Part shown: positions 1 through 64,000 of the stretch, one piece after another
Layout of the letters: the number at the start of each line of letters is the position of its first letter
How positions within the stretch are numbered: position 1 is the first letter of the stretch
Source of the DNA: Rothia dentocariosa ATCC 17931
GTDB lineage: Bacteria; Actinomycetota; Actinomycetes; Actinomycetales; Micrococcaceae
Reading direction: 5' to 3'
Assembly (NCBI RefSeq): GCF_000164695.2
Contig: NC_014643.1
Span: forward strand, 1,178,001 to 1,242,000
DNA: 64,000 bases
Position numbers and translations under genes: made by a program
The notes under the pieces: generated by a model
The model's database searches: none
What the model saw: the letters and a program-made list of their open reading frames with translations, nothing else
Told to the model about the DNA's origin: nothing

Positions 1-527
1 TGCGTCACGATAGTCAGAAGTGACGCTGGAACCCAGTACGCAAGCATAAACCCTAACACCGCCATAACAACTTGAAGCGCGAATACAACGGCAATAGCGC
101 CGATATTCAGGTTCACATCAAAATCAAATTTGAGCTTCGCGGCTACACCGCCCGCAATAATGCCGGGAAGAGCGAGAACCGCCCAAACGAGTACATCCGC
201 CGCCAGAATCGCCAGGCGCGGCACCGGAAGGGACCGCTGATAGTCGAACATGCCGTTCGTCTTAGCGGTAGCGATAAACTGTGGAGCTATTACACACCCC
301 ATAGAAATGAAGTTCACCGTCACCGCGCCGGACGCCAGATATTCTGCAGAATTCCGGTCAAGATGCGGCATGAAGACCGAGATGCCGTAAAGAAGTGCAA
401 AGGCTAAAAGGACCTGCACCACCGCAAAAAGCGGCGCGTTGATGGCGTTACGAATTAGCGACCAGCGGATTAGCTCGACCGTGGCGCGTACCGTCGAAAT
501 TCGTGAGGACACGAGGGCGCTAGTCAT
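1..527 (-). CDS. ABC-2 type transporter permease (partial, runs off window start)
   Basis: Reading the minus strand from an ATG at 527 gives an open frame to the window edge, starting MTSALVSSRISTVRATVELI. It continues with hydrophobic segments typical of an ABC-2 membrane subunit (for example LFAVVQVLLAFALLYGISVF and VLVWAVLALPGIIAGGVAAK). The start overlaps the last 8 bases of the ATPase gene, so the two are translationally coupled and should form one exporter. The C-terminal part is outside the window. The substrate cannot be told from sequence. The divergent histidine kinase/response regulator pair may control it (inference from context). The plus-strand frame over 72-407 is a shadow of this gene. 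Confidence 0.8.
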   Translation of the reverse strand, partial: MTSALVSSRISTVRATVELIRWSLIRNAINAPLFAVVQVLLAFALLYGISVFMPHLDRNSAEYLASGAVTVNFISMGCVIAPQFIATAKTNGMFDYQRSLPVPRLAILAADVLVWAVLALPGIIAGGVAAKLKFDFDVNLNIGAIAVVFALQVVMAVLGFMLAYWVPASLLTIVT

Positions 528-1545
528 GGTTAATCATCTCCTCGTAGTTATCGGCCAAAGATGCCGAGCCTATGCGGTAGCTTTCGACGCATCCCGCACG
601 AATTCCTGAAAGCACATGGGGTAAGGCTAGCTCAAGCGCATCGGTACTCAGGGTGACGGTAAACTCCCGAGGGATGGAGGAGTCGCCTTCTATGCGCTTT
701 TCGATATATTCCGTATTTGGCATATTTACTAGTGGAGATGATGTTTCTACATCTAGCACGCTGCGAAGTTCTTGAAGGAATTCCGGGGTTGCCGTGATTG
801 AGAGTGTACTTTTTGCTTCTGCCATACCCAGCGCGCTTGTCGGTTCATCACGAACTAGCCGCCCCTTATTAAACAGCAGGTACCTATCGGCATGGCGCTC
901 TACTTCTAGGAGGTTGTGGGTCACGATCAGCACCGTGGCACCCTGCTCGGCTCGCCTTCGCAGCATCGTCCACAGCAGTTCACGGCGCACCGGATCGACA
1001 TCGTTTGTGGGCTCGTCGAAGAGATAGATGGGGGCGGGCGCGGTGACCGCCATACCGAATGAGGTCAGGCGCTTAATCCCACCCGAGAGCTTATGCCCCG
1101 GCCTGTCCGCCCAATCCCCTAAATCGAGAGTATCGAGAGTTTTCTGAACCGCCCGTTGTGCCTGCTTCGACTTCAACCCGCGAATGCGAACGGCCGTAGC
1201 GATCGCCTGGCGTGGGGTTACTCCCTCCAGGGACGATGCGACCTGCGGCATGATCGCACATACCTGCCGGGCTTGCTCCGGGTGGGCAATGAGGTCGGTG
1301 CCGTCGTACATGATGCTGCCCGCATCCGGCTTTGTTAGCCCCACAATTTGGTTAAGAAACGTCGTTTTCCCAGCACCGTTGTGACCGATCAGCGCCGTTA
1401 CCTCCCCGGGTATAAGCCGCACACTAATATCGTCATTCGCACGGGTTTTGCCGAATGACTTGCATAACCCCGTGACGATAAGACCGCCCTGCGCTTTCGC
1501 GGTGGATACACCCCCGGGTAAGGCGGAACCAGAGATACCTGCCAT
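520..1545 (-). CDS. ABC transporter ATP-binding protein (ABC-2 exporter NBD)
   Basis: Nucleotide-binding subunit of an export-type ABC transporter, energising the permease that overlaps its 3' end. Visible motifs are Walker A GHNGAGKTT, the signature LSGGIKRL (a variant of LSGGQ) and Walker B IYLFDEPTNDVD with the D-loop, followed by the H-loop VTHN. After the NBD there is a roughly 100-residue C-terminal extension, as in many drug or peptide exporters of the CcmA/DrrA type. The start is uncertain. I chose ATG 1545 because the 28 residues upstream (from ATG 1629) look non-conserved and would overlap the region upstream of the divergent kinase. The substrate is unknown; antibiotic, peptide or lipid export are all possible. 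Confidence 0.85.
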   Translation of the reverse strand: MAGISGSALPGGVSTAKAQGGLIVTGLCKSFGKTRANDDISVRLIPGEVTALIGHNGAGKTTFLNQIVGLTKPDAGSIMYDGTDLIAHPEQARQVCAIMPQVASSLEGVTPRQAIATAVRIRGLKSKQAQRAVQKTLDTLDLGDWADRPGHKLSGGIKRLTSFGMAVTAPAPIYLFDEPTNDVDPVRRELLWTMLRRRAEQGATVLIVTHNLLEVERHADRYLLFNKGRLVRDEPTSALGMAEAKSTLSITATPEFLQELRSVLDVETSSPLVNMPNTEYIEKRIEGDSSIPREFTVTLSTDALELALPHVLSGIRAGCVESYRIGSASLADNYEEMINHD

Positions 1546-1798
1546 AGGTGCTTCAACCTGCCTTATGCTCTTGTCGTGAACACCGAATATGCAAAGCGTA
1601 TCCCCGTTTTTTCGGCGTACCCGTGACATTCGTCAGGGGTGCAGGCTAGGGCATCCTCGCGCCAAAAAATCGACCTTGAAACCGGTTCGGCAATCCATGA
1701 CATTTAACATAGGCGCCGTCCGCTCGCCGGTGTATGCTCAAAGAGCCCCATTTATGATAGGGATACATTATTCGGCAGCGAGTACCGACGGAGCGAGC

Positions 1799-3118
1799 AT
1801 GACAACGACGCGCACACCGCATGTCTCTCAGCGTGATGCGGATACGCCGGAGAACCGCCGCCTTCAGCCAGGTAGCGCAGATGCCCCATTCTTCGATAAA
1901 TCGGGTATTGTGCGGAGCCTCGTCTGGGGGAGCTGTCTCAACATTTCCTCCAGCGGTTTTATTATTATTGGTCTTAGCGGATCAGCTGAAGCTGAACTCG
2001 TCAAAAACAACATGGACCTGTGCACACTGTTGTATCAGACATGTGCAGCGCTGTTCTTCGTGGCGCATACGATGCCTTCGCTTATACCCGTGAAAAACAC
2101 GATACTACGTACTGCGCTGTGGTGCGTGCTAGTGACGGCGCCTATTGGCTTCATCGCCACCTTTCTATACCCGCAGGGCAGTGCGGGGATTTTCTATAGC
2201 ATGTCCCCCATGTGGGTGGCGCTGTGGCTGATGAATGTGCACGTACCCTTCAAACTGGGGGTAAAAACAGCTGTTGGTATTGCGGTAGTCTTCACCGCTA
2301 ACTACTTTGTTGGTGTGGTGGGGCAGGGGTATCTCGACGATTCGCCAACCATCCCGTTCCCCGCTCTAGCGGGGGATAAAGCCCTTAACGGGTTCTTTCT
2401 CTTCGATATTTGTACCACGTTCTACGTTGTCGCTTACTTCGTGGGGCGCAGCATGCACAAGAGCCGGGAACACAAGGCGATTGAAAAAGAACTCGGTATC
2501 CTCAGCGAACGTGAACGCATCGCCCGCGATGTGCACGATGTTCTGGGGCATTCCCTCACGATCGTGAACCTCAAGGCCGAGCTGGCCGCAAAACTCGTGG
2601 AAACCAACGCCCCCGCCGCGCAGGAGCAGATGCGGCAGGTCGCCCAGCTCTCCCGCCAAGCCCTTGCGGAGGTGCATTCTACCGTCACCCGTTTGCGCGT
2701 TCCCGACCTTGAAGGTGAGATTCTGGCATCTTCACGCGCCCTGGAAACCGCCGGAATACAGGCGAACCTGCCCGATGCGACAACCGCTGCGAACATTGCG
2801 GGCATGAACTCTTCCCTGTTCAGTTGGGCGCTGCGCGAGACCGTTACCAATATTGTGAGGCACTCTCACGCCACCTACGCCACCGTGCGGCTGAACTCCA
2901 CCGGGTTGGAGGTTATCGACAACGGCATAGGAATTGGTGATGCCCCGTGTAAGAGTGGGCTCACCGGTTTGTGCACCCGCATCGAAGACGCAGGCGGCAT
3001 CCTCACGCTCGGGAACGCACCCGAACACTGGCTGCAGCAGGCTCCTGTGTCAGGTGTGGGGGATGGGTGCCGCATCCGCATCAGCATGGACGAGAAGACC
3101 GACGAGATTATGGGGTAG
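1799..3118 (+). CDS. Two-component sensor histidine kinase (NarL/DesK-type, HisKA_3)
   Basis: Membrane sensor kinase. The start ATG 1799 has GGAG at 1790-1793; an in-frame codon at 1589 would overlap the divergent gene. The N-terminal half holds several hydrophobic segments, with a membrane-sensing layout like DesK. The dimerisation/phosphoacceptor helix contains ERERIARDVHDVLGHSLT with the phospho-accepting His near residue 246. The ATPase domain follows, with N-box RETVTNIVRHSHA and G1 box VIDNGIGIG near residue 373. The response regulator begins 2 bases after the stop, so they form one operon. Pairing with the divergent ABC exporter suggests sensing of a membrane-active or exported compound (inference). 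Confidence 0.88.
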   Translation: MTTTRTPHVSQRDADTPENRRLQPGSADAPFFDKSGIVRSLVWGSCLNISSSGFIIIGLSGSAEAELVKNNMDLCTLLYQTCAALFFVAHTMPSLIPVKNTILRTALWCVLVTAPIGFIATFLYPQGSAGIFYSMSPMWVALWLMNVHVPFKLGVKTAVGIAVVFTANYFVGVVGQGYLDDSPTIPFPALAGDKALNGFFLFDICTTFYVVAYFVGRSMHKSREHKAIEKELGILSERERIARDVHDVLGHSLTIVNLKAELAAKLVETNAPAAQEQMRQVAQLSRQALAEVHSTVTRLRVPDLEGEILASSRALETAGIQANLPDATTAANIAGMNSSLFSWALRETVTNIVRHSHATYATVRLNSTGLEVIDNGIGIGDAPCKSGLTGLCTRIEDAGGILTLGNAPEHWLQQAPVSGVGDGCRIRISMDEKTDEIMG

Positions 3119-3120
3119 CC

Positions 3121-3747
3121 GTGCCGCTGAGAATACTTCTTGCCGACGATCAGCAGATGATTCGTGAAGCGCTTGCCATGATTCTCGATCTTGAAATTGA
3201 TCTTGAGGTGGTCAAGCAGGTGGGCCGCGGTGATGAGGTGCTGCCTGCCGTGCGTGAAACCCGCCCGGATGTGGCGCTTCTTGATATTGAAATGCCCGGC
3301 GCCACCGGGATTGAGGCGGCCGCCGAACTTGCCCGTTCGGGCCTGACATCGCAGACGGGCACGCCGGTTCGTTCGCTTATTCTGACAACTTTTCGCCGTC
3401 CTGGGTATTTACGCCGCGCCCTTGAGGCAGGGGCGAGCGGGTTTGTGGTGAAAGATGGCACGGCATCGCAGCTAGCGCAGGCGGTTCGCCGTACCGCGGC
3501 GGGGCTGCGTGTGGTCGATTCGGTGCTGGCTGAGGAAGCAAAATGGCAGGGTTCTTCGCCGCTGACCGGGCGTGAGACCGAGGTGCTTCGCGCCGCCGAG
3601 ACCGCTGGGAGCGTCAAAGAAATTGCGGGGATGCTCGGACTGTCTTCGGGAACGGTACGCAACCACCTCTCGGCGGCCATGGCGAAGATAGACGCCATTA
3701 ACCGGCATGAGGCGGTGCGCATCGCCCGCGACAACGGGTGGCTTTAG
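3121..3747 (+). CDS. Response regulator, NarL/LuxR family
   Basis: Cytoplasmic DNA-binding response regulator, partner of the kinase directly upstream. GTG 3121 is the likely start, giving PLRILLADDQQMIREAL with the acidic pair. The phospho-acceptor Asp is at about residue 55 in VALLDIEMPG, and the conserved Lys is in FVVKDGT. The C-terminal LuxR helix-turn-helix is LTGRETEVLRAA followed by EIAGMLGLSSGTVRNHLSAA. At 208 residues it is the normal family length. The longer frame from 2971 reads through the kinase gene and is not plausible. Candidate target sites are the long inverted repeat at 3770-3829 or the divergent ABC promoter. Confidence 0.9.
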   Translation: MPLRILLADDQQMIREALAMILDLEIDLEVVKQVGRGDEVLPAVRETRPDVALLDIEMPGATGIEAAAELARSGLTSQTGTPVRSLILTTFRRPGYLRRALEAGASGFVVKDGTASQLAQAVRRTAAGLRVVDSVLAEEAKWQGSSPLTGRETEVLRAAETAGSVKEIAGMLGLSSGTVRNHLSAAMAKIDAINRHEAVRIARDNGWL

Positions 3748-3769
3748 CCTAGCCTCTATCGCCCATAAG

Positions 3770-3829
3770 TCGTACATTTTCCTGCATATCGTACGTTTTA
3801 ACCCTCCGAATATGCAGGAAAGTGTACGA
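3770..3829. repeat. Long inverted repeat between response regulator and ABC exporter
   Basis: Arms TCGTACATTTTCCTGCATAT (3770-3789) and ATATGCAGGAAAGTGTACGA (3810-3829) pair at 19 of 20 positions around a 20-base loop. The loop begins with another CGTACG, so TCGTAC/GTACGA occurs three times. It lies 22 bases after the regulator stop and about 90 bases before the next start. It could be a terminator without a U-run, or an operator for the exporter gene. Confidence 0.6.
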
Positions 3830-3916
3830 TATATACCGTTATACCGTGCCTAGGTGCACACATACCGACAACACATTCTCCCGCCGCATCGAGCAGCGGG
3901 AGAGAAAGAGAACTCG

Positions 3917-5584
3917 GTGAAATACCTCAAACCATATTTTGTATTTTGCGCTCGCGTCACGACTTTAGCCTGGCGAGTCTCACCTCCGAAAAACCTTAGC
4001 GTACTAGCCGCCGTCATGATCTCTGCGCTCGCTCTGATCGCCTGCCCCATTCTGCTGGGTTATGGTGTTCAGCGCACCCTTGAAAACCCCGATGTTTGGC
4101 GTCAAAACCTTGCCGTCCTCGTGATTCTTTACAGTATTCTGTGGCTAATCGGGCAGAGCTTTCGGTATCTTTTCTACCCTGCCTACGGGTTCATCGAGCA
4201 GAAAATGCAATCGCGCCATATGGCGGATGCGCTCGTCACCAGCATCGGCGCCGACCCGCGCGCCCGCGCCGCGCTAGGCGCCTCCGAAATTGCGTATGCC
4301 GTCGATGCGCAGGCCGCATCCATTCGCGAAACCCTCGCCACCTTGTACCTCTCAATTCTGCCCGCCGGGGTTGGTTGTATCGCCGGTGCTGTCTCGATTC
4401 TGGTGATGGGTGGCGTGCCGGAACTAGGCATATTTTGCGGGTTTGTGGCGCTCTATCTGGTTGGAAGTATGCCGCTGATCGCGCGTCATCAGAAGTTTCA
4501 AGGCGAATTCTTTGACGGCTCAATGCGCAGTTTCGGCACCCTGGAAAACACGCTCCGCCTGTGGCGTGAAAGCAGAATCTTTGGGGCAGCTCCCTTTCTG
4601 CGTGACCGATACGCCCAAGGCCGCCTGCCTGTAGAAGCAAAAGCTCTCAAAAGTTACCGTTACACCATGTTGTTACACACCTGGCAGGGCGCGATGCTGG
4701 CTCTATGTCTGCTCGCAATAGTGCTCAAAACCGTATTATTCGGTGAAGGTTCTCCGGCACAGATTACGGGTACTGCGGTGGCACTCATCGGAGTGTGCGC
4801 GGCGGCAATTGGCCCGCTCCAAGCCGTCGGCTTTGGGGTATCGACCATCGCGGTCTCGGCGGAGCGTTACCGGCAGGCGCACCATAAAATAGCCACTCCT
4901 GCCGCTGAGAATTCGGCGTATCTCATCGACTATGTCGTAACCACCGTAACCACAGGTGAGCTTTCCCTCCGCGTGGATGCACGCAACCTGAGTGAAACAT
5001 CCTATGGTGTGCATACGGTGAAGCTGGGACGCCCATGTTGGGTGCGTGGCGCATCCGGCGCGGGAAAAAGTTTGCTTTTAGAACGGCTTCTTGGGGTGCG
5101 TGCGACAACTACCCCCGCTTATGTGTCGATGAGCGCACCGCAAGGCACTCTTCGGTTCGTCTACCTGCCGCAGGAAGCTGGGCTGCTGGTTGGTACCGCG
5201 CATGAGAATGTGGCGTTTGGGCGCGACATTCCGGTGCATATATGCGACCGGTACCTGCAGGCGGTGGGGCTAAGCGAATTTACCTCTAGTGGTGCTCGAT
5301 GTCATGACACCGTCGCGGGTGAGAGCGGCAGCGTGTCCGGGGGAGAGGGCAGGCGTATCGCCTTGGCGCGTACTTTGGCGGCGGCCGAAACCTTGAATGA
5401 GCAGAAAGCCCTGAGCCCCGCGACCGTCATGGTTCTCGATGAGCCGACCGCCGGATTGGATGCGCCTACCCGTGCCCGTGTCTGGGAACTGATTGAGCGA
5501 GCGGCTCATACCGCAATCGTGCTGGTGAGTACCCACGATGAGGATGCGCCTGCCCGGCAGGACGATACCGTAATTGAACTCTAA
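3917..5584 (+). CDS. ABC half-exporter, fused transmembrane domain and NBD
   Basis: Single-polypeptide ABC exporter (about 555 residues). An N-terminal membrane domain has about six hydrophobic segments (for example VLAAVMISALALIACPILLG, GCIAGAVSILVMGG). The NBD follows, with Walker A GASGAGKSLL, a Q-loop at LPQEAGLLVG, signature VSGGEGRRIALA, Walker B TVMVLDEPTAGLD and an H-loop at STHDED. GTG 3917, preceded by GGGAGAGAAAGAG, is preferred over ATG 3854. No second half-transporter is adjacent, so it probably homodimerises. It is 150 bases upstream of a 42-codon peptide gene on the same strand. Whether it exports that peptide is unknown, and the other peptide copies have no ABC exporter beside them. 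Confidence 0.82.
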   Translation: MKYLKPYFVFCARVTTLAWRVSPPKNLSVLAAVMISALALIACPILLGYGVQRTLENPDVWRQNLAVLVILYSILWLIGQSFRYLFYPAYGFIEQKMQSRHMADALVTSIGADPRARAALGASEIAYAVDAQAASIRETLATLYLSILPAGVGCIAGAVSILVMGGVPELGIFCGFVALYLVGSMPLIARHQKFQGEFFDGSMRSFGTLENTLRLWRESRIFGAAPFLRDRYAQGRLPVEAKALKSYRYTMLLHTWQGAMLALCLLAIVLKTVLFGEGSPAQITGTAVALIGVCAAAIGPLQAVGFGVSTIAVSAERYRQAHHKIATPAAENSAYLIDYVVTTVTTGELSLRVDARNLSETSYGVHTVKLGRPCWVRGASGAGKSLLLERLLGVRATTTPAYVSMSAPQGTLRFVYLPQEAGLLVGTAHENVAFGRDIPVHICDRYLQAVGLSEFTSSGARCHDTVAGESGSVSGGEGRRIALARTLAAAETLNEQKALSPATVMVLDEPTAGLDAPTRARVWELIERAAHTAIVLVSTHDEDAPARQDDTVIEL

Positions 5585-5629
5585 CGCGGCGCGAAGTCTA
5601 GGAATGAGAGAGTTTTACCTGTAAAACAT

Positions 5630-5734
5630 GCGGTAAAGTTGAATCAACCCTTTTCACCGGGGTAAGAGCACACGGCACGCATTATGAAATTTACCCCCGT
5701 GATGACTCTTAGGGTGGAGAGGGGGTGAGTAGGA
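5630..5734 (+). promoter_or_regulatory. Promoter and structured leader of peptide gene copy 1
   Basis: The -10-like TAAAGT (5634-5639) is conserved in front of all three peptide copies, and the leader is about 90 bases. Inside it, CACCGGGGTAA (5655-5665) pairs with TTACCCCCGTG (5691-5701). Alternatively CAACCCTTTTCACC (5645-5658) can pair with GGTGGAGAGGGGGTG (5713-5727), which is the purine-rich ribosome-binding region; I count 12 pairs, one mismatch and one bulge. The two foldings are mutually exclusive. Self-sequestered ribosome-binding sites are typical of type I toxin mRNAs (established for hok, tisB); the assignment here is inference. Confidence 0.55.
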
Positions 5735-5863
5735 ATGCTGTTCTACGAGATAGTAGAAACGGCTCAAGCGATCCTCATCAACTACATTCTGATTGATGGA
5801 TCAGCTCAAACCGTTTCTTACATCGTAGGCGTTATCTCAACCTGGATTAAGAATCTGAGGTAA
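5735..5863 (+). CDS. 42-residue hydrophobic peptide, copy 1 (candidate type I toxin-like)
   Basis: ATG 5735 to TAA 5861-5863 encodes 42 residues beginning MLFYEIVETAQAIL and ending VISTWIKNLR. It has two hydrophobic amphipathic stretches separated by IDGSAQ, with acidic residues near the N-terminus and basic residues at the C-terminus. There is no Cys, no signal peptidase site and no double-Gly leader. Two near-identical genes lie at 15375-15503 and 16680-16808 (minus strand). The first 68 bases are identical to copy 2 even at synonymous sites, while the second half has diverged. I do not recognise the family. Candidates are a type I toxin, a leaderless bacteriocin or a signalling peptide; the antisense promoter and structured leader favour the first. 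Confidence 0.6.
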   Translation: MLFYEIVETAQAILINYILIDGSAQTVSYIVGVISTWIKNLR

Positions 5864-5941
5864 CGACCCTGCTCACTGGAAGGGCTTGGTAGCGGCAACT
5901 ATTGAGCCCTTCCGTTCATGAGCTTTGCATCATGAAATATG
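5756..5941 (-). ncRNA. Predicted antisense RNA to peptide gene copy 1
   Basis: On the minus strand the motif TGTGCTAGACT (an extended -10; TAGACT occupies 5947-5952) would start an RNA near 5940, running through the post-stop hairpin into the coding region. The same extended -10 followed by related sequence is present at all three peptide loci and at the orphan RNA at 12.58 kb. The 3' end is a guess: the 62-base palindrome 5756-5817 inside the coding region could end it. Confidence 0.4.
5878..5913 (+). other. Covarying stem-loop after the peptide stop codon, copy 1
   Basis: GGAAGGGCTTGGTAG (5878-5892) pairs with CTATTGAGCCCTTCC (5899-5913) over 15 positions, three of them G-U pairs. It starts 15 bases after the stop. 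The equivalent stems at 15327-15360, 16629-16665 and 12612-12645 have different sequences but keep the pairing. There is no U-run, so it is not a plain terminator. Confidence 0.6.
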
Positions 5942-6080
5942 CTTTTAGTCTAGCACACCGCCTACTGGCTGCCGAGGGCTGTTCTTCCGCAAGAGAACCT
6001 TAGATACAGCCTTTGCCTGGAAAGCGCAACAGCTTCTGCAACCGCCTCGGAAAATACGGCTGCGCGGTACGTTATTCCAA

Positions 6081-6121
6081 CTTATCCCTAGAAATCCCTT
6101 AAAGGGGATAACCGGGGATAA
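6081..6121. repeat. GATAA/TTATC palindromic cluster upstream of AAA+ gene
   Basis: TTATCCC (6082-6088) and ATCCC face two copies of GGGGATAAC (6104-6112 and 6115-6121), giving a compact palindromic cluster. It uses the same TTATC/GATAA half-site as the 65-bp element that begins 13 bases further on. Confidence 0.5.
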
Positions 6122-6133
6122 CTAGTTTTCGCA

Positions 6134-6198
6134 CTTATCTCAACCTATCGGGACTTATCTTAAAAATCCCGATAACCCCCGATAGGTTCCGATAACTT
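6134..6198. repeat. 65-bp palindromic repeat, left copy flanking AAA+ ATPase gene
   Basis: It is an imperfect palindrome: TTATC, then AACCTATCGGG, then TTATC on the left arm, mirrored by GATAA, CCCCGATAGGTT and GATAA on the right. It is repeated in direct orientation after the gene at 7421-7485 with only about three differences over 65 bases. It ends 38 bases before the ATPase start, where it could act as an operator. Confidence 0.8.
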
Positions 6199-6235
6199 CC
6201 TGTAGACTAAAAATCTAAGGAGGCTTCCGCAGATC

Positions 6236-7411
6236 ATGACTCTTAACCCATTCCGCCCGGGCGCCGGGCATACTCCGCCCGAATTTGCGGGTAGGCAAGA
6301 ACCGCTTAATACGTTTACTAACATCCTGCGTCGTACTGAGATAGGGGCTATTAGCCGCGGCATGATGCTTTACGGGCTGCGTGGGATGGGTAAAACCGTG
6401 CTTTTGCGCCGTCTGCAGGAAGACGCAAAACGTGCCGGATGGGTAACGATCTCTCTAGAAAGCGGAATGGGGAAGAATGCATATACTCAAGTTCGCACCC
6501 GCCTGGGTAAAGAACTTGCCCTAGCTGTTCGAGGCTACCAACAGCAAAGTCACTGGAAGAAACTCTTATCGAATATTGCTTCTCTATCAGCGACGCTTGG
6601 TTTTGCCGGAGCCTCCGTCGTGCTTAAAGCTGATACGCACCCCTCCGATACAACGGGTCTTCTAGACTTTGATCTTCCAGAAACACTACTGTCTATGGCT
6701 CGGGAGCTCAAAGACCAAACGCCTAGTACTGGTGTGGGTATTTTCATTGATGAGATTCAAGATCTTGATAACGAGATGCTCGATATTCTGCTGACAACCC
6801 AACATGAAGCCGGGCAAAAAGAGCTTCCATTCTATATTTTTGGAGCTGGACTGCCTTCAGTTCCCACGAAACTGGGCGAGATTAAGACTTACGCCGAAAG
6901 GCTCTTTAGCTACCATCCTTTAGAGCGTCTCAATGATGATCAGACCAGGCTGGCTTATGCTGATCCTATTGCTAAAAATGGCGGTAGTATCACGCAGGAT
7001 GCGCTTGCAGAACTTGTGGATCAATCTCACGGATACCCTTATTTCATTCAGCAGTTTGGGCGGGATGCCTGGGACTGTGCCAGCGCGGGCAATATCACTC
7101 AGGATGATGTTCGTGTGGGCGTTACTTTGGGCTGGGAAGAACTAAACCGTGGGTTCTATATGACGCGGTGGAACAGGGCAACAGAATCTGAGAAACACTA
7201 CTTGGTGGCGGTTGCCGATCTTATGTCTGAGGAAGAAGGAGATTCTGTGCCGGTCTCAGAGGTATCCAGCCGGATGAAATCTATTACAACGTCTTTGAGT
7301 GCCCGCCGCGCATCCTTAATTGAGAAAGGTGTACTGTACAGCCCTGCATATGGTCGGATCGCTTTTACGGTTCCGGGGATGGATCGTTTCATTAAGCGGT
7401 CGGCACAGTAG
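6236..7411 (+). CDS. AAA+ ATPase (ORC/STAND-like) bracketed by repeats
   Basis: Soluble ATPase of 391 residues. It starts with FRPGAGHTPPEFAGRQEPL, the usual entry motif of ORC/Cdc6- or STAND-like AAA ATPases. Walker A YGLRGMGKTVLLRRL is near residues 46-60, Walker B GIFIDEIQDLD near 168-178, and the sensor region includes IFGAGLPS. A C-terminal helical/winged-helix region follows (VSSRMKSITTSLSARRASLI). The ribosome-binding site AAGGAGG is at 6217-6223. No partner gene lies in the same orientation nearby. Almost identical 65-bp palindromic repeats lie just before and just after it, as if the gene and its repeats form a cassette. The biological role is unknown; defence, plasmid-like partition and element maintenance are possibilities. 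Confidence 0.75.
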   Translation: MTLNPFRPGAGHTPPEFAGRQEPLNTFTNILRRTEIGAISRGMMLYGLRGMGKTVLLRRLQEDAKRAGWVTISLESGMGKNAYTQVRTRLGKELALAVRGYQQQSHWKKLLSNIASLSATLGFAGASVVLKADTHPSDTTGLLDFDLPETLLSMARELKDQTPSTGVGIFIDEIQDLDNEMLDILLTTQHEAGQKELPFYIFGAGLPSVPTKLGEIKTYAERLFSYHPLERLNDDQTRLAYADPIAKNGGSITQDALAELVDQSHGYPYFIQQFGRDAWDCASAGNITQDDVRVGVTLGWEELNRGFYMTRWNRATESEKHYLVAVADLMSEEEGDSVPVSEVSSRMKSITTSLSARRASLIEKGVLYSPAYGRIAFTVPGMDRFIKRSAQ

Positions 7412-7420
7412 CTGCACAAA

Positions 7421-7485
7421 GTTATCTCAATCTATCGGGACTTATCTTAAAAATCCCGATAACCCCCGATAGGTTCTGATAACTT
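7421..7485. repeat. 65-bp palindromic repeat, right copy flanking AAA+ ATPase gene
   Basis: Direct-orientation copy of 6134-6198, about 62 of 65 bases identical, beginning 9 bases after the ATPase stop. One arm base changes C to T but still pairs as a wobble. It is followed at once by a bidirectional terminator. Confidence 0.8.
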
Positions 7486-7495
7486 TTGCCCCCAT

Positions 7496-7559
7496 AAAAA
7501 GAGCCTTTATGTGAATAAAGCGGTGAAAAATACTCTTTATTCACATAAAGGCTCTTTTT
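7496..7559. terminator. Bidirectional intrinsic terminator (AAAGAGCC family)
   Basis: Arms at 7496-7520 and 7535-7559 are perfectly complementary over 25 bases, flanked by A-run and T-run, with a 14-base loop. It separates the convergent AAA+ gene and pdxT. Members of the same palindrome family lie near 16954, 34164, 34761, 52493, 54580 and 56080. Confidence 0.9.
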
Positions 7560-7586
7560 TATACCAGGGGAGAGGCAGAAAAATAC

Positions 7587-8213
7587 CTACCGAATTAGCG
7601 AGAGCAGTTCCTCGTGCACGGTGGTATCGCCCGTGACCTCCGGGTGGAAAGAAATGCCGATAATGTTCCCGGCGCGCACACCCACAATCTTGCCCTCATG
7701 ATGCGCCACCACCTGCACGCCTTCACCGGCGCGGGTCACAATCGGCGCGCGAATAAACGCCGTATCGATCACGACTTCCTCGCCCGAGGGTGTAAGCCAC
7801 GGCAGATGAACCTGCGCCGAATCGACCTGCGAGCCGAAGGCGTTACGCCCAACCGAAACATCCAACACACCGAGCGACTGCTGCCCCGGAGCCGGATCGT
7901 CAATCACGGTCGAGAGCATAATCAGCCCGGCGCAGGTTCCCAGGATCGGCAAGCCCCCCGAAATCGCCTCAATCAACGGCTGGCGCAGCCCAAAAATCCG
8001 GGTCAGCCTGTCAATTGTGGAAGATTCGCCGCCGGGCAGAACCAGCGCATCCAGGTTCGCCAGCTGCTCGGCACTTTTGACGAGCACCACCTGCGCCCCC
8101 AGGGATTCGAGCATGCGCGCGTGTTCGGCAACACCGCCCTGCAGCGCCAAAACACCCACGGTTTTGCCCGCACCGGGCAGGGCAGCCGGGGGAAGAATCT
8201 CAGTCTCGCTCAT
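7587..8213 (-). CDS. pdxT: Pyridoxal 5'-phosphate synthase glutaminase subunit PdxT
   Basis: Glutaminase subunit of the ribose-5-phosphate-dependent PLP synthase; it releases ammonia from glutamine and passes it to PdxS. The class I amidotransferase signatures are VGVLALQGGVAEH, PGGESSTI, the nucleophile Cys in LGTCAGLIML and the catalytic His in SFHPEVTGD. At 208 residues it is near normal length. ATG 8213 is chosen over an upstream start at 8246. pdxS lies upstream on the same strand, 217 bases away. That spacer holds a perfect 14-bp palindrome CCGCCACGTGGCGG (8410-8423), and a second promoter there is possible, as the gap is large for a two-gene operon. Confidence 0.95.
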   Translation of the reverse strand: MSETEILPPAALPGAGKTVGVLALQGGVAEHARMLESLGAQVVLVKSAEQLANLDALVLPGGESSTIDRLTRIFGLRQPLIEAISGGLPILGTCAGLIMLSTVIDDPAPGQQSLGVLDVSVGRNAFGSQVDSAQVHLPWLTPSGEEVVIDTAFIRAPIVTRAGEGVQVVAHHEGKIVGVRAGNIIGISFHPEVTGDTTVHEELLSLIR

Positions 8214-8430
8214 GAGCCTATCTTTCTGCAACACGAGGTTGCGCACAGTGTAGAACGTTGAGCTTCGGGTTTGAAAGAGTCAAACTCACCCGAGCGGATA
8301 ACGCATCTGAACAGAGTCGGGGGCGAAGCCCGCACCGAGCTTCACCCCCCTGCACGCCTTGACCGGGCGCCCTCACCTGAACCGAATATATCGATCGGCG
8401 AGTGCGCATCCGCCACGTGGCGGCCTGTAC

Positions 8431-9342
8431 TTACCAGCCGCGCTCCGCCAGACGATGCGGCGCGGGTAGATCGGCAACGTTGATGCCGACCATGGCCTCG
8501 CCCAAACCGCGCGATGCATCCGCCAGTTTTTCGGGGTCGTTGTAGAACGCGGTTGCCTTCACGATGGCCTTAGCGCGTGCCTCGGGGTTGCCGGATTTGA
8601 AGATACCGGAACCGACGAATACGCCGTCCGCGCCCAGTTGCATCATCATGGCTGCGTCGGCGGGGGTTGCCACGCCACCGGCGGTAAACATGACCACGGG
8701 CAGCTTACCGGTCTTCGCAACTTCGAGCACCAGGTCGTAGGGGGCGGCAAGTTCTTTCGCCTTCACGTACAGCTCGTCGGGCATGGTGTTGTACAGGCCC
8801 TGCAGCTCGGCGATCTGGCGCTTAATGGTGCGGATATGCTTGGTCGCCTCCGAGACGTCACCGGTGCCAGCCTCACCCTTCGAGCGGATCATAGCGGCAC
8901 CCTCGGCGATACGGCGCAGCGCCTCGCCCAGGTTGGTGGCGCCGCATACGAACGGTACCGTGAACTGGTGCTTGTCAATGTGGTTCACGTAATCGGCGGG
9001 GGAGAGCACCTCTGACTCATCAATGTAATCCACCTTGAGGCTTTCAAGAATCTGCGCCTCAACAAAATGCCCGATGCGCGCCTTCGCCATCACGGGAATC
9101 GAGACGGCGTTAATGATGCCCTCAATCATATCGGGGTCGGACATACGGGCCACACCGCCCTGAGCACGAATATCGGCGGGTACGCGCTCAAGCGCCATGA
9201 CGGCGACGGCGCCAGCATCTTCGGCGATCTTGGCTTGTTCGGGGGTGACGACGTCCATAATGACGCCGCCCTTGAGCATGTCGGCAAGCCCGCGCTTCAC
9301 GAGCGGGGAGCCGGTTACTGGGGAATTAGTCTGTTCAGTCAT
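8431..9342 (-). CDS. pdxS: Pyridoxal 5'-phosphate synthase lyase subunit PdxS
   Basis: Synthase subunit of the deoxyxylulose-independent vitamin B6 pathway. It builds PLP from ribose 5-phosphate, glyceraldehyde 3-phosphate and ammonia supplied by PdxT, working as a dodecameric TIM-barrel assembly (family knowledge). Strong signatures are [20 protein letters not shown], the Schiff-base Lys region [17 protein letters not shown] and the phosphate loop [13 protein letters not shown]. The length of 303 residues matches the family. It is first in the pair with pdxT. No MocR-type PdxR regulator is adjacent. Confidence 0.97.
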
Positions 9343-9711
9343 GCCCCCATTTTCTCACGTTTGGTGCATGTACGCTCGCCCCGTGACGGATTTTCTGCCG
9401 CAGGGCGTGCATCTTTGTGCCTGCATGACACGAATCGTCATATTTCGTGAGGTTTGCGGCGCTATAAAGCCTCGTAAGCCGACTCCTATAGAACAGATAA
9501 CTAGACCGCTCGGTGTGCACCCCTGCACGGGGTATCTTACATTCGCGCGTCTTTTGCGTTTAGAACCACAGTACCGCGAAGAGAGTACAGCTCAGTATTA
9601 AAGCCCCGTATTTTTACCCCGTGATATGTTGGAATATGCGCGCCTTCACAGGTGTTATTCTGGCGCTGTTTATTCCTCTTCAACCTCCAACACACATCAA
9701 GGAACGTCACC
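9343..9711. other. Intergenic region between divergent pdxS and antiporter
   Basis: No convincing gene. It must hold promoters for pdxS (leftward) and the antiporter (rightward). A small hairpin-like segment CACCCCTGCACGGGGT lies near 9517-9532. Frames across it are short and lack ribosome-binding sites. Confidence 0.4.
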
Positions 9712-11352
9712 GTGCTTGAAGTCATTATTGCCCTGTCGCTGGCAATTCTTCTGGGTAATATCCTCGCCCATAAAATACGAATAACCCCCGCCATTATGCT
9801 CATTTTCATGGGGCTTGTGCTGGCGCTCATCCCCGTTCACGCCATGCACGAGGTGCGCGAGGCCGGGCTGCCCCCGCACGTGATTCTCGAAATCTTCCTG
9901 CCCGTGATGCTGTTCTGGGAGACCCGAAATACCTCTTGGCGTGAGGTGCGCGCCCGTCTGCGCGGCATTCTGCTCTCGGGCACGGTGCTCGTAATTTTCA
10001 CGGCGTTCGTTATCGCCTGGGTGCTTCACACATTTATGGGCATCTACATGTGGCATGTGGCGTTAATTATCGGTGTGGCTCTCGCTCCCACCGATGCCGT
10101 GGCTGTGGCAACGCTCAACGGCAAACTCCCCAAATCCTCCATTACCACCCTTAAAGCGGAAGCGCTCATTAACGACGGCACCACTCTAGTTCTTTTCGCG
10201 CTCGCACTGCAGCTTGCGGGCGGTCATGAGCTGACCCTGGGGAACGCATCCGGAATGTTCTTCTTCTCGTTCCTGATTGGAACTCTCGCTGGCCTGGCCG
10301 TTGGGTGGGGTGCAAATAAGCTGCGTGCGTATATGGGCAGCCCCATGAACTTCAGTGTGTTCATGTTTACCATACCGTTTATTGCTTTCTTCCTGTCTGA
10401 AGAGATCGAGCCTTTTGAAGGCATGAAAGGTTCCGGAGTGGTAGCCGTGGTGGTCGCAGCGTTCTACCTGACCTATCGTGGACCGGATACCATCAAACCC
10501 CAAAACCGTTTCTATGGTCTGCCCATCTGGTCTTTTGTCTCTTATATCATGAACGGCGCGCTCTTCGTGCTCGTGGGTGTTCAGCTGCCTAGCGCCACCG
10601 AGCATATGGAAGGCGTTATCCACGAGTACAACTATGCGTGGGTTTCTGCGCTCGTCGTGATTGTGGTGGCATGGCTCGTTTCCATTGCGGCGCGTTTTAT
10701 TTTCCTGCACGTCACGATCGGTATTATTCGTGCCCTTGACCGCTCAGAAAAGCAGAGGCTGCTGCGCACAACCTTCCGCGGCCGTGTGGTTTCAACCTTC
10801 GCCGGACTCCGTGGCGGCGTTTCTCTCGCAGTAGCGCTCTCTGTGCCGAACGATGTTGTGGGACGCGACTTCATTATCTTCATTGTTGCCGGTGTGGTTC
10901 TGCTGTCGATGGTGGTTCAGGGTATGCTTCTGCCGCTCGTTATTAGGTGGGCTAACTTCCCGGTTGACACCTCCGAAGAGGATGAAATCAACGAGGCAAT
11001 ACGCACGATAATTGCCGAGTCCTTCGACTCTGTGGCTGAGGTCGGTCAGGAGATTGGTGCGTCGCAGGAGATTATCGACCGCGTTGCTGAAGAACAGATG
11101 TACAACGCGAGTATGTACCGCAACCTGCACACCATTCGTAAGCACGGTGCGAACGCGCCGGAAGAAGCCCGCCGCATTATTGAGGCGGGCGACCTTGAGA
11201 AAGAGCTGCGGCTGCGGCATTTAGAGAAGCAACGCAGCGTGCTTAAACGCTTGCGTAATGAGCGCACCATCGATATGAACGTGCTCCACGCGATTCAGGA
11301 GATCCTGGATATTGAGGAGATACGCGTGCTCGGTCCGGTTGAGTTGGAGTAG
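9712..11352 (+). CDS. CPA1-family Na+(or K+)/H+ antiporter
   Basis: Integral membrane cation/proton antiporter of about 546 residues with 10-12 hydrophobic segments. The family's membrane signature is visible in LIIGVALAPTDAVAVATLNG, and the paired Asn-Asp of the transport site in EALINDGTTLVLF. GLRGGVSLAVALSVP is the conserved CPA1 (NhaP/NHE) loop near the end of the membrane domain. A cytoplasmic, strongly charged C-terminal tail of about 130 residues follows (EEDEINEAIRTIIAES onward), probably regulatory. GTG 9712 after AAGGA is preferred over an in-frame start at 9652. It likely serves pH, sodium or potassium homeostasis; cation preference cannot be read from sequence. Confidence 0.88.
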   Translation: MLEVIIALSLAILLGNILAHKIRITPAIMLIFMGLVLALIPVHAMHEVREAGLPPHVILEIFLPVMLFWETRNTSWREVRARLRGILLSGTVLVIFTAFVIAWVLHTFMGIYMWHVALIIGVALAPTDAVAVATLNGKLPKSSITTLKAEALINDGTTLVLFALALQLAGGHELTLGNASGMFFFSFLIGTLAGLAVGWGANKLRAYMGSPMNFSVFMFTIPFIAFFLSEEIEPFEGMKGSGVVAVVVAAFYLTYRGPDTIKPQNRFYGLPIWSFVSYIMNGALFVLVGVQLPSATEHMEGVIHEYNYAWVSALVVIVVAWLVSIAARFIFLHVTIGIIRALDRSEKQRLLRTTFRGRVVSTFAGLRGGVSLAVALSVPNDVVGRDFIIFIVAGVVLLSMVVQGMLLPLVIRWANFPVDTSEEDEINEAIRTIIAESFDSVAEVGQEIGASQEIIDRVAEEQMYNASMYRNLHTIRKHGANAPEEARRIIEAGDLEKELRLRHLEKQRSVLKRLRNERTIDMNVLHAIQEILDIEEIRVLGPVELE

Positions 11353-11375
11353 CCCCGAACGGCTCCAGAAGTGCT

Positions 11376-11434
11376 AAACCCCGGGTGTATTCTATATTCC
11401 GTATATGGAATATTAAGGACGCTCCCGGGGTTTT
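11376..11434 (+). terminator. Intrinsic terminator after antiporter gene
   Basis: AACCCCGGG (11377-11385) pairs with CCCGGGGTT (11424-11432), and an inner ATATTCC/GGAATAT pair gives a two-part stem, followed by TTTT. It lies 25 bases after the antiporter stop. Confidence 0.75.
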
Positions 11435-11473
11435 ATGCGGAATTTTAGGGGGCTGCACGGTATTCTGGTACAC

Positions 11474-12076
11474 GTGAGCACGAAACCCTCGGCATCGACC
11501 CCGCCCCCGAGCGGGAAAGTTCCGCGCGCTGCTGGTACCGCGCAAGGGCGCGCATCGTTAATGCTGCACGCGCTGATATACCTTATCTTTGGGATTATCA
11601 CCGTTTTTGTGCAGACCCCTGATAATGTCTTCACCAAAATACTTTTGGGCCTCTGGATGCTCGCGCTCGGCACCTCACACGCGCTCACGGCCCGCGGGAT
11701 GCACTACGGACCCGCGACAAGCGCATCGCTCAGCTCGGCGGCGCTCGTGCAGGCGGCATCTGGGGCTTTACTCGTGATAATGCCGGATACCCTTGCTCTT
11801 ATTATTCTGGCGGTATGCGCCGGTTCGGGTCTGCCGGGGCTGATTAAGCTGCTTTTGGGTATGCGCTACCGTAGCGCGGTGGCTGTGTGGCGTGACTGGG
11901 TTCTGGAAGGGGGCGTGCTTCTTGCGGTTGCTTTAATTCTGCCGTTTGTAGGGGAGATCGGGGCGAAAGCGACCCTGGGAGTTCCCGGCGGCGGGGCGCT
12001 AATTATCGGCGTTTTTCTGCTGGTAGGTTCTCTGGGACCGAGCGAGAAAGCGGGCGCTGACCGAACAAAACCTTAG
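11474..12076 (+). CDS. Multi-pass membrane protein, DUF308/HdeD-like
   Basis: About 200 residues, with a short hydrophilic Pro/Ser-rich N-terminus and then about six evenly spaced hydrophobic segments (MLHALIYLIFGIITVFVQTP, LGLWMLALGTSHAL, SGALLVIMPDTLALIILAVC, GVLLAVALILPFVG, GGGALIIGVFLLVGSLG). The pattern resembles small HdeD/DUF308 membrane proteins, but the match is weak. GTG 11474 is chosen because the frame from 11435 begins inside the preceding terminator. The next gene follows after 77 bases on the same strand and may be co-transcribed. Function unknown. Confidence 0.6.
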   Translation: MSTKPSASTPPPSGKVPRAAGTAQGRASLMLHALIYLIFGIITVFVQTPDNVFTKILLGLWMLALGTSHALTARGMHYGPATSASLSSAALVQAASGALLVIMPDTLALIILAVCAGSGLPGLIKLLLGMRYRSAVAVWRDWVLEGGVLLAVALILPFVGEIGAKATLGVPGGGALIIGVFLLVGSLGPSEKAGADRTKP

Positions 12077-12153
12077 TTCATATAGCACCCAGGTTTTAGA
12101 GGTGTATTGCAACGGCGCGTACACTGGTTAGACACACACAAGAGGAGGAACGA

Positions 12154-12558
12154 GTGGCTGAAGAACGCCCCCGCGGATTTAAAGCGCAGGTGAAAGGTCC
12201 CCTGCTGGTTGCCGCTGCTCTGGCTGTAGCGGCTTTCTTCGCCGTATTTATTTTTGCAACCGGCGGCACCCGCAACCACCCCAACCTTGTGTTGGCCTTA
12301 GGTGTGGCGGGCGCGGTTTTTGTGGTCACCCTCGTAGTGTGTGCAACCCTGATCTTAGCGGAACGCCCGAACGATCCGTCCCTAGGGCAGGGTACGGGTA
12401 TCAACAAATCCTCGGCAAAGCTTTACGAACAGGCGAAGGCCAAGCGTGAGGCGGCGGAGCGTGAAAAAGCCCGGGAACAGGAGAACTCGCAGGCGGCTGA
12501 AACCAAAGAGGAAACAGCCAAGAATGACGCTGAGCCCCCTAAGCCGACTGACAGCTAA
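12154..12558 (+). CDS. Small membrane protein with charged C-terminal tail
   Basis: 134 residues from a GTG start with a strong AGGAGG site 6 bases upstream. It has two transmembrane segments (LLVAAALAVAAFFAVFIFAT and LVLALGVAGAVFVVTLVVCA), then a hydrophilic, Lys/Glu/Ala-rich tail likely to form a coiled coil (AKREAAEREKAREQENSQAA). This organisation is common in uncharacterised actinobacterial proteins. It follows the DUF308-like gene on the same strand and is followed within 20 bases by the promoter of the orphan small RNA. Function unknown. Confidence 0.75.
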   Translation: MAEERPRGFKAQVKGPLLVAAALAVAAFFAVFIFATGGTRNHPNLVLALGVAGAVFVVTLVVCATLILAERPNDPSLGQGTGINKSSAKLYEQAKAKREAAEREKAREQENSQAAETKEETAKNDAEPPKPTDS

Positions 12559-12574
12559 TCGGCGCGCTGGGGCG

Positions 12575-12706
12575 GTATGCTAAGCTGGTTCTATCTTTAT
12601 GAGTAAAGGCAAGAGGAATCGGCAGTTCCAACTGCCGACCCCTCTCTACGGGTAGAACAATTACCTTAGGCTCTTGGTGCTTTATGCGCATCAAGAGCCT
12701 TTTTAT
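12575..12706 (+). ncRNA. Orphan small RNA related to the peptide-locus antisense RNAs
   Basis: The extended -10 TATGCTAAGCT (TAAGCT at 12581-12586) predicts a start near 12593. A 16-position stem (12612-12627 with 12630-12645) follows, then TTACCTTAGGCTCTT (12661-12675). This last segment is complementary, with one wobble, to the last codons and stop of peptide copies 2 and 3. It ends in an intrinsic terminator: AGGCTCTTGGTGC (12668-12680) pairs with the segment 12686-12700 and runs into TTTTT. No peptide reading frame remains. It is either a degraded locus or a stand-alone RNA able to act on the peptide mRNAs in trans. Confidence 0.5.
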
Positions 12707-12730
12707 GTCGTGTGTGGGGCGGCGGGAAAA

Positions 12731-13612
12731 CTATTTTGTGTGAGAAAGAGCCGTTTTTCGAGCGCCCATCATGGCGCGCTGTACCCCCACTATTGAGGCC
12801 AGTACCAGCACGAAGCCAAGCATCGACAGCGGCGTCATGCTTTGCCCCAAGAAAATCCAGCCAAGGATAAATGCGGTGACTGGGCTGAGCGGGCCTAAGG
12901 ATGCGACCACGGCGGGCGGCAGCTTCGAGAGCCCATGAAAATACACGCAGTAGGCGAGCGCTGTGCCCACTAGGCAGAGGAAGGCGTATCCGCCGATATT
13001 TGCAGCGGTGAGCTGCGGTAGCGGTTCCTCGGTCAGCAGGGCAATCGGCAGCAGGAATATTCCGCCCACGAGCAGCTGCCATCCCGTCATGGCGAGAGTC
13101 GAGAGAGACGATGTTCCTGAGGCGGTGAAGAAAATACCGCACGCCATGGCGACAGCCCCGGTGAGTGCCGCAAGAATGCCGATCACATCGAAGGTGGTGC
13201 TGGGGGATGCGACCAACAGAATAATGCCGATAATGCCTATAAGTGCGGCAAGCCACGCCGATGCGGGAGTCGCTTTCTTGTCGACCGTTCGGGTGAGGAC
13301 GAGGACGAAAATAGTTTGTGTTGAGCTGAGAATCGCCGCCAGTCCGCCGGGCAGGCGGTATGCAGAGACGAACAGCATCGCCTGGAATAGACCGATATTG
13401 AGGATGCCGAGAAGAATAATTCGGCCCAACTCGTTCTTGCGCGGGAACTCTCGGGTGATGAGCAATAGCAGCAACCCTGCTGGCAGCACACGGATCAGTG
13501 CGGCAGTGAAGGGACGGTTGGGCGGCAGAAACTCGGAGGTGATGAGGTAGGTTGATCCCCAAACCATGGGGACGAACGCCGTAATGATCAGCAAAGGCAG
13601 ACGGTTTTTCAT
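12731..13612 (-). CDS. EamA-family (DMT) transporter
   Basis: Inner-membrane exporter of the drug/metabolite transporter superfamily, 293 residues with about ten hydrophobic segments in two EamA repeats. The N-terminal repeat begins PLLIITAFVPMVWGSTYLIT, and the second includes LGPLSPVTAFILGWIFLGQS. ATG 13612 (MKNRLPLLI) is chosen because the longer frame to 13765 runs through the operator region and into the divergent MarR gene. Expression is probably controlled by that MarR protein through the two palindromes in the shared promoter. The substrate could be a metabolite or drug; the family does not fix it. Confidence 0.85.
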   Translation of the reverse strand: MKNRLPLLIITAFVPMVWGSTYLITSEFLPPNRPFTAALIRVLPAGLLLLLITREFPRKNELGRIILLGILNIGLFQAMLFVSAYRLPGGLAAILSSTQTIFVLVLTRTVDKKATPASAWLAALIGIIGIILLVASPSTTFDVIGILAALTGAVAMACGIFFTASGTSSLSTLAMTGWQLLVGGIFLLPIALLTEEPLPQLTAANIGGYAFLCLVGTALAYCVYFHGLSKLPPAVVASLGPLSPVTAFILGWIFLGQSMTPLSMLGFVLVLASIVGVQRAMMGARKTALSHTK

Positions 13613-13636
13613 AGTTCTTCGCAGTCGGATAGATGC

Positions 13637-13683
13637 CTTGAGTTCAAGATAAATCCTAATCACTTTTTGTCTTGAAAGCAAGA
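13637..13683. promoter_or_regulatory. Twin MarR operator-like palindromes in divergent promoter
   Basis: CTTGAGTTCAAG (13637-13648) is a perfect palindrome and CTTGAAAGCAAG (13671-13682) carries the same CTTG/CAAG half-sites, their centres 34 bases apart. Each is followed by ATAAA. They sit between the EamA exporter and the MarR regulator, where a MarR dimer pair would control both genes. Confidence 0.65.
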
Positions 13684-13715
13684 TAAAATAGTAGTGAGTC
13701 GATTTTAGGAGGAAT

Positions 13716-14243
13716 ATGTCGAGCGCCCGTTCCCGCAGTATCCACCCAGATGCCGTGGACGTCATTATTGATCAGTGGAAACGTGAACTCCCCGAGTTGG
13801 CTTCTGAAAATATGGCCCTGATTGGTCGTCTTAGGCGATGCTCCATTCTGCTCGCGCCGCGCCTTGACGAGGTTTTTGCTGCCTATGATCTTAGTAATGG
13901 CGCCTTTGACGTTTTGGCGACGTTACGCCGCGCGGGTGCGCCCTATATTCTGACCCCGACCGAGCTTTTTGCCTCGCTTATGGTTACTTCGGGCACTATG
14001 ACAACCCGCCTGCAGAAGGTGCAGAAGCGCGGGCTTATTGAGCGCATCCCCAACCCGGACGATGCCCGCAGTATGCTCGTGAAGCTGACGGGCGCTGGGC
14101 GTGAATTGGTGGAAAAAGTTGTCTTCGAACACGTGGAAAATGAGCGGCGTATTCTGGAAAAGCTGCCCGCTGAGACGCGCCGTCAGTTGGATGCGGGCCT
14201 CGCCGAACTGATGCGGGTGCTGGAGGATGCGAAGAAGGATTAG
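13716..14243 (+). CDS. MarR-family transcriptional regulator
   Basis: Winged-helix repressor of 175 residues. The N-terminal dimerisation helices include VDVIIDQWKRELPELA. The helix-turn-helix and wing comprise LTPTELFASLMVTSGTMTTR and VQKRGLIERIPNPDDARSML (the conserved wing D-x-R-x-x). The ribosome-binding site GGAGGA is directly before ATG 13716. It is divergent from the EamA exporter across the operator pair, the classic arrangement of a MarR repressor of an efflux gene. The inducer is unknown. Confidence 0.92.
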   Translation: MSSARSRSIHPDAVDVIIDQWKRELPELASENMALIGRLRRCSILLAPRLDEVFAAYDLSNGAFDVLATLRRAGAPYILTPTELFASLMVTSGTMTTRLQKVQKRGLIERIPNPDDARSMLVKLTGAGRELVEKVVFEHVENERRILEKLPAETRRQLDAGLAELMRVLEDAKKD

Positions 14244-14298
14244 GGTAGTGGTGCGTTAGGCTACGTGCTTTATGGTTTCTCTGGGAGGTGCTTTTTGA

Positions 14299-14341
14299 TA
14301 TATTAGTAAATGCATTGATAATCAATATATTTACTAATATA
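14299..14341. promoter_or_regulatory. Nested palindromic operator upstream of SRPBCC-MarR pair
   Basis: TATATTAGTAAAT (14299-14311) and ATTTACTAATATA (14329-14341) are perfect 13-base inverted arms. Between them lies the perfect palindrome ATTGATAATCAAT (14314-14326). It is 40 bases before the SRPBCC start, and a MarR-type regulator is encoded in the operon, so autoregulation is likely (inference). Confidence 0.65.
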
Positions 14342-14380
14342 CGCAATGGAACATAACACTCTCGTAGAAGGGAATACACG

Positions 14381-14797
14381 ATGTGGAGCACCCAGCATTC
14401 TCAGATTACTGATGTCAGCATACCTGCTTTGTGGCGCACCTTTATTGCGGTGCACAGCGGAGAACTTACCCTGCCCGGCGGCGACCATTTTGAACCTGAA
14501 CGGGAACTCGCAGTGGGTACACGCATCGCAATGACTCCTGCCGGTCAGGAACAGGTCATCTCAACGGTCACCGAGTTCGTGCCTGAAAAGCGCTACGCCG
14601 ACGAGACCCCGTTTAACGGTCTAATCCTGACCTTCCGTCACGAGTTTGAGCCCGTCAAGGAAGGCACACGCATTACTCACACCCTAGAAATCACAGGGGA
14701 AGAGGTAGATACCATAGGTGCACACATAGGGCCTGGTATAAGCTCTGATTTTCCCGCCCAGATGAACGAGCTTATTAAGGCGGCGCGTGCATCATGA
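14381..14797 (+). CDS. SRPBCC-domain protein (polyketide cyclase-like)
   Basis: 138 residues with the helix-grip pattern of START/SRPBCC proteins: an early helix after ITDVSIPALWRTF, then beta strands ending in FRHEFEPVKEGTRITHTLEI and a long C-terminal helix DFPAQMNELIKAA. These proteins bind hydrophobic ligands; no catalytic residues can be assigned. A GAAGGG-type ribosome-binding site precedes ATG 14381. Its stop overlaps the MarR start (ATGA), so the two are translationally coupled, suggesting that the regulator responds to a compound handled by this protein. Confidence 0.75.
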   Translation: MWSTQHSQITDVSIPALWRTFIAVHSGELTLPGGDHFEPERELAVGTRIAMTPAGQEQVISTVTEFVPEKRYADETPFNGLILTFRHEFEPVKEGTRITHTLEITGEEVDTIGAHIGPGISSDFPAQMNELIKAARAS

Positions 14798-15228
14798 GTG
14801 TTAGCAAGTTTGCCAATCCTGGTGCCGACAGCCCGGGGTTTGTGCTGTGGAAACTAACCCAGCGATGGCAGCGAGCGGTGGCAGATGCCCTGGAACCGCT
14901 GGGTGTTACGCAGACTCAGTTCGTGATTCTCGCCTGCGCCTACTGGCTAACTCAAAAGACCGAATCTGTACAACAGATCGATATTGCTAAAGCAGCTGGT
15001 ATGGATGCACAAATGGTCTCTGACGTACTGCGGCGCCTAGAGAAAAGCGAGCTTGTGCAGCGTGTTTCAAACCCCACGGATGGGCGGTCAAAGAATGTTC
15101 TTCTCACGGACGCGGGGCAGGATATTGCGATTCGGGCGATTCCCGCTGTCGAGCAGGTAGATGCACAATTCTTCGGTACAATGCGCTCGACAACTCTGGC
15201 GGACCTGCGGGCGGCGCTTGAGAGGTAA
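14794..15228 (+). CDS. MarR-family transcriptional regulator
   Basis: 144-residue winged-helix regulator. LWKLTQRWQRAVADALEPLG forms the dimerisation helix, IDIAKAAGMDAQMVSDVLRR the recognition helix, and LVQRVSNPTDGRSKNVLLTD the wing with the conserved DxRSK segment. The start overlaps the SRPBCC stop. It probably binds the nested palindrome at 14299-14341 in front of its own operon. It is distinct from the MarR protein at 13.7 kb, and the half-site sequences differ accordingly. Confidence 0.92.
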   Translation: MSVSKFANPGADSPGFVLWKLTQRWQRAVADALEPLGVTQTQFVILACAYWLTQKTESVQQIDIAKAAGMDAQMVSDVLRRLEKSELVQRVSNPTDGRSKNVLLTDAGQDIAIRAIPAVEQVDAQFFGTMRSTTLADLRAALER

Positions 15229-15280
15229 ATGGGGGCATTTCTCTCCGGGAGGAGAGTGCCTTCATGGTCTTTTGGCAGTG

Positions 15281-15486
15281 TGCTAGGCTGGAACCATATT
15301 TGCAAACTGGATGCCTGTTATAGGCAAGAGGAGCCGGTAGCGCTAACTGCCAGCCCCTCTCTGTGAGTAGGGTATTACCTCAGGCTCTTAAGCCAAGCTG
15401 AGATAAAGCCTACAATATGTGAAACGGCTTGAGCCGATCCATCAATCAGAATGTAGTTGATGAGGATCGCTTGAGCCGTTTCTACT
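15281..15486 (+). ncRNA. Predicted antisense RNA to peptide gene copy 2
   Basis: TGTGCTAGGCT (TAGGCT at 15284-15289) is an extended -10 in the same relative place as at the other loci. The RNA would start near 15296 and cross the stem 15327-15360 and the 3' end of the peptide gene. Its end may lie at the 62-base palindrome 15421-15482. The start follows the MarR stop by about 60 bases. Limits are inferred. Confidence 0.4.
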
Positions 15487-15503
15487 ATCTCGTAGAACAG
15501 CAT
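15375..15503 (-). CDS. 42-residue hydrophobic peptide, copy 2 (candidate type I toxin-like)
   Basis: ATG at 15503, TAA at 15375-15377, 42 residues, beginning MLFYEIVETAQAIL and ending FISAWLKSLR. It differs from copy 1 mainly in the C-terminal half (for example T to A, Y to H, V to F). The first 68 bases equal copy 1 exactly, and copy 3 differs from it at only two codons. It is too short for routine gene calling. It is followed by a covarying stem-loop (15327-15360 read on the minus strand), in which two G-U pairs form only in the sense orientation. Function is unknown; see copy 1 for the alternatives. Confidence 0.6.
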   Translation of the reverse strand: MLFYEIVETAQAILINYILIDGSAQAVSHIVGFISAWLKSLR

Positions 15504-15665
15504 TCCTACTGCGCTTGCGCGCCTTCCGCACGCAGATTTGGTGCCTCGCGCGCTCGGAATCTACGGTGCTCCAGCTCATCCGCCCCGAAAGTCATCACTG
15601 AATGTAAATTTGCAAACTGTACCGGTGACTCATTCCGGGAAGAAGGCACTCATAACTTTACCGCA
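15504..15665 (-). promoter_or_regulatory. Promoter and leader of peptide gene copy 2
   Basis: TAAAGT (minus strand, 15655-15660) matches the -10-like element of copies 1 and 3, here preceded by CATGCGG as in copy 1. The leader is about 145 bases rather than 90 because of some 55 extra GC-rich bases next to the start. The GTGATGACT block is kept, but the ribosome-binding purine tract has changed, so this copy may be weakly translated. Confidence 0.4.
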
Positions 15666-15907
15666 TGCTTTACGAGGAAATTTCGTGTGATTCTGGAGAA
15701 TGCTTAAAAATGTGATTCTTCTATTTTTAAATTCTTTTCACGCGCACTAGGGATATTCCTAGAAGAAATATTGCGTCATAAAGCGTTATTCCATAACTTT
15801 GCCTGTACTCAGCGTTGATACCAGCGTTACACCCAATCTACGATAGAAATATCCATCCCGGATTTTTGTAAATTCTGCAATATCTTATTCAATCACCAGG
15901 AGACCCC

Positions 15908-16528
15908 ATGCAGACCCTTATTATTAACGCCCACCCGGATCCCCAGAATAAAACTGCGTATTGCACCAACCGCCTCGTTGATTGCCTGACCAAGAAACTG
16001 CCGGATGCAACCGTGCTGAACCTCTACAATGAGGATATTCCCGAACTTACTGCCGAAACCCTGCCGCTTTACGGGTCGGTATATGATGAAAAATCGTCCC
16101 TGAGTAAGCGGGAACAGCAGATTCTTGCGCGCCGTGCTGAACTCATTGAACAGTTTAAAGCGGCTGATCGGCTGATTATCGCTATGCCCATGCACAATTT
16201 CACGGTGACTTCACGCCTGAAAGACTACCTGGATAACATTATTATGGGAGGGCAGACTTTCCAGTTTAGCGAGAATGGTCCGCAGGGTCTCATGGGCGGG
16301 CATAAGGCGCTGCTCGTGCAGTCAAGCGGCTCCGTGTACAGCACCGGTCCGCTGGCACCGTGGGAGCAATCGTACCCCTTCCTGCGGACCGCATTTGGGA
16401 TGCTCGGGTTCGATTCGACCGATATTGTGCGTGCCGAAGGCACCATGGATCCAAATATTGGCCCAGACGTCGCTGTTGAGCGTGCCTGCGCCGAGCTTGA
16501 ACAAAAACTGCCCGAGTTCCTTGCCTAG
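15908..16528 (+). CDS. FMN-dependent NADH:azoreductase-like flavoprotein
   Basis: Flavodoxin-fold NAD(P)H oxidoreductase of 206 residues, similar to AzoR. FMN-binding elements are AHPDPQNKTAY near the N-terminus, the diagnostic MPMHNFTVTSRLKDYLD and VQSSGSVYSTGP. Such enzymes reduce quinones or azo compounds with NADH as homodimers (family knowledge). The start ATG follows CCAGGAGACCCC. The gene is bracketed by copies 2 and 3 of the peptide module in the same orientation, both pointing against it, which makes it a candidate for gain, loss or amplification by recombination. Confidence 0.88.
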   Translation: MQTLIINAHPDPQNKTAYCTNRLVDCLTKKLPDATVLNLYNEDIPELTAETLPLYGSVYDEKSSLSKREQQILARRAELIEQFKAADRLIIAMPMHNFTVTSRLKDYLDNIIMGGQTFQFSENGPQGLMGGHKALLVQSSGSVYSTGPLAPWEQSYPFLRTAFGMLGFDSTDIVRAEGTMDPNIGPDVAVERACAELEQKLPEFLA

Positions 16529-16588
16529 GCATCCAAGAATTGCTGGATGGGGAGAAATACCACAAAGTTCTAAGGTCTTGAAGCGGTG

Positions 16589-16791
16589 TGCTAAGCTGGA
16601 ACCATATTTCATAGGATACACTCATGGCGGAGGAGCCCAGTAAGTTGGAATTACTAAGCTCCTCCTTGTGAGCAGGTTGTTACCTCAGGCTCTTACTCCA
16701 AGCTGAGATAAAGCCTACAATATGTGAAACGGCTTGAGCCGATCCATCAATCAGAATGTAACTGATGAGGATCGCTTGAGCCGTTTCTACT
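16589..16791 (+). ncRNA. Predicted antisense RNA to peptide gene copy 3
   Basis: The extended -10 TGTGCTAAGCT (TAAGCT at 16592-16597) would start an RNA near 16604. Its stem is GGAGGAGC (16629-16636) with GCTCCTCC (16658-16665), plus an inner AGTAA/TTACT pair. It crosses the peptide stop and may end at the palindrome 16726-16787. Limits are inferred. Confidence 0.4.
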
Positions 16792-16808
16792 ATCTCGTAG
16801 AACAGCAT
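16680..16808 (-). CDS. 42-residue hydrophobic peptide, copy 3 (candidate type I toxin-like)
   Basis: ATG at 16808, stop TAA at 16680-16682, 42 residues, beginning MLFYEIVETAQAILISYI and ending FISAWSKSLR. Two substitutions separate it from copy 2 (N to S and L to S). Its leader is instead nearly the same as that of copy 1, including the ribosome-binding region, so the copies look like mosaics exchanged by recombination. The purine tract GGTGGAGAGGGGGTG lies shortly before the start. Not recognised as a known family. A possible role as membrane-acting toxin or bacteriocin is inference. Confidence 0.6.
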   Translation of the reverse strand: MLFYEIVETAQAILISYILIDGSAQAVSHIVGFISAWSKSLR

Positions 16809-16910
16809 TCCTACTCACCCCCTCTCCACCCTAAGAGTCATCACGGGGGTATATTTCATAGGATGTTCCGTGTGCTCTACCCCGGCGAAAAGGGTTATTT
16901 CAACTTTACT
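16809..16910 (-). promoter_or_regulatory. Promoter and structured leader of peptide gene copy 3
   Basis: TAAAGT (16903-16908, minus strand) and a leader of about 90 bases closely similar to copy 1. In the segment that can hide the ribosome-binding site, copy 1 CACC has become CGCC, turning an A-U pair into G-U, so the pairing is kept. The second stem (CCGGGGTA with TACCCCCG) is also kept. Confidence 0.55.
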
Positions 16911-16953
16911 GTATATTTTTTGAAGAAAGTATTTTTCTTAAATACTTGTGGTC

Positions 16954-16987
16954 AAAAAGGGTCTTTATTCAAATAAAGAGCCTTTTT
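16954..16987. terminator. Bidirectional intrinsic terminator (AAAGAGCC family)
   Basis: AAAAAGGGTCTTTATT (16954-16969) pairs with AATAAAGAGCCTTTTT (16972-16987) with one mismatch and a two-base loop. It lies upstream of peptide copy 3 and of the MATE gene, insulating both. Confidence 0.8.
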
Positions 16988-17051
16988 GCGTGGGAGGTTA
17001 GAGGGGGAAACAGGGGAGAGGACCGGGAGGAAAAGCAGCGGGAGGAAGGGC

Positions 17052-17079
17052 TTACTTCTCAACAGGAAACGGGTACAAT
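17052..17079 (+). promoter_or_regulatory. Probable promoter of first MATE gene
   Basis: -35-like TTACTT (17052-17057), spacer of 16, -10 TACAAT (17074-17079), about 100 bases before the MATE start. It is the best sigma-70 type match in this intergenic region. Confidence 0.5.
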
Positions 17080-17181
17080 AGAGTCCCCTGCCCGCATCCG
17101 GCATGTAGCGCTGACCGATATTACCTTGAGCCATGCCGCCCCAGAGACGGGCGCACTCCACAGACCGAGAAACGCATCTTC

Positions 17182-18783
17182 ATGATACATAAACCTACAC
17201 ACGCCCTGCCCGAAAATACCGGCGCGGCAGACAAACCTAACGCAGCAGCAAAACTTGGCACAGTAGCGCCGTCCGAGGCGAACCCGCCCGTCACCGGTGC
17301 AGTTCCGGCGGTGATAGGTACCGTGCCCTCCACCACTGGTGCCATCCCGGCTGTGCCCGCACCTGATGCAGGCCCTGGGATGCCCAATATGGACGATCCC
17401 AAAAACATCTACCTGCTCAAAGATGCTCCCGTTTTCAAGGCGCTTCTTTCCCTGGGTATCCCTATGGCAGCGGGTCTGGCGATCACCAGCATTTACAACG
17501 TCATTAACTCCTACTTCGTGGGGCACTACGGCACCGTCGAAGAGCTCGCCGCCACCGGATACGGCGTACCCGTCTTCGGTATTATCATGGCGATTGCGGG
17601 TGTGTTCGGTCTGGGCTCATCAACCCTGGCTTCGCGTCTGCTGGGTGAAGGCAATAAGGCACGTATTCGCAACGTAACCTCATTCGCCCTGTACTCTGCG
17701 CTTGCCTGTGGCGTGGTGGTCGCCATTGCTGGGTTCCTGTTCGCAGACCCGATTACCGGCCTGATGGGCGCTTCCGGGTCATCCTTTGAACCGACCAAAA
17801 CCTTCGTGCACCTGCTCTTTTTGGGTGCGCCGTTTTCGGTCGGCCTGTTTACCCTGGAACAGCTGGTGCGTTCTGAAGGTTACGCCAAACAGTCCATGTA
17901 CGGCATTATCTGGGGCGTCGTCATCAACTCAATTTTCGATGTTCTGCTGATTGCGGTCCTCGGCTGGGGTATCGCCGGTGCCGGTTGGGCGATGCTCGCC
18001 GCAAACGCCGCATCCATGGTGTACTACCTACAGTTCCTTATCCGCAAGAGCCCCAACTTTTCGTGGAAACCCAGCGATTTCGTGATCGCCGGTGACATTA
18101 TTAAACCCGTGTTCGCCGTGGGTGCCGCCGAACTGATTCAGAGTGCAAACCTAACCGTTTCTGCGCTGGTGCTCAACAATATTGCGGCAGGATACGGTGA
18201 CGACTCCGTGGCCGCTTTTGGGCTGGCGATGCGCCTGAACATGGTACCCGAAATGCTGTGTATGGGTATTTGCATGGGCGGTATTCCGCTCTTCGCCTAC
18301 GCCTACGGTGCCCGCAATCGAGACCGCGTGCGTTCGGCGCTGAAAACCGCCGCAATGGTATCGGTGGCAACCTCCATTATCTTCACCACCCCCGTTTTAA
18401 TATTCCGTCGTCAGCTTCTTGAGCTCGTGGGTGACTCCTCGCTGGTCGCCACCGGCGAGAAAGTACTGGTCGCACTCATGCTTGCCGCCGTGTTTAATGC
18501 CGTGAGCATAGTATTCGTCTCGTGGTTCCAGGCCGCCGGTAAAGGCTTGCCCGCCACGCTCATGACCCTGGGCATTGCCCTGCTTTTCTTCCCCGCAGTC
18601 ATCTTCGGCAATATGTGGTTCGGCTTCGACGGCCTCACCTGGGCATTCCCTTTCACCCAGATTTCGGCGTGCGTACTGGGCGTGATTCTCTTCTTCGCAA
18701 CCGGCGGTACCAAGGTGAAGGATGCGCCCGCATCGGGCACCCCCGAGCACGGCGTGACCGAGATTAAGGTTGAGTCTGAGTAG
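17182..18783 (+). CDS. MATE-family efflux transporter
   Basis: Twelve-segment multidrug and toxic compound extrusion antiporter, 533 residues. The conserved MATE entry is ALLSLGIPMAAGLAITSIYN with INSYFVGHYGT, and the mid-protein element FTLEQLVRSEGYAKQSMYGI is typical of the DinF/NorM side. The first 65 or so residues are Ala/Pro-rich and non-conserved, so translation could begin later (ATG codons near 17380). It is followed after about 490 bases by a second MATE gene that is clearly paralogous (tandem duplication). Export is driven by Na+ or H+; the substrate is unknown. Confidence 0.9.
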   Translation: MIHKPTHALPENTGAADKPNAAAKLGTVAPSEANPPVTGAVPAVIGTVPSTTGAIPAVPAPDAGPGMPNMDDPKNIYLLKDAPVFKALLSLGIPMAAGLAITSIYNVINSYFVGHYGTVEELAATGYGVPVFGIIMAIAGVFGLGSSTLASRLLGEGNKARIRNVTSFALYSALACGVVVAIAGFLFADPITGLMGASGSSFEPTKTFVHLLFLGAPFSVGLFTLEQLVRSEGYAKQSMYGIIWGVVINSIFDVLLIAVLGWGIAGAGWAMLAANAASMVYYLQFLIRKSPNFSWKPSDFVIAGDIIKPVFAVGAAELIQSANLTVSALVLNNIAAGYGDDSVAAFGLAMRLNMVPEMLCMGICMGGIPLFAYAYGARNRDRVRSALKTAAMVSVATSIIFTTPVLIFRRQLLELVGDSSLVATGEKVLVALMLAAVFNAVSIVFVSWFQAAGKGLPATLMTLGIALLFFPAVIFGNMWFGFDGLTWAFPFTQISACVLGVILFFATGGTKVKDAPASGTPEHGVTEIKVESE

Positions 18784-19270
18784 CGTGGTCTGCACTTTCT
18801 TCATTCGCACCCGTGAAAATACTCTGACCTGAGTGTATGCCCGAAGCGTTATATAGCGGTGACTCCTGGAAACAGAGTTTCACCACTGTATAACACTTTT
18901 GGTATATATCGGGCAAAGCAGCTTGAAATAATATGCTCAAAACCGCATATAAGGTTCTGCCGTGCAGCGCAGTATCAGAAGTTATTCCGTCATGGAACGA
19001 CCTGCATATGCCCCACACGGGCACAGCCGTGTATGATAAGCGAGGCGGCAGCCCCACATTCAGGGTAGAGCCAACCGGTTATATGCGTTTACCGGCATAT
19101 AAGGAAAAACTTTCGGTATCGGTGCCATGTGAGGTTATTGCATGGCACATACATATGCCGCAGGATTATTCCAGACTGGGTATATACCCTTGTCAGGATT
19201 ATATGCCTATACTCCATGCGTTCGCACGCCGCCTACGTTCACCGACCATTACCCTATAAGGAGGTACACC
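18784..19270. other. 487-bp spacer between MATE genes with repeated GCATATAA motifs
   Basis: No supported gene. The half-site GCATATAA or its complement TTATATGC occurs at 18945, 19079, 19095 and 19199 (approximate starts), two of them forming the inverted pair 19079-19102. An imperfect inverted repeat lies at 18848-18895 (GTTATATAGCGGTGA against TCACCACTGTATAAC), possibly the terminator of the first MATE gene. The cluster suggests a regulator-binding region controlling the second MATE gene. Confidence 0.5.
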
Positions 19271-20731
19271 GTGCCCCAGGCCGAGCATCTCGGTGTACCC
19301 GAAACACAGGTTGCCGGGGAGGCCGCATCGACAGCGAGTGCAGACGAGCTTTCCCGCGAAGTTCTTCATCAAAACAACCTGAGTGAAGACTCCCGAAATA
19401 TCTACTTCCTCAAAGACGCCCCGGTGATGCGCGCCCTGCTTGCCCTGGGTATCCCCATGGCAACCGGGCTGGCGATTACCGCCATTTACAATGTGGTGAA
19501 TTCCTATTTTGTGGGGCACTTTGGCACGGTTGAAGATCTTGCCGCGCTTATCTTCGGGTTCCCGGTGGTGGGCGTCATTACCGCGCTGGCGGGGCTTTTC
19601 GGGGTGGGCGCATCCACCCTCACGGCACGATTGCTGGGTGAAGGCAACACCGCCCGCATTCCTGCCGTTACCTCTTTCGCTGTTTATGCTTCTCTAATCT
19701 TCGGCGTAGGGCTGGCGGTAGCGGGGATTTTCTTCGTCGATCCGCTCACCCGGCTGATGGGTGCTGGTGGTGCCACCTATGAACCGACTCGCTGGTTCGT
19801 GACCGTGCTGTTCCTCGGCGCCCCGCCCTGGATGTGCATGTTTACCCTGGAACAACTGGTGCGCGCCGAAGGTTATGCCAAACAATCCATGTACGGCCTG
19901 CTGTGGGGAGTACTCGCCAACCTCGTGCTGGATGTGCTGCTCATCGGCGTTTTTCGTATGGGCGCGGCGGGCTCCGGTTGGGCTCTCATGGGAACAAACG
20001 TCGCCTGCATTATCTATTACATGCTGTTTTTGACCGCGAAGAGCAAGAATTTTTCGTGGTCTCTCAAGGATTTCACACTCTCTGCCGACGTGCTTAAACC
20101 CGTGCTCTCGGTAGGGTCCTCGCAAATGGTATCAAGTCTTTTTCTCGTTGTCTCGGCCCTGGTGCTCAATAACCTGGCGGTTAAATACGGCGATGCGGCG
20201 GTCGCCTCATTCGGCGTTTCGATCCGTCTGATCATGGTTCCACAAACCCTGTGTACGGGTATCTGCATGGGCAGCATTCCACTTTTTGCATATACCTACG
20301 GTGCGGGGAATCGGGATCGTCTGCGCGCCGCACTCAAGGTTGCGGTGCTGCTCTCGGTCGGAACCTCGGCGGTATTCTCGATTCCGGTTTGGGCGTTCCG
20401 TGATTGGGCGCTCTATCTTGCGGGTGGTCCCAGCATCATCACGACGGGGGACCAGGTACTCACCGCCCTGCTTTTCTCGACCGTTTTCTATGCGCTAGTG
20501 ATGCTGCTTGTCGCCTGGTTTCAGGCCTGCGGTAAAGGCGTGGCGGCGGTAGTTTTGACCGCGAGCGTGGGTGTTTTCTTTTTCGTCACGGTATTCGCTG
20601 GCGATACACTTTTCGGATTTACCGGCCTCACCTGGGCGTTCCCTGTCACGCAGATGGGATCGTGCGCGCTCGGGGTGGCGCTGTTTTGGGCGAGCGGGCG
20701 CACGCGCATCCGGCAGCGTGAAAAAGTGTAA
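19271..20731 (+). CDS. MATE-family efflux transporter (paralogue of preceding gene)
   Basis: 486 residues from GTG 19271, which has a strong AAGGAGG site 8 bases upstream; the longer frame from 19142 runs through the motif-rich spacer. The sequence tracks the first MATE protein closely: ALLALGIPMATGLAITAIYN, VNSYFVGHFGTVEDLA, GVGASTLTARLLGEGN, FTLEQLVRAEGYAKQSMYGL. Twelve membrane segments are expected. Divergence between the copies is spread along the whole length, so the duplication is not recent. The tandem pair may have different substrates or different regulation. Confidence 0.92.
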   Translation: MPQAEHLGVPETQVAGEAASTASADELSREVLHQNNLSEDSRNIYFLKDAPVMRALLALGIPMATGLAITAIYNVVNSYFVGHFGTVEDLAALIFGFPVVGVITALAGLFGVGASTLTARLLGEGNTARIPAVTSFAVYASLIFGVGLAVAGIFFVDPLTRLMGAGGATYEPTRWFVTVLFLGAPPWMCMFTLEQLVRAEGYAKQSMYGLLWGVLANLVLDVLLIGVFRMGAAGSGWALMGTNVACIIYYMLFLTAKSKNFSWSLKDFTLSADVLKPVLSVGSSQMVSSLFLVVSALVLNNLAVKYGDAAVASFGVSIRLIMVPQTLCTGICMGSIPLFAYTYGAGNRDRLRAALKVAVLLSVGTSAVFSIPVWAFRDWALYLAGGPSIITTGDQVLTALLFSTVFYALVMLLVAWFQACGKGVAAVVLTASVGVFFFVTVFAGDTLFGFTGLTWAFPVTQMGSCALGVALFWASGRTRIRQREKV

Positions 20732-20776
20732 ACGCAGGGTAAGCTGCCGAGCGGAGATCCTCACCCAAGGATTACG

Positions 20777-21607
20777 CTATTTCCACCACGTATCGGTGAT
20801 ACCCACCGGAACCGTGCGTTTATGTCGACTACGCAGGTAGATGCTCTCTAGCTTCTCGGCAACAACGGGGTCAATCTCTTTACCCTCCAGGTAGTCGTCG
20901 ATCTGCGGGTAGGTGATGCCGAGTTCGTCCTCATCGGTGCGCCCGGGGATACCGTCAAGCAGGTCGGCTGTCGGCGGCTTAGCCCACAGCCGCTCGGATG
21001 CGCCCAGAACCCTCAGAAGCAGCTGATTCTGCCGTTTGTTCAGTCCGGAGAGCGGCAGTATATCCGCCCCTCCGTCGCCGAACTTCGTGAAGAAACCGGT
21101 CACGGATTCCGCCGCGTGGTCGGTGCCGACGACCAGCAGGGAAGGGTCGCCAGCGAGCGCATACTGGGCGATCATGCGGGCACGCGCCTTAATATTTCCC
21201 TTGTTGAAGTCGCTGATAGGCGTACCCACGGCAGCCGTGTAGGCGGTGTCGAAGCCATCGACCGCATCCGCAATATTGAAGGTGACGGTGCGGTCGGGGG
21301 CGATGAATTCGAGGGCTTTTTGTGCGTCTTCTTCGTCTACCTGCGTTTTATAGGGCAGGCGTACCGCCATGAACTGCGCTCGGTATCCTTCGGCGTTGAG
21401 TTTTTCGCTGGCGAGTTGGCAGAGCCTGCCCGCCAGCGTGGAATCGATGCCGCCGCTAATGCCGAGCACGAATCCGTGGGTGCCGGTCGCTTTCGCGTAG
21501 TCGTAGAGGAATTGTACGCGCCGCTGTACTTCCTCACGCGCTTGCTCTTCGGTCATATTGGGACGAACACCCATCTGTGCCACGATTTTTTCCTGAAGTT
21601 CACGCAT
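20777..21607 (-). CDS. nadE: NH3-dependent NAD+ synthetase
   Basis: Catalyses the last step of NAD synthesis, amidation of deamido-NAD with ATP. The ATP-pyrophosphatase P-loop is [20 protein letters not shown]. Substrate loops include [17 protein letters not shown] and [20 protein letters not shown]. The length of 276 residues matches the short, ammonia-using form, and the N-terminal glutaminase domain of the long form is absent. It is convergent with the second MATE gene, with only 45 bases between the stops. It stands alone rather than with other nad genes. Confidence 0.95.
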
Positions 21608-21857
21608 ATTTCTAGTGTACGCGGGCGCTGTCTTGCTGAGGGCACGAAAGATAATGCAACTAATCTAAGAGATTAACCGAATATTTTGCTCTAAAGACCT
21701 AATTTACCGTTGTTTTTAATCCAGAAATACTACAAAGTGTCGCGATGTATAAAACAGGCGGAACTATTTGCATTTTTGTTAGCCTTGGATAGGTTCACCG
21801 AATATTCGGTGAACCTCACACATCGCACCGATAGACATCGAATGAAAGTACACTATC

Positions 21858-22328
21858 ATGAGCCAACAGAACTTTGACCCTAATCAATATGGCCAGCAGC
21901 CCGCACAGGGTATGCCTCAGCCGGTCTCGGGACAGGCGCCAGATGCGCAGGGCAAGGCAACGCTCGCACATATATCCGTTTTTCTCACCTGGATCGTCAC
22001 GCTTATTATGTGGTCGATCTATAAGGATAAGCCCGGATACGAGGTTGTTAAACGTGCCGCAGCGCGTGCCTTCAACGTCTCGATTACTATTTCGATTGCA
22101 ACGATTGTGGGTCTGATTATTCCCATTATTTTGGTAGCAGTTGCTGTAGCTGGGGACAACCGTGGGCTCGCGGTTGTAGCCCTTATTCTCATGGTGGTTG
22201 TGGCAATCGTTGTTGGTATATGGGGGATCGCTGGTGTCGTATGCCACATTATTGGCGCGGTGAAGGCCAATGCGGGAGAGACGGATTATAAGTACCCGCT
22301 GCCCGCCTTGAAGATCTTGAAAGATTAG
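21858..22328 (+). CDS. DUF4870/Tic20-like small membrane protein (paralogue 1)
   Basis: 156 residues. A hydrophilic Gln/Pro-rich N-terminus (MSQQNFDPNQYGQQPAQGMP) is followed by four hydrophobic segments. The family motif WSIYKDKPGYEVVKRAAARA sits between segments 1 and 2, and the ending DYKYPLPALKILKD is shared with three tandem paralogues at 30.8-32.6 kb. Function of the DUF4870 family is unknown. The position just beside the two secreted subtilases, which separate it from its paralogues, suggests a duplicated block interrupted by the protease genes. Confidence 0.8.
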   Translation: MSQQNFDPNQYGQQPAQGMPQPVSGQAPDAQGKATLAHISVFLTWIVTLIMWSIYKDKPGYEVVKRAAARAFNVSITISIATIVGLIIPIILVAVAVAGDNRGLAVVALILMVVVAIVVGIWGIAGVVCHIIGAVKANAGETDYKYPLPALKILKD

Positions 22329-22362
22329 TAAGACCTAGAGCTCAGATTCTTAGGGTCGATAA

Positions 22363-22424
22363 CAATACCCCCGTTGTAAAAAGCTCCAAATTTATCGAAG
22401 GAGCTTTTTACAGTGGGGGTATTG
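22363..22424. terminator. Long bidirectional terminator after DUF4870 gene
   Basis: CAATACCCCC and GTAAAAAGCTCC on the left pair with GGAGCTTTTTAC and GGGGGTATTG on the right around a 12-base loop. It starts about 35 bases after the stop and separates this gene from the convergent protease. Confidence 0.85.
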
Positions 22425-22666
22425 CTTCATCATTTGGGATAACCTATCGAGTGAAACTGGCGTGCGGGATACCCGCCAAAACTTCACGCATAGGCACGGA
22501 CAAGGCTTTATACCAGTATCGGAATATAAGAATATGCTCTCGATTCCCTCACAGCCGGAGGAACCGAGAGCATATTCGTGATCGGTTATATACCGTGTGG
22601 ACTATATACCGGAATCGGTATACAGCCAGGTCAGCGTGCTAACACATAGTTGGCGTATTCCGCACG
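22425..22666. other. AT-rich palindromic spacer downstream of protease
   Basis: No gene seen. AATATGCTCTCG (22531-22542) and CGAGAGCATATT (22565-22576) form a perfect 12-base stem that may terminate the leftward protease transcript. TATACCGGAATCGGTATA near 22605-22622 is a second palindrome. Confidence 0.5.
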
Positions 22667-25600
22667 CTATTTCGGCAAAGACGTATCTGTCTTTGGAGAT
22701 TCCGTGGGCTCTGAGGGGCCCGGCAGTGAGCTATCCTTCGGAGACTCCGTGGGCTCTGAGGGGCCCGGTAGCGAGCTATCCTTCGGAGACTCCGTAGGTT
22801 CTGACGGACTCGGCAGACTGCTCTGCTGCTGCTCGCTCAGCGGAACCACCTGGGCGCGTTCACCGGCAGCTCCGTTCTGACCGCTCAAATCGCCGGTACC
22901 GTTGTGCAGGTGCAGGAAGAGCGCCGAAGGCTTCTCGCCCTCAACGCGGTGCACCTTTACCTCGCCGCCGTTACGGTCAGCAAAGAGACCCGGAACACCC
23001 GCGCTCTCACCCTCGAACCATACCTTCGGTGCGAACGGATTGAAAGAGATCTTCTCGGTGGCATCAACATAGTCGCCGCCAGCCTTCGCATTGCTCCACG
23101 TGTTCGTCGAAACCGCATAGTCAATGCTTGAAGCCGTGTCAGCTGTCAAGCCCAGATCCTTGAGCGGCACACCAAGCACCATCACGTTTGTATCCATGAT
23201 GTTCGTGTCGGTATCGCCCCAAGCGCCATTAAGCGGGTACCGATTGGTTATTTCCCAGGTATCCCCATTCGCCTTCCACACCTTCACGAGCGGGTAATCC
23301 AGACCCTTTTCGGGCCCCACCTCAAGGTTGTAGTCGGGCTTACCGTCACGGTTGGTATCGAGCGTTACCTGAAGCTGACGTCCCGGGTGCATGGAATCCC
23401 AAATACCCCAGGTTGAAATACCGAAGTAGATCTTACCGTCGTTCGGATTCTGCCCGGCTGCCTTGAGCGCCGGAGCGTCCGAAGCAGCACCTACATACTG
23501 CAGATCCATGCTCTGGCTTGAGGGAAGATCCAAATTCTCGGTGGGGATGCGCGGGCTCGCAGCCCCCAGCTCGAAGGCTCCCATCATGGACCGGTAGCCG
23601 CCCTGGTTCACATCCTGCCCGGCGAGTTTGACGGTGGTTTCGGTGGCTTTACCATTCTCAAACTGAATCTCGGAGCCTTGAACCTTCATCGTAGAGATAG
23701 GCTTCGGTGCCGCATGAACGGGCAGGCGTATAAGCTCCTCCCCGTCGTCCTGGTTCGCATCCTCAAAGATTATGCGGCCGGAGACGCTTGCAATATACTG
23801 ACGTTTGCCCGAGATAATAGGCTGGTACTGCCCATTAACATAGGCCATGGCAGTTTGCTCTTTCTCCAGGGCGGGATCAATGGTCTTTTCCAGGAAGGGG
23901 GTGTAGGTCGAGAAGGTGATAGGAACTTTTACGGTCTCGCCCGGTTCGACGGTCACCAAAGGCGGTACCTCGGGACGTGATCCAGGGATTTCGGGACCAT
24001 ACTGGTACGAAAGCTCGTAGGTGTGGGCCACCGAATCCATATTCCGCACGACGATATTGCGGGTTACGGTATGGCCTTCACCGTCGAGGGGATATTCGAG
24101 AACGCCGAATGATAGGGAAACCCGCTCGGGATTTTCCTCATCGTAGACCAAAACCTTCGCGTTGACCGCCTTCTTAGCGTTCACGAAGCCAGACCCCATA
24201 CGATCAACAGCGTATTTAGACCCTGCATTGTTGGTGAGATTGGTGTCTGCGCTGTTCATGATCGCAGCCTTCACCATTGCCGGGGTATAGTCTGGATGCG
24301 CCTGCATCACCTGTGCAGCAATGCCGGAGACATGCGGTGCCGCCATTGAGGTTCCGGTGTTGTAAACCCCTTCGGTGCCCTGGCCGACTGATGCCGAAAA
24401 AATATCGACTCCCGGTGCAGCAACATCGGGTTTGATGAATCCTTCGGTGCCGTGCTGGCCGCGAGAACTCATAGAATTGAGGCCGAAGTCGAGCCTAGTA
24501 GGAATATGCGTTGCCTTCTTATAAGCCTCATTCGCTTCAACCTTGAAAGTTCCGGCCTCCACGTAGGGTTTTATGTCTGCGGCGAAGGCGGTGTTAATGC
24601 GGAACCCGGGGATCGTGGCGTTACCGCCAAATCCTTGCTGGGCAGGATAGTCCTTGAGGACGAGCAGCACGCCCGTGCCACCCGCCTGGGCAACATGATC
24701 GAAACGTTCGGCGGAAGTGCACTCGACCTTGTAGCTGTAGTCTACCTCCCAGTCGAGCATCACCCATTTACCCTTGATCTTTTCAGCTTCTTCAGGGGTG
24801 AAGGGCTTACAGCCGTCACGGTTGCGTTCGGGCGCGAGGGTTACATAGCCGGTGAGCTTATCGGCAGGTGCCTTATCGAGGGGGAAATTGAGCGAATAGT
24901 CACCATCAATAAACTTAAAGTCCCTAAAGGTGCCGTCAATAAAATCAAGGGGAATTCCGTTTTCGGGGCTGACAATTTTGAGCTGATCGGACACGCTCAT
25001 AGCGCCGTTGGCGTTCGCAACCGAAATGCTGGATGCGGCGTTGGCGGGGCTGCCCGAATCCGAGTAGGTATCGCCCACGCCGTTGAACTCATTAGCGTTA
25101 CCCGCCGCCGTGACGGTGAGAATACCTTGCTGCGCGAGGGCATCCACCATAGCGGAGTCAGGGTCATCAGCCGGAGAAAATTCGCTGCCAAGGGACAGGT
25201 TGATGATATTAGCGCGATCCGAGAAGTCGCCGTCCTCATTGGGATCTAGAGCGCGGTCGAGCCCCTGCATCACCACGTTTGAGCTGCCCTGGCACCCGAA
25301 CACGCGGATGCTCAGCAGCTGCGCCTCGGGGGCGGAACCGGGACCGATCTTCATGTTCTTGAGATCGTTTTCGGTGAGTTTGGAGTAGTCGCCACGGAAG
25401 GTACTGCCATCGGCATTCACCCCGTACCCCGCCGCGGTACCCGCCACGTGGGTGCCGTGCCCGCCGGTTCCATACCCTTCAGGACGGCAGTCGAGCGGAT
25501 TACTATCGGGCTTAGGGGTCGAACCCGCGTCGAGAGCATTGTAGCCATCACCCACAAGGTCGATGCCGCCAACCACCTTGGACCGGTCGATAAGCCCGGA

Positions 25601-26278
25601 GCCAGCATCGGGCAGGTCCGTCAGAGTTTTGGCCTTTTCGTAAGCCTCTTTCGTGCCGGGACCGCCAAAGTCGGTGTGGGTGTAGTCAATCCCGGAATCG
25701 ACCACCGCGATCTTAACGCCCTTACCGGTGTACCCGGTGCTTTCGGCCCAAGCCTGCACAGCCTTAGAATCTATATCGCTATACGCATTCATGCTCTTTT
25801 TCGCCACAATGGGGGTGATGCGCTCGACATCATCCCGCCCGGCAAGAGAACGGATTTTCTCAGCATCGCCGTGCAGAGCCGCGCCGCGCATCGTATTGTG
25901 CACGGTATAACGTATTTCTGCACCGGAATCCTGAGCCGCTTGGCGAGCCTGATTCTCGACCTGATCCTTGATAGAGGTGGCTTCACCCTGCTTCTTAACG
26001 GGTTCCTGTTTATTGTGCAGAACCTCGTTGGGCTGGGTCTGCTCGTAGGCACCCTGACCCTTGAACTTGACGAAGACGAGCACATCTCCCTCCGCCTTTT
26101 TCATGGTGGGGGAGAGCGCATCTGAATTCTGCGGTGCGGGGTTTGCGACATACTGCCCGTTTTCGTTGGTACCGCCCGGGTTTATGTCTGCGCTGGCAGG
26201 TGTGCCAAGCGCTAACAGAATACTTGTCGCGGCGGCAAGGCACCCTAAGGCGCCTCGTCTGCGATGATTCGGAGGCAT
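22667..26278 (-). CDS. Secreted subtilisin-like serine protease (S8) with PA insert, no SLH domains
   Basis: 1203-residue exported protease. The signal peptide is within the first 30 residues (LGCLAAATSILLALGTPASA). An I9-like propeptide lies near 65-158. The catalytic Asp is in AVVDSGIDYTHTDFGG (about 195), His in GGHGTHVAGTAAG (about 275) and Ser in NTGTSMAAPHVSGIAAQ. A protease-associated insert lies between His and Ser, followed by fibronectin-like beta domains as in C5a-peptidase-type enzymes. The tail consists of 15-residue Pro/Ser/Glu repeats and ends in TDTSLPK with no sorting signal or hydrophobic anchor. The ribosome-binding site AAGGAG precedes ATG 26278. It is paralogous to the SLH-bearing protease upstream. 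It could be released or held by an unknown mechanism. Confidence 0.92.
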   Translation of the reverse strand: MPPNHRRRGALGCLAAATSILLALGTPASADINPGGTNENGQYVANPAPQNSDALSPTMKKAEGDVLVFVKFKGQGAYEQTQPNEVLHNKQEPVKKQGEATSIKDQVENQARQAAQDSGAEIRYTVHNTMRGAALHGDAEKIRSLAGRDDVERITPIVAKKSMNAYSDIDSKAVQAWAESTGYTGKGVKIAVVDSGIDYTHTDFGGPGTKEAYEKAKTLTDLPDAGSGLIDRSKVVGGIDLVGDGYNALDAGSTPKPDSNPLDCRPEGYGTGGHGTHVAGTAAGYGVNADGSTFRGDYSKLTENDLKNMKIGPGSAPEAQLLSIRVFGCQGSSNVVMQGLDRALDPNEDGDFSDRANIINLSLGSEFSPADDPDSAMVDALAQQGILTVTAAGNANEFNGVGDTYSDSGSPANAASSISVANANGAMSVSDQLKIVSPENGIPLDFIDGTFRDFKFIDGDYSLNFPLDKAPADKLTGYVTLAPERNRDGCKPFTPEEAEKIKGKWVMLDWEVDYSYKVECTSAERFDHVAQAGGTGVLLVLKDYPAQQGFGGNATIPGFRINTAFAADIKPYVEAGTFKVEANEAYKKATHIPTRLDFGLNSMSSRGQHGTEGFIKPDVAAPGVDIFSASVGQGTEGVYNTGTSMAAPHVSGIAAQVMQAHPDYTPAMVKAAIMNSADTNLTNNAGSKYAVDRMGSGFVNAKKAVNAKVLVYDEENPERVSLSFGVLEYPLDGEGHTVTRNIVVRNMDSVAHTYELSYQYGPEIPGSRPEVPPLVTVEPGETVKVPITFSTYTPFLEKTIDPALEKEQTAMAYVNGQYQPIISGKRQYIASVSGRIIFEDANQDDGEELIRLPVHAAPKPISTMKVQGSEIQFENGKATETTVKLAGQDVNQGGYRSMMGAFELGAASPRIPTENLDLPSSQSMDLQYVGAASDAPALKAAGQNPNDGKIYFGISTWGIWDSMHPGRQLQVTLDTNRDGKPDYNLEVGPEKGLDYPLVKVWKANGDTWEITNRYPLNGAWGDTDTNIMDTNVMVLGVPLKDLGLTADTASSIDYAVSTNTWSNAKAGGDYVDATEKISFNPFAPKVWFEGESAGVPGLFADRNGGEVKVHRVEGEKPSALFLHLHNGTGDLSGQNGAAGERAQVVPLSEQQQSSLPSPSEPTESPKDSSLPGPSEPTESPKDSSLPGPSEPTESPKTDTSLPK
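22696..22830 (-). repeat. 45-bp tandem repeats encoding protease C-terminal tail
   Basis: Units 22696-22740 and 22741-22785 are almost identical 45-bp copies, and 22786-22830 is a diverged partial copy. In frame they encode SSLPGPSEPTESPKD-type repeats. Such arrays change length by slippage, so this tail may vary between strains. Confidence 0.85.
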
Positions 26279-26362
26279 ATCATACTCCTTGATCCTTTGA
26301 AGGTAACAATGTACAGATGATGCGGAGTGAATATGTGTTAACCCTCGTAAGAAGCGGGGATA

Positions 26363-26399
26363 CGCCCGAAAAGGTAGGATTTTCCCACCTTTTCGGGCG
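26363..26399. terminator. Stem-loop between the two protease genes
   Basis: CGCCCGAAAAGGT (26363-26375) pairs perfectly with ACCTTTTCGGGCG (26387-26399). It lies 38 bases after the stop of the upstream SLH protease and is its probable terminator. Part of this element (GGTAGGATTTTCC) recurs near 62.05 kb. Confidence 0.6.
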
Positions 26400-26436
26400 A
26401 AAATCCGCTGCTTGCGGGGTGGATTAGGGGAAGGGA

Positions 26437-29400
26437 CTAGCCCTCAGCCTTGAGCACGCCCTGGTTGTAGCGGTACAGGAATGCCGCCATAGCATCGCGA
26501 TGGATAGGTTCCAGCGGGCGGTAGGTCTGATCCGGCCACCCGGTCGTCACCTTCTGCGCGGCAAGCCACTCGATCTCGCGGTAGAACATGCTGTTCGGGG
26601 CAACATCCTTAAACGTGGGCTTATCCGGTGCCGTGAAGGCCGGGCTACCCGCATACCGGTAGAAGAACGCCGCCATAGCATCGCGGTTAACCGCATCCTG
26701 CGGGCGGAAGGTACCATCCGCATACCCCGTCGTCAGCCGCTGCGCCGCAAACCACTCAATCTCCTTGTAGAACTGGTCGCCGGGAGCCACATCCTTGAAC
26801 GTGGGCGTGCTCGGCGCGGTGAACTGCGGCGAACCCGCCAGGCGGTAGAAGTACGCCGCCATGGCGGCACGGCTCGTATTCTCGGCGGGGCGGAACGAAC
26901 CATCCGGATAGCCGGTCGTGATACGCCGCTGCGCCAGCCAGGCGATCTCGGTGTAGAACATATCGCCCTCCTTCACATCCATGAAGCGTGGGGCAGAAGG
27001 GGACTCCGTGCTCTGCTCGCTCACCGGAAGCACCTGGGCGCGCTCGCCGCTCGCACCCTGAGAACCCGAAAGGTCTCCGGTGCCGTTGTGCAGGTGCAGG
27101 AAGAGAGCCTTAGCCGAGCCCGCATCCGAGGCACGGTGCAGCGTCAGCTCGGTGGCGGGTGCATCCGCGAAAAGCCCGGGGATGCTCGACTCGGTACCGC
27201 TGAACCACACCTTCGGGGCGAAGGGACTGTAGGTAATCCAGTCGGTCTGGCTGACGTTCTCCCACTCGTACTGGGTGATGGACTCAACGCTGTAGCGAAT
27301 CTGCGGGGCGTTCTCAGCCGTCAACCCCAGATCCTTCAGGGGTACGCTCATGATGAGTGTGTTTGTGTCCATCATGTTCGTATCGGTATCGCCCCAGGCA
27401 CCGTTGAGCGGATAATAGGCGAGCTGTTCCAAAGACCCGTTCTTGTAGCCCAGCAGGCGCACGATCGGGAAGTCCAACCCTGCGGAACGGTCGGTTTTGA
27501 GCACATAATCGGCGCGGTTATTGCCGTCCGTATCGATATTGACCGTGAAGGTGTTTTCCTCAGAGATCACATCCCAATTCCTCCACGTGCTGATGCCGAA
27601 GGAAAGCGTGCCCTCGTTCGGGTCTTTACCCGCATCCTTGAGCGCGGGCGCGTTCGAGGCCGCACCCACATGCTGCAGGTTCGCCTTCATATCGCTGCTG
27701 ACCCACAGGTTGCTCGGGTTAACACGATTCACCGATGCGCCCCACTCGAAGGCCCCCAGCAGGGAGCGGTATCCGCCCTGGTTCAGCTCGGTACCCTCTA
27801 ATGTGACTCGCGTCTGGGAGGAGCCAGCGGGAACCTGAACGTTGTTGCCCGCAACCTTCATGGTCGAAACCGGTTTGGGGGCCGCATGCAGGGGAACGCG
27901 CAGGGTTTGGTCGCCTTCGGTCAGCTTAATACGCCCGGATTCGGAGGCGATAAACTGCCGTGCCTGTTCGGGAACCACAGTCTTACCCGTATTCACGTCG
28001 ACGGACGACTGGGTCTTTTCCATCGCCGGGTCCATAGTCTTCTCCAAGCGTGCAGGGTCAATCGTGACCTTCACCTGGAAATTCTTCTTCTCACCCGGCT
28101 GCACCGTAATGCTGGAAGGCATCGAGAATTCAACACCGGGCATATCGGTGCTTCCCGCATAGGAAATCGAGTAGGTGTGCGCCTTGGAATCGAAATTCTC
28201 GACCGTCATCTCGCGGGCGAGCGACTGCTGGCCTGCGTCTGCCGCATATTCCAGCACACCGAAAGTCTGCGAGACCTGCTCGGGACGGTCCGCGTTGTAC
28301 AGAAGCACGCGGGTATCGACGGCAGCCTTCGCATCAATGCGCCCCGAACCCACGCGATCTACCGCATAGGTATGCCCGTCGGCATCGTGCAGGTCATGGT
28401 CTGCGCTGTTCATCATCGCCGCCTTGATCTGAATCGGCGAATAATCCTGATGCGCCTGCAACACCTGCGCCGCCACACCGGAGGCAAAGGGCGCAGACAT
28501 CGACGTGCCCGTGTACTGAATCGAGCCCGTTCCGGTACCCACGGCGGCAGAGGAAATATTGTTCCCCGGCGCAGCGAGATCGGGCTTTGTGTATCCGTAC
28601 GAGCCGTGGAACCCGCGTGCGCTTGAGGTTGTCAGCTCATCGAATTTACCGCTCTGAACGCGCAGACCACCTTTGAGGTCTTCGCCCAGGCGAATCTCTA
28701 GGGTGCCAGCCTGTGCGGCCTCGCGAACCTTATCGGATGCGCTCTTCGCCACCCTGAAGCCCGGAAGAGTTTCGTTCCCGGCTATCCCCAGTTCGGCACG
28801 TTCCTCCTGGGAGGAAAGGACGACGCCCTTAGCGCCAGCTTTCTCCGCATTGTCGAAACGGACTTTCGAGCCGCACGAGATAGTGCCGTCTTCGTTTGCC
28901 CACTCGATAAAGACCCACCGATCCTTGATTTTGGCGGCGTCTTCGGCGCTGAACGCTTCACACCCGAACTTATTCGATGCGGACGCCGCAACGACTTGAC
29001 CCCGCAGGGTTTCTTCGGAGGCTTTCGAGTAGTTGTAGTCCACCGAATAGTCGCCCGGAATCTTCCCGGCAATCTGGCTGGGTGCAAGAATCTGCGCCGC
29101 ATCCATGGCGTAGGTTGAACCCACCGAGTTCGCCACCGTCAGCGCCGAAATGGCATTCGCGGGCTGGCCAGAGTCCGAGTAGGTATCGCCTACACCGTTG
29201 TATCCAGTCGCGTTACCCGCCGAGACAACGGCGAGCACACCCTGGCGGAACAGCGTTTCGACGGCGTAGGATTCCGGGTCATCTTCGGGCGAGAACTCGC
29301 CGCCAAGAGACATGTTTACCACCTGCGCGCGGTCTGAGAAATCGCCGTCGCCGTTGGGGTCGAGCACCTTATCGAGAGCCTGACCCACCAGGTTGGTGGC

Positions 29401-30378
29401 ACCGCTGCACCCGAAGACGCGGAAACTGTACAGCTGAGCATCCGGTGCAGAACCGGGACCGATCTTCATCTCGCCCAGTTTCTCAGGTGTCAGCGTGGAA
29501 TAGTCACCGCGGAAGGTCTTGCCTTGCGCATCCACGCCCCAACCTGCCGCAGTACCCGCCACGTGGGTGCCGTGACCGCCGCTGATGCAGTCGATCGGGT
29601 TGTTATCGGGCACTGCCGTGTTCAGACCGTTATAGTCGTCACCGGCAAGATCGTACCCGCCTAAGAACTTCGCGGGGTCGTAGAGACCGGACGATGCTTC
29701 CGGCATATTGGTGAGTTTCGTGGCCTCATCAAAGGCTTCTTTCGTACCGGGTCCGCCAAAGTCGGCGTGCGTATAATCAATCCCCGAATCGATCACCGCA
29801 ATCTTGATGCCCTTGCCGGTATACCCGGTGTTTTGCCGCGCCCAATTCTCGGCGGCCCCGGTATCGACGACAGAACCCGCATTTTGACGGTATTTCGGCA
29901 CGATCGGGCTAATGCGCTCAACATCCGGGCGGGATGCGAGATCACGAATCGCCTGGGCATCACCCATGAGCGCCACGCCCGGCATTACGTTATGGGTGGT
30001 GTATAGAACTTTTGCGTGCGATTCTCCCGCTACGGACTGCGCCTGTGACTCTACACGGGTCTTGATCGCCTGCACCTGTGCCTGAGCGTTCACGGGTGCC
30101 TGCCTGTTCTGCAGAACCGCCCGCGGCTGGGTCTGCTCATAGGCACCTTGACCCTTGAACTTGACGTAGACCGGTATGGTGCCTTGCGCCTTTAGCATGC
30201 TGGGGGAGAGTACCTGCTGCTGCGTGTGCTGTTGTGAGGTTCTCAGGTCTGGGTCTTGCCCTCTCAACGGTGTCTCTGCTGCGTTGAGTGGTACCGCCGT
30301 GGAGGCGATAAGACCGAGCCCCAGAACCGCCGATAACCCGATGCGGGTGCACGCCCGCCAGGTGTTGGTGGATGCCAT
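26437..30378 (-). CDS. Secreted subtilisin-like serine protease with three SLH domains
   Basis: 1313 residues. The signal peptide is in residues 1-34 (LSAVLGLGLIASTAVPLNAA), with an I9-like propeptide up to about 160. The catalytic Asp is in AVIDSGIDYTHADFGG (about 197), His in SGGHGTHVAGTAAGWG (about 269), the oxyanion region in SAGNATGYN and Ser in GTSMSAPFASGVAAQ. A PA-type insert and several beta domains follow. The last 170 or so residues are three S-layer homology repeats, each like FMDVKEGDMFYTEIAWLAQ followed by ITTGYPDGSFRP. SLH repeats bind cell-wall polysaccharide, so the enzyme is likely displayed at the surface. It is paralogous to the next gene downstream and was probably produced by tandem duplication. 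Host-protein or surface-protein processing is a plausible role. Confidence 0.94.
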   Translation of the reverse strand: MASTNTWRACTRIGLSAVLGLGLIASTAVPLNAAETPLRGQDPDLRTSQQHTQQQVLSPSMLKAQGTIPVYVKFKGQGAYEQTQPRAVLQNRQAPVNAQAQVQAIKTRVESQAQSVAGESHAKVLYTTHNVMPGVALMGDAQAIRDLASRPDVERISPIVPKYRQNAGSVVDTGAAENWARQNTGYTGKGIKIAVIDSGIDYTHADFGGPGTKEAFDEATKLTNMPEASSGLYDPAKFLGGYDLAGDDYNGLNTAVPDNNPIDCISGGHGTHVAGTAAGWGVDAQGKTFRGDYSTLTPEKLGEMKIGPGSAPDAQLYSFRVFGCSGATNLVGQALDKVLDPNGDGDFSDRAQVVNMSLGGEFSPEDDPESYAVETLFRQGVLAVVSAGNATGYNGVGDTYSDSGQPANAISALTVANSVGSTYAMDAAQILAPSQIAGKIPGDYSVDYNYSKASEETLRGQVVAASASNKFGCEAFSAEDAAKIKDRWVFIEWANEDGTISCGSKVRFDNAEKAGAKGVVLSSQEERAELGIAGNETLPGFRVAKSASDKVREAAQAGTLEIRLGEDLKGGLRVQSGKFDELTTSSARGFHGSYGYTKPDLAAPGNNISSAAVGTGTGSIQYTGTSMSAPFASGVAAQVLQAHQDYSPIQIKAAMMNSADHDLHDADGHTYAVDRVGSGRIDAKAAVDTRVLLYNADRPEQVSQTFGVLEYAADAGQQSLAREMTVENFDSKAHTYSISYAGSTDMPGVEFSMPSSITVQPGEKKNFQVKVTIDPARLEKTMDPAMEKTQSSVDVNTGKTVVPEQARQFIASESGRIKLTEGDQTLRVPLHAAPKPVSTMKVAGNNVQVPAGSSQTRVTLEGTELNQGGYRSLLGAFEWGASVNRVNPSNLWVSSDMKANLQHVGAASNAPALKDAGKDPNEGTLSFGISTWRNWDVISEENTFTVNIDTDGNNRADYVLKTDRSAGLDFPIVRLLGYKNGSLEQLAYYPLNGAWGDTDTNMMDTNTLIMSVPLKDLGLTAENAPQIRYSVESITQYEWENVSQTDWITYSPFAPKVWFSGTESSIPGLFADAPATELTLHRASDAGSAKALFLHLHNGTGDLSGSQGASGERAQVLPVSEQSTESPSAPRFMDVKEGDMFYTEIAWLAQRRITTGYPDGSFRPAENTSRAAMAAYFYRLAGSPQFTAPSTPTFKDVAPGDQFYKEIEWFAAQRLTTGYADGTFRPQDAVNRDAMAAFFYRYAGSPAFTAPDKPTFKDVAPNSMFYREIEWLAAQKVTTGWPDQTYRPLEPIHRDAMAAFLYRYNQGVLKAEG

Positions 30379-30805
30379 GATGCTCCTTGTGTTTGATAGT
30401 GTCGAACCCGAGTCAGCACTTTTGGTAACTATGGTTCGGTGTGATATGCAAGCGCATCGCGTTTTTAAAAAACGATGTGTCTTGCACTATCAATTCTAAG
30501 AAGTTTTACTCTAGAGTTTTATCAAGGACACTAAAAATATTTATAAAATTTATACATAAATGTAAATTCTTTACTTCTATAGTTTATATATTCCCTCAAA
30601 ACACCCGGTATTTGTGCCACAAAAATCTACCGTATAAATATGGTGCGCGCTATGATAAAAAGACCAAAAACACCGAATAAAAAACCTTGTCGAAGCTGAG
30701 TTGCTCGTATCGTCGAGCACGGTAAGGATGCTGTGCCCGGCTCGCATGGAAGTCTGCATCAGACCCGACGGGGTGGGGCAGCAGCCTCAAGAATGGAATA
30801 TTGTC
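30379..30805. other. AT-rich spacer upstream of SLH protease and DUF4870 cluster
   Basis: 427 bases with no supported gene. The stretch 30480-30670 is strikingly AT-rich compared with the neighbours. It should contain divergent promoters for the leftward protease and the rightward DUF4870 genes. No clear palindrome was found. Confidence 0.4.
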
Positions 30806-31339
30806 ATGAGTCAGCCAAATTTTGATCCCAACCACAACCCTTATCAGCAGAACCCGCAACCTAACCAGGGACAGTACCAACAGCCGTACCCATCGGGGCA
30901 GCCTATATATGTGACTCAACAAACCAACGATGTCAGTACGGTTGCCATGTGGGGGCATCTATCCGGGCTTTTAGGTGGGTTTATTATTCCACTCGTTATC
31001 TGGGCTATCTACAAAGATAAGCCCGGGTACGAACTGGCACGCCGCGCCGCCGCGCGGGCCTTCAATTTTGGGCTGACGGGATACCTTATTGTTCTTATCA
31101 CCCTGCTGAGCGGGTTTGTCTATATTTTTACGATGGTCGTACCCGGTATGGCATCGACTAACGATCCGAGCACCGCTGTTTCCAGTGCCATGGGGATGTT
31201 CGCACCGATAACCCTCATGGTTCTGATAAGCTGCGTTGTTCAGATTATGATGATTATTTTCCAGATTATCGCTGCGGTTAAATCAAACTCTGGTGAAGAC
31301 TATAAGTACCCTCTGCCCACTCTGCCTATCCTGCGATAG
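30806..31339 (+). CDS. DUF4870/Tic20-like small membrane protein (paralogue 2)
   Basis: 177 residues from ATG 30806 (MSQPNFDPNHNPYQQNPQPN); the longer frame from 30701 adds a non-homologous lead. It has a Gln/Asn/Pro-rich cytoplasmic or exposed N-terminus of about 45 residues and then four membrane segments. The shared motif WAIYKDKPGYELARRAAARA lies between segments 1 and 2, and the C-terminus ends GEDYKYPLPTLPILR. It is first of three tandem paralogues. It differs from the others in a longer loop (VVPGMASTNDPSTAVSSAMG) between membrane segments. Function unknown. Confidence 0.82.
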   Translation: MSQPNFDPNHNPYQQNPQPNQGQYQQPYPSGQPIYVTQQTNDVSTVAMWGHLSGLLGGFIIPLVIWAIYKDKPGYELARRAAARAFNFGLTGYLIVLITLLSGFVYIFTMVVPGMASTNDPSTAVSSAMGMFAPITLMVLISCVVQIMMIIFQIIAAVKSNSGEDYKYPLPTLPILR

Positions 31340-31463
31340 CACCGAGGCGGCGGGCGCATCGGGCAGGGGTCTACCTCAATCCTTACCGAAGACAGAGGCG
31401 AGGTAAAACTCGTACACGAAACCACGAAACACAGAGACGACAACACACAGAACGGGTGAAAAC

Positions 31464-32021
31464 ATGAGCCAGTCAAACTTTGATCCCAACCAAGACCCCT
31501 ACCAACAGAATCCGCAGCCTAACCAGGGCCAGCAGCCATACCCGCCGGGATACGGTCCACAGCAGCCGAGCCAAGGCTACCCACAACCGGGTTACGGGCA
31601 GCCGGTCTACGTGATACAGCAGCCCACCGACGTTAACAACATGGCGATGCTCGCGCATCTTTCCGGGATTGCAGGATTCTTAATTCCGCTGATCTTCTGG
31701 GCGGTTTACAAAGACAAGCCCGGCTATGAGCGAGTACGCCGCGCCGCCGCACGAGCCTTCAACCTGGGCGTGACCATGGTTATCACTATTTTCAGTTCAT
31801 TCCTGCTGCTGGTTCTGCTGATGGTAATATCCCTCATCATAGGGGCGCAAAGCCAATCCGGCGAACCATTTATGCTGTTCTTTACAATGTTTCCCATACT
31901 GTGGCTTCTGATCGCGGGCTTGGGCGTTACCGCTGTCGTGTTCCACATTATCGGGGCGGTTAAAGCAAATTCCGGTGAGGACTACAAATATCCTCTCCCC
32001 ACGATTCCCATGTTGCATTAA
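31464..32021 (+). CDS. DUF4870/Tic20-like small membrane protein (paralogue 3)
   Basis: 185 residues. It has the longest N-terminal low-complexity region of the group, rich in Gln, Pro, Gly and Tyr (PGYGPQQPSQGYPQPGYGQP). Four membrane segments follow, with the family motif WAVYKDKPGYERVRRAAARA and ending EDYKYPLPTIPMLH. It begins 124 bases after paralogue 2, with its own GGTGAAAAC upstream region. Tyr/Gln/Pro-rich tails of this type often mediate self-association or membrane-skeleton contacts (general knowledge; no role shown here). Confidence 0.82.
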   Translation: MSQSNFDPNQDPYQQNPQPNQGQQPYPPGYGPQQPSQGYPQPGYGQPVYVIQQPTDVNNMAMLAHLSGIAGFLIPLIFWAVYKDKPGYERVRRAAARAFNLGVTMVITIFSSFLLLVLLMVISLIIGAQSQSGEPFMLFFTMFPILWLLIAGLGVTAVVFHIIGAVKANSGEDYKYPLPTIPMLH

Positions 32022-32077
32022 GGTAGGCGGCATATACTGTAAAACACAGCCCAACACGCTGCATTGAGGAGGTTCTT

Positions 32078-32566
32078 ATGACCTACGACCCTAACTACAA
32101 CAACGGACAACCGAACTACCAGAATCAGCCCGGTTATAACCAACAGCCGGGTTCGGGGTACAGCCAGCAACGGCCAGAATATAACCACCAAGGTATTACC
32201 CCGGACGCAAAAAACATGGCGATATTCGCGCACCTCTCATCGCTTCTCGCCATGCTGCTGTCGCTGAACACGCTGAGCTTCATAGCCCCGCTCATCTTCT
32301 GGCTCATCTACAAAGACAAGCCCGGCTACGAATTCACCAAAGAATCATCGCGCCGCGCCTTCAATTTCAACTTCTCCATGTGGGTTATTAACACCGCCGC
32401 ATTCCTCCTGATGGTTATCACCTTCTTCATCCTGTCTCCGATATGGTTTTTGGTGGTATCGGTCACCGGCATACTCATGATTATCTTCCACATCATAGGC
32501 GCTATCGCGGCTAATCGCGGTGAAATGTACGACTACCCCATGACCTTCATCAAGATTCTCAAATAA
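32078..32566 (+). CDS. DUF4870/Tic20-like small membrane protein (paralogue 4)
   Basis: 162 residues with a strong GAGGAGG site before ATG 32078. The Asn/Gln/Pro/Tyr-rich N-terminus (NYNNGQPNYQNQPGYNQQPG) precedes four membrane segments. The family motif appears as WLIYKDKPGYEFTKESSRRA, so the Arg-Ala-Ala-Ala run of the other three copies is replaced and this copy is the most divergent. It begins 56 bases after paralogue 3 and is probably co-transcribed with it. Function unknown. Confidence 0.82.
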   Translation: MTYDPNYNNGQPNYQNQPGYNQQPGSGYSQQRPEYNHQGITPDAKNMAIFAHLSSLLAMLLSLNTLSFIAPLIFWLIYKDKPGYEFTKESSRRAFNFNFSMWVINTAAFLLMVITFFILSPIWFLVVSVTGILMIIFHIIGAIAANRGEMYDYPMTFIKILK

Positions 32567-32856
32567 GAAGGTTCATGCGGTACCTGGGGCATATACCCGG
32601 GCATAATTCATTGATGCGCGCTCGCGGCAGGTTGCCCCGGGCGCGCATCCTGTATGTTGGCCCTCCAAAGTGGCTTTTACCGCCGAATCACGAGGTTTAC
32701 GCCGCAGAGACTCACGGAAAAGATGTGTTGCAATCGCTAAATAATAGATGCACCATCACAGGGTCGCGTTATGATTAACAAATGTGTGCCTAAGAGGGTT
32801 GAAGAACCCGCGCACGGCCGCCGAAACGGCGGGGAGTACATCCTAGAGGAGCAAGA

Positions 32857-34143
32857 ATGTCAGCTGTTGTGATCGTGGGCGCCCAGTGGGGCGATGAAGG
32901 TAAAGGTAAGGCAACCGACCTGCTCGGACCCCGCGCGGACTACGTGGTCAAGCCGAACGGCGGCAACAACGCTGGGCATACCGTGGTGGTGAACGGCCAA
33001 AAATTTGAGCTTAAGCTGCTTCCCGCTGGCATTCTGAGCGAGAACGCAACCCCCGTGATCGGCAACGGCGTGGTGGTGAACCCGGAGGCACTTTTCTCTG
33101 AGATTGAGGGTCTGCAGGCACGCGGCGCCGACACCTCTAAACTCAAAATCTCGGCAAATGCTCACCTGGTGGCACCGTACCATCAGACGATGGATAAGGT
33201 CACTGAACGCTTCTTGGGTAAGCGCGCGATCGGCACGACCGGGCGCGGTATTGGGCCTGCCTATATGGATAAGGTAGGGCGCTTAGGTATTCGCATGCAG
33301 GATATTTTGGATGAGTCGATTCTGCGGCAGAAGGTTGAAGGCGCGCTGCGGCAGAAAAACCAGCTGCTCGTGAAGGTCTATAACCGCCGCCATGTTGAGG
33401 TAGACGAAATCGTGGACTATTTCATGTCTTACGCCGAGCGGCTCAAACCCATGATCGTTGATACTACTCAGCTGCTCAATAAGGCACTTGATGAGGGTAA
33501 AACCCTGCTCATGGAGGGCGGCCAGGCGACCTTCCTCGACGTCGATCACGGTACCTACCCGTTCGTGACCTCCTCAAACCCGACCGCCGGGGGCGCCTGC
33601 GTGGGGTCGGGTGTTGGCCCCACCCGTATTTCTCGCGTGATCGGTATTCAGAAGGCATACACCACCCGCGTGGGTGCTGGCCCGTTCCCCACAGAACTCT
33701 TCGATAAGATGGGTGATTTTCTGCGCACAACCGGCGGCGAGTTCGGCGTGAACACGGGGCGTCCGCGCCGATGCGGCTGGTACGATGCGGTGCTTGCGCG
33801 CCAGGCGGTGCGCATCAACGGGTTTACCGACCTGTTTATTACCAAGCTGGATGTGCTCACCGGACTTGAGAAGGTTCCCGTATGCGTGGCGTATGAGGTG
33901 GACGGCGTGCGCTTTGACGAAATACCGATGACGCAGACCGATTTTCACCACGCGAAGCCGATTTACGAGTACTTCGACGGCTGGAACGAGAGCATTTCGG
34001 ATGCGAAAACCCTGGACGAGCTGCCCGAGAACGCCCGCAAATATGTGCATAAGCTTGAAGAACTTTCTGGCTGCCGCATCTCGGCGATCGGCGTAGGCCC
34101 CGACCGCGACCAGACTATTGTGGTCCGCGACTTGATGGATTAG
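32857..34143 (+). CDS. purA: Adenylosuccinate synthetase
   Basis: Converts IMP and aspartate to adenylosuccinate using GTP, the first committed step of AMP synthesis. The P-loop region is [20 protein letters not shown], with catalytic Asp and His in the usual places ([10 protein letters not shown]). Other signatures are [17 protein letters not shown] and the C-terminal VGPDRDQTI. It is full length at 428 residues. The ribosome-binding site AGAGGAG precedes ATG 32857, and a short GC hairpin (CCGCCGAAACGGCGG) lies about 20 bases further upstream. It is a single-gene unit ending at the terminator 34164-34228. Confidence 0.98.
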
Positions 34144-34163
34144 GCTCTTTCCCGCTACCTCCC

Positions 34164-34228
34164 AAAAAAGGCTCTTTATTCCAATAAAGCGGCGTTTTTA
34201 ATGCTTTATTGGAATAAAGAGCCTTTTT
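34164..34228. terminator. Bidirectional intrinsic terminator (AAAGAGCC family) after purA
   Basis: The left arm 34164-34190 pairs with 34203-34228. Core GGCTCTTTATTCCAATAAAG is matched by CTTTATTGGAATAAAGAGCC. The CCAAT/ATTGG centre differs from other members of the family but is compensated on the other arm. Confidence 0.9.
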
Positions 34229-34254
34229 ACGTTGTAGGAATGATGCAGAATTAA

Positions 34255-34746
34255 ATGATGGATAATGTGCAAAACATTTTGCCGGTGATAGCTGCACTGG
34301 CGAATGGTGAATCCCGAGAAATGTATGCCAAGGTTATCGTGCAGGATGTGCCGAAAACGCCTAACTATCGTGATCGTAAACTGTTGGCGCGTCTTGAAGC
34401 AGTCAGGCTCATTGAGAAGTCAGAGGATGGGCTTTGGCAGGTTACCGAGGTATTCTCCGACTACTTGAGTCTTTTGAAATCCGCGAAAAACCAGGTAACA
34501 GATGATGTTGAGCGGTTTTTAGTCAAGGGACGAGTGCATACCTGGCCCTCACGTGCGCAGGATAAGAATGCTCTTTTGCGTTGGATTCTTCAAAAGAGTA
34601 TTCCTGCCTCCGAGCAGTTTTCGGAGCGTGAGGTGAACGAGCGCATCAGGCGGTACACGGATGACCCTGCCTTGGTGCGTCGCTACGGCGTGGATCACGG
34701 AATACTTGAGCGGGACCCCGCAACTCAGATCTACCGGCGCATTTGA
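34255..34746 (+). CDS. DUF2087-domain protein, probable transcriptional regulator
   Basis: 163 residues. The N-terminal half has a winged-helix-like pattern (NILPVIAALANGESREMYAK, then LLARLEAVRLIEKSEDGLWQ). The C-terminal 75 residues are a DUF2087 domain with its typical FSEREVNERIRRYTDDPALV and RRYGVDHGILERDPATQIYR. Proteins with this pair are usually taken to be regulators, but targets are unknown. Two adjacent ATG codons (34255, 34258) are possible starts and neither has a strong ribosome-binding site. The gene is insulated by bidirectional terminators on both sides. Confidence 0.72.
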   Translation: MMDNVQNILPVIAALANGESREMYAKVIVQDVPKTPNYRDRKLLARLEAVRLIEKSEDGLWQVTEVFSDYLSLLKSAKNQVTDDVERFLVKGRVHTWPSRAQDKNALLRWILQKSIPASEQFSEREVNERIRRYTDDPALVRRYGVDHGILERDPATQIYRRI

Positions 34747-34760
34747 TAAATCCCCTGCAT

Positions 34761-34823
34761 AAAAAGAGCCTTTATTTGAATAAAGCGGCGAAAAATACTC
34801 TTTATTCGAATAAAGTCTCTTTT
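34761..34823. terminator. Bidirectional intrinsic terminator (AAAGAGCC family)
   Basis: Arms 34761-34785 and 34799-34823 pair over 25 bases with two mismatches and a 13-base loop, and have A- and T-runs. It lies 14 bases after the DUF2087 stop. Confidence 0.88.
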
Positions 34824-34856
34824 TAGCACCTGGGGGCCTACCCCTACACTTAACCT

Positions 34857-35891
34857 ATGTCGTATGTAACCGGTGCTATTTATCCGCAGCAGGACCGCAT
34901 CCGTATGGGGGTTACCCAGTCCGAGGCGCTTGATGCTTACCGTGAGGGCGGCGCAAGCGTGGCGCTCGGCTACATGACCCCGAACGCGCGGGAGCTGCGC
35001 GAGCTTCAGCAAACCTTTAACCTGCACGAACTTGCGCTCGAAGACGCCTCGCACGGGCATCAGCGTGCCAAACTTGAAAGCTACGAAGGCTCCCTGTTTG
35101 CGGTGGTACGCCCCGCCATCTACCTGGATGCCGAAGAAGAGGTGCGCCTGGGCGAGATGCACATGTTCTTGGGGCATGACTACCTGTTGAGCATCGTGAA
35201 CGACCAGATACATCCGCAGCAGGCAGTGTACGAACGCTTCAACCTGATCTACGCCACTCCGGATGGCTCGCCCATACGCCTGCTGCACCGCATCATCGAC
35301 CAGACGGTAGACGGTTACATGCCGGTGCTCGAAGGGCTCGAAAACGACGGCGATGAAATTGAGAATGCGCTCTTCCAAGAAACCGGCGCTGGCGACCGCA
35401 CACTGTCACGCCGCACCTACGAACTGCTCAACCAGGTTGCCGATTTTCAGCGTGCCTGCAAACCGCTCGATATGATGCTCGCGCGCATCATGCAGCAGAT
35501 TCGTGACGGCGTACTTGACGTCAGCCCCTATACGGGTGCTACCGCAACCGAAATCGCGCAGGAGAAGGATGAGCTGCAGCGGCAGTTCCGCAATATTCAG
35601 GATCACGTGGTGCAGGTTAAGGAGCGCCTAGAGGATCTGCGCACGTCCCTGCAGAACACGCTTACGGTGCACGATACGATTGTGGCGCAGCAGCAAAACG
35701 AAGATATGAAACGTATTTCGGCGGGTGCCGCAATCCTGGTGGTGCCCACGATCATTGGGTCTATCTACGGTATGAACTTTGAGGATATGCCCGAGCTAAA
35801 GTGGACTTACGGATACCCGGCGTCGCTCGTGCTCATGGTGGTGGCGTGTGTGGTGGTGTATCTCTTCTTTAAGAAGCGTGGCTGGTTCTAG
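34857..35891 (+). CDS. corA: CorA-family magnesium/cobalt transporter
   Basis: Divalent cation channel of 344 residues. A large acidic cytoplasmic N-terminal domain with long helices (QEKDELQRQFRNIQDHVVQV) is followed by two C-terminal membrane segments. The selectivity motif appears as IYGMNFEDMPEL, and the protein ends with a basic tail VVYLFFKKRGWF. CorA works as a pentamer and imports Mg2+ (family knowledge). The start at 34857 lies only 33 bases after the terminator, and no clear ribosome-binding site is visible, so translation may be from a leaderless or short-leader mRNA. Confidence 0.93.
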   Translation: MSYVTGAIYPQQDRIRMGVTQSEALDAYREGGASVALGYMTPNARELRELQQTFNLHELALEDASHGHQRAKLESYEGSLFAVVRPAIYLDAEEEVRLGEMHMFLGHDYLLSIVNDQIHPQQAVYERFNLIYATPDGSPIRLLHRIIDQTVDGYMPVLEGLENDGDEIENALFQETGAGDRTLSRRTYELLNQVADFQRACKPLDMMLARIMQQIRDGVLDVSPYTGATATEIAQEKDELQRQFRNIQDHVVQVKERLEDLRTSLQNTLTVHDTIVAQQQNEDMKRISAGAAILVVPTIIGSIYGMNFEDMPELKWTYGYPASLVLMVVACVVVYLFFKKRGWF

Positions 35892-35991
35892 CCGTAATAT
35901 TAAGCATTTTAGAAGAGTATATTAAAAATATTCTCACGGTATTTAGTATTAGAAATATCGAATAAAATCTAGAGTTTTCGGTGGTCTGCAT

Positions 35992-36059
35992 GTTGTCGTT
36001 AGCGCTCTATTGCAGCGAAGTGAGGGCATTGTAGTGTATGAACACTTTGTAGCGACAAC
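35992..36059. repeat. Inverted repeat upstream of HtaA-SLH gene
   Basis: GTTGTCGTTA (35992-36001) and TAGCGACAAC (36050-36059) pair at nine of ten positions around a 48-base loop. It lies between corA and the HtaA gene and may be part of an RNA leader or a regulator site. Confidence 0.4.
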
Positions 36060-36113
36060 TCGTCACAGAGTGGCGTTAAGCTCTTTTGTATTAAGGGTAG
36101 GGTGTTGCTACAT

Positions 36114-36132
36114 TAAGGGTGTCCTAACTCAA
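36114..36132 (+). promoter_or_regulatory. DtxR/IdeR-like iron box upstream of HtaA-SLH gene
   Basis: TAAGGGTGTCCTAACTCAA matches the classical DtxR/IdeR consensus TTAGGTTAGCCTAACCTAA at 13 of 19 positions by my count. It is 20 bases before the start of an iron/heme surface protein. A similar site lies at 42342-42360. Regulation by iron is inference. Confidence 0.5.
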
Positions 36133-36152
36133 TAGATCAACGAGGATTACAC

Positions 36153-38792
36153 ATGTCTTTCACGTTTGCATCACGCCAGCGCACCCTCAGACGCATCTGC
36201 GCACTCACTCTCGCAGGCGCCATGCTCTTGCCCGCAACTCCGCTTTTGGCTGTGAACGCTCACGCCGATTCCGGTGTAGCGGTAGCCGCCGAACAGAACC
36301 AGAGCACCGGAAATATCACCTGGGGTATCAAAACCTCATTCCGCAACTACATCGGCGAACCGTACAAGGTCAGCGAAGGTGCAAGCTACAACTCCACCGA
36401 CCTGTTCACCTTCCCCAACCAAGAAGCCAAAGTTTCCGAGGATGGTAACCAAGTTTCACTTCAGGGCTCCGGCAAAGTTCAATATATCTCGCACTGCGCC
36501 GACCGCAATAAACCCGAAGAATGCTCGTTGAACCTAACGCTCTCAAACCCGCGCATCGAGATGGATGCGGCACAGGGCACCGGTACGCTCTACATGGTTG
36601 TGCGCACCAAAAATTACACCTCCGGGCAGTGGGAAGGACCCCACGAAATCCCGATGGCGAAGCTCTCGCTCAAAACCGCTCAGCAGAGTGAAAAAGACGG
36701 CGTTGTCACCTGGAGCAATGTTGCGGCTAATCTCACCGCCGAAGGTAATCACGCATTCTCGAACTTCTACGAAGACGGCGTGGGGCTGGACGCTCTCACC
36801 TTCTCGTATTCCGGTACTCAGGCGAAAGATGCCCAAAACAGCGGCTATAAACTGGGTGAGAGCCTGAACTCGGGTACCGATATTAATAATCCGCAAAATA
36901 CCGTGCGCGCGGGCTCTTATCTTTTCTACGCGGCAGGTAAAAGCTTCGGCGGCGGGGCGGATGCACGCTACGCGGTCATCGACCCAAAGACTTTGCAGCA
37001 GACAGAGTCTGCAACCCTGCCGATGGGTTCCAGCGCGCACTTTGCCGCCAACCCCGCCACCGGCGATATCGTGTTTGTGAACGCGAATACTCGCGCCTTG
37101 GAACGCTACCGGGTAGATGAATCCGGCAAGCTTGTATCTCAGGGTGCTTTCGCGGGTGTCACCTTCAGCGAATCCGAAAATATTCTGGCGCTCGGTTACA
37201 ACGAAGCGACCAACAGCTGGGCTGTGCTCACCGCCGATAGCAGCGGGCAGGCGCGGTACGTCAACGTCGCCTCCGATGGCACGGTGAAAGCGCAAACCGT
37301 CAAATCTCCGCTGGACTTTGACCCCTCGGTGGCACACGCCGATGACCTGAGCGAATATTATGGCGACGTTTTCACCGGAAGCACCCGCACGCTTGCGCCG
37401 CTGCCCGACGGCTCGTTCCTATACAGCCCCAATAAATCTGTGTACAACGAAGAGGGCAATAAGATTCAGAACGGTCAGCTGCTTCACCTGAGCGCTCAGG
37501 GTATTTCGGTGGTTGAGCAAACCCAGCCCAAGGATGCGGAAGAGGCAGCCAGCCTCAACGGCCTGCTCACCACTCCAGACGGATATGTCTACCGGTGGAA
37601 TAACTACGCCGCAAGCGCCAGTGCCGTGCAGGTTCTCAAGTACGATGGTTCTTCCTTCACAACGGTGCGCGAAAGCTCCACCGCGCCGCACGGTATGGGG
37701 GCGATCGCCTCTTTCTTCACCGCTGGCGACAAGATTGTGGCGGTCGATTCCGCAAATGGCCGCCTGGTCTGGATGTCAAAGACCCTTGAATTTGATCACG
37801 ATGTGCCGCTCTCTGACTTGCGTTCGACCGATAAGAGCGGGTCGTACAACGCGCTTGAGCTGCCGAATGGGGATATTATCTTCCCCACGATGGTTGAGAA
37901 GAATGACGGTCTGGAATCTAACCTGTGGCTCAACCGCCTGGTGAATACCGCTAAGACACCGGCACCCCCCGAACAGCCGAAACCTGCTGATCCGACCCCG
38001 GAACCAACCCCTGAACCGACGCAACCCGCGCCCGAGCCCAGCAAACCGGCTGAAACACCGACTCCCGAGCCATCGGAAAGCTCCGAGGCACCAGCGCCTG
38101 AGCCCAGCAAACCTGCTGACCCTGCTCCAACCCCTGAACCGAGTAAATCAGCTGACCCGGCCCCGACGGTCCCCGCACCGGAACCGTCGAAGCCTACCGA
38201 GCCGGAGCCCAGTAAGCCTGCCGAACCTGAGCCGAGTAAACCGGCAGAGCCCGCTCAGTCGTTCTCGGATGTGCACGAAGGCGATATGTTCTACCGCGAG
38301 ATTACCTGGCTTGCCGGGCAGAACATCACAACCGGCTGGGTCGATGGCACGTTCCGCCCGCACGAAAGCATCGAACGTGAGGCTATTGCGGCGTTCTTCT
38401 ATCGTATGTCCGGATCGCCCGAGGTACAGCTGCCGAAGGATTCCCCCTTTACCGACGTGAAGGAAGGCGACCCCTTCTACAAGGAAATCATCTGGTTCCA
38501 GCAGCAAGGTATTACAACCGGCTGGCCTGATAAGACCTTCCGCCCGCACGACCCCGTCAGCCGCGAGGCTATGGCCGCATTCTTCTACCGTTACTCTGGG
38601 AAACCACCGGTTGAGGTGCAGAATGCGCCTTTCAAGGATGTTCCCGAACAGAACATGTTCTACCGTGAAATTGCCTGGCTGCATGACAGCAAGATTACGA
38701 CCGGTTGGGATGATGGAACGTTCCGTCCCCACGAGAGCATCAGTCGTGAGGCTATGGCGGCGTTCCTGTACCGTTACGCACACCGCGGCTAA
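36153..38792 (+). CDS. HtaA-domain surface protein with Pro-rich linker and three SLH domains
   Basis: 879-residue secreted protein, probably a surface heme or hemoprotein receptor. Signal peptide in residues 1-38 (LTLAGAMLLPATPLLAVNAH). The HtaA domain (about 50-225) opens with ITWGIKTSFRNYIGEPYKVS; HtaA domains bind heme in Corynebacterium (family knowledge). A repetitive beta-rich, propeller-like region lies at about 230-600, then a 100-residue Pro/Glu/Lys/Ser linker (EPSKPAEPEPSKPAEPA). Three SLH repeats follow, each ending like TTGWVDGTFRPHESIEREAI. The SLH anchor replaces the C-terminal membrane helix usual for HtaA. A DtxR-like box at 36114 suggests iron regulation. The FecCD transporter genes lie 1.1 kb downstream. 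Confidence 0.87.
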   Translation: MSFTFASRQRTLRRICALTLAGAMLLPATPLLAVNAHADSGVAVAAEQNQSTGNITWGIKTSFRNYIGEPYKVSEGASYNSTDLFTFPNQEAKVSEDGNQVSLQGSGKVQYISHCADRNKPEECSLNLTLSNPRIEMDAAQGTGTLYMVVRTKNYTSGQWEGPHEIPMAKLSLKTAQQSEKDGVVTWSNVAANLTAEGNHAFSNFYEDGVGLDALTFSYSGTQAKDAQNSGYKLGESLNSGTDINNPQNTVRAGSYLFYAAGKSFGGGADARYAVIDPKTLQQTESATLPMGSSAHFAANPATGDIVFVNANTRALERYRVDESGKLVSQGAFAGVTFSESENILALGYNEATNSWAVLTADSSGQARYVNVASDGTVKAQTVKSPLDFDPSVAHADDLSEYYGDVFTGSTRTLAPLPDGSFLYSPNKSVYNEEGNKIQNGQLLHLSAQGISVVEQTQPKDAEEAASLNGLLTTPDGYVYRWNNYAASASAVQVLKYDGSSFTTVRESSTAPHGMGAIASFFTAGDKIVAVDSANGRLVWMSKTLEFDHDVPLSDLRSTDKSGSYNALELPNGDIIFPTMVEKNDGLESNLWLNRLVNTAKTPAPPEQPKPADPTPEPTPEPTQPAPEPSKPAETPTPEPSESSEAPAPEPSKPADPAPTPEPSKSADPAPTVPAPEPSKPTEPEPSKPAEPEPSKPAEPAQSFSDVHEGDMFYREITWLAGQNITTGWVDGTFRPHESIEREAIAAFFYRMSGSPEVQLPKDSPFTDVKEGDPFYKEIIWFQQQGITTGWPDKTFRPHDPVSREAMAAFFYRYSGKPPVEVQNAPFKDVPEQNMFYREIAWLHDSKITTGWDDGTFRPHESISREAMAAFLYRYAHRG

Positions 38793-38863
38793 TCCGTAAC
38801 TGTGCTGGCTCCCCGCGCACCGCATCGCTCGGTGGGTGGGGAGCTTTGCTCTGCCCGAAAACC

Positions 38864-39526
38864 CTAAGCGGTCATACCGTAATCTTCGCGGATGCGGCGG
38901 CGCACATCCCGGCGTTCCCGTTTGAATTTGGTGCAGGCGTCCTTGGGGTTTTCGCACTCCCACAGGTCCCATTCACTCACGTCAAGCCCCATCATGGCGA
39001 CTTCCAGCAGACCCAGCATATTGAGGAACTGCGCGGTATTAATCCTAAAATCACCGGAACCCGGGCGGCTCTCGGTGGCAAAAGCATACCCTTCTAAGGG
39101 CAGCACCCGCGGCGCCCAATGCTTATACCAGGCATCGCCGTAACGGGGGCTGCAATACATATGCGTCAGCGCCAGTTTGGTGCCCTGAATCCGCTCGAAA
39201 CGAAGACCAATCTCAAGCTGATCGTGCGGGAAAACCATTAGGATAGCGTTCTGCCCCGCCTGGCGTAATTCGTGAAGATTTTGCTGGAATCCGGCCTCGC
39301 CATAACGATGCTGAGCGAGCATCCGGGCGCAGGAATTTGACGCCGGGGCGACCTGTAGACAAACACGCTCGGCAATGAGCTGTTCTAGATCGCGGCGAAT
39401 GGCCTCTATATTGAAGGTTTCGTGGTGTACGAGCGTTCCCGTGGACATGAGGAATTGATGATCGGAGCTAACAATATCCTCGGCGGTTGCAACGATGCGG
39501 GATGCGCTCAGGGGGTGCTGTGCCAT
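38864..39526 (-). CDS. Hypothetical protein, unrecognised family
   Basis: 220 residues, soluble, no signal peptide or membrane segment. Notable features are ILMVFPHDQLEIGLRFERIQ in the middle, the Tyr/Trp-rich YGDAWYKHWAPRVLPLEGYA, WDLWECENPKDAC, and a very basic C-terminus CTKFKRERRDVRRRIREDYG. I do not recognise it. It lies between the HtaA gene (convergent) and the FecCD operon (same strand, upstream), and might be transcribed with the latter. There is no evidence for a role in iron uptake other than position. Confidence 0.7.
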   Translation of the reverse strand: MAQHPLSASRIVATAEDIVSSDHQFLMSTGTLVHHETFNIEAIRRDLEQLIAERVCLQVAPASNSCARMLAQHRYGEAGFQQNLHELRQAGQNAILMVFPHDQLEIGLRFERIQGTKLALTHMYCSPRYGDAWYKHWAPRVLPLEGYAFATESRPGSGDFRINTAQFLNMLGLLEVAMMGLDVSEWDLWECENPKDACTKFKRERRDVRRRIREDYGMTA

Positions 39527-39897
39527 AGGTGCTGATCCTCTCTCGGTGGGTGCCGCCCCGTGAAAGTGCGGGGTGTTTTTCTGATACCTCGACGGTACCT
39601 AGGCACCCTGACACTTTAACCGTGCCGAGCCGCCAAGAGAGGTTTTATACAGCATATATTCCAGATAGGGAATGTGGAATATATGCTCTGACAAGTTTAT
39701 ATATCGTTTTTGGAATATAGCTATGTGGGTTGATTTTGTAGCACGAAAATTATCGAATATCTGAAGTGCACAGGATTTAAAGCGCCTAGGGATGTCAGGC
39801 GAGTGAGGTACGAACGAGTCTGACAGGGTCCCTGTAAAGCGACTAAATCCTGCACCTCTGCGGCATGGATACCTCCGCACATTTTTAGAAACCCAAG
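39527..39897. other. Spacer with two inverted repeats downstream of FecCD operon
   Basis: 371 bases, no gene. AGCATATATTCC (39651-39662) and GGAATATATGCT (39676-39687) are perfect 12-base arms. A larger imperfect inverted repeat joins 39766-39798 (containing GTGCACAGGATTTA) with 39820-39855 (containing TAAATCCTGCAC). The latter is close to the FecCD stop at 39898 and probably terminates or stabilises that transcript. Confidence 0.55.
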
Positions 39898-40980
39898 CTA
39901 CTTACTCCGGCGCAGAAGCCACAGCATATAGGCACCGCCCAGAGCACCGGTCATCAGTCCGACCGGAATCTGGAAGGGTGAAAGAATCCGTGATGCCGCA
40001 TAGTCAGCCGTTACCAACAGGGCTGAACCCAGAAGCGCTGAGTGCCACATCGCCGCACCCGGGGTATTCCACAGCCGCCGCGCAATCTGCGGGGCAACGA
40101 GCGCCAAGAAACCTATGGGCCCTGACATTGAGATAGCGACCGCCACCAAGAGTACTGCTGCTGCTACCAAAATATTGATCGTGCGCCGTACCGGTAAGCC
40201 CAAGCCCGCCGCCAGGTCTTCGCCCAGTTCTAGGGTGCGCAGGTAGCGGGTGAGCATCAGCACCAGTGGAATCGTAATCGCAAGCGCTATCGCTGGTGCT
40301 GTCACCTGGGCCCAAGAAATCGCATTGAGCGAGCCGTGCTGCCAGGTCTTGGCTGCCTCCGCCTTTTCCAGATCGGAGCGTGTGATCAGGTAATCATTGA
40401 CCGATGCGAGCATAGCGCTGACCGCAATACCGATCAGTACCATGCGCTGCCCCATAGAAGCGCCGCCGCGTATACCCGCAAGTAGCATCACCACGGTGGC
40501 GGTGAGGAAGCCGCCGATAAGTGCACCCATGCCGATACTCACGCCGGAATTGTCGAAGGAGCCGACCAGAATAATGGAGAGCGCACCGGTTGCCGAACCG
40601 ACTGTGAAGCCGATGATGTCCGGCGAGCCGAGGGAGTTGCGGGAAACCGATTGGAAGATAGCCCCGGAAAGCCCCAGTGCCGCACCCACCACGGCTGCCG
40701 CCACGATTCTTGGCAGATATTGATCCAGAATAAAATACCGGTCAATATCGCTGCCGCCGCCCTGAAAAAGTACGTTCAGCACGTTGGTGGGGGAAATATC
40801 GTAGGTGCCATACATGAGCGTCATGCAGGCGGCCACTACCATGATCGCAATTACCAAAAGTGTGCGCGGCAGGGGAGTGCGGTACCGCCCAGGAATAGTC
40901 GGTCGTTTACCAGACTTTCTGCGGGGATTCGGGGGTGTGCTCGCCGCATTGAACTTATTTGTGTGCGTCGTTTGGCTCAC
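39898..40980 (-). CDS. FecCD-family iron-siderophore/heme ABC transporter permease
   Basis: 360 residues with about ten membrane segments. The hydrophilic, Arg/Lys-rich N-terminus precedes the first helix. FecCD signatures are LPRIVAAAVVGAALGLSGAI, SPDIIGFTVGSATGA and GPIGFLALVAPQIARRLWNT (the loop that contacts the ATPase). The start overlaps the stop of the other permease (ATGA), so the two form a heterodimeric channel. No ATPase gene follows within the window, so a shared ATPase encoded elsewhere is needed. Substrate: ferric siderophore or heme. Confidence 0.93.
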   Translation of the reverse strand: MSQTTHTNKFNAASTPPNPRRKSGKRPTIPGRYRTPLPRTLLVIAIMVVAACMTLMYGTYDISPTNVLNVLFQGGGSDIDRYFILDQYLPRIVAAAVVGAALGLSGAIFQSVSRNSLGSPDIIGFTVGSATGALSIILVGSFDNSGVSIGMGALIGGFLTATVVMLLAGIRGGASMGQRMVLIGIAVSAMLASVNDYLITRSDLEKAEAAKTWQHGSLNAISWAQVTAPAIALAITIPLVLMLTRYLRTLELGEDLAAGLGLPVRRTINILVAAAVLLVAVAISMSGPIGFLALVAPQIARRLWNTPGAAMWHSALLGSALLVTADYAASRILSPFQIPVGLMTGALGGAYMLWLLRRSK

Positions 40981-42182
40981 CGGGAACCTCCCGCAGTTTG
41001 CGGAGCCGCCCCTGCCTGTTCGTGCTGTGCCGCCTTCACACCCAGGATGCTGCGCTTGCTACCTTTCGCCCCGGAACTAAGCCGAAGTACCAGGACCATG
41101 AGCACGGGCGCGCCGATGAACGCGGTCACGATACCGACCTCAAGTTCCCCGGGCGGAACGATCATGCGCCCGGCAATATCGGCGGTCAGAACCAGCACCG
41201 GTCCGTAGACGAGCGAAAGTGGCAAAACCCGCGCAATATCGGTACCCACCAGCAAGCGCACCGCATGCGGAACCACCAACCCCACAAATCCGGTGGGTCC
41301 GGCTACCGCAGTCGCCGCGCCGCATAGAGCCATAATCGCCACGATACAGGCACCGCGCACGAGGGTGACCGGCACGCCCAAGCCGGATGCCGCATCCTCA
41401 CCTAGCGCTAGAGCACGCAGGGGGCCGATCAGAATGAACGATAGAACCAGCCCCAACACCACGAGGGGAAGCGCCGTAAAAACCTGCTCGTAGGTGCGGT
41501 TTTCTAGGGAACCGACCACCCAGAACCGGTGTGAGTCGAAAGCCCGGGAATTGAACATAGTAATAATACCGGTGAGCGTTCCCAAACAGGCATTCACCGC
41601 AACGCCTGTAAGCACAAGGCGGGCAGTAGAATCCAGGTTTGGCTTGGAATCAATAAGGCCCAGCAGGAATACCGTGCCCGCCGCGAAACCGGAACCAGCG
41701 AGCGCTAACCACAGCTGCACGAAGGGGGAAGATACCCCGAAAATGCCAACGCCCACAACGACCGCAACAGCCGCCCCGGAGTTCACGCCCAGCAGCCCCG
41801 GTTCGGCGAGAGGGTTGCGTGAGAGCGCCTGCATGATAACGCCCGCAACCGCCAATGCCGCGCCCACCATAATAGCGGCGAGTGTGCGGGGCATCCTCTT
41901 GAACCAAATCAGTTTTGATTCGATTGTGGCGGCATCCGGGTGCAGAAAGCCGTCGAGTGCCTTCTCGAAGGAAAACATGCGCGAGCCAACTGCCCCGGAG
42001 AGCACGATAAGAACCGCTAAAAGAGCCAACCCTATCAGAAGTGCCAGACCCCAACGTGATAGCGAAGGCTTTGGCGTGCTTGACCGTTCGGCTGGCGCCG
42101 CAGTCGTGCTCTGGGCGGATGCGCCCGCCCCGTCAGACCTGGAAGCGACGGGCTGTTTACCCCGGCGGGGCGATGAACTCAT
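40977..42182 (-). CDS. FecCD-family iron-siderophore/heme ABC transporter permease
   Basis: 401 residues; about ten membrane segments after a 40-residue hydrophilic Ala/Ser/Pro-rich lead. Family motifs are RMPRTLAAIMVGAALAVAGV, RNPLAEPGLLGVNSGAAVAV and GPTGFVGLVVPHAVRLLVGT. It is the first gene of the permease pair and divergent from the binding lipoprotein at 42360, across a 177-base promoter region that holds a DtxR-like box. The long C-terminal extension after the last helix (GAKGSKRSILGVKAAQHEQA) is unusual and is probably cytoplasmic. Confidence 0.93.
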   Translation of the reverse strand: MSSSPRRGKQPVASRSDGAGASAQSTTAAPAERSSTPKPSLSRWGLALLIGLALLAVLIVLSGAVGSRMFSFEKALDGFLHPDAATIESKLIWFKRMPRTLAAIMVGAALAVAGVIMQALSRNPLAEPGLLGVNSGAAVAVVVGVGIFGVSSPFVQLWLALAGSGFAAGTVFLLGLIDSKPNLDSTARLVLTGVAVNACLGTLTGIITMFNSRAFDSHRFWVVGSLENRTYEQVFTALPLVVLGLVLSFILIGPLRALALGEDAASGLGVPVTLVRGACIVAIMALCGAATAVAGPTGFVGLVVPHAVRLLVGTDIARVLPLSLVYGPVLVLTADIAGRMIVPPGELEVGIVTAFIGAPVLMVLVLRLSSGAKGSKRSILGVKAAQHEQAGAAPQTAGGSR

Positions 42183-42341
42183 AGGCGTACTCTATCTTGT
42201 GGTGATCGGGAGGTTATGTGTGGTGGGGTCTCATGCCGGTTTGCTGCCCGAAATTCAGGGTAGTAGCCGCATAATATTTAGGACATATTTATGTGATTTA
42301 TCCTACGTCAATATGGGGCTGATATGGCATTATCTATTTTA

Positions 42342-42360
42342 TAAGGGTATCCTCAGTCTA
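42342..42360 (+). promoter_or_regulatory. DtxR/IdeR-like iron box at the start of binding-protein gene
   Basis: TAAGGGTATCCTCAGTCTA shares TAAGGGTRTCCT with the site at 36114 and matches the DtxR consensus at about 11 of 19 positions. It ends on the first base of the ATG, so a bound regulator would also block translation start or a leaderless transcript. Confidence 0.45.
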
Positions 42361-43415
42361 TGGCTAATACTAGTTCACCCCAACACAGGGACTCTCACCG
42401 TTCATTGACCAGACGATCCTTCGGCGTGCTTGCTCTGGGCTCCTTCAGCGCCCTCGCCCTTGCCGCCTGCGGGTCTTCCAATTCTTCTGATTCCAACGCA
42501 TCCGCATCCTCTGCATCGACGAGCGCAAAGCCCGCTCCTTCAGCCCTTCCTTCCGGCATGGGTTCGGCTGCGGGTGATGGCGAATTCCCGCGTACGGTCA
42601 AGCATTTCCGCGGCGAAACCAAGATTGAATCTGCCCCCAAGAACGTGGTTATCCTTTCGACCGGGCAGCTTGACGATGTTCTCGCTCTGGGCCTGGTACC
42701 CATCGGTGCAGCAACCGCTAACGATGCCGCCCTTGTACCCGAATACCTCAAGACCAAGTTCTCCGATAAGTCGGCCGAACTCGATAAGATAGCCAAGGTG
42801 GGCAAGCGCACCGAACCCAGGCTTGGTGCTATCGCAAATCTGCACCCCGACCTCATCCTGATTAACAACACCAATAAAAAGGAAGAAGTTTACAACTCAC
42901 TCTCAAAGATCGCCCCAACTGTGGTGACCGAAGGTACCGGACATAACTGGAAGCAGGACTTTCTGATGGTTGCCTCTGCACTGGGCAGCCTCTCTAAAGC
43001 TGAGGAGATGCTCAAGGATTACGAGGATAAAGCCAAGAAACTGGGCGAGAAGGCCGGTAAAGAGAAGACCTTCTCGTTCCTCTACGCTGCTGGGGACCGT
43101 ACCCGCGTATACGCGAAGCCTTCGTTCGTGGGCTCCATTTGTGAGGATGCTTCCCTCACTCACCCCGCCGTGCAGCAGGAAGGCAAGACCTCGATTGACC
43201 TGAGTTCCGAAAATCTCGACCAGGCGGACGGCGACTACCTCTTCTACGGTGTGCAGGGCGGCGACGAATCCAAGCTCACCTCTGAGACGCTGTGGGATAG
43301 CCTGAAGGCGGTCAAGGAGAAGCATGCTCATAAGGTAGATTCCGATATGTTCTACCTGAACGCGGGAATTACCGCGGCTCTGGGCGTAATTGAGGAAATC
43401 GACAAGCACATCTAA
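42360..43415 (+). CDS. Iron-siderophore/heme ABC transporter substrate-binding lipoprotein
   Basis: 351 residues. The lipobox is LAACG (SALALAACGSSNSSD) after a twin-Arg-containing lead (LTRRSFGVLALGSF), so it is a lipoprotein, perhaps Tat-exported. A Ser/Ala-rich spacer is followed by a FecB/BtuF-like fold: KNVVILSTGQLDDVLALGLV (N-lobe), PDLILINNTNKKEEVYNSLS, KQDFLMVASALGSLSKAEEM (connecting helix) and a C-lobe ending AALGVIEEIDKHI. It delivers the ligand to the divergent FecCD pair. The ATG lies directly on an iron-box-like site with only AAGGG about 12 bases upstream. Ligand identity (siderophore or heme) is not determined. Confidence 0.93.
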   Translation: MANTSSPQHRDSHRSLTRRSFGVLALGSFSALALAACGSSNSSDSNASASSASTSAKPAPSALPSGMGSAAGDGEFPRTVKHFRGETKIESAPKNVVILSTGQLDDVLALGLVPIGAATANDAALVPEYLKTKFSDKSAELDKIAKVGKRTEPRLGAIANLHPDLILINNTNKKEEVYNSLSKIAPTVVTEGTGHNWKQDFLMVASALGSLSKAEEMLKDYEDKAKKLGEKAGKEKTFSFLYAAGDRTRVYAKPSFVGSICEDASLTHPAVQQEGKTSIDLSSENLDQADGDYLFYGVQGGDESKLTSETLWDSLKAVKEKHAHKVDSDMFYLNAGITAALGVIEEIDKHI

Positions 43416-43609
43416 TATGCGCAGCACGGCGACCACACCCCTGCCTGAATCCTTCATGGGTTCCGGGTGGGGGGCTGTTGTTACTGGTTCACATTGTGTA
43501 GTATGCGGATGCGTTCGTTTTTCACCCCACAACGATATTCAAGGCATACTATAAAAAAGTGTGTTCTCATGGTTAATACATGCCATTAACCACGCCTTGG
43601 AGGATGTCC

Positions 43610-44446
43610 ATGAGCACTCTAGAAGAAAAAGCGCAGCATGTTGCCGATGCGCTCAATAAAGACCACGTCAAGCAGGCGGTACGCATCACGGCAACCGCCT
43701 CTAAGACCCCGCTGCCAAAGACCGCCTCAAAATTTGGGGGCATTCCTTATGTACCTATGGGTGCTTCGGCGCCGACAAACTCCAGTGGTCAGCCCTTGGG
43801 GATGATCGCGCAGATTAACTGTGCAGAGCTGCCGCCTAATGATATCTATCCAAAAACTGGCATGGTGCAATTCTGGATAGACCCTAAGGACGAGGCGTGG
43901 GGGTTCGATGCCGCGAAGCCTGCATCCCAGGAGAACTGGCGGGTTATCTACTACAAGAACGTGGGCAGGCCAGACCCGAACACGACTCTTCCTGCCGTGG
44001 AGCCCAAGGACAACTGGCCCGTTGAACCCACGCAGGCCGAGTTTGCGCTTTCGTTCGAGGTCATCGAGCAGGGTATTACCGGCGCCGCCAACTACTACTA
44101 TGAAGATTTCGCGCGCGTGTGGAATAAGATGTACCCCGAATCGCAGCTTGAGAGCTACCAGGAGGCGCAGGGTGCCGCCCTCACGATCGAGGAAAACGAC
44201 GAATTCTCGAAGATCGGCGGGTACCCCTACTTTGTGCAGAGCGACCCCCGATTCTTCAACGAGGCTCTGCAGGGGCATACCGTGAACCTGTTGACCATTG
44301 TTTCTGAGGTGGACTGGGCCGAGCCTCATGACGGTTCGCCTAAGCTCATGTGGTGCGGCGGAGGTGCGGCAAACTGGCTGATAACGCCCGAACAGCTGGC
44401 GGCGGGTGACTTCTCGAACGTAATTTTTGAGTGGTCGAGCAGCTAA
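43610..44446 (+). CDS. DUF1963 (YwqG-like) protein, copy 1
   Basis: 278 residues from ATG 43610 with GGAGG upstream. DUF1963/YwqG features are SKFGGIPYVPMGASAPTNSS, GQPLGMIAQINCAELPPNDI, GMVQFWIDPKDEAWGFD, RVIYYKNVG and a C-terminal GGYPYFVQSDPRFFNEALQG. These proteins are cytosolic and of unknown function. A near-duplicate follows at 44674. Just before the ribosome-binding site a hairpin TGGTTAATACATGCCATTAACCA can form, and a similar hairpin sits before the second copy, suggesting common control. Confidence 0.85.
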   Translation: MSTLEEKAQHVADALNKDHVKQAVRITATASKTPLPKTASKFGGIPYVPMGASAPTNSSGQPLGMIAQINCAELPPNDIYPKTGMVQFWIDPKDEAWGFDAAKPASQENWRVIYYKNVGRPDPNTTLPAVEPKDNWPVEPTQAEFALSFEVIEQGITGAANYYYEDFARVWNKMYPESQLESYQEAQGAALTIEENDEFSKIGGYPYFVQSDPRFFNEALQGHTVNLLTIVSEVDWAEPHDGSPKLMWCGGGAANWLITPEQLAAGDFSNVIFEWSSS

Positions 44447-44466
44447 CCGACCCGTTTTGATTTTTA

Positions 44467-44516
44467 TTCAGGGGGTGTGGTGTACTCAAGATACTTGATA
44501 CGCCACACCCCCTGAA
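44467..44516. terminator. Terminator between the two DUF1963 genes
   Basis: TTCAGGGGGTGTGG (44467-44480) pairs perfectly with CCACACCCCCTGAA (44503-44516), flanked by TTTTT upstream and TCTTT downstream. It lies 21 bases after the stop. Confidence 0.85.
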
Positions 44517-44673
44517 TCTTTGGGATACCTAGAGTCATGCTCCGAATCATGCAGCGTACGGCCTCCTAAAAAATACACCGTTGAATGAGCGCACGAGTGA
44601 CGAAGTTCTGCGCGCGGCACCGCAAAATGTGTTCTGATGGTTGTAGCACTGAACCAACCACCCGGAGGAACAT

Positions 44674-45564
44674 ATGAATACCACCGAGCAGAACGCAGCT
44701 AAAAACACCGAAGCGCAGGTGCGTCGAGTCCTTGACGTTATGAATAAGGGAAAACTCAAGCAGGCTATCAGGATTACGGCAACCCCATCGCAGCAGCCGT
44801 TGCCGAAGACCGCCTCCAAGTTCGGGGGAGTGCCGTACCTGCCTGCGGGAGAATCCGCGCCGACGAACGCATCCGGCCAGCCCTTGGGCATGATCGCGCA
44901 GATTAACTGTGCGCAGTTGCCGCAAAATAATATTTACCCGAAGAGCGGTATGCTTCAATTTTGGATTGACCCTCACGACGCCGTGTGGGGGTATGACTAT
45001 AACAAGCCTGCGGTTCAAGAGAACTGGCGGGTGATCTACTATGAGAGCGTGGGTGAGCCGAACCCGGATGCGCCGCTGCCGGTTATTGACTGGGACACGA
45101 TCGGTTGGCCTATCGAACCGGAGAGCGTGGAATTTGCGCTTTCGTTCAGCGTGGTCGAGCAGGGAGTTACCGGTACTGCGCACTACTATTATCCCGATTT
45201 TGCGCGAGTGTGGGATGAGCTGTATCCCGAGGATAAATTGCCCACGGGAGACGACGAGCAGGCGAGGATTCAGCGGGCAAACGCCGTTGAGGAGCTTACT
45301 CTCCCGTATGAGGAGAGTGATGAGTACTCTCGGATTGGCGGCTACCCCTATTTTATTCAGAATGACCCGCGGGATTTCGACGAGAACCTGCAGGGGCATA
45401 CGGTGAACCTGCTGACCATTGTTTCTGAGGCGGACTGGGAGTCAGAGGAAGAAACCCCGGAACTCCTCTGGGGTGATGCGGGCTCCGCGAACTGGCTGAT
45501 AACGCCCGAACAGCTGGCGGCGGGCGACTTCTCGAACGTGATCTTTGAGTGGTCGAGCTGCTAA
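44674..45564 (+). CDS. DUF1963 (YwqG-like) protein, copy 2
   Basis: 296 residues, ATG after CGGAGGA. Strongly similar to copy 1 along its whole length, for example SKFGGVPYLPAGESAPTNAS, GQPLGMIAQINCAQLPQNNI, GGYPYFIQNDPRDFDENLQG and the identical closing segment NWLITPEQLAAGDFSNVIFE. It has an extra 14 or so residues between YYPDFARVWDELYPEDK and the DEYSRIGG segment. It arose by tandem duplication but has its own upstream hairpin and follows a terminator, so it is separately transcribed. Function unknown. Confidence 0.85.
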   Translation: MNTTEQNAAKNTEAQVRRVLDVMNKGKLKQAIRITATPSQQPLPKTASKFGGVPYLPAGESAPTNASGQPLGMIAQINCAQLPQNNIYPKSGMLQFWIDPHDAVWGYDYNKPAVQENWRVIYYESVGEPNPDAPLPVIDWDTIGWPIEPESVEFALSFSVVEQGVTGTAHYYYPDFARVWDELYPEDKLPTGDDEQARIQRANAVEELTLPYEESDEYSRIGGYPYFIQNDPRDFDENLQGHTVNLLTIVSEADWESEEETPELLWGDAGSANWLITPEQLAAGDFSNVIFEWSSC

Positions 45565-45651
45565 CCACGAAACATATATGCTGGTGACGCAATTGCTTGC
45601 ATGTTCTAATTCCCGTCATAATCCGACACAAACGACATAATGCTACGCGCA

Positions 45652-45718
45652 CTTGGCGCATCCGGGGACCGTGGCACAGTATAGGGTTGAGTACCCTGTT
45701 CCTCGACCTTGGCGCATC
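45652..45718. promoter_or_regulatory. Direct repeats CTTGGCGCATC upstream of metY
   Basis: The 11-base sequence CTTGGCGCATC occurs at 45652-45662 and 45708-45718 in the same orientation, 56 bases apart. A TATAGG -10-like element and a small AGGGT/ACCCT hairpin lie between. It could be a regulator site for methionine genes; no known consensus was matched. Confidence 0.4.
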
Positions 45719-45751
45719 ATTCGGCTGCGCTAAGCCAACCAGGAGTCATGC

Positions 45752-47230
45752 ATGGCTGAACATACTTTCGGATTCCGCACCCGCGCACTGCACGCGGGCG
45801 GCACCCCGGACGCTGAACACGGCGCCCGCGCGGTCCCTATCTACCAGACCACCTCGTTCGTTTTTAAAGACACCGACGATGCGGCCAACCTCTTCTCCCT
45901 GCAGAAATACGGCAACGTTTACTCGCGCCTATCGAACCCGACCGTTGCCGCGCTGGAAGAGCGCATCGCGTCCCTAGAGGGCGGTATTGGGGCGGTGGCG
46001 ACCGCATCCGGCATGGCTGCCGAGTTCATCACCTTCGCCGCGCTCTGCCAGGCGGGTGACCACATTGTGGCGTCCTCCCAGCTGTACGGCGGAACAGTCA
46101 CCCAGCTTGATGTCTCCCTGCGCCGATTCGGCATCGAAACCACTTTCGTGGAAGGCACCGACCCCGCAGACTACAAGGCGGCACTGACTGAGAACACCAA
46201 GGCAATCTACACGGAGGTTGTCGCCAACCCCTCCGGCGAGATCGCAGACCTTGAAGGGCTCGCCGCTGTAGCCCATGAGGCGGGAGTCCCCCTCGTCGTA
46301 GACGCTACCATCTCAACCCCGTACCTGATTCGCCCGCTGGAACACGGGGCTGACATCGTGATTCACTCCGCCACCAAATTCCTGGGCGGGCACGGAACCA
46401 CCCTCGGCGGCGTGGTTGTTGAGAGCGGACGGTTCAATTGGGCGAACGGCAACTTCCCGCTCATGACCGAGCCGGTGCCTTCGTACAATAACGTTTCGTG
46501 GTGGGGAAACTTCGGCGAATACGGGTTCCTCACAAAACTGCGTTCCGAGCAGCTGCGCGACTTCGGCCCCGCACTCTCACCGCAGGCTGCGTTCAATCTG
46601 CTTCAGGGCGTCGAAACCCTCCCGCAGCGCATGGATGCGCACCTGGCCAACGCGAAAAAGGTCGTGGGCTGGCTGGTTGAGGATGCGCGCATCGCCTACG
46701 TAAACTACGCAGGCTTGCCGGGGCACGCGCACTACGAACGCGCGAAAAAACTGTTGCCGCTGGGCGTTGGGTCTGTGTTCTCCTTCGGGGTGAAGGGCAC
46801 CGAGAAGGCGAGCGGCCGCGTGGTTGGCAGCGAGTTCATCAGCGCACTCGTGTTGGCATCGCATCTGGCGAATATTGGTGACTCGCGCACCCTGGTGCTG
46901 CATCCGGGTTCGACCACGCATCAGCAGCTTTCCAGCGAGCAGCTTGCCGCGGCGGGCGTGGGTGAAGACCTGATTCGTATTTCGGTTGGGCTTGAAGATG
47001 TTGAAGACATTATTTGGGACCTTGACCAGGCACTCACCCACGCGACTGGCCTGAACCACGCGGGTGAACGTGTGGGCGAATCCAGTGCTGATAAGCTCGT
47101 TGCGGCGCAAGAGGCTCTCGCCGCTGAAGAGGCTGACCCGCAGCAGGGTGCCGCCTGCGCGCTGCCGAAGAGCACCGCAGCTTCGGGCGCCTCAGAGCCC
47201 AAGGATGCACTCGCGAAGGAGGGCAACTAA
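45752..47230 (+). CDS. metY: O-acetylhomoserine sulfhydrylase (aminocarboxypropyltransferase)
   Basis: PLP enzyme making homocysteine (or methionine) directly from O-acetylhomoserine and sulfide. Cys/Met-metabolism family signatures are FGFRTRALHAGG at the start, VPIYQTTSFVFKDTDDAANL, GNVYSRLSNPTVAALEERIA, and the PLP-lysine segment DIVIHSATKFLGGHGTTLGG. At 492 residues it is longer than the usual 430-440, because of a Glu/Ala/Lys-rich C-terminal tail (after LTHATGLNH). The start follows CAGGAG. The next gene starts on the last base of its stop, so they are coupled. Confidence 0.94.
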   Translation: MAEHTFGFRTRALHAGGTPDAEHGARAVPIYQTTSFVFKDTDDAANLFSLQKYGNVYSRLSNPTVAALEERIASLEGGIGAVATASGMAAEFITFAALCQAGDHIVASSQLYGGTVTQLDVSLRRFGIETTFVEGTDPADYKAALTENTKAIYTEVVANPSGEIADLEGLAAVAHEAGVPLVVDATISTPYLIRPLEHGADIVIHSATKFLGGHGTTLGGVVVESGRFNWANGNFPLMTEPVPSYNNVSWWGNFGEYGFLTKLRSEQLRDFGPALSPQAAFNLLQGVETLPQRMDAHLANAKKVVGWLVEDARIAYVNYAGLPGHAHYERAKKLLPLGVGSVFSFGVKGTEKASGRVVGSEFISALVLASHLANIGDSRTLVLHPGSTTHQQLSSEQLAAAGVGEDLIRISVGLEDVEDIIWDLDQALTHATGLNHAGERVGESSADKLVAAQEALAAEEADPQQGAACALPKSTAASGASEPKDALAKEGN

Positions 47231-47733
47231 TGACTGAGAAACGTACCTGGGTAGGCCCGAGTGCCCCCGAGCGGCTGAACATTCTGCGCAATACCCGCAC
47301 TATTGCGATTGTGGGGATGAGCGATAAGATTTCGCGCGCCTCAAACTTTGTGGCAACCTACCTGCTGTCTTCGTCGCCGTATACAGTGTATTTTGTGAAC
47401 CCGATTCTTGCGGCGAAAGGCAAGACTGTGCTGGGACAGCCGGTGTACGCCTCGCTTCAGGACCTACCGGAAGTGCCCGATCTTGTCGAGATTTTCCGCC
47501 GCAATGAAGACCTCCCGGGTGTGGTTCAGGAGGCGGTTGATCTGGGTGCGAAGACCGTGTGGATGCAGCTGGGCTCGTGGAATGAGGAAGCTGCCGCTAT
47601 CGGTGAGGCAGCTGGGCTGAATGTGGTCATGGATCGATGCGTGAAGATTGAGCATGCGCGATTCCACGGCGGCCTGCACCTTGCGGGCTTCAACACCGGT
47701 GTGATTTCCTCGAAACGCCAGGTCACGGCGTAG
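47230..47733 (+). CDS. CoA-binding domain protein (YccU-like)
   Basis: 167-residue Rossmann-fold protein of the small CoA-binding family. The nucleotide-binding start is ILRNTRTIAIVGMSDKISRA, followed by LAAKGKTVLGQPVYASLQDL and VPDLVEIFRRNEDLPGVVQE. The conserved Cys/His region is LNVVMDRCVKIEHARFHGGL. It overlaps metY by one base, so it is translationally coupled. In other bacteria this family often lies beside metY-type genes; its substrate is unknown. It ends 33 bases before a very long terminator. Confidence 0.88.
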   Translation: MTEKRTWVGPSAPERLNILRNTRTIAIVGMSDKISRASNFVATYLLSSSPYTVYFVNPILAAKGKTVLGQPVYASLQDLPEVPDLVEIFRRNEDLPGVVQEAVDLGAKTVWMQLGSWNEEAAAIGEAAGLNVVMDRCVKIEHARFHGGLHLAGFNTGVISSKRQVTA

Positions 47734-47765
47734 CGTATTTCGGGTCTGCGGCTGAAAGCTGAGTT

Positions 47766-47828
47766 CCGGGAGCGTTTTCTTCATTCGGGAGCAGTTTAAC
47801 TGCTCCCGAATGAAGAAAACGCTCCCGG
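47766..47828. terminator. 63-base perfect palindrome, terminator of metY operon
   Basis: Two 31-base arms (47766-47796 and 47798-47828) are perfectly complementary around a single central base. The arm begins CCGGGAGCGTTTTCTTC and includes GGGAGCAGTT near the tip. It is the longest perfect palindrome seen in the window. It follows the CoA-binding gene. Confidence 0.85.
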
Positions 47829-47973
47829 TTTTTGATAGTGTGAGCTTCCTGCTCCATAAGAGGCAGCAAAGGTGTGTATCTTCCCTCTGTCGTGAATGTC
47901 TGATGCCCTTGCAGCTCATCGTATACACTGGAATACATAGTAAACAGAATGTTTATTGTGTATAGGAGTGTTG

Positions 47974-48408
47974 ATGATGAGCCGCAGCATCCGTGCCGAA
48001 ATTACTATCCAGGCGGAACCACAACGTGTTTGGGATATCCTGACCCGGTTTGAAGAGTATCCCGCATGGAACCCCTTTATTATTCGGGCGCAAGGTGTGC
48101 CGCGTACTGGAGAACGCCTTACACTCACGATGAAACCGGGCAAGCGCCCTATGACCTTCCGCCCTACCGTGCTGGAAGCATCCGAAAATCAGACTCTTGA
48201 GTGGCTGGGGCGCCTTGGAATCCCGGGAATTTTTGACGGTCAGCACCGCTTTGAACTGAACCCTTTGCCCGGCGGCGGTACTCACCTGATACAGTCCGAA
48301 ATCTTCAGTGGTCTGCTTGTGCCCCTCATGCCTAAACTTCTTGACAATACCCAAGAAAGTTTTCGCCGTCTGAATGAGGCGCTTGCGCATCGAGTCGAAG
48401 AAAATTAA
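47974..48408 (+). CDS. SRPBCC-domain protein (polyketide cyclase/dehydrase-like)
   Basis: About 144 residues; ATG 47974 with AGGAG upstream is chosen over an in-frame start at 47956. START-like pattern: IRAEITIQAEPQRVWDILTR, PAWNPFIIRAQGVPRTGERL, HLIQSEIFSGLLVPLMPKLL and a C-terminal helix ESFRRLNEALAHRVEEN. It closely fits the common SRPBCC subfamily with the PxWNPF motif. It is a single-gene unit. These proteins bind lipids or polyketide-like ligands; no enzyme activity can be assigned. Confidence 0.85.
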   Translation: MMSRSIRAEITIQAEPQRVWDILTRFEEYPAWNPFIIRAQGVPRTGERLTLTMKPGKRPMTFRPTVLEASENQTLEWLGRLGIPGIFDGQHRFELNPLPGGGTHLIQSEIFSGLLVPLMPKLLDNTQESFRRLNEALAHRVEEN

Positions 48409-48474
48409 TCGTCAGAAACACAAAATTATATATTTATATTGTTTCCACCCGAAAATCTAAATCGGGTTAACCAC

Positions 48475-48624
48475 TTGACAGCTTAAAACCCTACCCTTAG
48501 GGATAGGTTTACGGGTATGCTAATACGAGTGCCTTGCGACAGGGGGCTTTCGCGGCGGTCGCAGGGTACTTTTGTGGCGGTGGGGTGCTTGGCACACATG
48601 AGCATCCCGCCGCCTTTATCGTTT
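48475..48624 (+). ncRNA. Candidate small RNA with promoter, two stems and terminator
   Basis: -35 TTGACA (48475-48480) with a possible -10 near 48498-48504. Stem 1 is GTGCCTTGCGAC (48529-48540) with GTCGCAGGGTAC (48558-48569), 12 of 12 paired counting G-U. Stem 2 is GGCGGTGGGGTGCT (48576-48589) with AGCATCCCGCCGCC (48601-48614), 14 of 14 paired, followed by TTTATCGTTTCTTT. No reading frame with a credible start lies within. The stretch has a complete small-RNA gene layout between convergent genes. Not recognised as a known family. The exact 5' end is uncertain. Confidence 0.5.
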
Positions 48625-48672
48625 CTTTCCGAACAGCGTTGAGGAACCTCTCAGGGCGAAGTAGCAGACCCG

Positions 48673-49473
48673 TTACTTACCGCGTTGCTCCCGTTCACGA
48701 TGCAGCTGATCGCGGTACGCCTGAATCTGGTCCTCTGTAATCACATCCAGCTGATTTGTGAGCGGCGTGCCCGGTGCCCAGCCTTCGTTCTCAAGATGTT
48801 CGTGGTCGCGACGGAATACATCCAGCAGGCGCGGGCGCTGAACCTTCAGCGTGGTGGGCATCGGCAGTCGCCAGTCGCGCCACCGCGCCACAATACCCAA
48901 CACCGTGCAGGTGAGCACAGACATAGCGATCGCCACATGAGGGCGTTCCAGCATCCTGAAACAAATTGCCGTTTCGGCGGCGCCCACGAACGCCACCGTG
49001 GCGTAGAGCGAGTTCCCGCCGAAGATAGCGGGGATGCGGTTCACCATAATATCGCGGATCACCCCGCCGCCAACCGCCGTTGTCACCCCCAGCGCGATTG
49101 CTGGGAGCCAGTGCAGCCCCAGGGTAAGAGATTTGATGGTGCCGGTAGCCGCCCAACAGCCCATGCCCAGAAAGTCTACGACCACAAGGGCGCGGGTGGC
49201 CCAGTTTGAGCTCAGATCCAGCACATACGCCAACGCCGCCGAGGTAATAGCGCCTACCCAGTACCAGCCGTCGGTAAGCGCTATTGGAAGCCCCACATTC
49301 AGCAGGATGTCACGAATCATGCCGCCGCCCATGCTGCAGACGACCGCCAGTAGCAAGAAGCCCACCATGTCGAACCGCAGGGCGCGCGCCACTGCTCCGC
49401 CGAGCAGGCCATTAGCCACTACGGCTGCAATATCTACGATTCGGAACAGCGTCTCGGGCTCGATATTGAACAC
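48673..49473 (-). CDS. TRIC-type/UPF0126 membrane protein (YicG-like cation channel)
   Basis: 266 residues with seven predicted membrane segments in two repeats. Each repeat has the Gly-rich motif of the family: VCSMGGGMIRDILLNVGLP and TTAVGGGVIRDIMVNRIP. Prokaryotic TRIC homologues form trimeric K+-permeable channels (family knowledge). The hydrophilic C-terminal tail of about 60 residues (PRLLDVFRRDHEHLENEGWA) is an extension. The start is GTG 49473 preceded by AAGGAGG. It is convergent with the small-RNA candidate. Confidence 0.88.
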   Translation of the reverse strand: MFNIEPETLFRIVDIAAVVANGLLGGAVARALRFDMVGFLLLAVVCSMGGGMIRDILLNVGLPIALTDGWYWVGAITSAALAYVLDLSSNWATRALVVVDFLGMGCWAATGTIKSLTLGLHWLPAIALGVTTAVGGGVIRDIMVNRIPAIFGGNSLYATVAFVGAAETAICFRMLERPHVAIAMSVLTCTVLGIVARWRDWRLPMPTTLKVQRPRLLDVFRRDHEHLENEGWAPGTPLTNQLDVITEDQIQAYRDQLHREREQRGK

Positions 49474-49660
49474 GGTCGGCCTCCTTTCGACGGCTCAGGA
49501 GTAGAGGAGTGCGGCCCGCAGTTTTAGGCGCAACGTCTGCTATCTTACCGCGTGTGCTGCCGCTACGATACCCGCAGGTTTGTGGCGTGCCGCATACGCC
49601 ATATCTGTGCGAGACAATGGAAGAAAGTAAACGCAGGTTGAAAGTGCTGAGAGGAACGCA

Positions 49661-50278
49661 ATGGCGGTTTCACGTGAGCAGGTTTTTGAGGTTCTTCAGC
49701 GGGTGCATCAGGCACTAGAGCATGGTCTGCCTGGCTGGTCGGTGCGCCCAAATATTACGGGAACCGGCGCGGTGGGGCTGTATCTTGACGGCCCCGAGCT
49801 GCCGCTGATGGGCGTGAATCTGGCGGGCGAGCCCGTGGCACGGCATCTGTGCGGAACGGTTCAGAGTGCCGACCGTGGGCTTCCCGGCAAGCTGGATCAG
49901 GTGCGGTATCAGTATATTTTGGGTGTGAGCGTGACCGAGCGTGACGAGGAATATCCCGAATTACCCGACCTGCCCAAGACGGGGGAGCCCAGCTGGGTTG
50001 ATGCTCTGCGGGTGTTGGATCAGCAGGTTCTCGCTGAACGCCGGGATGAATTTTTCATTAGCCGCGGTGGTTATGTGCCTGGTCGTCGGGCTTTGGGGAA
50101 ACGCCGGGTGGCGCTGCGGCGCGAGTTCTTTCCCGGCAAATCCTGGCTGGGTCTGGGCACGATTGACTGGTGCGCGGGCCTGCGTTCCACTCCTGTCTAC
50201 GCCGGTGAGCTGGATGCGCTCGCCGCCGCCGCGGTGCGCCTCGCCTCCACCTGGGATGCGGCGCTCCGGTCGGTCTAA
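49661..50278 (+). CDS. Hypothetical protein, unrecognised family
   Basis: 205 residues, soluble, no signal peptide, starting after GAGAGGAACGCA. Features seen are a helical N-terminus (SREQVFEVLQRVHQALEHGL), a Gly-rich strand ITGTGAVGLYLDGPELPLMG, an acidic segment ERDEEYPELPDLPKTGE, a basic run YVPGRRALGKRRVALRREFF and a helical Ala-rich C-terminus. I do not recognise it. It is alone between a divergent TRIC gene and a Bcr/CflA exporter and gives no operon clue. Confidence 0.7.
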   Translation: MAVSREQVFEVLQRVHQALEHGLPGWSVRPNITGTGAVGLYLDGPELPLMGVNLAGEPVARHLCGTVQSADRGLPGKLDQVRYQYILGVSVTERDEEYPELPDLPKTGEPSWVDALRVLDQQVLAERRDEFFISRGGYVPGRRALGKRRVALRREFFPGKSWLGLGTIDWCAGLRSTPVYAGELDALAAAAVRLASTWDAALRSV

Positions 50279-50556
50279 AATTCAACTGACATGAGGTTTT
50301 ATGCGTGACGTGCTCACGTTATACATAAGATTCACGAGTTAGGCATATTACCTGCAGAAGGGGCAGTGGGCGAGTCATCAGCGCTCGGTGCCCACAGTTT
50401 TCACCTGTGCGGATAAACCCCCCAAAGCGCCCTTAGATCCTCGGGAAGAGGGGAGTAGAATCAAAGAGGTGCCTCTCACAGGTTCTTTCTCGATGTTCAG
50501 GGGATCTCTGACAGCAAGCAAACATCACACAGACACAACCAAGAATTCAGGTTTTC

Positions 50557-51792
50557 GTGACAACGCATTCACAGGGTGCGGTGGAGAATCCGCGCCGCAT
50601 GCTTTTTCTCTACACAACACTCAGCGCCCTCATGGCCTGCTCGGCTATCTCGACCGACCTTTACCTGCCGGGCCTGCCGAGCATCGAATCGCAGATGGGC
50701 GGCAATATCGAGCTGACGATTACGGGATTCCTCATCGGATTTGCGATTGCGCAGCTGATTTGGGGGCCTGTCAGCGACCGCATCGGGCGCAAAATTCCGC
50801 TGATGCTGGGCATGGCAATCTTTGCCGTCGGTTCTGCCGGATGCGCGCTCGCCTCAACCACAACCGAACTGGTTCTGTGGCGCCTGGTGCAGGCGGTCGG
50901 TGCGTGTGTGGGTCCTATGCTAGCGCGCGCTATCGTGCGTGACAGGTACCAGGGCGTGCGTGCGGCACAGGTACTTTCTACTCTTGTGCTTATTATGGCG
51001 ATTGCGCCGATTGCCGGGCCGCTTCTTGGTGGGTTCCTGGTGGTTTCCGGCGGGTGGCGGCTGACTTTCTGGGCTATTGTGACCATCAGCGCCATTATTC
51101 TGCTTTTGGTCTTTTTCCTGCCCGAGAGTCTGCCTGAGAATAAGCGTGAAAGCAGTACGGTACTTGCGGCGTTTAGAAGTTATCCGCTTCTGCTGCGCCG
51201 CCGCACTTTTATGAGGTACGTGCTGTGCGTGTGTTTCTTTTACGTGGCGATTTACGCTTTTATCACAGCATCGTCGAGCGTGTATATCACGAGGTTCGGG
51301 GTTGATCCGCGCTATTACGGTCTGCTTTTCGGCGTGAATATTATCGGGGTGATGGTGCTCAGCAGTTTCAATCGACGATTTGTGCAGCGCTATAGTCTAG
51401 ATTTTCTGCTGCGTATTTCGACTGCGGTTGCCGGGGCGGCTTCTATACTCGCCGTGATAACTGTTGCTGCGGATGTGGGCGGCCTGTGGGGCGTGGCGAT
51501 TCCGGTGTTCCTGGTGTTCAGTATGAACGGCATTGTTGCCGCCTGCACGAACGCCGCCGCCCTAAATTCTGTGGAACCTGCCATCGCCGGTTCCGCTGCG
51601 GCACTCCTAGGGTCGTTCCAATATGGAAGCGGTATTATTTCCTCGCTCCTGCTCGCGGTAATTCCGGGGGAGAGGACGATTCTGATGGTCTCTATTATCT
51701 GTGCGTTCGTCCTGCTCTCGGCGGTGATGGGCTTCCCGAAAACGCCCGAAGAAAAGCCCAAGGAACAGCCTCAGAGGCAGGAAGTGGCTTAG
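50557..51792 (+). CDS. MFS multidrug exporter, Bcr/CflA family
   Basis: 411 residues with twelve membrane segments, a proton-driven drug exporter. Family signatures are STDLYLPGLPSIESQMGG in the first helix, the motif-A loop WGPVSDRIGRKIPLMLG, LWRLVQAVGACVGPMLARAI (motif C-like, GACVGP) and a C-terminal Lys/Glu/Gln tail. The GTG start at 50557 lacks a good ribosome-binding site; GTG 50581 or ATG 50599 could be the true start without losing the first helix. The 278 bases upstream contain a small palindrome CGTGACGTGCTCACG near 50304. Substrate unknown. Confidence 0.9.
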   Translation: MTTHSQGAVENPRRMLFLYTTLSALMACSAISTDLYLPGLPSIESQMGGNIELTITGFLIGFAIAQLIWGPVSDRIGRKIPLMLGMAIFAVGSAGCALASTTTELVLWRLVQAVGACVGPMLARAIVRDRYQGVRAAQVLSTLVLIMAIAPIAGPLLGGFLVVSGGWRLTFWAIVTISAIILLLVFFLPESLPENKRESSTVLAAFRSYPLLLRRRTFMRYVLCVCFFYVAIYAFITASSSVYITRFGVDPRYYGLLFGVNIIGVMVLSSFNRRFVQRYSLDFLLRISTAVAGAASILAVITVAADVGGLWGVAIPVFLVFSMNGIVAACTNAAALNSVEPAIAGSAAALLGSFQYGSGIISSLLLAVIPGERTILMVSIICAFVLLSAVMGFPKTPEEKPKEQPQRQEVA

Positions 51793-51833
51793 AATTTATT
51801 GTCCTAGTTCGAGCCGTGAATCATTCTAACGAG

Positions 51834-51983
51834 TTAATGTGTTCCCGTTGCCGCTTTGAGCATTGCCAAAGCAGACTGCCGAGCTTCTTCCCCGGTGAGT
51901 AGAGTGTTAGGAGCAGGAGTAAATTCTCCCCTTTCGGCTGCCTCCGCCATTTCTTCAAAATATTTGTCGTTGTATGCAGTCAT
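51834..51983 (-). CDS. 49-residue small protein downstream of GNAT
   Basis: ATG 51983 to TAA 51834-51836. The protein is MTAYNDKYFEEMAEAAERGE at its start and helical throughout, with a Pro-containing hinge (FTPAPNTLLTG) and a second helix EEARQSALAMLKAATG. It is acidic. It begins 40 bases after the stop of the GNAT gene on the same strand and overlaps no other gene. The two-helix, acidic make-up with a Pro hinge resembles small antitoxin-like or partner proteins, but no family is recognised. Confidence 0.6.
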   Translation of the reverse strand: MTAYNDKYFEEMAEAAERGEFTPAPNTLLTGEEARQSALAMLKAATGTH

Positions 51984-52023
51984 AGGTCTCAGCCCCTTCC
52001 CGTTCTATGGTGTGTTCCAGTGT

Positions 52024-52467
52024 CTAAAATACATACTTCGCGAGGGTTACGCATCCGTTATCCTGCACCGGAGTGAAGCCGAAGCGCCGATAGAGCTCGA
52101 TGACGGGTGTGTCCACAATATCTGTAGTGATGAACCTCTGGCGAATGCTCTCCCGGTCAAAATCGGCGAGGATCTTTCCCAGTAGAGCCGAGCCGATGCC
52201 GTGGTGCTGAGCCTGCGGGTGCACCAGTAGATCCTGGATATACGCAATGGTTTGTCCATCACCCACCGCACGTACCAGGCCGATAAGCCGCTCGGCTCCT
52301 TCCGCCGTGTTCTCACGCGCTACATAGAGGTACCGCGACCCAGCCAGCATAGGGGCCAATCGCTCGGGCGTGCGAGTGTAGGCGCTCCAGCCCACCGCAT
52401 CATACAGTTCAACGAGTTCTTCGGTGCTTGGTAGGGAATTCTTGGCGTTCAAAATACTGTACTGCAT
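52024..52467 (-). CDS. GNAT-family N-acetyltransferase
   Basis: 147 residues; acetyl-CoA dependent transferase. Motif A is IQDLLVHPQAQHHGIGSALL (Q-x-x-G-I-G/A pyrophosphate loop), motif B is TDIVDTPVIELYRRFGFTPV. The N-terminal region includes VGWSAYTRTPERLAPMLAGS, as in the YjdJ/RimI-like group that often acts on small amines or antibiotics. A 49-residue protein follows in the same orientation. The acceptor substrate is unknown. Some GNATs are tRNA-acylating toxins with an adjacent antitoxin, but those antitoxins normally lie upstream, so this is a weak lead. Confidence 0.85.
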   Translation of the reverse strand: MQYSILNAKNSLPSTEELVELYDAVGWSAYTRTPERLAPMLAGSRYLYVARENTAEGAERLIGLVRAVGDGQTIAYIQDLLVHPQAQHHGIGSALLGKILADFDRESIRQRFITTDIVDTPVIELYRRFGFTPVQDNGCVTLAKYVF

Positions 52468-52492
52468 ACCCGTATTATCCTATGCCCCATAC

Positions 52493-52554
52493 GAAGAAGA
52501 GCCTGATAGTGAAAAGCGGAATTTCCAACGCTTATTCACTATCAGGCTCTTCTT
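52493..52554. terminator. Bidirectional terminator between GNAT and ahpD
   Basis: GAAGAAGAGCCTGATAGTGAA on the left (52493-52513, with one bulge beyond it) pairs with the right arm ending 52554 (TTCACTATCAGGCTCTTCTT). It is a member of the same palindrome layout as the AAAGAGCC family, but with a different centre. Confidence 0.8.
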
Positions 52555-52586
52555 GCGCGAGATTACGCGGGGGCGAGGCTGTGTGC

Positions 52587-53117
52587 TTAGCCCAGTGCTT
52601 CAGCCAGCTGAATACCCTGTGCCACGCCGCCCATGGTTGCCGCAATGCGGATCAGGTCATTAACCTGCTCCTTGGAAGCACCCTCCTCGCGGATGGTGTG
52701 CTCGTGGGCAGCCACGCAGTGCGAACAACCGTTCACGGCAGAAACTGCGAGCGCCAGCATCTCAAAGTCGAGCTTGTCGATACCGCCGTTTTTGCCGATG
52801 ATCTGCATGCGTAGGTTTGCGCGCTGATCGTCGTAGGCGCCGTCGAGGAAGCCGCGGGTGCGGTAGAAGATGTTGTTCATCCCCATGATGGTTGCCGCGC
52901 CGAGTGCCGCATCGAAGGCGGTTTCGCTCAGGTGCTCTTTCGCTTCTGCTGCGATCTCAACGATAACGGAATCAACCTTGGTTGCCGCCGCAGTGGCCAG
53001 GATTGCGCCCCAGAGCTGCTGCTCGGTGAGCGAGGTGATGCGCGGCAGCGAAGACAGATTCAGGTTCATGTCCTTCGCGTAGGAAGGCAGCGCGTTACGC
53101 AGGTTCTCAATGCTCAT
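52587..53117 (-). CDS. ahpD: Alkyl hydroperoxide reductase subunit AhpD
   Basis: 176 residues. Carboxymuconolactone-decarboxylase-fold protein that reduces AhpC, with an active-site disulfide in AVNGCSHCVAAHEHTI (Cys 131 and 134) and the neighbouring Glu/His relay. In actinobacteria AhpD links AhpC to dihydrolipoamide-based reductant (known in Mycobacterium). ATG 53117 overlaps the last base of the ahpC stop, so translation is coupled; longer frames in this register are shadows of ahpC. Peroxide detoxification with AhpC. Confidence 0.95.
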   Translation of the reverse strand: MSIENLRNALPSYAKDMNLNLSSLPRITSLTEQQLWGAILATAAATKVDSVIVEIAAEAKEHLSETAFDAALGAATIMGMNNIFYRTRGFLDGAYDDQRANLRMQIIGKNGGIDKLDFEMLALAVSAVNGCSHCVAAHEHTIREEGASKEQVNDLIRIAATMGGVAQGIQLAEALG

Positions 53118-53698
53118 TACTTCATCTCCTTGAAGGCGTCGATGGTTTCTGCACCCTTCTTCCAGTTGCAAGCGCACAGTTCGTCGGACTGGAGCGCATC
53201 CAGCTGGCGGAGCACTTCGTCGGTGTTGCGGCCGACTGAATCTGCGGTAATAGATACCGACTGGATGGTGTTGTGCGGGTCGATGATGAAGGTTGCGCGG
53301 TCTGCCACGCCGTCCTTGTTGAGGACGCCCAGGGCGCTGGTGAGCTCGCGCTTGAGGTCGGATGCCATGACGATGGGCAGATCTACGAGCTCTTCGTGGG
53401 AGCGGCGCCATGCGTAGTGGGTGTATTCGTTATCCACGGATACGCCGATAACCTGGCAGTCGCGTGCCTCGAATTCGTCAGCGAGCTTGCCGAATGCGGC
53501 GATTTCGGTGGGGCAGACGAAGGTGAAGTCCTTGGGCCAGAAGAATACGACGCGCCAGGTGTCTTCGTCCAGACCCTCGGAGGAAACGGTGGTGAAGTAA
53601 TCTTCGGGCTTGTTTGCCTCAATCTCGGCGAGCTTGCCGGGAACAACGCCGGTCAGCTCGTAGGCGGGGAACTGGTCGCCAATAGTTAGCACAGCCAT
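53117..53698 (-). CDS. ahpC: Alkyl hydroperoxide reductase/peroxiredoxin AhpC
   Basis: 193-residue 2-Cys peroxiredoxin. The peroxidatic Cys is in PKDFTFVCPTEIAAFGKLAD, and further motifs are VIGVSVDNEYTHYAWRRSH and ATFIIDPHNTIQSVSI. The C-terminal region DELCACNWKKGAETI carries the resolving Cys. ATG 53698 (MAVLTIGDQF) is chosen over an upstream start at 53806. It forms a two-gene operon with ahpD. No OxyR gene is adjacent, and the promoter lies in the AT-rich stretch near 53800-53850. Confidence 0.96.
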   Translation of the reverse strand: MAVLTIGDQFPAYELTGVVPGKLAEIEANKPEDYFTTVSSEGLDEDTWRVVFFWPKDFTFVCPTEIAAFGKLADEFEARDCQVIGVSVDNEYTHYAWRRSHEELVDLPIVMASDLKRELTSALGVLNKDGVADRATFIIDPHNTIQSVSITADSVGRNTDEVLRQLDALQSDELCACNWKKGAETIDAFKEMK

Positions 53699-53942
53699 AG
53701 TGTTCTTCTTTCCTGATCTAGGTGGGTGCCTCAAGGCTGGCTCGTGTGTGACTTCAGCGGCCTTGAGGCATTCTTCTGTTCTCCTCACAAGAGGAATCCT
53801 ATCCATTTTAATATGAGTAATTCATAATAATCAACCGTCCGTCGGTATGTTACAAGTGTTTTGAGACACACAATATGGCGATTGGGGAATTGCAGGCACA
53901 GCACGCCTCACAAAACAGCGCAGAAACTGGTAATGTCATGTC

Positions 53943-54527
53943 ATGAGAATTCCGGAACTCATCACCGAAAAGTTTACCCTCAGGTCACTGCGCGAATCCG
54001 ACCTTGACGAACTGGTTCATATCTGCACAGACCCCGAAACCGTGCGATGGACCACTATCCCCCTGAACTATACGCGCGACGATGCGCGAACCTTCCTCAA
54101 CTTCACCCAGCGTGCCGCAGCAGCCGGGCGTGAACTCACCTGGGTCATTGACTACAGCGGGGTGCTCGCAGGGGTTGTTACCCTGCGCCTGCCCGGAGGC
54201 TCCGCAAACGCGCCCGGAACACACGCAGACTTAGGGTTTTATACGGCTCCCCAGATGCGCGGGCGCGGCATCATGACGGATGCTGTACGCACAGTCCTCG
54301 GCTTTGGCTTTGACCCGCTCGGGTTTGCCCTAGACACCATCGGATGGACGGCGTTGGCGGGGAACACGGCATCCGAACGGGTGGCGGTGAAGGCCGGATT
54401 CACGAATATTATCAACGGGATTAGCACCAGCGCGGCCCGTCCCGATAAGTACGGCAATCGGGTGGCTGTCGCCGTGCGGCAGGCGATGATGACACGCGCC
54501 CAATTTGCCGAGATCTGGCGTGATTAA
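53943..54527 (+). CDS. GNAT-family N-acetyltransferase (RimJ/RimL-like)
   Basis: 194 residues. It starts with the typical RimJ/RimL pattern IPELITEKFTLRSLRESDLD. The acetyl-CoA loop region is LGFYTAPQMRGRGIMTDAVR (R/Q-x-x-G-R-G variant), followed by LDTIGWTALAGNTASERVAV (ribosomal-protein acetyltransferase-type motif N-x-x-S). Acceptor unknown; ribosomal proteins or small amines are usual for the family. It is a single gene ending before an AAAGAGCC-family terminator. Confidence 0.87.
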   Translation: MRIPELITEKFTLRSLRESDLDELVHICTDPETVRWTTIPLNYTRDDARTFLNFTQRAAAAGRELTWVIDYSGVLAGVVTLRLPGGSANAPGTHADLGFYTAPQMRGRGIMTDAVRTVLGFGFDPLGFALDTIGWTALAGNTASERVAVKAGFTNIINGISTSAARPDKYGNRVAVAVRQAMMTRAQFAEIWRD

Positions 54528-54579
54528 GGCGTTTGCGTGTGCATCCTGGCTTCTCGCTTTTGCGCCGCTCTCGCCGCGT

Positions 54580-54640
54580 AAAAAGGCTCTTGATGTGAAT
54601 AAAGCGTTGGAAATCCCGCTTTATTCGCATTAAGAGCCTT
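54580..54640. terminator. Bidirectional terminator (AAAGAGCC family)
   Basis: Left arm starting AAAAAGGCTCTTGATG (54580 on) and right arm ending TTAAGAGCCTT (54640) enclose an inner AATAAAGCG/CGCTTTATT pair. It separates the convergent GNAT and GT87 genes. Confidence 0.82.
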
Positions 54641-54644
54641 CTGA

Positions 54645-55982
54645 TTACTGCATATTTTCAGCAGGGCGGTGTAGGAGTGCCGCCCACAGCACAACCAGTA
54701 CCACGAGCGCCAACGCCGGAATTGAGGTCACAAATATAACCGGCTGCTCATCCGCCGCCCGCAGAAGCAGGGTATGCGCATCCACCCCTGGATACCTTCC
54801 GGTAAACGGGTAAAAATCGACACGCCGCCAGAAGCGCACCACGAGCTTTCCCCAGTCCAGAAGCGTATTAACCAGCATGAGAGAACTCAGCGCATAGCAC
54901 AGATAACACAGGATGCGCCCCGCACGAGAACGCCACCGTGCCACCAGCGGCAAGAAATCGACCGCCGCGCACACCATAAAAATCGGCAGAATCACGGCGT
55001 GATGGAACCAGCTGATCGGCGAGATAAACACCGGCACAAGAACCGCCAACGAGATCTGCGATAGATAGAGGTTGTGCTGCTCCATCTTCCACAAGGCGTA
55101 CCCTATCACCGCAATGAGCGCGATTGCCGTGATCCCGTACAGACCCTTCAGCACGGTACCATCCTGAAAGGTCATGCGCCCTAAAATACCCTGAATCGCC
55201 ACGCTATTGCTCGATATTGGGTTGCCCACGCGTGACGGATCCCAGATGACGCTGCCCCAATAGGTGAGAGACTGCTGCGGAAGCACAGCAAATCCCGCTG
55301 CAATGGTTCCCGCAAACGAAACTCCCAGTGCAATAATGGATTTCCACTCTTTACGCACTAGAAAAAGAATTCCTATGGCGAGCGGAGTAAGTTTAATGCC
55401 CGCAGCAATACCGATAAAAACGCCGCGCGGAATCCTGGTACCTGGCCGTAGAAGATCGTAGAGAATAAGCGCCAATAGATACGGATTTATTTGACCGTAC
55501 AAGACATTATTGCGCCACGGTGCCGAAAGTAATATAAGCGCAGCACACAAAACAATAAAGGAAAAAGGCGAAAGATATTTCTCAAAAAGAAGCCGAGAAT
55601 TGCGCTTTACCAGATAATCACGCAGAACCTTGGCGCAATAGAAGGCAATGGGCACGAAAAATGCCAGATGAAGACCGATTGCTACCCGCAGGGGCAAAAA
55701 CGATGCGGGAATAAAGAGGAGCGAGGCAAACGGCGGGTACGTAAACGCAAGCCACAGGTCGCTGTCGCCGAAAATATATCTAAAGTTTTCTGCCCGCACA
55801 GTTTCACGAAGAATGTCGAGATCATAGAGGCTGCTGGGGTAATCAAGAAACCAGTTAACGCTTTTACCCCCGGCATAATAGACCAGATAATCATATGCCA
55901 AAAATTCGCGCAGGTTATAAACAATAACTCCGGCTAAGAAAAGGATGCAGGCACCGGTTATGCCCCAGCGATAGCGTGTCAT
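54645..55982 (-). CDS. GT87-family membrane mannosyltransferase-like protein (DUF2029)
   Basis: About 445 residues and 10-12 membrane segments, with the GT-C architecture. The first extracellular loop carries the acidic catalytic-type segment LREFLAYDYLVYYAGG, followed by FTYPPFASLLFIPASFLPLR (the YPP motif of the family). Further marks are GQINPYLLALILYDLLRPG and ISPISWFHHAVILPIFMV. In actinobacteria these enzymes use polyprenyl-phosphate mannose to extend lipoglycans (PimE-like family knowledge). ATG 55982 is the start; a TTG codon lies just before it. Isolated between terminators. Confidence 0.85.
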   Translation of the reverse strand: MTRYRWGITGACILFLAGVIVYNLREFLAYDYLVYYAGGKSVNWFLDYPSSLYDLDILRETVRAENFRYIFGDSDLWLAFTYPPFASLLFIPASFLPLRVAIGLHLAFFVPIAFYCAKVLRDYLVKRNSRLLFEKYLSPFSFIVLCAALILLSAPWRNNVLYGQINPYLLALILYDLLRPGTRIPRGVFIGIAAGIKLTPLAIGILFLVRKEWKSIIALGVSFAGTIAAGFAVLPQQSLTYWGSVIWDPSRVGNPISSNSVAIQGILGRMTFQDGTVLKGLYGITAIALIAVIGYALWKMEQHNLYLSQISLAVLVPVFISPISWFHHAVILPIFMVCAAVDFLPLVARWRSRAGRILCYLCYALSSLMLVNTLLDWGKLVVRFWRRVDFYPFTGRYPGVDAHTLLLRAADEQPVIFVTSIPALALVVLVVLWAALLHRPAENMQ

Positions 55983-56079
55983 CAAAGACCTTCATGAAAT
56001 ACGTGAATGATATGAGTGAGTAAACTATTATTCCACGTTACCGGGCATTTGGGGCATACTCGGGGTGCATCGGGATCAT

Positions 56080-56143
56080 AAAAAGACTCTTTATGTGAAT
56101 AAAGAGGCGTTTCAGACGCTTTATTCACATAAAGAGCCTTTTT
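56080..56143. terminator. Bidirectional terminator (AAAGAGCC family) before acylphosphatase
   Basis: Arms 56080-56104 and 56119-56143 pair over 25 bases with one mismatch and share the GTGAATAAAG centre with the terminator at 7496. It ends 22 bases from the acylphosphatase stop. Confidence 0.88.
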
Positions 56144-56165
56144 AGCAGGGCGGCAGGGGAGTGTG

Positions 56166-56483
56166 CTACCGGGTCCCGAACCCTTTGAACGTGCCCTGCG
56201 GTTCGGTGAAAGACGCATCCACAAAGTCCACATGCCCGGCGGTATCACCCGAATTAAGGGTCTCCAGCAGGCGCTCGCAGGATGCGCGGCTTCCCTGCGC
56301 GATCACCTTCACTCGACCGTCATCCAGGTTTTCGGCGTATCCGCTCAACTCCAGCGGCTTGGCGGCCCCGGCACACCACCATCGGAACCCCACACCCTGA
56401 ACCCTGCCTTGAACGTAGGCGGTAAGCTGCGCCTCGGCGGGCTCTTCCGGGGTTTTGTCGGCGAAGAGATCGAAGAATCCCAC
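56166..56483 (-). CDS. Acylphosphatase
   Basis: Hydrolyses acyl phosphates such as 1,3-bisphosphoglycerate or carbamoyl phosphate. The signature is AYVQGRVQGVGFRWWCAGAA with the phosphate-binding Arg, and GYAENLDDGRVKVIAQGSRA carries the catalytic Asn. GTG 56483 is chosen because AGGAGG lies 6 bases upstream, giving 105 residues against the usual 90 or so. The extra residues are an N-terminal GFFDLFADKTPEEPAEA. The longer frame to 56666 has no support. Confidence 0.88.
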   Translation of the reverse strand: MGFFDLFADKTPEEPAEAQLTAYVQGRVQGVGFRWWCAGAAKPLELSGYAENLDDGRVKVIAQGSRASCERLLETLNSGDTAGHVDFVDASFTEPQGTFKGFGTR

Positions 56484-56773
56484 GGGAACCTCCTGCAGTT
56501 GCTCTAAAAATACCTGGTATTTTAGGATACCGAGCGATGCGGCACCAACGGAATAGCCGCCCCGGAACTCGTCGCGAGATAATACCCGCACGCTGCGAGG
56601 GCAAACCTGACATGACAAGAGCGCGACCGCGCGCAGGAACGGGGACAAGTACCAGACATCCCGCACCCCGGTGCGCGAACCAACCTTGCGCGAAAGAAAA
56701 ACACGCCCCGAACCCGTGAAGAGGCTCGGGGCGCATCCGTAATCTCAGCCGGGGCGGGTGCATCCGGCAAACC

Positions 56774-57466
56774 CTAGCGCAGCTGTGAACTTGACGGTGC
56801 CTGAGCGAGAGCCTGCCGAATCTCGGTATCGCCGCCGGTGAAGGGGATGCCCTTGCCGATCGTGCTGGAATCATCGACTACCTCAGTGAGCACCCGCGCC
56901 ACGGTGGCACGCGGGGTATGGGAGCTCAAATCGGAATGATACACCGGATCGACCCCTACGCTAATACCGCCCTCATCCTCGGTCGTGAGCATGCCGGGAC
57001 CTAGAATCGTGTACTCCAACCGGGTGCCGCGAAGATGCTGGTCGGCCTCCGCCTTAGCCTCCGCATATGCGAAGAACGGGTTATCTGCGGGTACCCCGTG
57101 CTCGGTTCCGGCCCCCAAATACGAGACCATAATGTACCGTCGAAGACCTGCCTGCTGTGCCGCCTCCATAGAGCGAATCGCGGCGTCACGGTCAATCGCA
57201 TAGGTGCGTTCAGGGCCACCTACACCGCCCGCACCTGCAGACCACACCAGCACTTCTGTATGTAAATCCTTGAAGAGCTGCGCCATCTCCTCGGTGCTCA
57301 GGGCGGTAATATCGGCAACCACAGGGTTAGCGCCGGTCGCCATAATATCTGCCGACTGATCTTCACTACGAATAATAGCGTTCACCGTATGTCCGCGTTC
57401 ACGAAGCATCGGTTCTGCCAGAAGAGCAACCTTGCCGTGCCCGCCAATGATCGTAACGTTAGCCAT
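56774..57466 (-). CDS. NAD(P)-binding NmrA-like/SDR-family protein
   Basis: 230-residue atypical short-chain dehydrogenase. The Rossmann motif is NVTIIGGHGKVALLAEPML (G-G-x-G-K-V variant). Further features are VADITALSTEEMAQLFKDLH, VLVWSAGAGGVGGPERTYAI, YIMVSYLGAG and YAEAKAEADQHLRGTRLEYT (the YxxxK-like element). ATG 57466 follows AGGAGG. The family includes NADPH-sensing proteins and small reductases such as YwnB/YhfK; no substrate can be given. It is divergent from a DHA2 exporter across 236 bases. Confidence 0.88.
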   Translation of the reverse strand: MANVTIIGGHGKVALLAEPMLRERGHTVNAIIRSEDQSADIMATGANPVVADITALSTEEMAQLFKDLHTEVLVWSAGAGGVGGPERTYAIDRDAAIRSMEAAQQAGLRRYIMVSYLGAGTEHGVPADNPFFAYAEAKAEADQHLRGTRLEYTILGPGMLTTEDEGGISVGVDPVYHSDLSSHTPRATVARVLTEVVDDSSTIGKGIPFTGGDTEIRQALAQAPSSSQLR

Positions 57467-57702
57467 CGTATCCTCCTGTGTGTTGAAAAATACTTGTATA
57501 TCCAGGCTAGGCTTGCTGTGCCGCAATGTCTATGGTTTTTCTGTGCTTCCTGAGAACATCAGGAACCCGCGTTCCCTGTGCTGATACGCTCTAACAGCAC
57601 CGCATGATGAGAATTCTCGTGCGGGGCTCAAGACGGCGTTATGATGAAGTGCTAGGTTTTTATTGCCCGGCGGTACCGCCGAGAAGACAAGGCAGGGAAT
57701 TT

Positions 57703-59454
57703 ATGGCAGAGCCAGCCGCATCAAAGACGCACCGCAGCGCACCATCAATGGAGCAAACCGCCGAGAAGCCGTGGGTTGCCATGTGGTCACTCGTGATCGG
57801 GTTCTTTATGATCCTGCTCGATACCACTATCGTCACCGTGGCGCTGCCCCATATGCAGCATGAGCTCAACGCCTCGCTCTCCGCCGTGATCTGGGTGACC
57901 AGCGCCTACCTGCTCTCCTATGCGGTGCCGCTGCTGATTACCGGTCGCCTGGGCGATAGGTTTGGGCAGAAGCAGATGTACCTGCTCGGTATGGTAGTCT
58001 TTACCCTCTCTTCGCTGTGGTGCGGTCTTTCGCCCAATGTGGAGATGCTGATCGTTGCGCGCGTGGTGCAGGGGATAGGCGCCTCGATTATGACCCCGCA
58101 AACCATGTCCATTATTACGCTCATGTTCCCGCCGCATAAACGCGGGGTGGCAATGAGCGTGTGGGGCGCGGCGGCCGGTATCGCATCGCTCGTGGGCCCT
58201 ATCGCTGGCGGTCTGCTCGTGGATGGTCCAGGCTGGACGTGGATCTTCTTCATCAATATCCCTATCGGCGTGATCGGCACCTATCTGGCGGTACGGAATA
58301 TCCCGCATTTCCCCTCCAAACAGCACAACTTCGACTGGCTGGGCGTGGCTCTCTCCGCTATCGGCCTGTTCCTGATGGTCTTCGGTATTCAGGAGGGATC
58401 CACCTACGACTGGGGTACTATCACCGATTCACTGTGGGGAACCGGAATCCCGGTAAGCGTATGGGGCATGATTATCGCGGGCATCATCGTGTTCACCCTC
58501 TTTATCGTGTGGCAGGCCGTTAACCGCAAAGAACCGTTGGTGCCGCTGGGGCTGTTTAAAGACCGCAACTTCTCGGTATCGAATATTGCTATCGCCGCAA
58601 TGGGTGCACACACCCTCACAATGGCATTCCCCACCACCATCTATTTCCAGCAGGTGCGCGGTATGAGCCCCACCCAGGCAGCACTCATGACCGCCCCGCT
58701 CGCCCTGTTCTCGGGTGCGCTCTCTCCGGTCATTGGTAAGCGTTTAGGCACGTCAAACCCCAAATGGTATGCGGTCTCGGGGTTTGCCCTGCTGGTAGTC
58801 GGATTTGTTGTTCTGCGGGCTCTGATGACGGCGGATCAACCCCTCGCGCTTCTGCTCATACCCTTTGCGATCTTGGGTATCGGCAACTCTATGATTTGGG
58901 GTCCGCTAGCGGTGACCGCAACCCGCAACCTGCCGCCTCGTTTAGCCGGTGCCGGGTCGGGCGTGTATAACGAAACTCGTCAGGTTGCCGGTGTGCTCGG
59001 TTCGGCGGGTATCGCCACTCTCATGGGCGGTCTGATCGCCGACCAGATTGCGCAGACCATGCAGCGGATGCGCCCCTCAGGTGCCGGCGCAGGCGGAAGC
59101 GCCATGAACGCCCCCGCCGTCGGCGGCGAAGGAATGTCCGGCGGTCAGGTTCCCGACTTCCTGCGTGAACCTATCGCCACCGCGATGAACGATTCACTGA
59201 TGCTGGCACTGGTTCTGGCAATCGTGGGTATGGTCGCGTGTCTCTTCTTCGCCAAGCCGGTGGATAAAGGTGCGTGGGCATCCGGGCAGAATGCCGCTGA
59301 GCCACAAACGGAAGTTGACTCGACACGGGACGGCTCACACTCTTCCGATGTCGATCCTGATGCGAAGGTGACCGCTTCCACCGACGCACGCCCCGCAGAC
59401 GAGACGCAACCGATTTCTTCGGAAAAGGACGCAAAAAATCCTTCTAAGCCATAA
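57703..59454 (+). CDS. MFS multidrug exporter, DHA2 (EmrB/QacA) family
   Basis: 583 residues, 14 membrane segments. It starts with ATG 57703 (AGGGA upstream) and a 25-residue hydrophilic lead. Signatures are FFMILLDTTIVTVALPHMQH (motif D1 in helix 1), GRLGDRFGQKQMYLLGMVVF (motif A) and VVQGIGASIMTPQTMSIITL (motif C/B region). A 65-residue hydrophilic acidic tail (ASGQNAAEPQTEVDSTRDGS onward) extends the C-terminus. Likely a proton-driven drug or metabolite exporter. It may share its promoter region with the divergent NmrA-like gene. Confidence 0.92.
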   Translation: MAEPAASKTHRSAPSMEQTAEKPWVAMWSLVIGFFMILLDTTIVTVALPHMQHELNASLSAVIWVTSAYLLSYAVPLLITGRLGDRFGQKQMYLLGMVVFTLSSLWCGLSPNVEMLIVARVVQGIGASIMTPQTMSIITLMFPPHKRGVAMSVWGAAAGIASLVGPIAGGLLVDGPGWTWIFFINIPIGVIGTYLAVRNIPHFPSKQHNFDWLGVALSAIGLFLMVFGIQEGSTYDWGTITDSLWGTGIPVSVWGMIIAGIIVFTLFIVWQAVNRKEPLVPLGLFKDRNFSVSNIAIAAMGAHTLTMAFPTTIYFQQVRGMSPTQAALMTAPLALFSGALSPVIGKRLGTSNPKWYAVSGFALLVVGFVVLRALMTADQPLALLLIPFAILGIGNSMIWGPLAVTATRNLPPRLAGAGSGVYNETRQVAGVLGSAGIATLMGGLIADQIAQTMQRMRPSGAGAGGSAMNAPAVGGEGMSGGQVPDFLREPIATAMNDSLMLALVLAIVGMVACLFFAKPVDKGAWASGQNAAEPQTEVDSTRDGSHSSDVDPDAKVTASTDARPADETQPISSEKDAKNPSKP

Positions 59455-59494
59455 TTCCATTTGAGGAATATACTACTTGACTAGTGTATATAGC

Positions 59495-59532
59495 CAGTGC
59501 GGCATATAACCAGCAGGTTATATGCCGCACTG
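59495..59532. terminator. Bidirectional terminator between DHA2 exporter and acs
   Basis: CAGTGCGGCATATAACC (59495-59511) and GGTTATATGCCGCACTG (59516-59532) are perfect 17-base arms around AGCA, followed by TAGTTTTA. It contains the same GCATATAA core seen in the MATE spacer. Confidence 0.88.
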
Positions 59533-59630
59533 TAGTTTTAAGGATATTGGGGGCTACTTCCGTACAACGTTCGCGCTCGCAGGGAACCTTTCTATCAGAT
59601 TCGGCGCGATACTGCTGCCGAGCGTAACCC

Positions 59631-61787
59631 TTATGCCGCCTGATCCTCGGTGAACGCATCTGGGTCTACTCGCCCGGTGTCTACGAGCACCTGTGCGATA
59701 GCGCCGAGCGCCTCCTCATTCTGAAGCGAAGAAATATCGCCCAGCTTATGCCCCTGGTAGAGCTCGCCCAGCAGACGGCGGGTAATCTTCCCTGAACGAG
59801 TCTTAGGAATATCGGCGACCGCGACCACATCCTTGGGCTTAGCGATAGGGCCAATATGTTCGCGCACATGCTGGGTGAGCACAGTTTTCAGCTCGTCTTC
59901 GGTGAGTGCCTGACCTTTGTCGGTGAGCGTCACATAGGCGACTGCCTGGTGGCCGGTTAGCTCGTCCTCCACGGGGCACACGCCAGCCTCCACCACGGCC
60001 GGGTGCGTCACGAGCGCAGACTCAATTTCGATGGTCGAAAGGCGGTGCCCGGAAATGTTGATCACATCGTCGATGCGCCCCAGGATGTACACGTTGCCCT
60101 CATCATCGACCTTCGCACCGTCACCGGCGAGGAACCAGCCGCGCGTACCGTAGTGCTTCCAATAGGAATTCAGGTAGCGTTGCGGGTCGCCCCAGACGGT
60201 GCGTGCCATGGAGGGGCCGATCTTATCGACCACAATGAAACCCTGTTTGCCGGGCTCAACGAGGTCACCGTGCTCGTCCACCACGCGCACCGAGACGCCC
60301 GGGACTTCGCGGGTGGCGCATCCGGGAAGGGGAGTGCAGTGCGGGGTGCCCTCGGGGAAGGTCCCCTCGGGCGCGAAGGCGGGGTCATGTGGTCGTGGGG
60401 AGCAGATGGTTGAGCCGGTTTCGGACTGCCACCATGTATCGATAAACGATGCGGTACCCCCACCCACGTGCTTGCGCAGCCACTTCCAGGCCTGAGGGTT
60501 AATGGACTCGCCCACAGATCCGAGCAGACGCACGGAAGAGAAATCGTATTTTCCGGGTTCGGGGCCGTCAGGGAACGCCCCCATGAGGGAACGAATCAGG
60601 GTGGGAGCGGTGTAATAATTGGTGACGCCGTAGCGTTCGATAACCTCGAAATGACGGCCGTAATGCGGAGTATTGGGGGTGCCCTCGAAAATAACCTCGG
60701 TAACCCCATTCACGAGTGGACCATAGATTTCGTAGGTGTGCGCGGTCACCCACGCGAGATCGGCGGTACACCAGTGCACAGTCGATTCAACCTTCGCCGG
60801 GTCGTTCACGGCAGACAGCTCATCGGGGCGCAGCACCCCGTCTTCATCCACATAGTCCGGCAGCAGATCGTACAGCAGCGCGTGGGTGTATGCGGTCTGC
60901 ACTAAATACCCCGCCATTGTGTGCACCAGGCCCTTGGGTTTGCCCGTGGTGCCAGAGGTATAAATGATAAACAGCGGGTCCTCGGCATCGTGCAGCTCGT
61001 ACTCATGGGTATCGGGCTGATCGTCTACCAGGTCGTGGTACCAAATATCGCGCCCGGTCGTCCAAGGAACCTGCGCGTGCGCCACGGGGTCTGCGGCGCT
61101 TGTACGGTCCACCACGATCACATGCTCGATATTATTCTCACCCGAGCAGGCTTCATCGGCGTTCACCTTCACGGGCACGACCTTGCCGCGGCGGTTCTGC
61201 CCGTCGGTGGTGATCAGAACTTTCGCGCCGGTGTCTTCCACCCGGAATTTCAGAGCCTCCGCCGAGAATCCACCAAATACGAGTGAGTGAATTGCGCCGA
61301 TGCGCGCGCACGCAAGCGTGAAGATAATGGTTTCGGGAATAACCGGCAGGTAGATTACTACACGGTCGCCTTTACGCACGCCGAGTTTGAGCAGGCCGTT
61401 GGCGGCGCGGGCGATGCGTCGCTGCAGTTCAGCGTAGGTGATAGCTTCACGGTCGCCGGGTTCGCCCTCGAAATAGAGGGCTACTTTGTCGCCGCGGCCC
61501 GCATCCACGTGGCGGTCCACGCAGTTGTAGGCGACGTTGAGTTTGCCGCCCTCGAACCACTTAATCTCGGGTACGGAGTATTCTTCGATGCCCTCAGCAT
61601 CGGTTCCGATGACCTGCGGTTTCTGGAAGGTATGCGCGTTGTCCCAAGTCTTGCCCCAGGTTAGGCGCTCGGCTTGTTTTTCCCAGAACGCTACCCGCGC
61701 CTCGTCAGATTCGTGCGCGGGGTTGGGGGTGGGTGCTAGAGGATTCGTGAATGAAAAAGGGGAGGGAAGTCCCACAGTATCTCCCAT
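59631..61787 (-). CDS. acs: Acetyl-CoA synthetase (AMP-forming)
   Basis: Activates acetate with ATP and CoA through acetyl-AMP. ANL-family motifs are IIYTSGTTGKPKGLVHT (P-loop), DLAWVTAHTYEIYGPL, FIDTWWQSETGSTICSPRPH (substrate region) and AGDGAKVDDEGNVYILGRID (hinge). ISGHRLSTIEIESALV follows, and the acetylatable Lys is in KTRSGKITRRLL. At 718 residues it is somewhat longer than the usual 650, through insertions such as DPAFAPEGTFPEGTPHC. ATG 61787 has no strong ribosome-binding site, so the start may be leaderless or slightly downstream. It is convergent with the DHA2 exporter. Confidence 0.96.
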   Translation of the reverse strand: MGDTVGLPSPFSFTNPLAPTPNPAHESDEARVAFWEKQAERLTWGKTWDNAHTFQKPQVIGTDAEGIEEYSVPEIKWFEGGKLNVAYNCVDRHVDAGRGDKVALYFEGEPGDREAITYAELQRRIARAANGLLKLGVRKGDRVVIYLPVIPETIIFTLACARIGAIHSLVFGGFSAEALKFRVEDTGAKVLITTDGQNRRGKVVPVKVNADEACSGENNIEHVIVVDRTSAADPVAHAQVPWTTGRDIWYHDLVDDQPDTHEYELHDAEDPLFIIYTSGTTGKPKGLVHTMAGYLVQTAYTHALLYDLLPDYVDEDGVLRPDELSAVNDPAKVESTVHWCTADLAWVTAHTYEIYGPLVNGVTEVIFEGTPNTPHYGRHFEVIERYGVTNYYTAPTLIRSLMGAFPDGPEPGKYDFSSVRLLGSVGESINPQAWKWLRKHVGGGTASFIDTWWQSETGSTICSPRPHDPAFAPEGTFPEGTPHCTPLPGCATREVPGVSVRVVDEHGDLVEPGKQGFIVVDKIGPSMARTVWGDPQRYLNSYWKHYGTRGWFLAGDGAKVDDEGNVYILGRIDDVINISGHRLSTIEIESALVTHPAVVEAGVCPVEDELTGHQAVAYVTLTDKGQALTEDELKTVLTQHVREHIGPIAKPKDVVAVADIPKTRSGKITRRLLGELYQGHKLGDISSLQNEEALGAIAQVLVDTGRVDPDAFTEDQAA

Positions 61788-62022
61788 CGGTTGCTGGCGT
61801 TAGCACCTTCGGCGTTATGAAGGCGCATGATGCGCCACCGCAGGCGAGGTTGCTGCGACGTCGTCGAGCCAGGTCTCTCGGTCGCTCTAGATGGATTACC
61901 AATCTAGTAAACCTTGTAGCTGGCGCAGGTGCAAAGACACCCCGTCATATTGCGCGTGTATGCGCCACGTTCGTAACATTCCGCAACATTGTGCCCTCCA
62001 TCCACCCCACGCCCCAATACCG

Positions 62023-62092
62023 CGAGCAGGTAGGATTTTGCCGACAAGGTAGGATTTTCCTACCTGCTCGGGTCAAAAACCACCTGCTCGCG
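62023..62092. repeat. Dispersed palindromic element sharing sequence with 26.37 kb
   Basis: AAGGTAGGATTTTCC at 62046-62060, then ACCT and CGGG, match the element at 26371-26399 and continue with related sequence for about 45 bases. AGGTAGGATTTT also occurs twice within this copy (62028 and 62048), making a direct plus inverted arrangement. Confidence 0.5.
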
Positions 62093-62108
62093 AACAGTGC
62101 AAGAAAAA

Positions 62109-62157
62109 CACTCCCACCGGGATGCGCCTCGTTAAGAGGATTTACCCGGTGGGAGTG
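62109..62157 (-). terminator. Intrinsic terminator of the Tat-secreted protein gene
   Basis: CACTCCCACCGGG (62109-62121) pairs perfectly with CCCGGTGGGAGTG (62145-62157). Read on the minus strand it is followed by TTTTTCTT, a proper U-run. Confidence 0.88.
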
Positions 62158-62182
62158 CCGTTTACTCACCCAAAATTACCGA

Positions 62183-63286
62183 TTAGTTCTGTTTTTGTGC
62201 GTTGGTTGAGCCTTTCGAGGCTCCGTTAGGGTTTTTCTGCCCGGATAACCAGTCGTTAGGATCGATCTGAATGTCGTTACGGACGGTGAAGTCGCTCTCT
62301 TGATCCTTGTTTTTCTGGTCACCCGTTGATCCCGTCGAGTTGGACTTTGACTTGTCGCTGGGGGTGCTGGGAGTGCTCGGATCTGGATTCTCAGGTTCGC
62401 CAACATGATCGATGGAGGCCACAGCCTGCTGACCGGTCAGGTCAATATCACTCTTGGGGGCACCGTTCTCGGGCTCATAGCGCAGAGTACCGTTGAGGAT
62501 CGTCAGGGTGGTGGTCAGTCCGTAGTGTTCGAGATGGATATCTTCAAAATGTGTACCGAACTGGCTGGCCAAGATCTGGTTGTAAACCTGAGTTCCGCCG
62601 CCATTGTGGCTGGAAGCTACAACATCCTGCTCAAGCTTGATATCAACGTAACCTATCAGCTCGTTACCGTTAGATGTCATTTCGCTGAAGGTACCGTACA
62701 TAGCACCACCGTTGAAGGCGACGAGCTTAGGGTTATCGCCGTTTTCTGACGTGGGGTTAACGGTGAGAGAAGCCGCAAAATCTTCAGTGTTTTTGTCCCA
62801 GGGCGAAGGCTCAATGCCGTCGGCCTCAAACGAGGTGGGGAAAACGAAACGGTACTCCAAACGTAGGCGCGCACCGGCGAGCAGGGTAGTGGTGCCCGAG
62901 TAGTACGTCTGCTTACCGTCTTTAGTGGTTGCCTTGGGTGCTGAGAACCAGAAACCAGCGCCACCCCATTTTGCCTTGCCGATGCTGCCGCCGGGGGTAA
63001 ACTTACCGCCGCCAGCCGAGTAGAGACCACTGGAACCTGCCGGAACATTGGCCTGCTCGTTCGCAACTGGGCCGCTAAATGAATCTAGCCCCAGGAAGTT
63101 GTCATAGGCTTGTTCCTGGTGGGTGACGAACGCCTGAGTAAAAATACCGTAGTCAGGGCGTGTGTCATCATACGAAGCCGCATAAGCCGGAACTACAGCG
63201 GAAGAAACAATAATTGGGGTTGTCCATGCGGCGCCCGCCAGAACACGACGGCGCGTTAGACCTCCCCGCGTAGATGCGTGGGTCAC
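62183..63286 (-). CDS. Tat-secreted protein of unknown function
   Basis: 367 residues. Twin-arginine signal LTRRRVLAGAAWTTPIIVSS followed by VVPAYAASY (signal peptidase site AYA). The mature part is Gly/Ser/Asn-rich and beta-strand-like (ARLRLEYRFVFPTSFEADGI, LIGYVDIKLEQDVVASSHNG). It ends in a hydrophilic, Ser/Lys/Asn/Gln-rich tail (SDKSKSNSTGSTGDQKNKDQ) without anchor. I do not recognise a catalytic motif. Similar Tat-dependent beta-rich proteins with the RRRVLAGAAW lead are common in Micrococcaceae. It is divergent from another secreted protein at 63871. Confidence 0.8.
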   Translation of the reverse strand: MTHASTRGGLTRRRVLAGAAWTTPIIVSSAVVPAYAASYDDTRPDYGIFTQAFVTHQEQAYDNFLGLDSFSGPVANEQANVPAGSSGLYSAGGGKFTPGGSIGKAKWGGAGFWFSAPKATTKDGKQTYYSGTTTLLAGARLRLEYRFVFPTSFEADGIEPSPWDKNTEDFAASLTVNPTSENGDNPKLVAFNGGAMYGTFSEMTSNGNELIGYVDIKLEQDVVASSHNGGGTQVYNQILASQFGTHFEDIHLEHYGLTTTLTILNGTLRYEPENGAPKSDIDLTGQQAVASIDHVGEPENPDPSTPSTPSDKSKSNSTGSTGDQKNKDQESDFTVRNDIQIDPNDWLSGQKNPNGASKGSTNAQKQN

Positions 63287-63870
63287 AATGACTCCTATGA
63301 GTGGTTGGGTGAATAAGTGGCGCTCGGATTACACGCCATTAATGATTTTACGGGATATACCCCAAAAATCCTAAACAATGTAAGATACACATGAAATCTT
63401 TACGATAAAACGCTCACTCACCCCGATCTGAGCATCCTCAAATTATGCGGAAGATATGACGTGAGATAAGCCCTGAACCTTCACCAGAGATTGAGATTAA
63501 TCTCATAACGGCTGATGATGCACGAGAGCAAGGTCTTATTCGCTAGCCTTGTATGCTGCCAGCGTGCGGGAACGGGTTATGTTGCCGGAAACCTTTACTT
63601 ATTCCTGTGATAGGGTCCGCTCCCAAAACTTGTTTTATGTCACAGATTTATAAAATTTTACGGTGCTAGGATGCAGGTGAAATCTTATCTATCGGTTATT
63701 CATATACAACCGTTCATATACCACTCTCTTGCTCAAACGGCACCACAATGCCACTAATGCGCATTGTCGCATGTGGGAATCTGCCACACCATAGGTTCCC
63801 TACCATGAATACCGCTCACTCATAGAAAGATTTCCTCTCGCTCAACACAACGACACAAGGAATATCTCTC
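63287..63870. other. Promoter region between two divergent secreted-protein genes
   Basis: 584 bases with no supported gene. An extended -10 TGCTAGGAT lies near 63665-63673, about 200 bases before the rightward gene, preceded by the AT-rich TTTATAAAATTTTA. The rest is unremarkable apart from AT-rich stretches at 63340-63410 and 63690-63720. A leader of this length could hold regulation that I cannot see. Confidence 0.45.
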
Positions 63871-64000
63871 ATGAAACTACGTACTATAGCGCGCCTGATG
63901 CTGGCATTCGTCAGCCTGGTGTTTCTCGTCCCTCTGAATTCCCTGCCCGCCTCGGCAGACACGTTGCCAGTCGCCCCTGGTAACCCGGGTGTCGCCCCGA
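63871..64000 (+). CDS. Secreted protein, N-terminal fragment (runs off window end)
   Basis: ATG 63871 with AAGGA upstream (63856-63860). The first 43 codons encode a typical Sec signal peptide: positively charged start MKLRTIARL, hydrophobic core MLAFVSLVFLVPLNSLP and a cleavage-like ASA-D. It then becomes Pro/Val/Gly-rich (LPVAPGNPGVAP). The domain content lies beyond the window, so the function cannot be told. It is divergent from the Tat-secreted protein. Confidence 0.75.
   Translation, partial: MKLRTIARLMLAFVSLVFLVPLNSLPASADTLPVAPGNPGVAP

Follow-up and report, generated by a model that had tools for sequence, protein, structure and literature searches.

Candidate type I toxin-antitoxin-like loci with copy-specific repeats in Rothia

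Described systems closest to the Rothia module

Type I toxin-antitoxin systems described before the cyanobacterial case of 2025 came from Proteobacteria, Firmicutes and Tenericutes only, according to the account of that case (PMC12390103), and the matches listed from the open-licence PMC literature included no actinobacterial type I system. Among the known systems, par of pAD1 and the related Fst loci are presented in the cited accounts as pairs of convergent RNAs with a bidirectional terminator, direct repeats that are read in opposite directions and a 5' stem-loop placed over the Shine-Dalgarno sequence (PMC7472228, PMC3543317). The repeats vary within the Fst family, and these accounts take this variation as the likely reason that pAD1 RNA II gives no protection against the chromosomal toxin (PMC7472228, PMC3543317).

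The present analysis concerns a stretch of 64,000 nucleotides of Rothia dentocariosa ATCC 17931 (the window), in which a preliminary description had proposed that a small hydrophobic peptide gene with an opposing promoter forms a type I toxin-antitoxin-like module. Judged by organization, the closest known system to this module appears to be par of pAD1 with its Fst relatives. As far as the sources describe them, both have convergent RNAs over a shared 3' hairpin (predicted in Rothia), direct repeats that are read in opposite directions as pairing sites (likewise predicted in Rothia) and are poorly conserved among members, a 5' stem-loop that sequesters the Shine-Dalgarno sequence, and small RNAs, with sizes of ~230 and 40 nt in par and predicted sizes of ~270 and 63 nt in Rothia. 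In contrast, the Rothia peptide is unrelated to Fst, is slightly acidic and has no P-x-x-x-G motif of the kind described for Fst, and the Rothia leader holds a single repeat, which lies in an apical loop and stops 44 nt short of the start codon (5690 against the ATG at 5735 in copy A), whereas the repeats of the Streptococcus mutans Fst member are described as overlapping the start codon. The actinobacterial host and a 3' hairpin without a T-run also set the Rothia module apart from par/Fst. With a different peptide signature and a different repeat position, the module would be par-like in its working, while membership in par/Fst is not established.

In Escherichia coli, the antitoxin gene istR-1 is divergent and lies upstream of tisB, and IstR-1 acts at the tisB standby region, whereas the predicted Rothia antisense gene is convergent and downstream. 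What tisB/istR-1 has in common with the Rothia module is a ribosome-binding site that is sequestered, together with a distant upstream standby region that is single-stranded, as given in the cited account (PMC7708055). A type I-like proposal outside the three known phyla was also made for msoT1/msoA1 of Microcystis (PMC12390103), which has another peptide and belongs to another phylum, and for which the source reports a growth effect in E. coli, whereas the Rothia module is known from sequence alone.

Copy A, its paralogues and a loss in Rothia aeria

Examination of copy A bore out most parts of the preliminary description. The 42-residue peptide ORF at 5735..5863 (plus strand) encodes MLFYEIVETAQAILINYILIDGSAQTVSYIVGVISTWIKNLR and has paralogues, the TAAAGT element stands at 5634..5639 (plus strand; a -10-like motif only) and recurs in 9 of 11 loci (TAAAGG in D1; altered in G1D), a strong stem-loop follows the stop codon at 5878..5913 (plus strand), and the opposing extended -10, TGTGCTAGACT, lies on the minus strand at 5947..5957. 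An equivalent of this antisense motif was found in 11 of 11 loci, reading CACA in ten and CATA in G1b in plus-strand letters. Upstream of the ORF, the predicted leader (5646..5734, plus strand) is a single long hairpin with a 21-nt apical loop, and the left arm of this hairpin pairs at its base with part of the Shine-Dalgarno region (5717..5729, plus strand). The direct repeat DR1, GCATTATGAAAT, lies inside the leader loop at 5679..5690 (plus strand), and DR2, GCATCATGAAAT, at 5927..5938 (plus strand) marks the predicted 5' end of the antisense RNA. The hairpin after the stop codon is a candidate bidirectional terminator without a T-run, and if both transcripts end there the sense RNA would measure ~270 nt and the putative antisense (antitoxin) RNA, placed from motif spacing at 5878..5940 on the minus strand, ~63 nt. 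A strict pattern scan of 5580-6020 returned neither a complete strict sigma-70 promoter nor a T-run terminator, so that transcript starts and ends are predicted from conservation only. The antisense RNA had earlier been expected to oppose the 3' half of the gene; this is probably wrong, since the predicted RNA begins near 5940 and reaches the 3' hairpin before the ORF, so that it would probably act chiefly on the 3' UTR and, via the direct repeat, on the leader loop.

The R. dentocariosa genome (2,506,025 bases, one contig) contains seven paralogues of the 42-residue peptide, hereafter class 1. Three are in the window, with A on the plus strand and B and C on the minus strand, as the preliminary description had counted, and the others are D1, D2 and D3 at 805-808 kb and E at 1,128 kb. 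Four further copies (G1a, G1b, G1E and G1D) were found in Rothia aeria AP017895.1; copy A is thus one of 11 loci in two species, and its earlier designation as a founder locus is unsupported. The ORF of copy C occupies 16680..16808 (minus strand), with DR1 at 16851..16864 and DR2 at 16604..16617 (both ATCCTATGAAATAT, minus strand) and the antisense extended -10 at 16587..16597 (plus strand). The corresponding features of copy B are the ORF at 15375..15503, DR1 at 15608..15619 and DR2 at 15298..15309 (both CAGTTTGCAAAT), all on the minus strand, and the antisense extended -10 opposite the ORF at 15279..15289 (plus strand). Copy B also carries an insertion at 15512..15574 (minus strand), a dispersed repeat of ~57-60 nt that occurs at two other genome sites (1,655,308 and 1,323,747). 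As this insertion splits the leader hairpin from the start codon, translation of copy B is probably impaired in ATCC 17931. An N-terminal extension related to the insertion was present in at least five database relatives (5 of the 21 listed).

A search for the peptide across Rothia and its relatives, as the preliminary description had proposed, did return homologues, and their distribution was narrow: class 1 occurred in 2 of 35 genomes of the genus, and among 396 genomes drawn from the order the only real match was in the source genome. A third candidate in the genus (E 0.07, inside a 179-codon frame) was discarded, as was one match from the order scan (E 0.003), which covered 21 residues inside a 2077-codon frame and was attributed to chance. 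The protein database yielded 47 relatives of the peptide at E up to 0.01, of which only two carried a source name, both Rothia dentocariosa. One of these two, family member P0018, bears the public name 'cell division protein FtsL', apparently through automatic misnaming; the present analysis gave no support for this name.

The R. aeria site that matches copy A has flanks of 91-99% identity extending into the AAA ATPase gene, and it retains the leader with an identical loop, while the segment corresponding to window positions 5725-6001 (277 bp) is missing. A single deletion took away the final part of the Shine-Dalgarno region along with the ORF, the 3' hairpin, DR2 and the antisense promoter, and its ends do not span from repeat to repeat. 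Such joint loss would be expected of a toxin and an antitoxin that can be lost only together, although one event proves little.

Repeats, hairpins, peptide and the readings they allow

At each locus a stretch of 12-15 nt occurs twice, in the leader and again beyond the 3' hairpin beside the opposing -10, and its sequence varies by copy. In addition to GCATTATGAAAT/GCATCATGAAAT in A, CAGTTTGCAAAT in B and ATCCTATGAAATAT in C, the repeats are TTAACCATAATGCAG in D1 (one mismatch), GCATATCAAAGT in D2, TCCATTTCAGTAA in D3, ACTTTGCGAAGA in E and AACTCATAAAGATA in G1b, and they are common to the orthologues of the two species (B/G1a, D3/G1D and E/G1E). The conserved module continues beyond both repeats, with the promoter and left stem arm upstream and TAGCACAC downstream. 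Like those of par/Fst, these direct repeats are oriented for opposite transcription and vary among paralogues. As the opposing RNA would be read from the other strand, it would carry the complement of the leader repeat, and in copy A the single mismatch gives a G-U pair. When the antisense start is set at a fixed spacing of 6 nt from the -10, all 11 loci have a repeat that begins at most ~4 nt from the predicted 5' end.

Pairing between loops and antisense tails was compared for eight independent copies of the 11, excluding G1a, G1D and G1E as orthologues with the same repeat. The locus's own combination gave the best pair in all eight rows, and among the 40320 possible assignments none equalled the own one, whether ranked by match score or by duplex energy. 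When the loops were shuffled, 2 of 2000 scored as high as the own loop for A, and none of 2000 did so for any of the remaining seven copies. Use of full leaders gave a less sharp result than loops, the own RNA being best or tied with that of the orthologue in 10 of 11 rows. Close rivals were the C RNA on the A leader (-16.0 versus -17.0 kcal/mol for its own), the E RNA on the D1 leader (-21.6 versus -21.7 kcal/mol) and the B RNA on the G1b leader (-20.4 versus -22.0 kcal/mol), and for the G1D leader the RNA of the orthologue was slightly ahead (-21.2 versus -20.4 kcal/mol).

The leaders are 84-90 nt long (146 in B) and fold as a long hairpin in which an extended Shine-Dalgarno sequence is partly paired at the base and an apical loop of ~21 nt holds the repeat; small helices occur inside the apical loop in D2, G1b and the leaders of a second peptide class treated below. 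For 8 of the 10 leaders folded (dot-brackets; 6 of 8 in class 1 and 2 of 2 in class 2), the structure of lowest energy was this expected hairpin; D1 and E favour another fold in isolation. A 5' stem-loop over the Shine-Dalgarno sequence, as in par/Fst, is thus present with mixed fold z-scores (n = 10: -2.19, -1.86, +0.62, +0.33, -1.27, -2.62, -0.71, -0.73, -2.52 and -1.76), and since two of these are positive we relied on the fit between arms and not on single-sequence energy. For the eight class 1 leaders, with G1a in place of the interrupted B, only 20 of 40320 permutations of the arms did as well as the own assignment, and for 13 leaders 1 of 100000 did so; row by row, the own arm ranked first or equal first for 4 of the 8 class 1 leaders and for 5 of 13 overall. 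A long 3' hairpin was found in all eight loci folded (without a T-run terminator in copy A), and 2 of 40320 permutations of its arms did as well, the own arm being best in 6 of 8 rows.

Analysis of nucleotide substitution indicated purifying selection on the frame, with dN/dS values of 0.0-0.61 in 15 of 16 pairs compared. The exception was B versus C at 0.91, which rests on four changes in total; among the low values, B-G1a and E-G1E have two changes each and the 0.0 of G1b-D2 stems from saturated synonymous sites. The 42-codon frame looks like a gene on this evidence. The conserved module, its repeats, their complementarity, the matched stems and the selection on the frame are features of the DNA itself.

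Each peptide has 42 residues with a GRAVY of 0.68-0.94 in 11 of 11 copies, within the type I toxin range of fewer than 60 mostly hydrophobic residues. The net charge is -1 in 10 of 11 and -3 in D2, the 19-residue hydropathy peak is modest (1.27-1.65), and no class 1 peptide of either genome contains proline (0 of 11). An AlphaFold2 model of the peptide (pLDDT 75.5, pTM 0.37) has two helices, 2-21 and 24-41, joined by a turn at D21-G22, and this helix-turn-helix would suit a membrane-active hairpin but has little diagnostic value. Acidic charge, modest hydropathy and the modelled fold do not fit a peptide made of one membrane helix and a basic tail. The best family matches were at E 0.046 in NCBIfam, 0.067 in Pfam and 0.95 among PDB sequences, with none in PHROGs; the Fst/Ldr peptide signature is absent and no Pfam or NCBIfam family scored better than E 0.04. 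Phage and plasmid collections gave matches to the 42-residue peptide only at E >=3, and viral contigs gave none.

We consider it probable that these loci represent a previously undescribed type I toxin-antitoxin-like family of Actinomycetota, that is, a self-toxic small peptide under antisense control. The copy-specific repeats, matched stem arms, purifying selection and joint loss in R. aeria all lend support to the type I-like reading first given in the preliminary description, and the second peptide class treated below, with its similar leader, also counts in its favour. Against it stand the negative strict scan for a promoter and a terminator in copy A, the mixed z-scores, the less clean row-by-row fit of the stem arms, the close rivals among full leaders, the charge, hydropathy and modelled fold of the peptide, the occurrence of class 1 in only 2 of 35 genomes of the genus, and the transporter genes near several copies, which would suit an exported peptide as well. 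Considered separately, antisense control of the 42-residue peptide is very likely, and a toxin-antitoxin function of the Rothia modules is likely, as judged from these sequence features. From the same features we infer transcription, repression and toxicity, which may be connected as follows. Two convergent RNAs per locus would meet over the shared 3' hairpin. The sense RNA would encode the hydrophobic 42-residue peptide, with a leader hairpin that hides part of the Shine-Dalgarno sequence and exposes a loop of ~21 nt. The short antisense RNA would start with a tail of 12-15 nt. Since both ends of the module contain the repeat but would be read in opposite directions, this tail would be complementary to the loop, and the antisense RNA would also bear the complement of the shared 3' hairpin. 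Pairing at both places could keep the message untranslated or route it to an RNase; upon loss of the short-lived antisense RNA, the message would be freed, the peptide made and the membrane of the producing cell damaged.

Alternatively, the peptide may be an exported or surface-active product of the bacteriocin or modulin type, whose amount the antisense RNA merely tunes with no toxin-antitoxin module involved. The helix-turn-helix model, the several paralogues per genome and the transporters near several copies (ABC at 3854-5584, MatE at 17182 and an ABC-2 pair between D1 and D2) agree with such a product, but the neighbours of the copies inspected vary and include no common exporter or immunity gene, and no match better than E 0.04 was obtained in Pfam, NCBIfam, PHROGs or PDB sequences, where leaderless bacteriocin and phenol-soluble-modulin-like families also went unmatched. 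The copy-specific repeats, which would provide each paralogue with a private antisense RNA, are hard to explain for a shared secreted product, and we regard this alternative as unlikely.

It is highly improbable that the repeats are DNA features, such as target-site duplications of a mobile element or recombination or protein-binding sites, with no functional antisense RNA. Copy-specific short direct repeats round a core do resemble a transposition target duplication, but the continuation of the module outside both repeats (TAGCACAC downstream) and the ends of the R. aeria deletion, which did not run from repeat to repeat, were the grounds for rejecting a target-site duplication or recombination site. 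The binding site of a single protein would be common to all copies, whereas the repeats differ, and in the copies tested one repeat lies within the leader loop and the other where the antisense RNA is predicted to begin. An antisense RNA that activates, by pairing with the apical loop, opening the hairpin and freeing the Shine-Dalgarno sequence, also seems most unlikely. The loop belongs to the hairpin that hides the Shine-Dalgarno sequence, so that pairing could remodel it; yet the base helix that holds the Shine-Dalgarno sequence is long and does not include the loop, and the loss of the antisense promoter along with the ORF suits an antitoxin better. If the type I-like reading is true, the known range of type I systems would grow by a phylum that includes many species of medical and industrial importance, a signature in which the leader-loop repeat equals the antisense 5' end could find systems without peptide homology, and seven loop/antisense pairs in one genome would be a natural test of RNA-pair divergence after duplication.

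A second peptide family and other features of the window

A covariance model built from ten class 1 leaders found, apart from the copies already known, an extra locus in both species (L047 and L045), which encodes MPKKGKSKIALAAARIIKALAQLVKAIADLIDVIG, a peptide unrelated to the 42-residue peptide. This and its relatives, designated class 2, are cationic amphipathic peptides of 35-36 residues in Rothia, with ORFs at L047:1586-1693 and L050:1495-1602 (plus strand), further loci at L062, L055 and L056, and a plasmid copy at NZ_CP056082.1 12870-12974 (L053:5001-5105). The leader models used were R1 and R2, and the L050 row of the alignment behind R2 extends a few bases beyond the start codon. Weak matches to R1 or R2 (e.g. 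L066, L067, L069, L070, L072, L074 and L075) were protein-coding or unrelated by eye and were set aside. Searches for the peptide gave matches at E up to 0.05, several of them weak, in 9 of 197 genomes of the family, and relatives were present in the Rothia genomes G020, G010, G016 and G007, with adjoining peptide and leader model matches in G010 and G007. The G020 peptide is identical to the one on the Rothia nasimurium plasmid NZ_CP056082.1, where the gene has a ParA gene 0.5 kb away and RepA at a distance of 2.6 kb, a location that suggests an addiction module. Two class 2 copies in G020:C3 lie 21,451 bp apart, and the plasmid record measures 42,892 bp, as in a dimer. A family scan of three class 2 peptides returned a Pfam match for one, at E 0.17 and below the cut-off of that family.

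In five independent class 2 loci, the loop of the leader contains a copy of a stretch that lies close to the 3' end of the same locus's ORF. The repeats are CTGACCTAATC (11 nt), GCTGACT (7), TGCCGAACT (9), CTGAACTC (8) and TCAACT (6), and codon changes in an I-A-D/E/Q-L stretch are mirrored in the loops. Ranked by match length, the own assignment came first among the 120 permutations, and by energy one other equalled it. Row by row, the own match was longest in 3 of 5, tied in L050 and beaten in L056 (6 versus 8), and by energy the own was best in 3 of 5. The L056 loop fits the L047 ORF better than its own (8 versus 6), and in this copy the peptide frame and a GTG start are offset by one base in a run of A, indicating a copy that is broken or misread. 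A narrower loop window, with part of the L050 loop outside it, gave 1 and 6 of 120, and the wider one, to which the row-by-row counts belong, gave 1 and 2. The comparison left out L045 (the L047 orthologue, with the same repeat), L052 (an identical second L050 copy), L051 and L054 (leader truncated or absent), L058 (in which neither a start nor a leader was seen), the weak matches L057, L059, L060, L061 and L063, and also L073 and L078. An opposing promoter in class 2 was seen by eye only (e.g. TATAAT in L047).

Class 2 as the same kind of module would be a good lead, not established, with weaker support than class 1. We lean slightly towards a wider reading, in which one RNA scaffold, a Shine-Dalgarno-hiding hairpin with an exchangeable loop that copies part of the antisense template of the same locus, would control at least two unrelated self-toxic peptide families in Rothia. 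Each duplication would then have acquired its own loop/antisense pair, and the loci would form the first type I-like group in Actinomycetota, both chromosomal and plasmid-borne.

Transporter genes were observed near several peptide copies (window 3854-5584, 12731-13765 and 17182-18783; L018:5469-7182; L019:3252-4769), comprising ABC, MatE, EamA and ABC-2 types and a sugar-transporter-like frame identified by eye, and this proximity may be due to chance. Near-identical stretches of ~60 bp at ~6136-6197 and 7424-7486 flank the AAA ATPase gene (6236-7411) in a cassette-like arrangement, as seen by eye. Against Rfam, a SAM riboswitch (RF00162) at 61781-61897 (minus strand) scored above the gathering score, and the only other matches were weak microRNA ones away from the module. 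A dispersed palindromic repeat of ~65 nt (AAAAAGAGCCTTTAT... and its mirror) occurs at 7496-7560, 34165-34229, 34761-34825, 54580-54644 and 56080-56144, and a piece similar to it lies upstream of copy C. Two long minus-strand frames at 22667-26278 and 26437-30378 (1203 and 1313 residues) share stretches of 72-80% identity and resemble a tandem duplication.
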